Shown here: one piece after another, positions 1-32,755 of the stretch
How positions within the stretch are numbered: the stretch's first letter is position 1
How the letters are laid out: each line of letters begins with the position of its first letter
NCBI GenBank assembly: GCA_947471505.1
Contig: CANIWM010000069.1
Location: 1-32,755, forward strand
DNA length: 32,755 nucleotides
Reading direction: 5' to 3'
Source: Chthoniobacteraceae bacterium
GTDB taxonomy: Bacteria > Verrucomicrobiota > Verrucomicrobiia > Chthoniobacterales > Chthoniobacteraceae
The notes under the pieces: generated by a model
What the model was told of the DNA's origin: nothing
Seen by the model: the letters and a program-made list of their open reading frames with translations, nothing else
Databases searched by the model: none
Position numbers and translations under genes: made by a program

Positions 1-143
1 CTAAAAACGGCAGTTGACCCCGTTTTTGAGGCCGAAAAATAGGGTATTTTACTCTGGAAATTGCCAACTGCGGAGCAGTTGAAAATCACTCACCCGTCCA
101 AGGCTCATTTTTCTCTGAAAATCCGTTCAACTGCCGTTTTTAG
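1..143. mobile_element. Small inverted-repeat (MITE-like) element at the window edge
   Basis: Bases 1-17 (CTAAAAACGGCAGTTGA) are the exact reverse complement of 127-143, a perfect 17-bp terminal inverted repeat enclosing about 110 bp with no gene. A second hairpin (CAACTGC / GCAGTTG, 65-81) lies inside. The right repeat begins exactly where the xylR-like gene loses similarity to its family, so an insertion into that gene is the simplest reading. The other junction would lie before base 1, so a target duplication cannot be tested. A contig end collapsing at a repeat would also explain why the window starts on the repeat's first base. Alternative: a large terminator-like palindrome. Confidence 0.6.
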
Positions 144-1259
144 GCTCAAATACTCCGCGTGGCGAAAACCGCATTTCTCCGCCACTTCCGGAAGTGAGAG
201 CGACGTGGCCGCGAGCAGTTGCCGGGCGCGCGCGATTTGCACGCGAAGGATCTCGGCGTGCGGCGTGCGCCCGATCACCGCTTGCATCCGCTGTTCGAGC
301 GCGCGGCGCGACATCGGGCACGCGCGAAGGACATCGCTCACGTCGATCCCGCTGCACGCCCGCTCGCGGATAAAGCGGACGGCTTTTGCCACCTGCACAT
401 CGTCCACCGCCATCGTGTCCGTGCTCTGCCGCGTGGCGACGCCGAGCGGCGGGATGTGCGTCACCACCGCTGGCACGTGCTTCCCGCGCATCATCAAATC
501 GAGCGCCTCCGCTGCGAGCCAGCCGCTGCGCCGGGGATTCAAGATCACGCTTGAGAGCGGCGGCGGCGAAAGTGCGCAAAGCAGCTCGTCATTGTCCACG
601 CTCAGCACGGCAATTTCATCCGGCACGGTGAAGCCCGCGCGGCGGCACGCGTCGAGCACCTGCTGCCCGCGGAAGTCGTAGCACGCCAGCACCGCAAGCG
701 GCTTTGGCAACGTGCGCAGCCACGCCGCGATGCTCTCGATCTCCGCATCGGTATCGCCCGCAACGCGCGCGGGCCGCGAAAAAATCGCGCACTTCCGTCC
801 TGCCGAGACAAGCCGCCGCGCGAAGGCCTCGCCGCGATCGATGGACCACACAAATTCCCCCCGCCCGCAGTAAGCGAAGTGCTGGAAGCCGCGTTCTAAA
901 AAGTGCGTCACCGCGAGTTCCGCGATACACACGTTATCCGTTGTAAAAGTCGGCGCTGTGGCGATGAGCGGGGTGAAACTGAGGTTCACCACTGGCAGCC
1001 GCATCGACGCCAGCGCGCGGGCGATGTTTTCATTCTCCACCCTTGCGATGATTCCGTCGCCCTCCCAACGCTCCAGCCAAGCCGGCGGGCGGTCGCCCCG
1101 TCCGTGTTCGCCGAGATATACCGTCCACGGCCCGCGCGTGCTGATGAACTCCTCCACCCCCGCGAGCATCCCCCGCGCATAAGCGTTCGAGGTCTCCACG
1201 AGCAACGCCACCTTCGGCGGGGAAACACTTTTTTTACTGGCGGCACGAGCCTTCGGCAT
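105..1259 (-). CDS. XylR-like transcriptional regulator, 3' end disrupted
   Basis: Cytoplasmic sugar-responsive regulator of 384 residues. About residues 15-275 form a LacI/periplasmic-binding-protein-like sensor, as in E. coli XylR, and about 285-370 form an AraC-type double helix-turn-helix. The second recognition helix reads CGFRHAEYLS, typical of this family, but the conserved continuation (an FKR...TP..YR-like tail) is missing. It is replaced by 12 unrelated residues encoded from the inverted repeat at 127-143 and beyond, to a stop at 105. The DNA-binding tail is therefore altered and the protein may be impaired. Family members usually respond to xylose or other plant sugars; the actual ligand cannot be read here. 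It lies downstream of the TPR gene on the same strand with a 133-bp gap. Confidence 0.85.
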   Translation of the reverse strand: MPKARAASKKSVSPPKVALLVETSNAYARGMLAGVEEFISTRGPWTVYLGEHGRGDRPPAWLERWEGDGIIARVENENIARALASMRLPVVNLSFTPLIATAPTFTTDNVCIAELAVTHFLERGFQHFAYCGRGEFVWSIDRGEAFARRLVSAGRKCAIFSRPARVAGDTDAEIESIAAWLRTLPKPLAVLACYDFRGQQVLDACRRAGFTVPDEIAVLSVDNDELLCALSPPPLSSVILNPRRSGWLAAEALDLMMRGKHVPAVVTHIPPLGVATRQSTDTMAVDDVQVAKAVRFIRERACSGIDVSDVLRACPMSRRALEQRMQAVIGRTPHAEILRVQIARARQLLAATSLSLPEVAEKCGFRHAEYLSLKTAVERIFREK

Positions 1260-1392
1260 CCTTGACCGCTACGCCTGCGCAAGCATCGGGTCAATTCACT
1301 AAACGCTCTCCTGCCTGCGGGCCTCGGTTCGCGAGCGTGTGATTAAAGCGATGGACGAGGATGCGTAAACCTGAACGCAGCAACGACGGACA

Positions 1393-2967
1393 TCAGCGCC
1401 CGAGTTCTGCCAGGAGCTTTTTGGGTTCTGGCCAGTGCGGGGCCAGTTCGGCGGCGCGCTGGAGGTAAGGGATTGCTTCATCGATACGCCCACTATTTAC
1501 GAGGAGGCGGCCAAGGATGAAGTGCGCTGTGGTGGATTTTGCGTCGAGGATGACGGCTCGCTCGTAGGCATGGATGGCGGCGGCGGGGCGGTTCAGTTTC
1601 GCTTCGACTGCGCCGAGGTTATTCCATGCGGTGAATTGGAATGGGTCTATAGCCAAGCTCTCCATGAAGTGCGTCTTGGCGCGGTCGAGTTCACCTTGGA
1701 GGAAGTAGAAGGAGCCGAGGTTGCCGTGCGCCATGAAGTTGCGCTGGGTCACGGCGATCGCGCGCTGAAAAGCGACGCCGCTGTCGCGCCAGTATTGCAC
1801 TTGGAAATGCGAGACAACGGCGAGTGCCACGACTGCGACGGTGGCGATGGCACGCTGGAGGATACGCGATTTCACCCACTCTGCGCCGAGCCAAACGGCG
1901 GCGATGAAGAGGCCGATTCCCGTCGTGTAGAAATATCGGTCGGCCATCGCCTGTCGGCCCACTTGCACCAGCCCGATGACCGGTGCCAGCCCGGCGAGGA
2001 ACCACAGCCAGCCGACCGTGGCGAGCGGACGCGCCCGCCACGCAAGGAACGTGATCACGAGTAACACAGCGACGCAACTGGTGAGCAGTCCGACGGAGAG
2101 CGCGCCATCCGTGTGTGGATAAAAGACGCACAAATCGCTCGGCCAAACAGCGCGCCGGACGTAGGTCGCCGTGGCGTAAAGGGCGTTGGCGATTCGGGCT
2201 GGCCAAGAATACGAACCCATCGCGCCCACATCAGCTTGCGCCAAGACCGCGAGCCCGGCGGCGAGCCCGGCCAAGATGAACAGCGGTATCTTTTCCGCGA
2301 GGAGACGGAGATTGGTGGCACGGTCCCGCCAGCGACGGAGCGGCCAGAAATCGAGTAATAGCAATACGATTGGCACCGAGACGGCCATCGGTTTCGCCAT
2401 CAGCGCGGCGATGAATGCGAGCAGCAGCACTGCGTATCTCCCGCGCCCCGTTTGGCGCGCGTAGCGGGCATACGCCAGCAGCGTGAGGAAGAAAAACGTC
2501 GCGGCGACGACGTCCTTACGCGCCGAAAGCCAGAGCGCGGGCTCGATGTTTTGCGGGTGGACGAGGAAGAGCAGCGCGACCACGCAAGAGCGCCGCCATG
2601 CGCCTGTGAGTGCGTGGAGAGCGAGCGCTAGCAGGCAGGCGTTGAGCGTGTGCAGCACGACGCTGGTGATGTGCATCGCGCCCGGCGAGATGCCGAAGAA
2701 CTGAGCATCGGCGAGGCGGGTGAGCAGCGTGAGCGGTGCCCAGTATTCCGCGGTTTTATCGAAGTGCGTGAGGTTCGCAGTGAACGCCCACTCGATGCTG
2801 GTCGCGGTGAGTCCTTCGCGGAGGTGCGGGTTATCCTGAAGGTAGATATTGTCGTCCCAATTCAAAAACCCAAACCCGCCAACGGGTAGAAACAGCGCCA
2901 CGGCAAGCCCCGCCACAAGCAGGAAAAAGAGCGCGCGTTTGCGTGTTGGTGTGGGCTGAGACATCAT
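1393..2967 (-). CDS. TMTC-like GT-C membrane glycosyltransferase with C-terminal TPRs
   Basis: Polytopic inner-membrane protein of 524 residues. The N-terminus has a signal-anchor helix followed by an F-x-NWDD motif (W37, D38, D39), the acidic first-loop signature of GT-C enzymes. About ten further hydrophobic segments follow up to about residue 395, including the HPQN...E..LWLSARKD and WP..L..FYPH-type stretches shared with TMTC/DUF1736 proteins. About residues 405-524 form three TPR repeats (alternating AHGNLG, AWNNLG, AHFILG helices). Known eukaryotic TMTCs are O-mannosyltransferases; the bacterial substrate is unknown and a lipid-linked donor is inferred. It is divergent from the DUF1844-kdsA pair, with a shared 94-bp upstream region. 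Confidence 0.8.
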   Translation of the reverse strand: MMSQPTPTRKRALFFLLVAGLAVALFLPVGGFGFLNWDDNIYLQDNPHLREGLTATSIEWAFTANLTHFDKTAEYWAPLTLLTRLADAQFFGISPGAMHITSVVLHTLNACLLALALHALTGAWRRSCVVALLFLVHPQNIEPALWLSARKDVVAATFFFLTLLAYARYARQTGRGRYAVLLLAFIAALMAKPMAVSVPIVLLLLDFWPLRRWRDRATNLRLLAEKIPLFILAGLAAGLAVLAQADVGAMGSYSWPARIANALYATATYVRRAVWPSDLCVFYPHTDGALSVGLLTSCVAVLLVITFLAWRARPLATVGWLWFLAGLAPVIGLVQVGRQAMADRYFYTTGIGLFIAAVWLGAEWVKSRILQRAIATVAVVALAVVSHFQVQYWRDSGVAFQRAIAVTQRNFMAHGNLGSFYFLQGELDRAKTHFMESLAIDPFQFTAWNNLGAVEAKLNRPAAAIHAYERAVILDAKSTTAHFILGRLLVNSGRIDEAIPYLQRAAELAPHWPEPKKLLAELGR

Positions 2968-3061
2968 CGGACGCCAATTCTATGCAGCCACCGTGCCTTG
3001 CAAACTCCGCAATCGCAGATTCGTCGTTGAACACGCCGGGGCGCGCGGCGTAGCGTCGGGC

Positions 3062-3352
3062 ATGGCAGAGATACAACGCGCGACTCAGACGTCGGAACTT
3101 ACGGATACGTTCCTCCAATTTATCATGATGCAGACACAGCAGGCGCTCCTCGCGCTGGGCAAGCATCCGAGCCGCCCGCCGGGTGCGCCGCCGCCGAATT
3201 TACAGCTCGGGAAAGTGTTCATCGATCACCTCATCATGCTGCGCTGGAAGACGGAGGGGAACTTGAACGGCGACGAAAAGAACGCGCTGAACAATGCGAT
3301 CACTCATCTGCAAAATGCGTTCGTGGAAGTGACGAAGGAGTCGCTGAAGTGA
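3062..3352 (+). CDS. DUF1844 family protein
   Basis: Small soluble protein of 96 residues when started at ATG 3062. An in-frame start at 2993 would add 23 residues unlike the family, and it lies in the divergent promoter region, so I prefer 3062. The pattern FLQFIMMQTQQALLALG, then PP/NLQLGKVFIDHLIML, then KTEGNL is typical of DUF1844, a family of unknown function. Its stop (TGA 3350-3352) overlaps the GTG start of kdsA, so the two are probably translationally coupled. Confidence 0.88.
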   Translation: MAEIQRATQTSELTDTFLQFIMMQTQQALLALGKHPSRPPGAPPPNLQLGKVFIDHLIMLRWKTEGNLNGDEKNALNNAITHLQNAFVEVTKESLK

Positions 3353-4164
3353 GGCCGCAATTTTCCATCGGCGATGTGCAGTGGGGCGGAAAGCTGCCGG
3401 TTTTCCTGCTGGGTCCGTGCGTCATCGAGTCGGAGGAGTTCGTCTGGCGAATGGCGACGGCACTGCACGCGATTTGCAAAGAAGTGGGAGCGCCGTTCAT
3501 TTTCAAGGCGAGCTACGACAAAGCAAACCGGACCAGCGGCAAGAGCTTTCGCGGGCCGGGCGTGCGCGAGGGCTGCAAGTTGCTGGCGGAGATCGGGAAG
3601 AGTCTCGGCGTGCCGGTGACGACGGATATTCACACGCCGGAGGATGCGAAGATCGCGGCGGAATACATAGACTTACTGCAAATCCCGGCGTTCCTCTGCC
3701 GACAGACGGACCTCATCCAGGCCGCCGCGGAGACGGGGCGCGCGGTGAACGTGAAGAAGGGGCAATTTCTCGCGCCGGGCGATGTGAAGAACATCGGCGA
3801 CAAGCTGGCGGCGTTTGGCTGCGAGCGGTTCATGTTCACGGAGCGCGGGACGACTTTCGGCTACAACAACCTCGTCGCCGATATGCGCTCGCTCTACTGG
3901 ATGCGCGAGCTGGGCTACCTCGTAGTCTTCGACGCGACACACAGCGTTCAGCGCCCCGGCGGCGGCGGCGACAAGACGAGCGGCGATGGCATTTTAGCCC
4001 CCGTGCTGGCGCGGGCGGCGATGGCGGCGGGGTGCGATGCGCTCTTTATCGAGACGCACGAAAACCCAGCCGAAGCGATGAGCGACGGGCCCAATCAGAT
4101 TCCGCTGACGCAAATCGCGCCGCTGCTGAAGACCCTGCTTCAAATCCACGCACTCGTCCCGTAA
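3349..4164 (+). CDS. kdsA: 3-deoxy-8-phosphooctulonate synthase (Kdo-8-phosphate synthase)
   Basis: Cytoplasmic enzyme condensing phosphoenolpyruvate with arabinose 5-phosphate to Kdo 8-phosphate, precursor of the inner-core sugar of lipopolysaccharide. The 271-residue length fits the family. Diagnostic segments are GPCVIES (residues 22-28), FKASYDKANRTS, TTDIHTP, QIPAFLCRQTDL, NVKKGQFLAPGD, FGYNNLVADMRSL and DATHSVQRPG. Cys24 in the GPC motif is the residue that marks metal-dependent (class II) KdsA; metal-independent enzymes have Asn there. The GTG start is set by the GTGA overlap with the DUF1844 stop. Its presence implies a Gram-negative outer membrane. Confidence 0.97.
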   Translation: MRPQFSIGDVQWGGKLPVFLLGPCVIESEEFVWRMATALHAICKEVGAPFIFKASYDKANRTSGKSFRGPGVREGCKLLAEIGKSLGVPVTTDIHTPEDAKIAAEYIDLLQIPAFLCRQTDLIQAAAETGRAVNVKKGQFLAPGDVKNIGDKLAAFGCERFMFTERGTTFGYNNLVADMRSLYWMRELGYLVVFDATHSVQRPGGGGDKTSGDGILAPVLARAAMAAGCDALFIETHENPAEAMSDGPNQIPLTQIAPLLKTLLQIHALVP

Positions 4165-4202
4165 GCCCACCGTTTTGGGGAAACGCGGCTCACCTGCCGC
4201 GA

Positions 4203-4339
4203 TTGAAACCGCAGATCAACGCAACTCAACGCAACTCAACGCAGGTGGATGGCACGAATGGATGGTCGATCTATTTTCCTGAATAAAGGGCGCGCAATCC
4301 TCCGTTATCTGCGGAGATGTGCGTTTATCTGCGGTTCAA
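4203..4339. repeat. Palindromic intergenic element downstream of kdsA
   Basis: Imperfect 20/21-bp inverted repeats border this segment: 4203-4223 (TTGAAACCGCAGATCAACGC plus A) and 4320-4339, whose reverse complement is TTGAACCGCAGATAAACGCA. Inside, a 10-bp unit CAACGCAACT occurs in tandem (4217-4226, 4227-4236, plus a partial third). No coding potential is seen. The ACCGCAGA core resembles the arm of the element at 18707-18845, so the two may belong to one dispersed repeat family. No target duplication was found. Confidence 0.6.
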
Positions 4340-4357
4340 AAGCGGCGTTCGGGCTAA

Positions 4358-5203
4358 ATGCGTGTCGGCGCTTGTGTTCTTCGCGGCTTCGCTCGCAAAT
4401 GGGGCATGTTTTTGCTGGGCGGGTTAGATTTTCCAAAGGACGCGGCATCGCTGGTTTCTGCGATTGAGCAAGGGTTGCACCCACTCGGGCTGGGGGCTGG
4501 GCGGGTGCAATGTGAAGGAGCGTTCCCCGCGCTGTCGCTGCTGCGCTGCGATTTATCGGGTGCGGTGTTTCGCTCGGAGCATCGGGCGGCTACGGCTGCG
4601 GGTGCGCTTCAGCCGGGGTTCTTTGCGCGCCGGGTGGAGGTGGCTTGCGATGCGGCTACGCTGGGGGGGCTCGGCTTTTCTGCGTCGCTGACTTTGGACG
4701 ATGCCGTGTTCGCTTTCGCGCGCGATGCGGCGGGGGCTCCGATGCTGGCGCTGGAGCAGTGCGGGGCGGGCGTGCTGGAGCTGGCGGTCACGCGCAGTGA
4801 GTTTGAAAAGCTGGTCTTCTCGCTGGCGGCGAAGGCTGCGGAGGAGCAAGGGGCGGAGGTGAAGGCTGTATCGGTGACGTGGGAGGCGAGCGGCGAGCGG
4901 GCGGTCGCGCTGCGGGTGGTGGCGCGGGCCAAGGCGATGTTTATGGAGACGAGCGTATCGGCGCGTGGGCGCGTGGAGGTGACGGATGCTTTGGCGGTTG
5001 TCGTTTCCGGGCTGTCGTGCTCCGGCGAGGGGATGGTGGGAAATCTCGCCGCAACCTTCTTGCGCAAGGAGATCCCCAAATACGAGGGGCGGTCGGTCTC
5101 TCTGGCGGGGGTCTTTGGCGGTATCCGCCTCAAGGATGTCGGGTTGCGCTGCGAGCCGGACATCCTACGGGTGCGCGCTCATGCTGCGCCCGGCGTGGGC
5201 TGA
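4358..5203 (+). CDS. Hypothetical protein, possibly DUF2993/LmeA-like
   Basis: Unrecognised protein of up to 281 residues. An alternative start is ATG 4406 (residue 17), which would remove an arginine/cysteine-rich tail lying next to a repeat. No convincing signal peptide or membrane helix. It is rich in Ala, Val and Gly with alternating hydrophobic residues, suggesting beta-sheet. The stretch from about residue 145 on (alpha helix, then paired strands ending ALRVVARAKAMFMETSVSARG) vaguely recalls lipid-binding DUF2993 proteins, but this is only an impression. The gene uses many G-ending codons, unlike kdsA beside it. It converges on the lipoprotein gene across the 22-bp repeat array. Confidence 0.6.
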   Translation: MRVGACVLRGFARKWGMFLLGGLDFPKDAASLVSAIEQGLHPLGLGAGRVQCEGAFPALSLLRCDLSGAVFRSEHRAATAAGALQPGFFARRVEVACDAATLGGLGFSASLTLDDAVFAFARDAAGAPMLALEQCGAGVLELAVTRSEFEKLVFSLAAKAAEEQGAEVKAVSVTWEASGERAVALRVVARAKAMFMETSVSARGRVEVTDALAVVVSGLSCSGEGMVGNLAATFLRKEIPKYEGRSVSLAGVFGGIRLKDVGLRCEPDILRVRAHAAPGVG

Positions 5204-5223
5204 GGCGGGGACCACCCCATAGG

Positions 5224-5504
5224 GTGTACCCCACGGCCTACAAAGCGTGTACCCTGAGGGATCACGCTCTGTACCCTCAGGGTACAAGGTGTGATCCCTC
5301 GACCTGCAAGGCGTGATCCTACGGCCTGCAAGGTGTGATCCCACGGACTGCAAGGTGTGATCCCACGGCAGCAGAGCCTGACCCCACGGCCTGCAAGGTG
5401 TGATCCCACGGCAGCAGAGCGTGATCCCTCAGGGTACAAAGCGTGATCCCACGGCCTGCAAGATGTGATCCCACGGGGATCACGCTCTGCAGGCCGTGGG
5501 ATCA
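5224..5504. repeat. 22-bp degenerate tandem repeat array with inverted terminal unit
   Basis: About twelve head-to-tail copies of a 22-bp unit, consensus GTGATCCCACGGCCTGCAAG plus GT, start near 5224, 5247, 5270, 5291, 5313, 5335, 5357, 5378, 5400, 5421, 5443 and 5465, so the period is 21-23. Early units carry GTACC in place of GATCC. The array ends with an inverted copy (5477-5504) that pairs with 5444-5471 at about 24 of 28 positions over a 5-nt loop. A 15-nt near-palindrome (GTACCCTCAGGGTAC) lies at 5271-5285. It fills the gap between two convergent genes, where it could stop transcription from both sides. There are no unique spacers, so it is not CRISPR. Confidence 0.85.
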
Positions 5505-5543
5505 TGGAGCATTTCGCCGCCTCGCGGCCCTAAAACTCACGCC

Positions 5544-5966
5544 CTACCGGCAGCGGCGGTGGTGTACGTAGGTGTAGTGGAAAGTGGGGCCATACCACGG
5601 ATAGGGGTCCACGTAGATGGGCTGGGGGGCGTTATAGCGCCAGTAGGTGTAGCGGTCCGAGGCGCGGTGCAGGGCATCCACGACGCTGTCGGACACCTTG
5701 GCGGCGCGGAGGCGGGCGATGTCTTCTTTACGCGCTTCGTAGTCCACGCCGATGCGTTCGAGGTGGAAAATGGGCACGTCATCGGAGACGCCGCGCCGCT
5801 TCATATCGATGAGGTCGCTGGGGGTGAGCGGGGTGTTTTCTGCGAGGTGGCGGACGGTGGCCTCCGGGACTCCGGCGGCGCGGACGGCGGTGAGCTGTTG
5901 CTTGGTGTGAATGGAGCAGCCGCTGAGGAGCGCAGCGGCGCTGAGTGCGAGTAGAGCTGTTTTCAT
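5544..5966 (-). CDS. Small hypothetical lipoprotein
   Basis: Protein of 140 residues with a lipoprotein signal peptide: MKTALLALSAAALLSGC, lipobox LSGC with the acylated cysteine at position 17. The mature part begins with a short helical region (TPSDLIDMKRRGVSDD, then IARLRAAKVSDSVVDAL) that repeats a theme of roughly 'x-x-L-x-x-x-GVSD'. The tail is rich in Tyr, Trp, Pro and His (YTYWRYNAP...YPWYGP). Such tails are common in small envelope lipoproteins of unknown function. Divergent from the M16 peptidase gene. No enzymatic motif seen. Confidence 0.75.
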   Translation of the reverse strand: MKTALLALSAAALLSGCSIHTKQQLTAVRAAGVPEATVRHLAENTPLTPSDLIDMKRRGVSDDVPIFHLERIGVDYEARKEDIARLRAAKVSDSVVDALHRASDRYTYWRYNAPQPIYVDPYPWYGPTFHYTYVHHRRCR

Positions 5967-6106
5967 GTCGGGAAAATGCCACGGGCTCGCCGGTTCGCAA
6001 GCGGCGGTGCGGGTTATTTACGGCATTGGCGCGGGTCCAGCTTGCGGATTGCGGTCTAATGGGCATCTTCCGCGTCCCTCTGCAACCGCAGAGCAGTCAC
6101 ACATCG

Positions 6107-7372
6107 ATGGATTTTCCGTATCAAGTCACCACGTTTCAAAACGGCGCACGCCTCGCCAGCATTGAAATGCCGCACATGCGGAGCGTGAGTACGGGGTGGT
6201 GGGTGGGCGTGGGAGGGCGACACGAGCGGGCGAAGGAGAGCGGGATGTCGCACTTTTTGGAGCATCTTCTTTTTAAGGGAACCATCCGCCGCAATGCCCG
6301 GCAGATCACGGCGGCGGTCGAGGGCGTGGGCGGGTATGTGAACGCGTTTACGACGGAGGACCATACGTGCTATTACGCGAAGGCGGGGACGCGGCACTTC
6401 GGGCGCGTTTGCGATACGCTGGGCGATATGCTCCTAGACTCCACACTGCCGCCCGTGGAGATCGAGCGCGAGCGGGAGGTCATCCGCGAGGAGATCATGA
6501 TGTATCGCGACCAGCCCGCGCAGCACGTCCACGAGCTTCTCACGGCGACGCTGTGGCCGGAGCATCCACTCGGGCGACCGCTCACGGGCTCGGTGGAGAC
6601 GGTGTCGAAGATGACGCGAGAGAACATCCTGGCGTTCCGCGACCGCACTTATACCGGGGCGAATACCGTGCTCACGGTGGCGGGTCCGATTTCCCACCGC
6701 GAAGCCGTCGAGCGCCTCGGGCCGTGGGTGGAGCGGCTGGAACGTGGACGCCGCCCGCGCTACGAACGCTCGCCCGATTTACCCTCGCGCCCCGCCGTCT
6801 CGCTGCACACGCACGACACGGAGCAGACGCACCTCGCGATGGGCTTCCGCACTTGGGGGCGGGGCGATGAGCGCCGGTTCGCGCTGAAGCTGATGAGCGT
6901 CATCCTCGGCGAAAACATGAGCTCGCGCCTCTTCCAGAAACTCCGCGAGCGCCACGGCTATTGCTACAGCATCAGCAGCGGGATGGTGACGCTCGACGAC
7001 ACGGGCGCGCTGCAAATCAGCGCCGGTCTCGACCCCGCAAAACTGGAGCCCGCCATCCGCCTCATCATGGCCGAACTCAACGCCCTCGCCGAACGCGGCC
7101 CCACGCGCAACGAAGTCCGCATGGCGCAAGATTACACCATCGGCCAGACGCTCATGGGGCTGGAGAGCACGACGAACCAAATCATGTGGATGGGCGAGAG
7201 TCTGCTCGGCTACCAAGGCGTGCTGCGTCCCGACGACGTGGAGCAGAAAATCCACGCCGTAGGAAAAGCCGACATCCAAGCCGTCGCCACCGAATGCCGC
7301 AAACGCGCCCGCATCGGCGTCGCCGTAGTAGGCCGGGTGAAAGGCGCAGAGCGGATCGCGGGCTGGCTGTAA
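6107..7372 (+). CDS. M16 family zinc metallopeptidase (pitrilysin/processing-peptidase type)
   Basis: Zinc endopeptidase of 421 residues when started at ATG 6107, which gives the usual N-terminus (MDFPYQVTTFQNGAR). The open frame extends back to 5945, but those residues lie in the divergent upstream region. The inverted zinc motif HFLEH is at residues 49-53, with the third ligand Glu in VIREEI near residue 129. The C-terminal M16 half carries the usual SRLFQKLRERHGYCYS segment. No signal peptide with this start, so a cytoplasmic location is likely. The length matches single-chain bacterial YmxG/PqqL-like peptidases rather than long pitrilysins. Substrate unknown. Confidence 0.93.
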   Translation: MDFPYQVTTFQNGARLASIEMPHMRSVSTGWWVGVGGRHERAKESGMSHFLEHLLFKGTIRRNARQITAAVEGVGGYVNAFTTEDHTCYYAKAGTRHFGRVCDTLGDMLLDSTLPPVEIEREREVIREEIMMYRDQPAQHVHELLTATLWPEHPLGRPLTGSVETVSKMTRENILAFRDRTYTGANTVLTVAGPISHREAVERLGPWVERLERGRRPRYERSPDLPSRPAVSLHTHDTEQTHLAMGFRTWGRGDERRFALKLMSVILGENMSSRLFQKLRERHGYCYSISSGMVTLDDTGALQISAGLDPAKLEPAIRLIMAELNALAERGPTRNEVRMAQDYTIGQTLMGLESTTNQIMWMGESLLGYQGVLRPDDVEQKIHAVGKADIQAVATECRKRARIGVAVVGRVKGAERIAGWL

Positions 7373-7420
7373 GGAGGCCGTGGATTGACGACTCTCCTCG
7401 CTGCACCTATCGTCGCCGAC

Positions 7421-7990
7421 ATGAGCACGATTCCGATTTCATCTTTGTATATCTCCGAGGACGACTACCTAGAGGGCGAAAAACTCAGCGTCGTGAAGCA
7501 CGAGTATCTCGGCGGCGTCGTGTACGCGATGGCGGGTGCGAGCGAGCCGCATAATTGCGTCGCCACCAATCTCATTGGCCTCCTTTTCACTCAACTGCGG
7601 GGAAAGCGCTGCCAGGCATTCGGCTCGGACATGAAGCTCCGCGTGAATCTGCGGAGCGACGCTCACTACTATTACCCCGATGCCATGGTCGCCTGCGACC
7701 CGAAGGACGCCGGGCACCCTTGGCGCGAACGCCCGACGGTGATCTTCGAGATTCTTTCCGAAGACACGCGCCACATCGACGAGCGCGAAAAGCGCATGGC
7801 GTATCATCAAATAGACCAGCTCCGCTCCTACGTCCGCATCGAGCAATCGAAGCCCGAGATCATCATCGAGCGGCGCACTATCGGCGGATGGGAAGCGGAA
7901 GTCATCAGCGGTATGGACGGCATCTTGCGCCTGCCGGAGATCGGCGTGGAGATTCCCCTCGCGGAACTCTACGAGCGGCTATCGTTCTGA
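7421..7990 (+). CDS. Uma2 family (DUF820) restriction-endonuclease-fold protein
   Basis: Protein of 189 residues from ATG 7421; a TTG at 7385 would add 12 residues and is less likely. The family has a PD-(D/E)xK nuclease fold. Seen here are the family's HEYLGG..YAMAG.S..H opening, YYPDAMVACDP (Asp87), and the VIFEILSEDT strand (Glu110) followed by REKRMAYHQI. Uma2 proteins are numerous in cyanobacteria, Planctomycetota and Verrucomicrobiota, and their biological role is unsettled. It stands alone, with a 48-bp gap after the M16 gene and its 3' end 9 bp from that of the convergent ceramidase-like gene. Confidence 0.9.
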   Translation: MSTIPISSLYISEDDYLEGEKLSVVKHEYLGGVVYAMAGASEPHNCVATNLIGLLFTQLRGKRCQAFGSDMKLRVNLRSDAHYYYPDAMVACDPKDAGHPWRERPTVIFEILSEDTRHIDEREKRMAYHQIDQLRSYVRIEQSKPEIIIERRTIGGWEAEVISGMDGILRLPEIGVEIPLAELYERLSF

Positions 7991-7999
7991 GTGGGCGGG

Positions 8000-9487
8000 C
8001 TATTTCACCTCCGGCGGCACGGAGCCGTAGGGCCAGCCTTCTTTCCACGAGTCGGCTTTTGGCCCGGTGGGGAGTGGAGTGGGCTTGAGCTTGTGGGCCA
8101 GCTCTAGGGCGGCGTCGAGCATCTGGCGTCCGGCGGTGATTTCGAGGTTGGAGTAGCTCGTGAGGCGCGTCTCGTAGCCGCCGCCGTTTGGGCCGAACGC
8201 CTCCTCCGTGGGGACGTAGCCGACGCAGCCGTTGGTAAGCTCGACGGGGATGCCCATCGGGAACCCGGACGCCTTTTTGAACTCCAGCCCGAACTCCACG
8301 AAATACTCGGCGGGTGTGGCAAAGAATGCGACGGGGCCGAGCTGGATGACCTGCACTTCCACCTCCACATCGCGCTCCTTTTTAAGCAGCGCTTCGAGGA
8401 GCACGATCTCCTTCGCGAAGGTCCACTCGGTCGTGCCGACTTCCTTCGGGTTCTTCTTGGTCATGGCGAGGCTGCGCTCGACCTTTGCGGGGTCGGGGAT
8501 GCGGCGGGGGATGCGCCAGGTTTTGCCAAGGCTCTCGATGGGGAATGGCCCTGCGCTGCGCTCTGCGCGGAAGAGGATTTTCAGCGCCTCCGCGCCGACG
8601 CACCCGCCGATGAGCTGGCCGTAGTAGTCACCCTTTTTGGGGGCGAAAGGATCGAGGTTATCGACTTGGGTGATGTCGCCGCAGTCGCCTTGGAGGAAGA
8701 CGACGGGGATGTCTGCGCCGAGGCCGCCTCGGATGGTCTTTTCGAGGTAGTAAACCCAGTTCGCGGAGAAGGGCGCGGGGCCGGTGGTGGCGTGGCAGGC
8801 GAAGTTCACGAGGACGCCGAGCGGCTTGCCGTCGGGGCTCCATGCGCCGATGACGCTGACGTCCGGATCGATGGGTGCGGCGTAGCCGAGGATGTCGGGG
8901 TTGCCGCGCCCGGCGTGGGAGAAAGTGAGGCCGCTCTTCATGCGTTGGCGGCGGTTAAAGGATACCTTGTCCTCCTTGCCGACGCCGAAGCTGAGCGTGG
9001 CTTCGGCGAGATTGGCGTTGGCTGCGGTGACCGCATCGGCGATTCCTGCGACAAAGCGGACGAGGTATTTTGGGTCGGCCCCGGATGACTTCTCGTAGGC
9101 GAGCATCTGGGTATGCGCGTCGGCGTGGTCGTATTCGCCGGGGAGGACCATCACCGTCGGCCCTGAGGTGTGCGAGTGCGAGGCGGTGAGCAGGATGTTT
9201 TCAAAGGGGATGCCGGTCTTTTGCTGGATGAGCTTGCGAGCGGCGTCGGCGGTCTCGCGGCGGATGGCGAGAGCGTCGAGCCCTACGATGGCGATGCGCT
9301 TTTTCCCATCGTCGAATACCGCAGCGCGGACTTTCGGCGGGTCGTGGACGACGGTGGCGATGGATTTGCCGTAGTTGCCGGGATACTCCATGCCGGGGTC
9401 CGGGACGACCTCGCGGTCGGCGAATCCGGCTTTGGTCTGGGCAAGGGCGAGTGCGGGCCAAGAGAGAAGTGCGAAGAAGATTTTCAT
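8000..9487 (-). CDS. Secreted neutral/alkaline ceramidase-like hydrolase
   Basis: Exported protein of 495 residues with a short signal peptide (MKIFFALLSWPALALAQ). It matches the neutral/alkaline non-lysosomal ceramidase superfamily N-terminal domain: an early GFADRE strand, a TASHSHTSGP zinc segment (His104, His106), NFACHATTGP (His232) and FLQGDCGDI. The C-terminal part with NGCVGYVPTEEAFGPNGGGYE is also typical of these proteins. In Verrucomicrobiota and Planctomycetota this superfamily is large, and most members have no proven ceramidase activity; amide or ester hydrolysis of another substrate is possible. Divergent from pyrH, sharing an 89-bp upstream region. Confidence 0.85.
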   Translation of the reverse strand: MKIFFALLSWPALALAQTKAGFADREVVPDPGMEYPGNYGKSIATVVHDPPKVRAAVFDDGKKRIAIVGLDALAIRRETADAARKLIQQKTGIPFENILLTASHSHTSGPTVMVLPGEYDHADAHTQMLAYEKSSGADPKYLVRFVAGIADAVTAANANLAEATLSFGVGKEDKVSFNRRQRMKSGLTFSHAGRGNPDILGYAAPIDPDVSVIGAWSPDGKPLGVLVNFACHATTGPAPFSANWVYYLEKTIRGGLGADIPVVFLQGDCGDITQVDNLDPFAPKKGDYYGQLIGGCVGAEALKILFRAERSAGPFPIESLGKTWRIPRRIPDPAKVERSLAMTKKNPKEVGTTEWTFAKEIVLLEALLKKERDVEVEVQVIQLGPVAFFATPAEYFVEFGLEFKKASGFPMGIPVELTNGCVGYVPTEEAFGPNGGGYETRLTSYSNLEITAGRQMLDAALELAHKLKPTPLPTGPKADSWKEGWPYGSVPPEVK

Positions 9488-9492
9488 AGTCT

Positions 9493-9511
9493 CGCCGGGT
9501 GAATCCCGGCG
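9493..9511. repeat. Short perfect hairpin in the ceramidase-pyrH divergent region
   Basis: CGCCGGG (9493-9499) and CCCGGCG (9505-9511) form a perfect 7-bp GC-only stem over a TGAAT loop. It begins only 5 bp upstream of the ceramidase-like start codon and is 65 bp upstream of the pyrH start, so it would fold in the leader of one or both transcripts. No T-tract, and no known riboswitch recognised. Confidence 0.4.
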
Positions 9512-9576
9512 TGGAAGGAACCGTAGCGGTAAAAGCCGCTTCCCATTCTGCGAGCGTTGCGCTTTTCTGCACGCCG

Positions 9577-10311
9577 ATGCCTACAAAGACTGCCAAAGCA
9601 AAATACAAACGGATTCTGCTGAAGCTCAGCGGGGAAGCCCTGCGCTCAAAGGATTCCGTTGAAACCATTTGTCCAGAGATCGTCCAGCGACTCGCCCACG
9701 ACATTCACGGAATCTACGAGCTGGGCGTGGAAATTGGCATCGTCATCGGCGGTGGCAATATCTGGCGCGGACTTACCGCCAGCCATCGCGGCATGGAGCG
9801 CACGACCGCGGATTACATGGGGATGCTGGCGACGGTGATCAACGGCCTCGCCATCCAGTCCACGCTGGAGGAGCTCGGCATCCAGACCCGCGTGCAGACG
9901 GCCATCCGTATGGACATGGTCGCCGAGCCGTTCATCCGGCGCAAAGCGGTGCGCCATCTGGAGCAGGGGCGCGTTGTCATTTTCGTGGCCGGCACCGGCA
10001 ACCCGTTCTTCTCCACCGACACCGGCGCGGCGCTGCGGGCCAACGAAATCGGCGCGGAGATCGTGCTGAAGGCGACCAAGGTAAACGGCATCTACACGGC
10101 CGACCCGAACAAAGACCCGAAGGCAAAGAAGATCGACCAGCTCACACACGGCGAGGCGCTGGCAAAACGCTACGGCGTCATGGATGCGACCGCCTTCTCC
10201 CTCTGCCAAGAAAACCGGCTGCCCATCATCGTGTTCGACCTTTTCGCCCCCAACGCGCTGAAGGATGTCGTGCTCGGCAAGAAGGTCGGCACGCTTGTCG
10301 TTCCTGAATAA
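9577..10311 (+). CDS. pyrH: UMP kinase
   Basis: Cytoplasmic amino-acid-kinase-fold enzyme that phosphorylates UMP to UDP in pyrimidine nucleotide synthesis. It has 244 residues from ATG 9577; the open frame back to 9499 is discarded because it enters the divergent leader and adds residues absent from the family. Diagnostic segments are YKRILLKLSGEAL, IGIVIGGGNIWRG, RTTADYMGMLATVINGLA, VAGTGNPFFSTDTGAALRA, LKATKVNGIYTADP and DATAFSLCQENRLPI. It is followed 24 bp later by frr, the common pairing, but the rpsB and tsf genes that often precede it are absent here. Confidence 0.97.
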   Translation: MPTKTAKAKYKRILLKLSGEALRSKDSVETICPEIVQRLAHDIHGIYELGVEIGIVIGGGNIWRGLTASHRGMERTTADYMGMLATVINGLAIQSTLEELGIQTRVQTAIRMDMVAEPFIRRKAVRHLEQGRVVIFVAGTGNPFFSTDTGAALRANEIGAEIVLKATKVNGIYTADPNKDPKAKKIDQLTHGEALAKRYGVMDATAFSLCQENRLPIIVFDLFAPNALKDVVLGKKVGTLVVPE

Positions 10312-10335
10312 TTTCCCAACAACCTACACACACTT

Positions 10336-10896
10336 ATGGACCCTGATGAAATCTTGATGAACGCCGAAGAAGGCATGGAGAAAGCGGCTGAATTCATGAA
10401 GCACGAGTTCTCCGCGATCCGCACCGGCAAAGCCTCGCCAGCCCTCGTTGAGAATATCGACGTGGAGTGCTACGGCTCGATGATGAAGCTCAAACAGTGC
10501 GCCTCCATCAGCTCGCCCGAGCCTCGGATGCTCGTCGTGGATGCGTTCGATCCCGGCACCGTGCAGGCCATCGAAAAGGCCATCCGCGAAAGCAATATCG
10601 GCATCAACCCCGTCGTCGCTGGCAAGGTCATCCGCTTGCCCATCCCGCCGCTCAACGAAGAGCGCCGCCGCGACCTCGTGAAGACGTGCAAAAACATCGC
10701 CGAAGAGACGCGCGTGCGCATTCGCTCTTCCCGGCGCGAAGCGATGGACGCGCTCAAAAAAGCGGAGAAAGACGGCGGCATCACCGAAGACGAACTCAAG
10801 ACGTTTGAGAAAGACGTGCAGAAGTTCACCGATGATTACGTGAAGAAAGTGGACGAAACGTTCGCCCACAAGGATGCCGAGATCATGAAGGTCTGA
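10336..10896 (+). CDS. frr: Ribosome recycling factor
   Basis: Cytoplasmic factor of 186 residues that, with EF-G, splits post-termination ribosomes. Length is normal for the family. It has the characteristic FSAIRTGKASPALVENIDVECYG-type N-terminal region, the central PEPRML-like hinge (SSPEPRMLVVDAFDPGTV), NPVVAGKVIRLPIPPLNEERR and the C-terminal helix with FTDDYVKKVDE. It is probably cotranscribed with pyrH upstream and possibly with the small exported protein 6 bp downstream. Confidence 0.97.
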   Translation: MDPDEILMNAEEGMEKAAEFMKHEFSAIRTGKASPALVENIDVECYGSMMKLKQCASISSPEPRMLVVDAFDPGTVQAIEKAIRESNIGINPVVAGKVIRLPIPPLNEERRRDLVKTCKNIAEETRVRIRSSRREAMDALKKAEKDGGITEDELKTFEKDVQKFTDDYVKKVDETFAHKDAEIMKV

Positions 10897-10902
10897 CGCT
10901 CG

Positions 10903-11406
10903 ATGAAAACTCTCGCCGCCATTTTTGCCCTCGCATGGACCAGCCTCCACGCCGCCAGCCCTGTCGTCCGGCCCGCGCCGGATTTCTCGTTCGCCGGTAT
11001 CGGCGGCCTGAAGTCGCTCCGCAGCCTGCACGGCCAGCCAGTCGTCGTGCTGGCGGCGAAGAACCCGAACAGCCGCGCATTTCGCAAGCAGGTGAAAGTC
11101 ATCGAAGACGTGTATCGGGAGCTTGCCAGTCGAGGCACCGTGTTCGTCGCCGTGTTCAGCGAAAGCGGCGACAGCGTCCCGAGCAATGTTCCATTTATCG
11201 TCGCGAGCAACGGCCCCGCCGTCGCCGCAGCCTACGGGCTCACGGACGACCTCGTCCTCGGCGTCGTCGGGCCGGATGGGAATCTGGATTTCGTCTCCGG
11301 CGAGCTGACTCGTGGCCTGCGCATCCGCGAAGTCATCCAGAACAACTACGTGGTGCAAAACAACGCCCGACGCGAGCAACCGAAAGGCCCGCCGCCGAAC
11401 CGCTAA
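10903..11406 (+). CDS. Exported thioredoxin-fold protein lacking the redox cysteines
   Basis: Protein of 167 residues with a signal peptide (MKTLAAIFALAWTSLHAASP). Residues about 25-75 read like the start of a peroxiredoxin/TlpA thioredoxin fold (PAPDFSF...L.SL.GQPVVVLAAKNP), and later GVVGPDGNLDFVSGEL fits the cis-Pro strand region. The usual CxxC or peroxidatic Cys is replaced by PNSRAF, and the mature protein has no cysteine at all, so redox catalysis by the standard mechanism is not possible. The C-terminus is a charged, Pro-rich tail. Starts 6 bp after frr. Function unknown; a binding or scaffold role is inferred. Confidence 0.75.
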   Translation: MKTLAAIFALAWTSLHAASPVVRPAPDFSFAGIGGLKSLRSLHGQPVVVLAAKNPNSRAFRKQVKVIEDVYRELASRGTVFVAVFSESGDSVPSNVPFIVASNGPAVAAAYGLTDDLVLGVVGPDGNLDFVSGELTRGLRIREVIQNNYVVQNNARREQPKGPPPNR

Positions 11407-11425
11407 CGGCAGAACCTCGCCCGAC

Positions 11426-12067
11426 GTGCTGGAATTCGATTTCATCAAGCGTCTCTTCTCCCCGAAGCCCAAGCCTTCGGAACTCCCGAAGCCCGCGCCC
11501 GTCGTCCGCGAGCGGCGGCTCGACCTCCGCATCAATCCCCCCGGCCCGAACCTCCCCAAAGAATCCGAACTCCTCGCCGAATCCCGCCAACTCCTCACCG
11601 CCGCAGGTGCGACCGCGCTCGCCGCGCGCGTGCAGGTCCGTTGGAACGCCCGGATGCGGAGCACGGCCGGCATGGCTTACTGGACGAAAAGCCTCGTCAC
11701 CTTGAACCCTCGGCTTGCACAGTTTGGCGCGGCAGAAATTGATCGCACTCTCCGCCACGAACTCGCCCATTTACTCGCCCACGACCGCGCCGGGCGACGC
11801 CGCATCCAGCCCCACGGCCCCGAGTGGCGCAAGGCATGTCGCGACCTCGGCCTCGTCGATGAAAAGCGCACGCACGACCTCCCGCTCCCGCGCCGCATCG
11901 CTGTCCGCAAATATCTCTACCGCTGCCCCGCGTGCGGTGCCGAACTGGCGCGAGTAAAGCCGATGCGCAAACCCGCTGCGTGCATCAAGTGCTGCCGCGC
12001 TCATGCAGGCGGGCGGTACGACGAGCGGTTCCGGTTTGCGGCGGTGAAAGCGAACCTATCTGCGTGA
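11426..12067 (+). CDS. SprT-like zinc metalloprotein
   Basis: Protein of 213 residues, with GTG 11426 chosen because it follows the stop of the preceding gene by 19 bp. The frame remains open upstream to 11312, but that part overlaps the exported protein. HELAH (residues 111-115) and a later His in QPHGPEWRKAC (His130) form the zinc site of the SprT/Spartan fold, and the C-terminus has a CPxC...CxxC zinc ribbon (about residues 167-189). SprT relatives are DNA-protein crosslink proteases in eukaryotes; bacterial roles are poorly defined. The basic composition fits nucleic-acid association. Confidence 0.88.
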   Translation: MLEFDFIKRLFSPKPKPSELPKPAPVVRERRLDLRINPPGPNLPKESELLAESRQLLTAAGATALAARVQVRWNARMRSTAGMAYWTKSLVTLNPRLAQFGAAEIDRTLRHELAHLLAHDRAGRRRIQPHGPEWRKACRDLGLVDEKRTHDLPLPRRIAVRKYLYRCPACGAELARVKPMRKPAACIKCCRAHAGGRYDERFRFAAVKANLSA

Positions 12068-12144
12068 TTTTCCGTAAGCGTGTTTCGGGCGTTTCTGGAC
12101 CGATGGCTTGCACCGCTCCTTCCAAGCGGCTACCCCCTTTCGCT

Positions 12145-13095
12145 ATGAAAATCTGTGTCCTTGATGGCTATACTTTGAACCCCGGTGATCTTTCGTGGGA
12201 TGCGTTGCGGGAGTTGGGGGAGTGCGAGATGTTTGATCGGACTCCGGCTTCGGAGGTGGTGGCTCGGGCGGCGGGGGCGGATGTGGTGATTACGAATAAG
12301 GCGGTGCTGGGGCATGGGGAGATTTCGGCGCTGAAGGGGCTGCGGTTGATTGCGGTGACGGCGACGGGTTTTAATGTGGTGAACATAGGGTCGGCGAAGG
12401 CGCAGGGGGTGGTGGTTTCGAATGTGCCGGGCTATGGGACTCGGTCGGTGGCGCAGCATGTGTTTGCGCTGATCTTGGAGCTGGCGCAGCGGGTGGGGGC
12501 GCATTCGGACGCGGCGCGGGGGACGGGCTGGCCGCTGGCGAAGGACTGGTGTTTTTGGAACAGCCCGCTGGTGGAGCTGGACGGGCTGACTTTGGGAATC
12601 ATGGGGTATGGGGCGATCGGGTCGGCGGTGGGGGAGATTGGGGCGGCGTTTGGGATGAAGGTGGTGGCGACGAAGTCGAACCGGCGGGCGTTGCCGGGGT
12701 ATGTGGAGGAGGCGACGGTGCACGGGGTTTTTTCGCGGAGTGATGTGGTGACGCTGCATTGTCCGCTGACGGATGAGACGAAGAATTTGGTGAATGCGGA
12801 GCGGCTGGCTTCGATGAAGGCGTCGGCTTTTTTGATCAATACGGCGCGGGGTCCGCTGGTGGATGAGGCGGCGCTGGCGTCGGCGCTGAATGAGGGGCGG
12901 CTGGCGGGGGCGGGGCTAGATGTGCTTTCGCAGGAGCCGCCGTCGGCGGACAATCCGCTGCTGACGGCTCGCAATTGTATCGTGACGCCGCACATGGCGT
13001 GGGCGACGCGGGCGGCGCGGGCGCGTCTGATGGATGCGACGGTGGCAAATGTGCGCTCGTTTCTGGCGGGGGCTCCGCAGAATGTGGTGTCGTGA
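12145..13095 (+). CDS. D-2-hydroxyacid dehydrogenase (glycerate dehydrogenase-like)
   Basis: NAD(P)-dependent cytoplasmic enzyme of 316 residues reducing 2-oxoacids such as hydroxypyruvate. ATG 12145 gives the family's MKICVLDGYT N-terminus; the frame open from 11932 overlaps the SprT-like gene and is not used. The dinucleotide motif is GYGAIG (about 154-159). The catalytic trio is Arg235 (NTARGPLVD), Glu264 (SQEPPS) and His283 (VTPHMAW). The closing WATRAARARLMD helix is typical of the HprA/glycerate subgroup. Codon use stands out, with many G- or T-ending codons and strong G-over-C bias on the coding strand, whereas pyrH and frr favour C-ending codons. It may have a different history or transcription level. 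Confidence 0.93.
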   Translation: MKICVLDGYTLNPGDLSWDALRELGECEMFDRTPASEVVARAAGADVVITNKAVLGHGEISALKGLRLIAVTATGFNVVNIGSAKAQGVVVSNVPGYGTRSVAQHVFALILELAQRVGAHSDAARGTGWPLAKDWCFWNSPLVELDGLTLGIMGYGAIGSAVGEIGAAFGMKVVATKSNRRALPGYVEEATVHGVFSRSDVVTLHCPLTDETKNLVNAERLASMKASAFLINTARGPLVDEAALASALNEGRLAGAGLDVLSQEPPSADNPLLTARNCIVTPHMAWATRAARARLMDATVANVRSFLAGAPQNVVS

Positions 13096-13221
13096 GTAAG
13101 CTGGACGATTTGGGGGACGCCGCTGGGCGGAACTCCCTTGTGTATCGGCTGACTTGAGTCAATTTGTCAGGCTTTGCGCCTTATTTACACCGCAAGTCGT
13201 AAATGCGACGTCCCAATTCCA

Positions 13222-14253
13222 ATGAACCAAAACACCCGCAATTTCCTGTGCGCGATCCTCTGCGGCCTTTTCGCCGTGGCCCGGCTTTCTGCCGCCCAGA
13301 TTTCGGGCACCGTGTCGGCGCAGATTTCGAACACTGCTGCTACTTTTGATCTCACCGCGCTCGGGACCTCGGATTGGGCGTATTGGAACAAAGCCGACCT
13401 CGTCACCGTCGCCACCCTTGCGCCGGCGAACGAGAAAGCCGGAGCCACGTTGATAAGTGTCGTGTCGCCCGTGGGCGGGACAGCCGTGCGAGGGACAAAC
13501 TCCGCCACGAAGCCTCCGGTGGACTTTTCATTTACCGACGGCACCTCGCCGACCAGCGGGACGCAGACCGATCCGACTGCGGTGTTCAATTCCACGCTGG
13601 GCGCCGCGTCGATCGGCACGAGCTTCACCGTCACGCTGCCGACGGTGAACACGTACCAGATTCTGGTTTGGGCGGGCGGCTTTGCATCCACGGGGGCTAC
13701 GGCGAAAACGCGGCTGAGCGCGACGGTCGGTGCGGTGAGCTACTCGAGTCTGGGGGAGACGATCATTCCGGGCACTCCGAAGCCCACATTCCTCTACACG
13801 CTCACAGTCACTTCGGACACGGCGAATCAAGTCGTGACCGTCAGCAACATTCTCGCCGAATTGAGCGGCACGACTACGAACGCCCACGCGCTTATTGTCG
13901 GGTCGGCCGTTTCGCTCAGTTCGACGCCTTCATCGGATTCCGACGGTGACGGGCTCACCGATGTGCAGGAGCAGGTCCTCGGTCTGGACCCGCAAGTATC
14001 GAATGCCGCGCTCATCGCCGCGATTAAGAGCCATCCGGACTACTTCGCCTTGTTCGATGACGCTGGTATTCTAGGCCTCGCGCAGGGCGGCGTGGTTCTG
14101 CCGCAGGTCGGAGCGGAGGTGGTGAATTTCACAATCGAGGTTCAACGAAGCACGAATCTCACGGACTGGTTCGGCCTCCAAACCTTTAATCGCAACGTGC
14201 TGCTGCCGGACGGGAAAAACTTCCTCCGCCTCTCCATCGAGACTCTTCCATGA
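13222..14253 (+). CDS. Exported protein with calcium-binding (TSP3-like) motif, coupled to the FAD/SGNH fusion
   Basis: Protein of 343 residues from ATG 13222, with a signal peptide (MNQNTRNFLCAILCGLFAVARLSAAQ). An upstream TTG at 13174 would add 16 polar residues and is unlikely. Residues about 27-245 are Ser/Thr-rich beta-sandwich-like sequence. DSDGDGLTDVQE is a thrombospondin-3/EF-type calcium loop, followed by the module NAALIAAIKSHPDYFALF and a C-terminal strand block ending in QRSTNLTDW and FLRLSIE. The same loop plus SHPDYFAL module occurs inside the next protein. Its stop overlaps the next start (ATGA, 14250-14253), so expression is coupled. Function unknown; a surface or matrix partner is inferred. 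Confidence 0.8.
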   Translation: MNQNTRNFLCAILCGLFAVARLSAAQISGTVSAQISNTAATFDLTALGTSDWAYWNKADLVTVATLAPANEKAGATLISVVSPVGGTAVRGTNSATKPPVDFSFTDGTSPTSGTQTDPTAVFNSTLGAASIGTSFTVTLPTVNTYQILVWAGGFASTGATAKTRLSATVGAVSYSSLGETIIPGTPKPTFLYTLTVTSDTANQVVTVSNILAELSGTTTNAHALIVGSAVSLSSTPSSDSDGDGLTDVQEQVLGLDPQVSNAALIAAIKSHPDYFALFDDAGILGLAQGGVVLPQVGAEVVNFTIEVQRSTNLTDWFGLQTFNRNVLLPDGKNFLRLSIETLP

Positions 14254-17200
14254 AACGACTGCTCCTTTTCGCCTGCACCCTCGCCACTGCTGCGGCAGCG
14301 CCGGTTTACCACGATGTCGTCGTGTATGGCGGCACCTCGGGCGGAGTCGTCGCCGCGACGCAAGCCGCGAAGTCCGGGAAGTCTGTGGTGCTGATTTCGC
14401 CGACAGCGCATCTCGGCGGGATGTCGAGCAGCGGGCTCGGGTTTACCGATTTGGGAAGCAGCGAGATTCTCGGCGGGCTCAATCGCGAGTTCTACCACCG
14501 CGCGTATCTTTACTACCAGCAAGGCAGCTCGTGGAATTGGCAGACGCAGGCGAGCTTCGGAAATCCGAGCAATCAGGGCGTGCCCTCGTTCAACGCGGCG
14601 ACGCAAGTGTCCTCGGTCTTCGAGCCGAAAGTCGCGGAGGCGATCTTCAATCAGTTCCTCGCCGAAGAGAGCGTGCCTGTCGTGACTGGTCGCCTCGATC
14701 TGGCTGGGGGCGTGGTGATGAGTGCCGGTAAAATCAGCTATCTACGGCTGGAGGACGGCCGGGAGTTTTCCGGAAAAATGTTCATCGACGCCAGCTACGA
14801 AGGCGATCTGCTCCCCGGCGCGGGTGTAAGTTTCACCGTCGGTCGCGAAGCAAACGCGACCTACAACGAAACGTTCAGCGGCATTCAGACGGCACGGGCG
14901 ACGAGCAACCAATTGCCCAACGGCATCGACCCCTACGTCACCGCGGGCAATGCGGCCAGCGGTCTGCTGCCCGGCGTCGCTGCGGATGCGGGCGGCTCCG
15001 ACGGCACAGGCGACGCAAAACTACAGGCCTACTGCTTTCGCATGGTGCTCACCGACGTTGCCGCAAACCGCATCATGATTCCGCAGCCCGTCGGCTACGA
15101 CGAAGCGGACTACGAACTGCTCTTCCGCGCGATCGAAGCGGGGCAGACGACCGGATTTTTCAAGCTCAGCGCGATGCCAAATCGCAAGACCGATTCCAAC
15201 AACACCGGAGGCATTTCCACCGACTTCATCGGCAAAAACTACGGTCCCGGCTGGGACTGGACCACGCTCACTCACGCCCAGCGCGACGCGCTCGCACTTC
15301 AGCACGAGAAGTGGCAGCGTGGACTCGTCTGGACGCTGCAAAACCACACGCGAGTGCCGCTCTCCATCCGCAACGCTTACGCGACATGGGGACTGCCGGC
15401 GGATGAATTCACCGACAGCGGCAACTGGGCGTTTCAGCTCTACGTGCGCGAGTCCCGGCGCATGGTTTCCGACTACGTTATGACCCAGGCGAATTGCGCA
15501 GGAGGCGTCGTGGCGACAGATTCCATAGGCCTCGCCGCCTACTCGATGGACTCGCACAACGTCCAGCGACACGTGAAAAACGGCGTGGTGAAAAACGAAG
15601 GCGACGTGCAAATGGCCGTCCCGAATCCCTACCCGATTTCGTACCGCTCCATTATCCCGAAGCAGGGCGAATGCACGAATCTTTTGGTTCCGTGGAGCCT
15701 CTCCGCCACGCACATGGCATTTGGCTCGATCCGCATGGAGCCCGTGTTCATGGGCTTGTCACAATCCGCCGCCATCGCCGCGAGTCTGGCCATCGATCAA
15801 GACGTGGCCGTTCAGAATCTTTCCTACACATCGTTGCGTCCGGCGCTCTTGGCGGCTGGTAAATCGCTCGGCAATCCTCCGGCGGGGACTCCCGCGAACA
15901 TCGTGGATAATACCGATTCGGGCCAGGTGACGATCACCGGCGCGTGGACATCCGCGAATGCGACGACTGGCTTCATCGGCACCGACTACCTTCACGACGG
16001 CAACACCGGGCAGGGCACGAAGGAGGTTTTCTATCGAGTGCCGGCGAGCCTCACCGGACTCCATCTCGTCCAACTCCGCTGGACCGCAAACACGAACCGC
16101 GCGAGCAACGTAACCGTCGAAATCCGCCACCGCGACGGCTCGGATTTCCGAACCATCAACCAGCGCGAAAATGGCGGCGCCTGGAATATGCTAGCCGTCC
16201 AGCCGTTCACGGGAGCCGCGACCGAGGGCGTTGTCATCAAGACCACTGGCGCAAACGGTTTCGTGATCGCCGATGCGGTCGGTTTCACCCCGCTCACTTC
16301 CACGATGGACACCGATGGCGACGGAATCAGCGACGTGAAAGAGAGCATCGTCGGGCTCAATCCGGCGGTGTCCGACGCGGCCTTCATCGCCGCTGTGAAA
16401 AGCCACCCCGACTATTTCGCGCTCCACTCCGCGAGCGAAATCCATGACTTCATCATCACCCAGCCATCGCTCACGGGAAACGGTGCGCCGTCGTTCAATC
16501 TTGGATTTTCCATGTGGAAGCCCGCCGCCGGAACCGGCTGGCAGATTCAGGAAACTTTCGCACTTCCCATGGTGAAGGATTCCGAGCGCAGTTTCTTCCG
16601 CGTCGCGCTGGAGTCGAAGCCCGCAAAACTCGTGACCGATCTCGCCGCGGGCAGCAACCGCAAGATCGTAGTGTACGGCACCAGCCTCACCGCCGGCGGC
16701 GCGTGGGTCGGCCAGATGAACACGTGGCTCTCTACGAAATACCCCGGAAAAATCACCATCATCAACAGCGGGCTCAGCGGCAAAAATTCCGCCACCGGCC
16801 TCGCCCAACTTTCCTCAAGCGTGCTCGCCCACAATCCCGACGTCGTATTCATCGAGTTCGCGATGAACGATGCCTTTTTGTATTCGGACGGCACCCCTCA
16901 ACTCAGCGTCGCACAAGCGCAGGCAAACCTCATCGCGATGATTGATGCCATTCAGGCGCAAAACCCGAACGTGGAAATCATCCTGCAAACGATGAACACC
17001 GTCTGGAATTCACCAGCCGGCAGCAACACTTCCGCGACGCTGCGACCCAATCTTGCCGCGTATTATCAGATGGTTCGCGACGTCGCCGCAGCGCGCGCTC
17101 TCATGGTCATCGACCACCATCCGAACTGGGCCGCCCTGCAACAAGCCGACCCCGCGACTTACCAGTCCTACATCACCGACGGAGTCCATCCCGGCACAGT

Positions 17201-17267
17201 CGGAATCACCAAAATCATGTTCCCGCTTTTGCAGTGGAAAATCTCGGGCGGGTTGCCGCTGCCGTGA
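14250..17267 (+). CDS. Exported fusion: FAD-dependent oxidoreductase + golvesin-like + TSP3 + SGNH esterase
   Basis: Protein of 1005 residues with a signal peptide (MKRLLLFACTLATAAAAP). Residues about 20-540 match the FAD_oxidored family: Rossmann motif VVVYGGTSGGVVAA (23-36), then HLGGMSSSGLGFTD and MFIDASYEGDLLPGAG. Residues about 548-683 look like a golvesin C-terminal-like domain (TGAW..SNATTGFIG..Y, VFYRVP). DTDGDGISDVKE and a SHPDYFAL module follow near 686-730. Residues about 803-1005 are an SGNH hydrolase: YGTSLT (Ser812), NSGLSG, FAMND (Asn873), DGVHPG (Asp977, His980). A flavin oxidoreductase joined to an esterase would act on one decorated glycan; this is inference. The start overlaps the preceding stop. 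Confidence 0.85.
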   Translation: MKRLLLFACTLATAAAAPVYHDVVVYGGTSGGVVAATQAAKSGKSVVLISPTAHLGGMSSSGLGFTDLGSSEILGGLNREFYHRAYLYYQQGSSWNWQTQASFGNPSNQGVPSFNAATQVSSVFEPKVAEAIFNQFLAEESVPVVTGRLDLAGGVVMSAGKISYLRLEDGREFSGKMFIDASYEGDLLPGAGVSFTVGREANATYNETFSGIQTARATSNQLPNGIDPYVTAGNAASGLLPGVAADAGGSDGTGDAKLQAYCFRMVLTDVAANRIMIPQPVGYDEADYELLFRAIEAGQTTGFFKLSAMPNRKTDSNNTGGISTDFIGKNYGPGWDWTTLTHAQRDALALQHEKWQRGLVWTLQNHTRVPLSIRNAYATWGLPADEFTDSGNWAFQLYVRESRRMVSDYVMTQANCAGGVVATDSIGLAAYSMDSHNVQRHVKNGVVKNEGDVQMAVPNPYPISYRSIIPKQGECTNLLVPWSLSATHMAFGSIRMEPVFMGLSQSAAIAASLAIDQDVAVQNLSYTSLRPALLAAGKSLGNPPAGTPANIVDNTDSGQVTITGAWTSANATTGFIGTDYLHDGNTGQGTKEVFYRVPASLTGLHLVQLRWTANTNRASNVTVEIRHRDGSDFRTINQRENGGAWNMLAVQPFTGAATEGVVIKTTGANGFVIADAVGFTPLTSTMDTDGDGISDVKESIVGLNPAVSDAAFIAAVKSHPDYFALHSASEIHDFIITQPSLTGNGAPSFNLGFSMWKPAAGTGWQIQETFALPMVKDSERSFFRVALESKPAKLVTDLAAGSNRKIVVYGTSLTAGGAWVGQMNTWLSTKYPGKITIINSGLSGKNSATGLAQLSSSVLAHNPDVVFIEFAMNDAFLYSDGTPQLSVAQAQANLIAMIDAIQAQNPNVEIILQTMNTVWNSPAGSNTSATLRPNLAAYYQMVRDVAAARALMVIDHHPNWAALQQADPATYQSYITDGVHPGTVGITKIMFPLLQWKISGGLPLP

Positions 17268-17310
17268 TGTTTCACCGCGAAGCTGACAGGAAATTCGCAA
17301 TCAGCAGAAA

Positions 17311-17499
17311 TTGACGAACCATAAAACGAACGGCGAAGAACTTCTGCGAAGCCCTGCTCTTTCGAGCGGCGTTGATTTCCGCTCCGGATACGAGCAGACC
17401 GATCAAGGCAAAGACCTTGTCGTCTCGCTGAACAAAACCATCGACCTGAATGTGGCGGACGAACACCGTGTGGAAGTCTCCATCATCCCAAAACCATAA
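17311..17499 (+). pseudogene. Candidate C-terminal remnant of a lost gene
   Basis: An open frame of 62 codons with only a TTG start and no plausible ribosome site. Its last third (VVSLNKTIDLNVADEHRV, then EVSIIPKP) has a regular strand-like pattern resembling the end of a secreted beta-sandwich enzyme. The first part shows no family resemblance. Its stop lies 5 bp before the start of the esterase at 17505, as expected for the tail of a former upstream operon member. I cannot name the parent gene. It could equally be chance coding in a GC-rich gap; the stretch 17268-17504 otherwise holds nothing recognised. Confidence 0.35.
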
Positions 17500-17504
17500 A
17501 ACGC

Positions 17505-18704
17505 ATGAAACTTCTCATCACACTCGTTGCGCTTCTGTGCAGCCATTCTATTGCCGCGGACAAGAAACCGCTGCAAATCTACATCCTCGCCGGGCAATCA
17601 AACATGCAGGGCCATGCGAAGATCAGCACCATGGAGGTCATCGGGATGGACCCTGCGACGAAGCCGATGCTGGCGGAGATGCTCGGCGCGGATGGGAAAC
17701 CGAAGGTCTGCGAGCGCGTGTGGATTTCATCCATCGGTTGCGGGAAGGATCCGCAGGAGGAGCAGACCGGAAAGCTCACGGCGGGCTTCGGCGCGACGAC
17801 CGAGAAGATCGGGCCGGAGTTCACGTTCGGCCTTTACACGCAGAAGACAACGGATGCGCCCATTTTGCTCATCAAGACCTCATGGGGCGGCAAGAGCCTG
17901 AACACCGACTTCCGCTCGCCGAGCGCCGGGCCGTATGTCTTTAATGAGACGCAGGTCGCGGGTTTCGCAAAGCAGGGTAAGGACGTCGCGGAGATGAACG
18001 CTGCGAAGGAAAAAGAGACCGGTGTCTATTATCGGATCATGATCGAGCACGTGAAAAAAGTGCTCGCCGATCCGAAGCGCGTGGTGCCCGGATACGACGC
18101 CGCGCAGGGCTACGAACTCGCGGGCTTCGCATGGTTCCAGGGCTGGAACGACATGGTGGACCAAGGCACGTATCCGAATCGCGACAAGGCCGGTGGCTAC
18201 GATGCCTACAGCACGGCGATGGCGCATTTCATCCGTGATGTACGGAAGGATTTGAACGCGCCGAAGATGCCATTCGTCATCGGAGTGATCGGAGTCGGCG
18301 GGCCGACTGCGGAGTATGGCCCCGATCAGCAGCGCTACAAGACGACCCATCAGAACATCCGCGACGCCATGGCAGCGCCGGCGCAGTTGCCGGAGTTCAA
18401 AGGCAACGTCGCCGCGATTTTGGCGGAGAAGTATTGGGACAAGGAGCTGACTGCCGCGAAAGCGAAGGACGGCGACATCCGGCAAAAGGCAAAGAAGCTC
18501 GCTGCCGAGAGCAAGCTGACACCCGCCGATGAAAAAGCCGCGCTGGAAAAAATGCGGGCGGAAGGACTCTCCGAGCGCGAGCGGACCCTGCTGGAGAAGG
18601 GAATCTCCAATGCCGAATTTCACTACCTGGGCTCGGCGAAGATCCTCGGCGGAGTCGGCAAGGGGCTCGCGGAAGCGATGGCGGAACTCAAAAAGACAAA
18701 ATGA
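17505..18704 (+). CDS. Exported SASA-family (sialate O-acetylesterase-like) carbohydrate esterase, copy 1
   Basis: Protein of 399 residues with a signal peptide (MKLLITLVALLCSHSIAADK). It belongs to the SASA/DUF303 SGNH-type esterases, some of which (CE6) remove acetyl groups from plant polysaccharides. Catalytic features are LAGQSNMQG with nucleophile Ser32, KTSWGGKSL near 124-132, WFQGWNDM near 210-217 and NAEFHYLG with the catalytic His373. Unlike copies 2 and 3 it has a charged helical insertion (about 310-365) before the His block. It is first in a two-gene unit with the DUF6288 protein. The substrate is not sialic acid by necessity; acetylated glycan is inferred. Confidence 0.9.
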   Translation: MKLLITLVALLCSHSIAADKKPLQIYILAGQSNMQGHAKISTMEVIGMDPATKPMLAEMLGADGKPKVCERVWISSIGCGKDPQEEQTGKLTAGFGATTEKIGPEFTFGLYTQKTTDAPILLIKTSWGGKSLNTDFRSPSAGPYVFNETQVAGFAKQGKDVAEMNAAKEKETGVYYRIMIEHVKKVLADPKRVVPGYDAAQGYELAGFAWFQGWNDMVDQGTYPNRDKAGGYDAYSTAMAHFIRDVRKDLNAPKMPFVIGVIGVGGPTAEYGPDQQRYKTTHQNIRDAMAAPAQLPEFKGNVAAILAEKYWDKELTAAKAKDGDIRQKAKKLAAESKLTPADEKAALEKMRAEGLSERERTLLEKGISNAEFHYLGSAKILGGVGKGLAEAMAELKKTK

Positions 18705-18706
18705 TT

Positions 18707-18845
18707 TTGCACCACAGAGGTGGGATGAGCACAGAGAACTGTGAGGAGGCGAGAGCTTTTACACCAACTGCCGTCGCCCACCATCCAAGCACAAGTCGTC
18801 CATCACCCATGAGATCTCTGCGCTCATCCCGTCTCTGCGGTGCAA
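18707..18845. repeat. Imperfect inverted-repeat element upstream of DUF6288 copy 1
   Basis: The left arm 18707-18736 and right arm 18816-18845 are reverse complements at 26 of 30 positions (left arm starts TTGCACCACAGAGGTGGGAT, right-arm complement starts TTGCACCGCAGAGACGGGAT). The 79-bp interior has no gene. It lies between the esterase stop and the DUF6288 start, so a transcript would carry a 30-bp stem there. No target duplication is visible, and the second esterase-DUF6288 unit has only 10 bp at the same place, so this is an insertion in copy 1 or was lost from copy 2. Similar ACCGCAGA cores occur at 4203-4339. Confidence 0.75.
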
Positions 18846-18859
18846 TCCCAATCCCACTT

Positions 18860-21277
18860 ATGAAAACCACACTCCTCGCGTTCGCGCTCGCCGCCTTGCT
18901 CGCCGCGCCGCTTCCGGCTTTGGCCGCGGCCAAGGCCCAGCCGCTGAAGATTCCTGACTTCACGAAAGGCGACGCGATTCCGGCCGGCGCGAAGCACGAC
19001 TGGAACCTCGGTGCCACGGGCGCGCGCGGCTGGATGTTTTGCGACAAGATGGTGACCAGCGACGCGCGCCAGATTTCGATTACGAAAGTGGAGAAGGGTT
19101 CTCCCGCCGATGGCATTCTAGCGATCGGCGATGTCCTGCTCGGCGTGGGCGGCAAGCCGTTTTCCTACGATCCGCGCACGGAGTTCGGCAAGGCAATCAC
19201 CGGCGCGGAATCGGATGCTGGCGGAGGAAAGCTGAGCGTTTCGCGGTGGCGGGCGGGCAAGTCGAAGGAGGTCATTTTGAAACTCCCGGTGCTTGGTAGT
19301 TACAGTGCGACTGCGCCTTTCGATTGCGCGAAATCGCGGCGCATTTTGGAGCTGGGGTGCAAGGCGCTGGCGGCGCGGATGGCGAAGCCCAAAGATGACG
19401 AGGATGCGATTGTGCGTTCGATGAACGCGCTCGCTTTGCTCGCCAGCGGCAACCCCGAATACCTCCCGCTGGTGAAACGCGAGGCTCAGTGGGCGGCGGG
19501 TTTTACGGACGATAGTTTTCAGACCTGGCACTACGGCTACGTCATCATGCTGCTCTCCGAGTATAAGATGGCGAGCGGCGATGAGTCGGTGATGCCGGGG
19601 CTGCGACGGCTCGCCCTGGAGGCGGCGAAGGGGCAGAGTGCGGTGGGCTCGTGGGGGCATGGGTTTGCCATCCCCGATGGGCGGCTCGGCGGCTACGGGA
19701 TGATGAATGCGCCGGGCGTGCCGCTCACGATTTCGCTCGTGCTGGCGCGCGAGGCGGGCGTGAAAGATCCTGCGCTGGATCTCGCAATCGAGCGCAGTGC
19801 GAAGTTGCTGCGTTTCTACATTGGAAAGGGTGCGATTCCCTACGGTGACCATCATCCGTGTGTTGCTGTCCACGATGACAACGGCAAGTGCGGGATGGGC
19901 GCTGTCCTGTTCAATTTACTCGGCGAGGCGAAGGGTGCGGAGTTCTTCTCCCGCATCAGTGCGGCCTCGCACGGGCCGGAGCGCGACTGCGGGCACTGCG
20001 GAAATTTCTTCAACCTCCTGTGGGCTGTCCCGGGTGTTGCCCTCTCCGGCCCGAATGCGACCGGAGCGTGGATGAATGAGTTTGGCTCCTGGTATTTCGA
20101 TCTCGCCCGGCGGTGGGATGGGACGTTTCCGCACCAAGGCCCGCCGGAGTTTGAGCAAGACAGCTACGATGGATGGGACGCGACGGGCGGTTACCTGCTG
20201 GCCTGCGCGATGCCGCTGAAGAAGATTTATCTCACCGGAAAACGCCCCAGCATCACCCCACAGCTCGACGCTGCCGCTGCGCAATCGCTCATCGCCGATG
20301 GTCGCGGCTGGAGCAACAAAGACGAGCACAGCGCCTATGACAAACTCAGCGAAGCTCAGCTTCTGGAGCGCCTCGGGAGTTGGGCACCCACGGTGCGTGA
20401 GCGCGCCGCGATTGCACTCGAACGGCGGAAGGATGCGCCCATTTCAGCCCTGCTAAAAATGCTGGAGTCCCCCTCGCTGGAAGCCCGTTACGGCGCGTGC
20501 CAGGCGCTTCGGGCGCTGGGCGAGCGAGCTGCGCCCGCCGTGGATGCGCTGCGGAAAGTTTTGTCCGAACGCGACCTGTGGCTCCGCATCAAAGCAGCCG
20601 ATGCGCTTGCAGCCATCGGCACTCCCGCGATGCCGGCGGTTCCGCAAGTTCTCGAACTGCTCGCCAAAGTGGACGCCGAGAACGACCCGCGCGGGATGCA
20701 GCAGCGGTATCTTTGCTTCGCGCTTTTCGATGACGGCGAGGAGCATAGTGTTGGAATGCTCAACTCTTCCTTGGAAGGTGTAGACCGCGAGTTGCTCTAC
20801 AAGGCTGTGAGGGCTGGTCTCAGGAACCAGGATGGTCGTGCCAGGGGCAGCATCGGCTCTGTCTATCGGAATCTCTCTGCCAAAGAAATCAAGCCACTGT
20901 TGCCCGCGATCTACCAGGCGGTCATCGAACCAGCCCCGAGCGGCGAAATGTTTGCCGACTCGATCCGTGTGGAGGGGCTCCGTCTTTTGGCAAAACATCG
21001 CATCGAGGAAGGAATCGCGGCGTGCGTGACATACACGCGCGACCAAAACCCGTGGGATAGCCAAGAGCGCACGCCGGAACTGATGAAAGTTCTTCTCAGC
21101 TACGGCACCCACGCAAAGCCCGTCATCCCGGAACTGAGGAAGATCGCGGACTACTTCGAGAAGGAAGAAAAGGACTTTCCTGAGGAGCTGATGATCATGA
21201 AGGCCAAGTGTGTCCGGAAAACAATTCGTGCGATCCAAGGCTCGCGCGACACCCCGGAACTCGTCCGGCTAAAATGA
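18860..21277 (+). CDS. Exported DUF6288 protein (PDZ-like + helical core + HEAT), copy 1
   Basis: Protein of 805 residues from ATG 18860, giving a clean signal peptide (MKTTLLAFALAALLAAPLPALAAA). The frame open from 18701 runs through the inverted repeat and is not used. Residues about 45-142 form a PDZ-like domain (ITKVEKGSPADGILAIGDVLLGVGGKPF). Residues about 155-460 form a helical core with conserved polar blocks SWGHGFAIPDGRL, GYGMMNAPGVPL, YGDHHP, DNGKCGM, ERDCGHCGNFFN and DSYDGWDATGGY, resembling (alpha/alpha)-barrel enzymes. Residues about 495-760 form HEAT-like repeats. No activity is known to me for DUF6288. Pairing with the SASA esterase suggests a joint role on an esterified glycan. 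Confidence 0.85.
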   Translation: MKTTLLAFALAALLAAPLPALAAAKAQPLKIPDFTKGDAIPAGAKHDWNLGATGARGWMFCDKMVTSDARQISITKVEKGSPADGILAIGDVLLGVGGKPFSYDPRTEFGKAITGAESDAGGGKLSVSRWRAGKSKEVILKLPVLGSYSATAPFDCAKSRRILELGCKALAARMAKPKDDEDAIVRSMNALALLASGNPEYLPLVKREAQWAAGFTDDSFQTWHYGYVIMLLSEYKMASGDESVMPGLRRLALEAAKGQSAVGSWGHGFAIPDGRLGGYGMMNAPGVPLTISLVLAREAGVKDPALDLAIERSAKLLRFYIGKGAIPYGDHHPCVAVHDDNGKCGMGAVLFNLLGEAKGAEFFSRISAASHGPERDCGHCGNFFNLLWAVPGVALSGPNATGAWMNEFGSWYFDLARRWDGTFPHQGPPEFEQDSYDGWDATGGYLLACAMPLKKIYLTGKRPSITPQLDAAAAQSLIADGRGWSNKDEHSAYDKLSEAQLLERLGSWAPTVRERAAIALERRKDAPISALLKMLESPSLEARYGACQALRALGERAAPAVDALRKVLSERDLWLRIKAADALAAIGTPAMPAVPQVLELLAKVDAENDPRGMQQRYLCFALFDDGEEHSVGMLNSSLEGVDRELLYKAVRAGLRNQDGRARGSIGSVYRNLSAKEIKPLLPAIYQAVIEPAPSGEMFADSIRVEGLRLLAKHRIEEGIAACVTYTRDQNPWDSQERTPELMKVLLSYGTHAKPVIPELRKIADYFEKEEKDFPEELMIMKAKCVRKTIRAIQGSRDTPELVRLK

Positions 21278-21293
21278 AACTCCGTTCAAGAAT

Positions 21294-21508
21294 GGGTGTG
21301 ATTAAAAGTGGAATTGAAGAAGTCGCGACAGCGACAAGGAGCGGCGACATTCTTGTCGCTGTCCCCTACAACGCGAAGCGTCCAATCAGTTCCGTGCGGC
21401 TCTCGGAATCGGCGCGGTTTTCTAATTGGACGCTTCGCGTTATGGATACAGCGACAGGAATGTCGCCGCTCCTTGGGCTTCGCCTGTATTCCACTTTTAA
21501 TCACACCC
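21294..21508. mobile_element. MITE-like non-autonomous transposable element with 9-bp target duplication
   Basis: A 215-bp element bounded by perfect 20-bp terminal inverted repeats: 21294-21313 (GGGTGTGATTAAAAGTGGAA) and 21489-21508. It is flanked by the 9-bp direct repeat TTCAAGAAT at 21285-21293 and 21509-21517, the footprint of transposition. Inside, two inverted copies of a core containing GGAGCGGCGACATTC.TGTCG face each other, and a second pair (CGCGAAGCGTCCAAT) lies nearer the centre, so the whole element can fold into a long hairpin. It encodes no transposase and must move in trans. A 9-bp duplication is known for several IS groups (IS4/Tn5, IS1, IS903-type). It sits 8 bp upstream of the copy 2 esterase's start once the duplication is counted. 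Confidence 0.9.
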
Positions 21509-21524
21509 TTCAAGAATCAGCACC

Positions 21525-22718
21525 GTGAAACGCATCGTCACCTTCCTCATCACCGCACTCTTCGCCGCTGCCAGCGCCGACGCGAAGCCACTGAAGGTCT
21601 TCATCCTTGCCGGACAGTCGAACATGGAAGGCCATGCGGAGATCGGGACGTTTGACTACATCGGCGACGATCCCGCCACCGCGCCGCTGCTGAAGCAAAT
21701 GCGCGGTCCGGATGGCAAACCGCACGTCTGTGACCACGCCTACATCAGCTACTTCACCGGCGGCGACACCAATGGCGAAGGCTTTGGCAAGCTGACCGCC
21801 GGTTACGGAGCACGGGAGAATCCGTGCGAGGACGGCGGCAAGATCGGCCCAGAGTTCACGTTTGGCATCACCATGGATGCGGCGTTCGACGAACCTGTGC
21901 TGCTCATCAAAACAGCGTGGGGTGGGAAGTCGCTCTTCCATGACTTTCGTCCGCCGAGTGCCGGGGTCTATCCGCGCACATCTCAGGACATCAAAGAGAA
22001 CCGCTACCACAAGGCGAAGTCCGGGCATTACTACCGGCTGATGATCGAGCATGTGAAAAAGGTGCTGGCCGATCCCAAGCGCGTTTGCCCCGAATACGAT
22101 GCCGCGCAGGGTTTCGAGGTCGCGGGCTTCGTCTGGCTGCAAGGCTGGAACGACATGGTGGACTACGACGTCTATCCCGAGGTGGATGAGCACAGTAAGA
22201 AACCGCGTTTCGCCAAATACAGCGAGTGCCTGGCGGCCTTCATTCGCGATGTTCGCAAGGACATCAACGTCCCGAAGATGCCGTTCATCATCGGCGTGAT
22301 GGGCGTCAACGGCACGAAGGCGGACGCGGCCATCCTCGCGTTCCGCGAAGCCATGACGGCTCCCTCGCTGCTGCCGGAGTTCAAAGACAATGTCGCCGCT
22401 GTGCCAACCGCGCCGTTTTGGTCCATGGAACTCGGAGCGATTGACGAAAAGTATGAGCAGGTGGAGCAGATGCGATACTTCCTCGATGCAAAACACGAAG
22501 ACCACCCCAACGCCAATGGCAAGATGACCAAGCGCCAGAAGGAGGCGTATGTGAAATCGTTCGAGGCCAAACTCATCTCGCCTGCGGAGGTCGCCTTGTT
22601 GAAGCGCGGCGCCTCCAACGCTGGCTACCACTACCTCGGCTGCGCGAAGACGTTCGCGCTGATGGGCAAGGCCTTTGCCGAAGCCATGCTCTCGATGATG
22701 AAAGAACAAAAACGCTGA
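21525..22718 (+). CDS. Exported SASA-family carbohydrate esterase, copy 2
   Basis: Protein of 397 residues with GTG start at 21525 and a signal peptide ending near ASADAK. Nucleophile Ser32 is in FILAGQSNMEG, followed by KTAWGGKSL, VWLQGWNDMVD, and the catalytic His369 in NAGYHYLGCAKTF. It is closer to copy 3 (30040-31278) than to copy 1: both carry the MRYFLD.KH.DHPNA block and the APFW..ELGAI segment that copy 1 lacks. Followed 10 bp later by DUF6288 copy 2, so the pair is an operon unit. The MITE at 21294-21508 now occupies its upstream region and may have altered its promoter or leader. Confidence 0.9.
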   Translation: MKRIVTFLITALFAAASADAKPLKVFILAGQSNMEGHAEIGTFDYIGDDPATAPLLKQMRGPDGKPHVCDHAYISYFTGGDTNGEGFGKLTAGYGARENPCEDGGKIGPEFTFGITMDAAFDEPVLLIKTAWGGKSLFHDFRPPSAGVYPRTSQDIKENRYHKAKSGHYYRLMIEHVKKVLADPKRVCPEYDAAQGFEVAGFVWLQGWNDMVDYDVYPEVDEHSKKPRFAKYSECLAAFIRDVRKDINVPKMPFIIGVMGVNGTKADAAILAFREAMTAPSLLPEFKDNVAAVPTAPFWSMELGAIDEKYEQVEQMRYFLDAKHEDHPNANGKMTKRQKEAYVKSFEAKLISPAEVALLKRGASNAGYHYLGCAKTFALMGKAFAEAMLSMMKEQKR

Positions 22719-22728
22719 ACTATTACCG

Positions 22729-25131
22729 ATGAAACTCTCACTCCTTACGCTCGCAATCATCGCCGCTCTCGTTGCGCCGCTCTCGGCGACTGCAGCTTCG
22801 CCCAGCGACAAGCTGACGATGCCGGACTTCACCAAAGGCGAGGCGATTCCCTCGAAGGCGAAGCACGACTGGAATCTCGGCGCGACCGGTGCGCGGGGAT
22901 GGATGTTTTGCGATAAGATGGTGACCACCGATGCGCGGCAGATTGCCATCACCAAAGTCGAAAGCGGATCGCCCGCCGATGGCCTCCTCGCAGTCGGCGA
23001 CGTGCTGCTCGGCGTGGGCGGCAAGCCGTTTTCCTACGACCCTCGCACGGAGTTCGGCAAGGCGCTCTCGGCTGCGGAATCCGACGCGGGCGGTGGAAAA
23101 CTAACGCTCTCACGCTGGCGGGCGGGCAAGTCGGAAGAGGTCGTATTGAAGCTCGCGGTGCTGGGCAATTACAGCGCCACCGCGCCTTTTGCCTGCCCGA
23201 AGTCGAAGCGCGTTTTTGAGCAAGGATGCAAGTTGCTCGCCGCGAAAATGACCGCACCGGGCTACGGGAAAAATCTCGACCCGATTCCCCGCTCGCTCAA
23301 CGCGCTCGCGCTGCTGGCCAGCGGAGACGCGGCGTATTTGCCGCTCGTCAAAAAGGAAGCGCAGTGGGCGGCGGACTTCTCGGCGGGCTCGATGCAGACT
23401 TGGTATTACGGCTACGTGATGATGCTGCTCTCCGAATACGTCATCGCGACGGGCGACCAATCGGTCATGCCCGGCTTGAAGCGACTCGCTCTGGAAGCGG
23501 CCACCGGCCAGAGCGCCGTCGGTTCCTGGGGACACCGGTTCGCGATTGCCGACGGTCGCCTCAGCGGGTACGGCATGATGAACTCTCCCGGCGTGCCTCT
23601 CACCACCTCGCTGGTCCTGGCCCGAAGGGCTGGTGTGAAGGACGCAGCGGTGGACCTCGCCATCGAGCGCAGCGCCCGGCTTCTGCGTTTCTACATTGGA
23701 AAAGGCGCGATCCCCTACGGCGACCACGCACCGTGGACGCAGACGCACGAAGACAACGGCAAATGCGGAATGGTCGCCGTCCTCTTCAGCCTGCTCGGCG
23801 AAGCAAAGGGCGCGGAGTTTTTCTCCCGCATGTGCGTCGCCTCGCACGGAGCGGAGCGCGACACCGGCCACACGGGCAACTTCTTCAACATGCTCTGGGC
23901 CATGCCCGGCATCGCGCAATCCGGCCCGCAGGCCACCGGCGCTTGGATGCAGGAATTTGGCGGCTGGTACTTCGACCTCGCGCGTCGCTGGGACGGCGGC
24001 TTCGCGCACCAAGGCCCGCCCGAGCCCGACAACGACAGCTACTCTGGCTGGGACTGCACCGGCGCTTTCCTGCTCGCCCACGCCATGCCGCTCAAGAAAA
24101 TCCACCTCACCGGCAAACGCCCCGCCGCAGTCCCGCAACTCAACGCCGCCGCCGCGCAATCGCTCATCGCCGACGGACGCGGCTGGAACAACAAAGACCG
24201 CAAAAGCGCCTACGACGCGCTCAGCGAAGAACAACTGCTCGCACGCCTCGCCAGTTGGTCGCCCACCGTCCGCGAGCGAGCTGCGGCAGGCCTCGAACGC
24301 AAAAAGAGCGTCGCCATTCCCGCGCTGCTGAAAATGCTCGAATCGCCCAGCCTCGACGCCCGCTATGGTGCCTGCCAGGGACTCGGCTCGCTGCGCGGAG
24401 CCGCCGCATCCGCAGTCCCCGCACTTCAAAAAGCCCTCAGCCACGAAGACCTCTGGCTGCGCATCCAGGCCGCCGAAGCCCTCGCCGAAATCGGCAAGCC
24501 CGCCAACGTCGCCGTCCCGGAACTTCTGGAGCGCCTCGCACGCGGCCCGACAAAAGAAGACCCTCGCGCCATGGAACAGCGCTACCTTTGCTCCGCGCTC
24601 TTCGGCACGCTGCTCAAAAAATCGCTCGACGGCGTGGACCGCGACCTCCTCCGCAAAGCCGTCGCCGCCGGCCTGCGCAACCAGGACGGACGCGCTCGCG
24701 GCGAAGTCGGCGGCATTTACAAACAGCTCACCTACGACGAGCTCAAGCCCCTCATGCCCGCCATCCTCGAAGCCATCGTCACCCCCGCGCCGAGCGGCGA
24801 AATGTTTGCCGACGGCATCCGCGTCGAAGGGCTCAAGCTCCTGGCCAAACACCGCATCGCCGAAGGAATCGCCGCCTGCGTGAAATACACCCGCGAGCAA
24901 AACCCGTGGGCCAGCCAGGAGCGCACCCCCGAGCTGATGAAAATCCTCCTCACCTACGGCACCCACGCAAAAGCGGTCATCCCCGAGCTGACAAAACTCG
25001 GCGACTACTTCGAGAAAGACGAAAAGGATTTCCCCAAGAAGCTCATGCTCGTGAAAGCCAAGAGCGTCCGCGACACCATCGCCGCCATCGAAGCCTCGAC
25101 GGAATCCCCGGAACTCATCCGGCTCAAATAG
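22729..25131 (+). CDS. Exported DUF6288 protein (PDZ-like + helical core + HEAT), copy 2
   Basis: Protein of 800 residues with a signal peptide (MKLSLLTLAIIAALVAPLSATAA), collinear with copy 1 over its whole length and clearly a paralogue. It keeps the PDZ-like segment (ITKVESGSPADGLLAVGDVL), the core blocks SWGHRFAIADGRL, GYGMMNSPGVPL, YGDHAP, DNGKCGM, ERDTGHTGNFFN and DSYSGWDCTGAF, and the HEAT region. Differences are a few extra residues in the loop after the first core helix (TAPGYGKNLDP) and a shorter loop after CSALFGT. Retention of the polar blocks in both copies supports a shared active or binding site. It follows the copy 2 esterase by 10 bp. Confidence 0.85.
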   Translation: MKLSLLTLAIIAALVAPLSATAASPSDKLTMPDFTKGEAIPSKAKHDWNLGATGARGWMFCDKMVTTDARQIAITKVESGSPADGLLAVGDVLLGVGGKPFSYDPRTEFGKALSAAESDAGGGKLTLSRWRAGKSEEVVLKLAVLGNYSATAPFACPKSKRVFEQGCKLLAAKMTAPGYGKNLDPIPRSLNALALLASGDAAYLPLVKKEAQWAADFSAGSMQTWYYGYVMMLLSEYVIATGDQSVMPGLKRLALEAATGQSAVGSWGHRFAIADGRLSGYGMMNSPGVPLTTSLVLARRAGVKDAAVDLAIERSARLLRFYIGKGAIPYGDHAPWTQTHEDNGKCGMVAVLFSLLGEAKGAEFFSRMCVASHGAERDTGHTGNFFNMLWAMPGIAQSGPQATGAWMQEFGGWYFDLARRWDGGFAHQGPPEPDNDSYSGWDCTGAFLLAHAMPLKKIHLTGKRPAAVPQLNAAAAQSLIADGRGWNNKDRKSAYDALSEEQLLARLASWSPTVRERAAAGLERKKSVAIPALLKMLESPSLDARYGACQGLGSLRGAAASAVPALQKALSHEDLWLRIQAAEALAEIGKPANVAVPELLERLARGPTKEDPRAMEQRYLCSALFGTLLKKSLDGVDRDLLRKAVAAGLRNQDGRARGEVGGIYKQLTYDELKPLMPAILEAIVTPAPSGEMFADGIRVEGLKLLAKHRIAEGIAACVKYTREQNPWASQERTPELMKILLTYGTHAKAVIPELTKLGDYFEKDEKDFPKKLMLVKAKSVRDTIAAIEASTESPELIRLK

Positions 25132-25570
25132 TCCAGCGGTAGCGGCGGTGCGGGAACCCGCACTTCACGACGCATGCCGACACACGATCACAGCGATCGG
25201 GGCGGGCCGGGACATCGAGCCCGCTGCGCCCGTGCATCGACCGAAAACCCTCCGGATGGAGTCGGGCTCAGGCGATAAAGACGAAGCGATAGCCCATAAA
25301 TTGCCGCGGCTGTTCGCAATGTTTTCGTCTGCCTTCACTGTGGATCTGGAAATGGGAGTCGGTGCGGTGCGGGCCTACTCGATTCACGGGTAGATGCGAA
25401 ACTTCCTTTCAGCCGCGCCCGAACACGGATGAATGGAGTGACGTCATGCTCGGGCGAACACCGGTTCGCGCGAAACGGCTTGCCCGGAGCGATGGCGCAA
25501 TCTCACCTCAACTAACAAGTCCACATCACACAGCCCGTCCATTACTTCCGTGTTCAAATCCTATCTCACC
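25132..25570. other. Intergenic region of 439 bp without a recognised gene
   Basis: Short chance frames only. A small perfect hairpin, GTGCGGG-AA-CCCGCAC (25148-25163), lies 17 bp after the DUF6288 stop and could contribute to transcription termination, although no T-tract follows. Composition is slightly less GC-rich towards 25500-25560, where the promoter for the alpha/beta hydrolase would be expected. No tRNA, repeat copy or transposase remnant was recognised. Confidence 0.5.
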
Positions 25571-26449
25571 ATGCGTCAAACCGTCCTCGCTTTCATTTGT
25601 TCAATCTTCGTTCTTGGCCCGTCGTTCGGGGCTGAGCTTGCTGTGCCGGACAATGTCGTCTTTGAACGGGCGATCGAGTTTTCCAATCCCGACAACCAGC
25701 ACTTGCAGGTGGATCTTGCGATGCCGAAAGAAGGCACGGGGCCTTTCCCGGCTGTGGTTTGTATCCATGGCGGCGGCTTTCGTGCCGGGACGCGTGAGGG
25801 GTATGACAACCTCTGCGTGACGCTCGCGCAGCACGGGTATGTGGCAATCACCGTCACCTACCGGCTCGCGCCCGCGTATCAGTTCCCTGCGGCGGTCCAG
25901 GATTGCAAAACGGCGGTGCGTTGGCTGCGGGCGAATGCGGCAAAGTATCATGTCGATCCGCATCGTATCGGAGTGACCGGGGGCTCCGCGGGCGGCCATC
26001 TCGCCCAGTTTCTCGGCGTGACGATGGGGGTGAAGGCTTTTGAAGGGGAAGAGTACAACGAGCAGTCGAGCGACGTCGCCTGCGTGGTGAATTTTTACGG
26101 GCCGAGTGACTTCACGAAGTCGTACGATAAGAGCGTGGATGCGAAGGAGGTGCTGCCGCTTTTCTTCGGGGGCGACCTCACCACGAAGCGCCGCGAACAC
26201 ATCATCGGCAGTCCGCTCTACTGGGTCACGCCATTCGCCGCGCCGACTCTTTGCGTGCATGGCACCGAAGACACGTACGTCGCCTATGAGCAGGCGGAAT
26301 GGATCGTGGCCAAACTCAAGGCCGCCGAGGTGGAGGTGAAGCTGCTGACCCTCGAAGGCGCGGGGCACGGATTCAAAGGAGAGTTTTTGGAGAAGGCCGA
26401 CAAGGCGCTCATGGAGTTCTTCGATGCGCATCTGAAGGCGGCGAAGTAA
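25571..26449 (+). CDS. Exported alpha/beta hydrolase (BD-FAE-like esterase)
   Basis: Protein of 292 residues from ATG 25571, which places the signal peptide ([22 protein letters not shown]) at the start; GTG 25550 would add seven residues before it. Alpha/beta hydrolase fold: oxyanion motif HGGGF (66-70), nucleophile elbow GGSAGG with Ser139, acid Asp234 in HGTEDTY and base His266 in GAGHGF. Architecture and length fit the bifunctional feruloyl/acetyl-xylan esterase-like (BD-FAE, HSL-related) group that removes side groups from plant cell-wall polysaccharides. It precedes the double glycosidase by 29 bp, consistent with one operon. Exact substrate inferred only. Confidence 0.88.
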
Positions 26450-26478
26450 CGAGGAAAACCAAAGCGACAAACGACTGT

Positions 26479-28719
26479 ATGAAACTCGCGCTTATTCTTT
26501 GCACACTCTTGGCTGCGGTCTTCAACAGCCCCGGCGAAACCACGGGCGCTCAACCGAACCGCGAAAAGTCCGACAGACCGGAGATCGACCTCATCAAATT
26601 CAAGCTGACCTTTAGCGACGAGTTCGAAGGCGACCAACTCGACGCGACGAAATGGCAGGCTCCGGAGATGCCCCGGCAAGGGAGTTCGCGCTGGGTGAAG
26701 TCGCTCGCCACGGTGCGCGACGGGGCGCTGCATCTTGGAATCCGACTGACCGAAGATCCTGTGCTCCGCTACGACTGCGCGGCGGTGCGGACGCGGCGCG
26801 ATTATGATCCGTCCAAGACGATGTTTCAGCAGCGGTATGGATACTTTGAGGCGCGCGCCAAGTTGCCAAAAAATCTGAAAGCGGACTACTGGGCGGCGTT
26901 TTGGATGATGTGCGGAAACGTGAACAGTGCCGACACGCGCGAAGGCTTGGAGACGGATATTTTGGAAAGCTTCCCACTCGCGTACAAGACGAAGGTCGCG
27001 CTGGCGTTTCACTGGAATGGGTATGGCGAGAAGCATAACTCCACAGGTGTCGAACTGGCACCGACGCCGGAACTGCGCGACGGGGAGTTTCATCGCTACG
27101 GGCTGTATTGGGATGAGCACGTTTACGTGGCTTTTTACGACGGCAAAGAAATCGGGCGGACCGATTTGATCGGGCTCGGGAAAAGCGATGGCGGCAAGAC
27201 GCAGTCGCAAGGGCCGTGTCAAAAGCCCGGCTACTTGAAGTTGAGCTGCGAAGCCGCGCCGTGGGCGGGAGCGACCGACAAATGGGAAAAGGAGCCGACT
27301 AAGGAGGATGAGTTCGTGGTGGATTATGTCCGCGTTTATGAAGGGACATTGCCTGCGCCAGTCGCGGAGGCTGTGCCGCTGCCGAAGCTCAAGGTGAGCG
27401 ATAGCCATCGCTTTCTAGTGAACGAATCCGGCCAGTCTTTCTTTTGGTTGGCCGACACGGCGTGGGAACTTTTCCATCGCCTGAATCGCGAAGACGCGGA
27501 GCGGTATTTGATGAACCGCGCGAAGCTTGGCTTCAATGTCGTCCAGGCAGTTGCGCTCGCGGAATTCAACGGGCTCACCGCGCCGAACGCGTATGGCCAT
27601 TTGCCGCTGAAAAACAACGACCCGCGGCAACCGGACGAGGACTATTTCAAGCACGTGGATTGGATCGTCGCGAAGGCGAACTCTCTCGGGCTTTACGTAG
27701 GGTTCCTGCCGACGTGGGGCGACAAGTGGAACAAGAAGTGGGGTTCCGGGCCGGAGATTTTCACGCCGCAAAATGCCGAGGCTTATGGCGAGTGGCTGGC
27801 CAAACGATACAAGGACGCGGGCATCGTGTGGATTCTCGGCGGCGACCGTCCGGTGGAAAACGACGCGCATAAAGAGATCATTCGGGCGATGGCTCGGGGG
27901 CTCCGCAAGGGCGACGGCGGCACGCATCTCATCACGTTCCATCCGACCGGGGGCAGCGGCTCCAGCGTTCCGTTTCACAACGAGGAGTGGCTCGATTTTA
28001 ACATGCGGCAGAACGGGCATGTGGCGGAGTTCACCGGACGCTTTGAGCAGACTCGCGCGGATTACGACCGCACGCCGATCAAGCCGGTGCTGGACGGCGA
28101 GCCGATTTATGAGGGGCATCCGGTTTCATTTGATGCGAAGAAGTTCGGTCACTCGGTGGCGGCGGACATCCGTCGGGCGTTCTATTGGGACGTGTTCACC
28201 GGCGCTTGCGGGCACACTTATGGGCATCATTCCGTGTGGGCCATGCACAGTGCGAAGCAGGCTCCCGTCAATTCACCGCTGATGCCGTGGACCGATGCCA
28301 TCAACGAACCCGGCGCGGCGCAGGTCGGCATCGGTCGGCAACTCATCGAGTCGCGCCCATTCCTCACTCGCGTGCCCGATGATTCGGTGCTCGTGCCATC
28401 GGAGTATCCGACGCTCGTGCCCGGCGCGGGCACACGGCGTTTCGCGGCGACCCGCGACAGCGCTGGCAGTTGCGCGATGGTCTATGTGCCGGTCGGCCGC
28501 ACTTTCACGGTCCGCATGGACAAGATTTCCGGGTCGCAGGTGAAGGCGTGGTGGTTCAACCCCCGCGACGGCACCGCCACGGCGTTCGGCACCTTTGAGA
28601 ACAAGGGCGAGAAATTATTCACACCGCCAACGCCTGGCGAACTTCTCGACTGGGTGCTGGTCCTTGACGACGCCGCGAAAGGCTATCCGCAACCAGGAGC
28701 GAGGGCATCAAAACCGTAA
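26479..28719 (+). CDS. Exported double glycosidase: GH16-like + GH140-like (DUF4038)
   Basis: Protein of 746 residues from ATG 26479, with a signal peptide ([20 protein letters not shown]). Residues about 38-290 are a GH16-type jelly roll: [23 protein letters not shown], and the catalytic ETDILE motif with Glu158, Asp160 and Glu163; it ends with [11 protein letters not shown]. Residues about 300-735 match GH140/DUF4038: [31 protein letters not shown] (Asp456), LDGEPIYE (Glu541) and a C-terminal beta domain (AWWFNPRDG). Asp456 and Glu541 are candidate catalytic residues. GH140 includes apiosidases acting on rhamnogalacturonan-II; GH16 covers beta-glucans and galactans. Upstream extension to 26299 overlaps the hydrolase and is discarded. 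Confidence 0.88.
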
Positions 28720-28730
28720 CCGCAAAACTT

Positions 28731-29108
28731 ATGTCCAATCCACGCTTCGCTGTCGCCCAACTCGATGAAATCCCGCCGACTCCTTGTCCCTGCGGACAGG
28801 CGCGCCGCGCTTTTATGGAGGATTGGAATCAGCTCGCCACCGTGCATCTCACGGACATCCACGCGGACAGCCGCGCCCATTATCACAAGAAGATGACGGA
28901 GATTTACGTCGTGCTTGAGGGCGAAGGCTATCTCGAGGCCGATGGCGAAATCATTCCGCTCAAGCCCATGACCACCGTTATGATTCGCCCCGGCTGCGTC
29001 CACCGCGCTGTGGGCAATCTGCGCATCATCAATGTGCCCATGCCGCCTTTCGATCCCGCGGATGAGTTTGAGGTGGGAAGTCCGGATCAACCCGCGGAGC
29101 TTCCGTGA
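28731..29108 (+). CDS. Single-domain cupin protein
   Basis: Small cytoplasmic protein of 125 residues. Cupin motif 1 is HYHKKMTEIYVVLEGEG (His50, His52, Glu57), and motif 2 is IRPGCVHRAVGN (His91), giving a complete metal site. Such small cupins may act as sugar isomerases, sensors or dioxygenase-like proteins; nothing in the sequence decides which. It starts 11 bp after the double glycosidase, and its stop overlaps the GTG start of the next hydrolase (GTGA, 29105-29108), so all three are probably one transcript. It is the only protein of this cluster without a signal peptide. Confidence 0.9.
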   Translation: MSNPRFAVAQLDEIPPTPCPCGQARRAFMEDWNQLATVHLTDIHADSRAHYHKKMTEIYVVLEGEGYLEADGEIIPLKPMTTVMIRPGCVHRAVGNLRIINVPMPPFDPADEFEVGSPDQPAELP

Positions 29109-29995
29109 CCGCTATCCGTCACTCGATAACACGGCTGGCGGTCTTGCTGCTCGCCGTCGCTCGTCTCGCAGCGGCCGAGTTGCCGGACATCCGCAGCGTG
29201 CCGGCGGATCTTGTGGTGCCTGCATTGACCGCCGAGCCACCCTCTGCCGGCCAGCGGGTGAAGCAAACGCTCGCCGCTTGGAACGGCGCATCGGTTTACC
29301 ATGTGCTGTATCTCCCGACTGACTGGAAACCGGGCGTGAAGCTGCCCGTGCTCGTGGAGTTTGCGGGCAACGGCGGATTCTCAAATCAGTTCGGCGACAT
29401 CAGCACCGGTCGGCCCGAAGGCAGCAATCTTGGCTACGGTCTGTCTGCGGGCCGCGGGTTTATCTGGCTCTGCGTCCCGTATCTCAATGCGGCGGGCGAC
29501 GACCTCGCGCTGACGTGGTGGGGCGACCCCGCGAATCGCGACCCGCAGCCCACGCTGAAGTATTGTCGCGAAGCCGTGCGACGGGTCTGCCGCGAGTTCG
29601 GTGGCGACGATACGCGTGTTGTGCTCTGCGGCTTCTCGCGAGGAGCCATCGCATGCAATTTCCTCGGCCTGCACGACGACGAGACGGCGAAGCTCTGGCG
29701 CGGATTCTTCGCTTACAGCCACTACGACGGTGTCCGCTCGTGGCCTTATCCCGGCTCCGACCGCGCCTCCGCGCTCACGCGTCTGAAGCGGCTCGGCAAC
29801 CGTCCGCAATTCATCTGCGGCGAGGACGCAAACGCGAGCGAGACCGAGAAGTATCTCAAGCCATTGCTGCCCGACGCGAACCTCACATTCACGAGCACCG
29901 GCTTCCGCAATCACAACGACGCCTGGACCCTCCGGCCCAGTCCCGCGCGCGACCTTGCACGACAATGGCTGGCAAAAGTCGCGGCAGTCCCGTGA
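29105..29995 (+). CDS. Exported alpha/beta hydrolase
   Basis: Protein of 296 residues with GTG start set by the 4-bp overlap with the cupin gene, and a signal peptide (hydrophobic stretch LAVLLLAVARLAAAE after a short basic head). The nucleophile elbow is CGFSRGA with Ser178; NHNDAW near the C-terminus holds the probable catalytic His. The early VLYLPTDWKPGVKLPVLV strand and FAGNGGF oxyanion region fit PHB-depolymerase/feruloyl-esterase-like hydrolases. Context suggests an esterase acting on the same glycan as the neighbouring GH16/GH140 protein. Substrate not determined. Confidence 0.82.
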   Translation: MTAIRHSITRLAVLLLAVARLAAAELPDIRSVPADLVVPALTAEPPSAGQRVKQTLAAWNGASVYHVLYLPTDWKPGVKLPVLVEFAGNGGFSNQFGDISTGRPEGSNLGYGLSAGRGFIWLCVPYLNAAGDDLALTWWGDPANRDPQPTLKYCREAVRRVCREFGGDDTRVVLCGFSRGAIACNFLGLHDDETAKLWRGFFAYSHYDGVRSWPYPGSDRASALTRLKRLGNRPQFICGEDANASETEKYLKPLLPDANLTFTSTGFRNHNDAWTLRPSPARDLARQWLAKVAAVP

Positions 29996-30039
29996 CGGAG
30001 ATTGCGCCGCCATTGTGAACCGATTAGGCAGCCCGCACT

Positions 30040-31278
30040 ATGAAATCAGCATTCATCCTCAGCACACTCATTGCCCTCGTTTTTTCCGCGCAAGCGAAGC
30101 CGCTCAAAGTCTTCATCCTCGCGGGGCAGTCCAACATGGAAGGGCCTGCGAGTATCGCGACGTTTGACTATATCGGCGATGATCCGGTCACTGCGCCGTT
30201 GCTGAAGAAAATGCGCGGTGCCGACGGTAGTCCGGCCGTGTGCGATGGGGCGTGGATTTCGTATCTGACCGGAGCTGGCGAAAAGAACTTCGAACTCAAC
30301 GGCAAACTCACGGCGGGCTATGGCTCCATGTGGGGGCAGGATTCCACGAAGCCCGGCAAAAATATCGGCCCCGAGTTCACCTTTGGCCTCACGATGGATG
30401 CAGCGCTCGACGAACCGGTGCTCATCATCAAGACCGCGTGGGGCGGCAAGAACCTGCACACCGATTTCCGTCCGCCGAGCGCGGGGCCGTATGAGTTGAG
30501 TTCGTTTCAAAAAGAGAACTATCCCAAGCAGACGGGGCACGGCATTCCGAAGGATTTCGAGAAGTGGAAAGCCGATAAGGCAAAGGAGACCGGCGTCTAC
30601 TACCGCCTGATGATCGAGCACGTGAAAAAGGTCCTCGCCGACCCGAAGCGCGTCTACCCGCAATACGATGCGGCGCAGGGATTCGAGGTCGCGGGCTTTG
30701 CGTGGCTGCAAGGCTGGAACGACATGGTCGATGGTCACGTTTATCCGGGCCACAACAAGCCGGACCGCTTCGCCCTTTACTCGGATTTGCTCGCGCACTT
30801 CATCCGCGACGTGCGCAAGGATATCAATGCGCCGAAGATGCCATTCGTCATTGGCGTGATGGGCGTCGGCGGGGCAAAGGCAGGCGCTGACGTCGTGGCC
30901 TTCCGCGAGGCCATGACGGCTCCGTCGCTGCTGCCGGAATTTGCAGGCAACGTCGCCGCCGTGCCGACCGCGCCGTTTTGGTCCGACGAGCTGGGAGCCA
31001 TTGAAGACAAACGTGGAAAGGTAAGCCAAATGCGATACTTCCTCGACTCCAAGCACAAGGACCACCCGAACGCGGACGGACATATGACCGACGGGGAAAA
31101 GCAGGAATATGTGAAATCGTTCGAGGCCAAACTCATCTCGCCAGCGGAAGTCGCCGCATGGAAACGCGGCGCATCGAGCGCGGGCTACCATTACCTCGGC
31201 TGCGCGAAGACGTTCGCACTCATGGGCAAGGCTTTCGCGGAAGCGACGCTCGATTTGATGAAGCAGAAACGCCCGTGA
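30040..31278 (+). CDS. Exported SASA-family carbohydrate esterase, copy 3
   Basis: Protein of 412 residues with a signal peptide (MKSAFILSTLIALVFSAQAK). Nucleophile Ser31 is in FILAGQSNMEG, followed by KTAWGGKNL, AWLQGWNDMVD and the catalytic His384 in SAGYHYLGCAKTF. It is the closest paralogue of copy 2, sharing FDYIGDDP.TAPLLK.MRG and the MRYFLDSKHKDHPNADG block, but has a longer loop (about residues 145-185). No DUF6288 gene follows; instead there is a hairpin and a truncated beta-helix gene. It may be the remaining half of a third esterase-DUF6288 unit or a separate duplication. Confidence 0.9.
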   Translation: MKSAFILSTLIALVFSAQAKPLKVFILAGQSNMEGPASIATFDYIGDDPVTAPLLKKMRGADGSPAVCDGAWISYLTGAGEKNFELNGKLTAGYGSMWGQDSTKPGKNIGPEFTFGLTMDAALDEPVLIIKTAWGGKNLHTDFRPPSAGPYELSSFQKENYPKQTGHGIPKDFEKWKADKAKETGVYYRLMIEHVKKVLADPKRVYPQYDAAQGFEVAGFAWLQGWNDMVDGHVYPGHNKPDRFALYSDLLAHFIRDVRKDINAPKMPFVIGVMGVGGAKAGADVVAFREAMTAPSLLPEFAGNVAAVPTAPFWSDELGAIEDKRGKVSQMRYFLDSKHKDHPNADGHMTDGEKQEYVKSFEAKLISPAEVAAWKRGASSAGYHYLGCAKTFALMGKAFAEATLDLMKQKRP

Positions 31279-31337
31279 TTTTGCAAACTCAAGGTCTGCG
31301 GGATGCGCGCCAAAGTCAGACAGGTTTCCTTCCAGAA

Positions 31338-31374
31338 TGAAGGCTGTGCCTTGATTGGCAAGGCATAGCCTTCA
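31338..31374. repeat. Strong hairpin at the broken end of the beta-helix gene
   Basis: TGAAGGCTGTGCCTTG (31338-31353) pairs with CAAGGCATAGCCTTCA (31359-31374) over a 5-nt ATTGG loop: 16 bp with one G-T pair. No T-run follows on either strand, so it is not a typical intrinsic terminator. It lies 59 bp after the esterase stop, and the first ATG of the following open frame is formed by its last base. It could be a REP-like repeat unit or the scar of the event that truncated that gene. Confidence 0.75.
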
Positions 31375-32009
31375 TGTGCGCTTTGTGCGTTACCGGGGAC
31401 TTCTGGGTTAAAGACATCGTCATGCGCGAGACGCTCAACAACGTGCAGGTGTGGGGCGACTGCCGGCGCATCACCATCACGGGAGCGCATTCGTATCACA
31501 ACTCGACGCTTGAAAAGGGCGCGGGCTATCCGGCGGATATTTCCATCCGAGGATCGCAGGTGCTCGTGGATCGTTGCAGTTCGCACGGACTCGGCGGCTT
31601 CTACGTCGCGACGCTGAACCAGGCAGCCATGTTGAACGTGGTGCTGAACTGCACCTTCGAGGGCACCGGGAGCATCCAGCCGCACATGCATTGGTCCACT
31701 GGCCTGCTCATTGACTCATGCACCATCCCCGACGGACGGATCGACCTCATCAACCGGCACAGCTCTGGCTCCGGCCACGGCTGGGCCATCGGCTGGGGCA
31801 GCGTGTGGAATGGCACCGTGAAACCTCTGCAAATCCAAATGCCGCCCGGCGCCTTGAATCTGACCATCGGCTGCAAGGGCGAGCCGCATAAGACCCACAG
31901 CAACGAAGCGTTCTTCTCCGTCAATGAACCCGTGACTCCCGCCAGCCTGTATCTCGCGCAGTTGCGTGAGCGACTGGGCGACGCGGCGGTGAAGAATATT
32001 GGGTATTGA
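31374..32009 (+). pseudogene. 5'-truncated parallel beta-helix protein (polysaccharide-lyase-like fold)
   Basis: The open frame encodes 211 residues from the first ATG, but there is no signal peptide, and the protein begins inside a right-handed beta-helix (repeating rungs: FWVKDIVMRETLNNVQVWG, ITITGAHSY, DISIRGSQVLVDRCSSHG, LNVVLNCTF, GLLIDSCTI). The tail SNEAFFS...VTPASLYLAQLRERLG looks like an intact C-terminus. In another frame just upstream, 31376-31396 reads VRFVRYR, a natural beta-helix rung, so a frameshift near 31396-31400 and loss of the 5' part are likely. Full-length relatives are exported pectate-lyase-fold proteins. The remnant is probably not functional as a secreted enzyme. 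Confidence 0.7.
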
Positions 32010-32042
32010 CCCTCACATGTAACTCACACTTTCACTCCCGAT

Positions 32043-32755
32043 ATGAACCTAAAACACCTTTCCAGCTTCGCCTTGCTCATAGCGATTATTGGTCCACTGA
32101 AAACCAGTATCGCCTTTGGGCAGGCGCCCGCTGAACCGGATCCGGCCGGCGTTTTGCTGAAGCCGAGCCCGGACAGGCTGGTGGTGCTGACTTTTGATGA
32201 TGCACCGGCGAGTCATGCGACGGTGGTTGCACCGATTCTGAAGTCGCTGGGGTTTGGCGGTTCGATTTATGTGTGCAATTTCGATTCGTTCAAGACGCGG
32301 AAGGACTGGTATCAGACTTACCGGCAGATGAACGCGATGCACGCGGATGGATTGGAGATTGGGAATCATACTTACGGGCATGGCGGGGGATTGGAGAATT
32401 ATCTGCGGATGGAGGATGAGGTGATGGCGAATGGCGGGCCGAGGATGACGACGGTGTGCTGGCCGATATACCAAGTGGTATGGCCGATTATTCCGGGGCT
32501 GCTGCAGCACGGATATCTGTTCGGGCGCGGCGGGCATGAGCGCCCCTATCGGCCTACGGTGGATAATCCTTTTGATGTGCCGTCGTTTTCGATGACGGAC
32601 GGGGTTTCGAGTGAGAATTTCATCAAGGCGGTGCAGCAGGCGTGTCGGGGCCGGGTGGTGGTGCTGACGTTTCACGGGGTGCCCGATATGGAGCATCCGC
32701 CGGTGAGTCTGGAGCCGGTGATGTTCAAGGCGATGATGCAGTATTTGAAGGACAA
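32043..32755 (+). CDS. Exported polysaccharide deacetylase, 3' end outside window
   Basis: Partial gene of at least 237 codons running off the right edge. ATG 32043 gives a signal peptide (MNLKHLSSFALLIAIIGPLKTSIAFGQ). NodB-homology features are VVLTFDDAP (Asp52, Asp53) and the metal-binding GNHTYGH (His109, His113), then LTFHGVPD near the end. CE4 enzymes remove N- or O-acetyl groups from chitin, peptidoglycan or xylan; the substrate is not evident, though the surrounding esterases make a plant or algal polysaccharide plausible. From about 32160 the codons shift to many G- and T-ending forms, like the dehydrogenase at 12145 and unlike the adjacent glycosidase and esterases. Confidence 0.88.
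   Translation, partial: MNLKHLSSFALLIAIIGPLKTSIAFGQAPAEPDPAGVLLKPSPDRLVVLTFDDAPASHATVVAPILKSLGFGGSIYVCNFDSFKTRKDWYQTYRQMNAMHADGLEIGNHTYGHGGGLENYLRMEDEVMANGGPRMTTVCWPIYQVVWPIIPGLLQHGYLFGRGGHERPYRPTVDNPFDVPSFSMTDGVSSENFIKAVQQACRGRVVVLTFHGVPDMEHPPVSLEPVMFKAMMQYLKD

Follow-up and report, generated by a model that had tools for sequence, protein, structure and literature searches.

The locus and its main features

Sequence comparison shows that the inherited units of this locus are D1-E2 and D2-E3, hence that E2-D2, with a gap of 10 bp, is not an inherited unit, and that SASA-like esterases and DUF6288 proteins are recurrently linked and fused families. The DNA analysed, called the window below, is a stretch of 32,755 nucleotides from a Chthoniobacteraceae bacterium. 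It encodes three SASA-like esterases (E1, E2, E3) and two DUF6288 proteins (D1, D2), all of them intact open reading frames on the same strand (Table 1).

Table 1. Positions of the genes and other features in the window.
Feature	Position	Strand	Basis or remark
E1, SASA-like esterase, E1 subfamily	17505..18704	+	intact ORF, Pfam, esterase tree
D1, DUF6288 protein (PDZ-like, core, HEAT)	18860..21277	+	likely ATG at 18860; orthologue of L139_D
Left copy of 9-bp target-site duplication, TTCAAGAAT	21285..21293	+	
Palindromic MITE-like element between D1 and E2	21294..21508	undefined	
Right copy of 9-bp target-site duplication	21509..21517	+	
E2, SASA-like esterase, E2/E3 subfamily, inherited partner of D1	21525..22718	+	ORF, Pfam, tree
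D2, DUF6288 protein, orthologue of L057_D	22729..25131	+	ORF, Pfam, tree
Segment parting D2 from E3	25132..30006	+	three genes
BD-FAE-type esterase in this segment	25550-26449		
GH16+apiosidase-like protein in this segment	26479-28719		
Further ORF without Pfam match in this segment	29105-29995		
E3, SASA-like esterase, E2/E3 subfamily, inherited partner of D2	30040..31278	+	ORF, Pfam, tree

The SASA profile (PF03629, cut-off 24.8 bits) matches E1, E2 and E3 with 69.7, 61.1 and 55.0 bits, respectively, and the DUF6288 profile (PF19805, cut-off 26.3 bits) matches D1 and D2 with 506 and 528 bits. D1 and D2 are full-length members, covering positions 1-402 of the 402-position profile, and also contain a HEAT_2 match. 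The N-termini of all five proteins are hydrophobic and signal-like, as judged by eye, and we infer that the SASA-like esterase and the DUF6288 protein are both exported. The Pfam content of the window includes a GDSL domain, a BD-FAE type esterase, the three SASA domains and GH16/apiosidase.

The element between D1 and E2 has the sequence features of a MITE: it is short (215 bp), non-coding and 76% palindromic, with terminal inverted repeats, a 9-bp target-site duplication and many copies. At least 31 places of at least 50 bp were found in the same genome, the one in the window included (40 of 115 candidates were scored, and C103:13018-13069 is additional to the list). The E1-D1 spacer is also palindromic in look, and it was ruled out as another repeat since no second copy was found in its own genome.

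History of the locus

The initial annotation had read positions 17505-25131 as a tandem duplication in which an esterase-DUF6288 pair was kept together, leaving E3 as a third esterase without a partner. The two DUF6288 proteins are indeed 73.7% identical, but E1 and E2 share only 51.3% as compared to 73.0% between E2 and E3, and the DNA similarity between the copies ends at the gene borders. In the esterase tree E1 and E2 fall into different, well-supported subfamilies, with E2 closer to E3. D1 and D2 are no closer to each other than to many relatives; D1 is 87% identical to L139_D and D2 is 88% identical to L057_D. The sister placement of D1 and D2 is rejected by the AU test (p=1e-79), where the four-row group was named with the tree already in view and the D1+D2 group was set by the finding itself. 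The DUF6288 tree itself is a quick tree with SH-aLRT support only, and a DUF6288 ORF of the same genome (C90) was left out of it as it is below the length cut-off. Together, the two trees and the AU tests reject a local duplication of the pair; E1, D1, E2 and D2 were not duplicated two by two.

The relatives reveal which genes belong together. The sisters of D1 and of E2 are both found in locus L139, where they are adjacent, the spacer is almost identical and the MITE-like element is absent, i.e. the insertion site is empty. The sisters of D2 and of E3 are both found in locus L057, where the E3 orthologue directly follows the D2 orthologue, so E3 does have a partner; the DNA similarity to L057 begins at 30007, 33 bp upstream of the E3 start. 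The nearest relatives of E1 (in L137 and L111) lie immediately downstream of DUF6288 genes of a third type. The locus is best read as three DUF6288-esterase modules that were inherited separately and have been brought together: an E1 module whose own DUF6288 type is no longer beside E1, a D1-E2 module split later by the MITE-like element, and a D2-E3 module split later by the three-gene segment.

E1-D1 as the sole natural phase is ruled out for D1, because L139 carries orthologues of D1 and E2 on either side of this D1-E2 spacer. The arrangement with E1 upstream may be a second one, since of 15 rows, the E1 of the window included, 7 have the E1-type gene immediately upstream of DUF6288 and 5 have it immediately downstream. 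From this count L145, L147 and L141 were left out as duplicates of L059, L057 and L063, respectively, while L140, by its match pattern an apparent duplicate of L111, was counted under 'other'; in the same way L206 appears to repeat L124. Head-to-tail paralogues are easily misread as a tandem duplication, and it is the empty insertion site and the orthologous neighbours that give a different history here.

Linkage and fusion of the two families

The survey covered the best 80 of 134 DUF6288 loci, which are not independent. The SASA profile used was trained on the SASA proteins of the window, of the DUF6288-centred loci and of the same genome, therefore counts for the remaining SASA subfamilies are too low; the profile for the sulfatase control was likewise trained on DUF6288 neighbours. 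SASA domains cover 25.4% of the bases within 1.5 kb of DUF6288, 4.3% at 3-6 kb and 2.4% at 6-10 kb, i.e. they are about tenfold enriched beside DUF6288, whereas the sulfatase cover is flat (5.6, 7.9, 4.2 and 4.5% at 0-1.5, 1.5-3, 3-6 and 6-10 kb). The corresponding values for ThuA are 4.7, 4.5, 5.1 and 1.5%. Sulfatase has no peak next to DUF6288, and both sulfatase and ThuA were rejected as the true partner. A cluster of S9 peptidases peaks near DUF6288 too (3.2, 1.4, 0 and 0% in the same intervals), but it is rare, with 6 matches only.

A SASA gene on the same strand within 700 bp accompanies 33 of the 63 DUF6288 genes that have at least 700 bp on both sides; the other 30 are without an adjacent SASA, as are 34/47 in the phylum sample (35/47 if the doubtful L226 is discounted). 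Conversely, 13 of 31 E2-like esterases adjoin DUF6288 in 57 related genomes. DUF6288 itself is uncommon, occurring in 37 of 387 genomes at E<=1e-30, the genome of the window included. The third full DUF6288 gene of this genome (C48) had no adjacent SASA in the stretch read. E1-type pairs gave no sign of co-inheritance in a Mantel test (r 0.12; 2785 of 9999 permutations did equally well). The test drew on 15 of the 16 adjacent pairs of the E2/E3 type and on 10 of the 12 of the E1 type, leaving out L087 and the pairs of the window.

Four single ORFs fuse SASA and DUF6288, in both orders and with Pfam support, and at least three of them belong to different DUF6288 lineages. L226 was dropped as a fusion as its SASA part is without Pfam support at E<=0.001. 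The enrichment of neighbours and these fusions, which had not been foreseen, support the earlier suggestion that the two exported proteins work together.

Sequence motifs of the esterases

All three esterases have the Block I serine motif GQSNM. Block III reads QGWND in each of them instead of the (H)QGE oxyanion motif that passages of PMC9487903 describe for the SASA family, and for this reason we file them as divergent SASA-like rather than canonical SASA proteins. QGW or QGF is found in 15/15 E1-type and 19/20 E2/E3-type rows. The Block V histidine region (NAEFH in E1, NAGYH in E2, SAGYH in E3) is without the Asp of SASA/SGNH enzymes; according to passages of the same paper, EcNanS is likewise without it. 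A Glu stands two residues before the catalytic His in 14 of 15 E1-type proteins, and a Gly takes this place in 19 of 20 E2/E3-type proteins. The segment before the catalytic His does differ in E1 as first noted, being 8 residues shorter in the alignment, while the two related substrates proposed along with it are only suggested by the Glu/Gly split. A search of PDB sequences gave no match at E<=0.01 with E2 and a weak match to 2apj (E 0.0019) with E1.

Fold and conserved residues of DUF6288

With the whole D2 model, the matches listed by Foldseek included chains of HEAT/armadillo type and other large helical repeats, therefore the core was predicted alone. The predicted core is an (alpha/alpha)6 barrel and matches GH76, 2-epimerases and unsaturated glucuronyl hydrolases with Z of about 20-21 over 269-302 residues, and terpene cyclases with a similar Z of about 20-21. 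The GH76 structures 6shd, 6shm and 6y8f align with Z 21.1-21.4 over 272-274 residues at an rmsd of 3.4-3.6. The predicted core thus has the (alpha/alpha)6 barrel of GH76, a fold that other families match as well; being common to glycosidases, epimerases and terpene cyclases, it names no reaction. When PDB sequences were searched with the DUF6288 profile, the strong matches were HEAT-type repeats, the PDZ part was weakly matched and no core match was better than E 0.09.

Five residues, H269, Y330, N343, H381 and R419, each recur in at least 29 of 32-33 aligned divergent representatives. In the model they are located in or beside the loops after helices 5, 7, 9 and 11, and these loops would together form one side of the barrel, the loops with H269, Y330 and H381 having a lower model confidence. 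Among polar and aromatic core residues, W225, E236, D243, H269, H381 and R419 persist across 33 divergent representatives. We found no mention of DUF6288 or PF19805 in the open-licence literature searched, and no title among the matches listed in searches on carbohydrate esterases, GH76 and MITEs names the pair. The passages of PMC6411480 listed for HEAT, Planctomycetes and Verrucomicrobia do not describe the DUF6288 architecture.

Proposed function and alternative explanations

We propose that the secreted SASA-like esterase deacylates a polysaccharide and that the sugar thus uncovered is bound by the DUF6288 barrel, which probably also cleaves or isomerises it, while the PDZ and HEAT parts would hold the glycan or the partners; deacylase and toroid would both act on one acylated glycan. 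Taken as a whole, i.e. three gathered modules plus this partnership, the explanation seems fairly probable to us. A true esterase-DUF6288 tandem duplication, masked later by divergence or gene conversion, would agree with the head-to-tail order of D1 and D2 at 74% identity, with the small E2-D2 gap and with E1-type genes directly upstream of DUF6288 elsewhere, e.g. in L076 of the D1 clade; it is nevertheless highly improbable in view of the much closer orthologues of D1 and D2 (87-88%), their rejected sister placement, the different subfamilies of E1 and E2 and the D1-E2 spacer kept in L139. The adjacency might also merely reflect an esterase-rich carbohydrate island in which both families are frequent, and genes for esterases and hydrolases are indeed numerous in the window. 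We consider this improbable, as DUF6288 is uncommon, the SASA cover drops to 4.3% by 3-6 kb, sulfatases, which also occur in these loci, show no peak, and four fused proteins exist.

As to the role of DUF6288 in the proposed partnership, we tentatively suggest that it may represent a so far unrecognised family of secreted carbohydrate enzymes with an (alpha/alpha)6 barrel, which CAZy might list in future. It would act on chains already stripped of their acyl groups by a dedicated SASA-like deacylase with a non-canonical active site, the two having been re-paired and fused repeatedly across Verrucomicrobiota and Planctomycetota. A non-enzymatic DUF6288, a surface or periplasmic scaffold of PDZ, toroid and HEAT parts for holding, folding or anchoring the esterase and the glycan, appears rather unlikely: PDZ-like and HEAT parts commonly serve in binding, Big_9, cadherin-like, PA14 or Laminin_G domains occur in some long DUF6288 proteins, and alpha/alpha toroids are also binding domains (C3/CD109 chains are among the structure matches), yet the conservation of W225, E236, D243, H269, H381 and R419 seems to go beyond what a plain scaffold needs. 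Adjacency and the four fusions tie DUF6288 to a carbohydrate deacylase family and so point to a testable substrate class, for which the matched gene pairs and single-chain fusions are a ready expression set. If DUF6288 is an enzyme, it would represent a new family of glycan-active barrels.

Comparison with known systems

It is instructive to compare the two families with known carbohydrate-active enzymes. DUF6288 resembles the (alpha/alpha)6 enzymes (GH76, cellobiose 2-epimerase and related proteins, unsaturated glucuronyl hydrolases) in predicted fold, even though the sequence identity to its core is only about 7-13% and DUF6288 has PDZ and HEAT parts added. GH76 alpha-1,6-mannanases feature a paired catalytic Asp, D136 and D137 (mutated in 6shm). 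The AGE/2-epimerase family combines an (alpha/alpha)6 barrel with a catalytic His pair. The predicted core matches this family in fold at Z of about 20, and H269 and H381 are conserved in DUF6288. The esterases share with SASA/CE6 (PF03629) a Pfam score well over the cut-off, the GQSNM block and a late His block, and differ from it in QGW instead of (H)QGE (passages of PMC9487903) and in the missing Asp of the His block. With CE20, which includes enzymes with a water-mediated triad, they have in common the GQSNM serine, and E1 also shares, at motif level, an acid two residues before the His, the motif being DxH in CE20 according to passages of PMC12313940 and ExH in E1.

Gene content and layout

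The window, an entire contig of a 6.07 Mb draft genome in 153 contigs, carries an esterase-partner cassette in which the partner belongs to an unstudied family, DUF6288. Three SASA-like esterase genes (E1 to E3) and two DUF6288 genes (D1 and D2) are separated by spacers of 155 bp (E1-D1), 247 bp (D1-E2) and 10 bp (E2-D2); D2 is followed by the next gene after 418 bp, and the last inserted gene ends 44 bp before E3. Pfam shows the surroundings to be rich in hydrolases. Just upstream of E1 (14250-17267), an FAD oxidoreductase shares one protein with Golvesin_C and a GDSL esterase domain, an odd combination. Further on are a BD-FAE-type esterase and, between D2 and E3 (26479-28719), a protein in which GH16-like, apiosidase-like and collagen-binding-like domains are joined. 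Direct and inverted internal repeats of about 60-97 bp are found at 5228-5504.

Genes and inserted element of the esterase-DUF6288 locus
Feature	Position	Length	Strand	Description
E1	17505-18704		same as other four genes	intact gene, Pfam SASA far above cut-off
D1	18860-21277		same as other four genes	intact, Pfam DUF6288 then HEAT repeats, far above cut-off
MITE-like element	21294-21508	215 bp		palindromic, between D1 and E2, flanked by 9-bp duplication
E2	21525-22718		same as other four genes	intact gene, Pfam SASA far above cut-off
D2	22729-25131		same as other four genes	intact, Pfam DUF6288 then HEAT repeats, far above cut-off
E3	30040-31278		same as other four genes	intact gene, Pfam SASA far above cut-off

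Linkage of the two families

Adjacency was studied in 80 loci chosen by similarity to D2 (the best 80 of 134). Of the 63 DUF6288 genes flanked on each side by 700 bp or more, 33 have a SASA gene on their own strand no more than 700 bp away (upstream in 10, downstream in 24, both in 1). At distances of 0-1.5, 1.5-3, 3-6 and 6-10 kb from DUF6288, SASA covers 25.4, 8.1, 4.3 and 2.4% of the bases, the respective values being 5.6, 7.9, 4.2 and 4.5% for sulfatases (control), 4.7, 4.5, 5.1 and 1.5% for ThuA-type genes and 3.2, 1.4, 0 and 0% for a rare S9-peptidase cluster (6 hits). In the reverse survey of 57 related genomes, 13 of the 31 esterases matching E2 at E<=1e-40 are within 700 bp of a DUF6288 gene on the same strand, and 13 of the 28 DUF6288 genes are so placed (E1 and E2 are counted as adjacent, E3 as non-adjacent). 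The divergence of adjacent pairs co-varies for the E2/E3-type esterases (n=15, Mantel r 0.53, with an equally good value in 1 of 9999 permutations); no co-variation was seen for the E1-type pairs (n=10, r 0.12, 2785 of 9999).

The strongest evidence that the two proteins act together comes from natural fusions. In-house profiles find both domains in five single ORFs and Pfam backs four of them; the fifth, L226, was left out, as Pfam does not back its SASA part at E<=0.001. DUF6288 precedes SASA in L217 (1212 aa) and L214 (1202 aa), and SASA comes first in L231 (1283 aa) and L199 (3327 aa; SASA just above cut-off, 26.1 vs 24.8 bits). L217 and L214 lie in separate clades of a quick DUF6288 tree, where L231 and L199 make up a distant pair on long branches. 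The SASA parts of the four occupy different places in the esterase tree, with no firm position for that of L199. The economical reading is that at least three fusions arose independently. No two-domain ORF was found in loci L057-L162 or in the window.

DUF6288 is present at E<=1e-30 in 37 of 387 drawn genomes of the phylum, own genome included (5 of 194 at E<=1e-60 in an earlier draw). Among 47 DUF6288 genes in 42 stretches from the phylum samples, 13 adjoin or are fused with SASA (12 without L226), so the majority have no adjacent SASA, which counts against linkage. Also against it, the stretches read of seven loci with diverged DUF6288 (L149 and L152-L157, L152 being contig C48 of the own genome) contain no SASA. 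A distant DUF6288 domain occurs in frames of about 1390-1506 aa in eleven genomes of one genus of the class (g28, 2.7-3.3 Mb); in G088, the one g28 genome read, the frame (L233:4935-9365) also has a weak NPCBM match, and no SASA was detected by profile within 14 kb. Adjacency and fusions support the partnership, and more strongly than could be known when it was proposed from the window alone.

Origin of the gene pairs

The initial annotation described two tandem copies of an esterase-DUF6288 unit, E1-D1 and E2-D2, with E3 left without a partner. The five genes are as described, but the tandem duplication is refuted by identities, trees and AU tests. D1 and D2 are 73.7% identical, which is no special closeness since several loci labelled Planctomycetota (L078, L082, L091, L094) reach 71-74% identity to D2. 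Their nearest relatives are L139_D (87% to D1) and L057_D (88% to D2), and they belong to separate supported clades in the DUF6288 tree (111 rows). In a 51-row subset (LG+C20, AU test), a penalty of 334 log units (p-AU 1e-79) results when D1 and D2 are forced to be sisters, and one of 95 (p-AU 4.7e-6) when they and their two orthologues are forced into one clade. E1 is 51.3% identical to E2 and 51.5% to E3, and E2 and E3 share 73.0%. E1 belongs to a 14-row set (support 100/100) in the esterase tree (80 rows, careful method); E2 and E3 are outside that set and form a single clade with their two orthologues (96/92). E2 and E3 are thus closer kin than D1 and D2. Our reading is partner exchange, although E2 and E3 may instead have undergone conversion.

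The pairing of E2 with D2 was also out of phase. In L139 (genome G006, same genus) a sister of D1 is immediately followed by a sister of E2 (100/99), and in L057 a sister of D2 is directly followed by a sister of E3 (100/97). The D1-E2 spacer is nearly alike in L139 and the window, apart from the palindrome, a MITE-like insertion into the D1-E2 unit with the target duplication TTCAAGAAT at 21285-21293 and 21509-21517; matches of 50 bp or more to this element occur at 31 or more sites in the own genome, window copy included. DNA similarity to L057 starts again at 30007, 33 bp ahead of E3, which puts a segment of some 4.9 kb between D2 and E3 today. The closest relatives of E1, L137_S6602 (96/91) and then L111_S12294 (100/98), are directly downstream of DUF6288 genes from a third clade. 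In addition to D1 and D2, the own genome holds a single full DUF6288 gene (C48), which falls into yet another clade, as well as a 512-aa ORF on contig C90 with a weaker match, outside the tree, and weaker traces. The partner type usual for E1 was accordingly not seen in it. The pattern of matches to the window is the same in L111 as in L140 (G006, the window's genus).

The order of esterase and DUF6288 is free in evolution. E1-type esterases (n=15, window counted) are adjacent upstream in 7 cases, adjacent downstream in 5 and nearby upstream in 3; for the E2/E3 type (n=20, window counted) the numbers are 9, 7 and 3, E3 itself being far downstream. In these two subfamilies the esterase is always on the strand of DUF6288.

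DUF6288 structure and possible mode of action

In the D2 model (mean pLDDT 88.3), strands at about 55-141 (PDZ-like part) are followed by an all-helical core (about 157-451) and, C-terminally, by HEAT helices. Modelled alone (pLDDT 89.5), the core matches (alpha/alpha)6-barrel proteins with Z of about 20-21, i.e. GH76 mannanases, methylmannose hydrolase, 2-epimerases and unsaturated glucuronyl hydrolases, as well as terpene cyclases; by sequence, nothing in the PDB matched it better than E 0.09. Among 33 representatives below 60% identity, W225, E236, D243, H269, Y330, N343, H381, W390, W413 and R419 are conserved in 29 or more of the 32-33 rows that carry a residue at the position. H269, Y330, N343, H381 and R419 are in or beside the loops after helices 5, 7, 9 and 11, which would lie on one face of such a barrel and may form an active or binding site, with unreliable side-chain positions since loops at about 261-290, 331-340 and 371-390 of the whole model are of lower confidence (block means 55-74).

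As a working model, the SASA-like esterase would deacylate a glycan, and DUF6288 would grip the uncovered stretch and probably process it; which protein acts first, and on which substrate, is inferred. Within 6 kb of DUF6288, L065, L066, L069, L081, L104 and other loci repeatedly show S9 peptidases (two clusters, of 7 and 5 loci) and a protein of serine dehydratase type (5 loci), a possible hint that the substrate is a glycoprotein.

Comparison with known SASA esterases

E1, E2 and E3 retain GQSNM and the late His. In SASA, (H)QGE is conserved according to the review PMC9487903, whereas block III of the window esterases reads QGW; they also have no Asp by the His, and are accordingly filed as divergent SASA-like. 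The review describes EcNanS as likewise being without the Asp. Two residues before the His there is Gly in 19 of 20 E2/E3-type rows and Glu in 14 of 15 E1-type rows; for CE20, DxH is given in PMC12313940.
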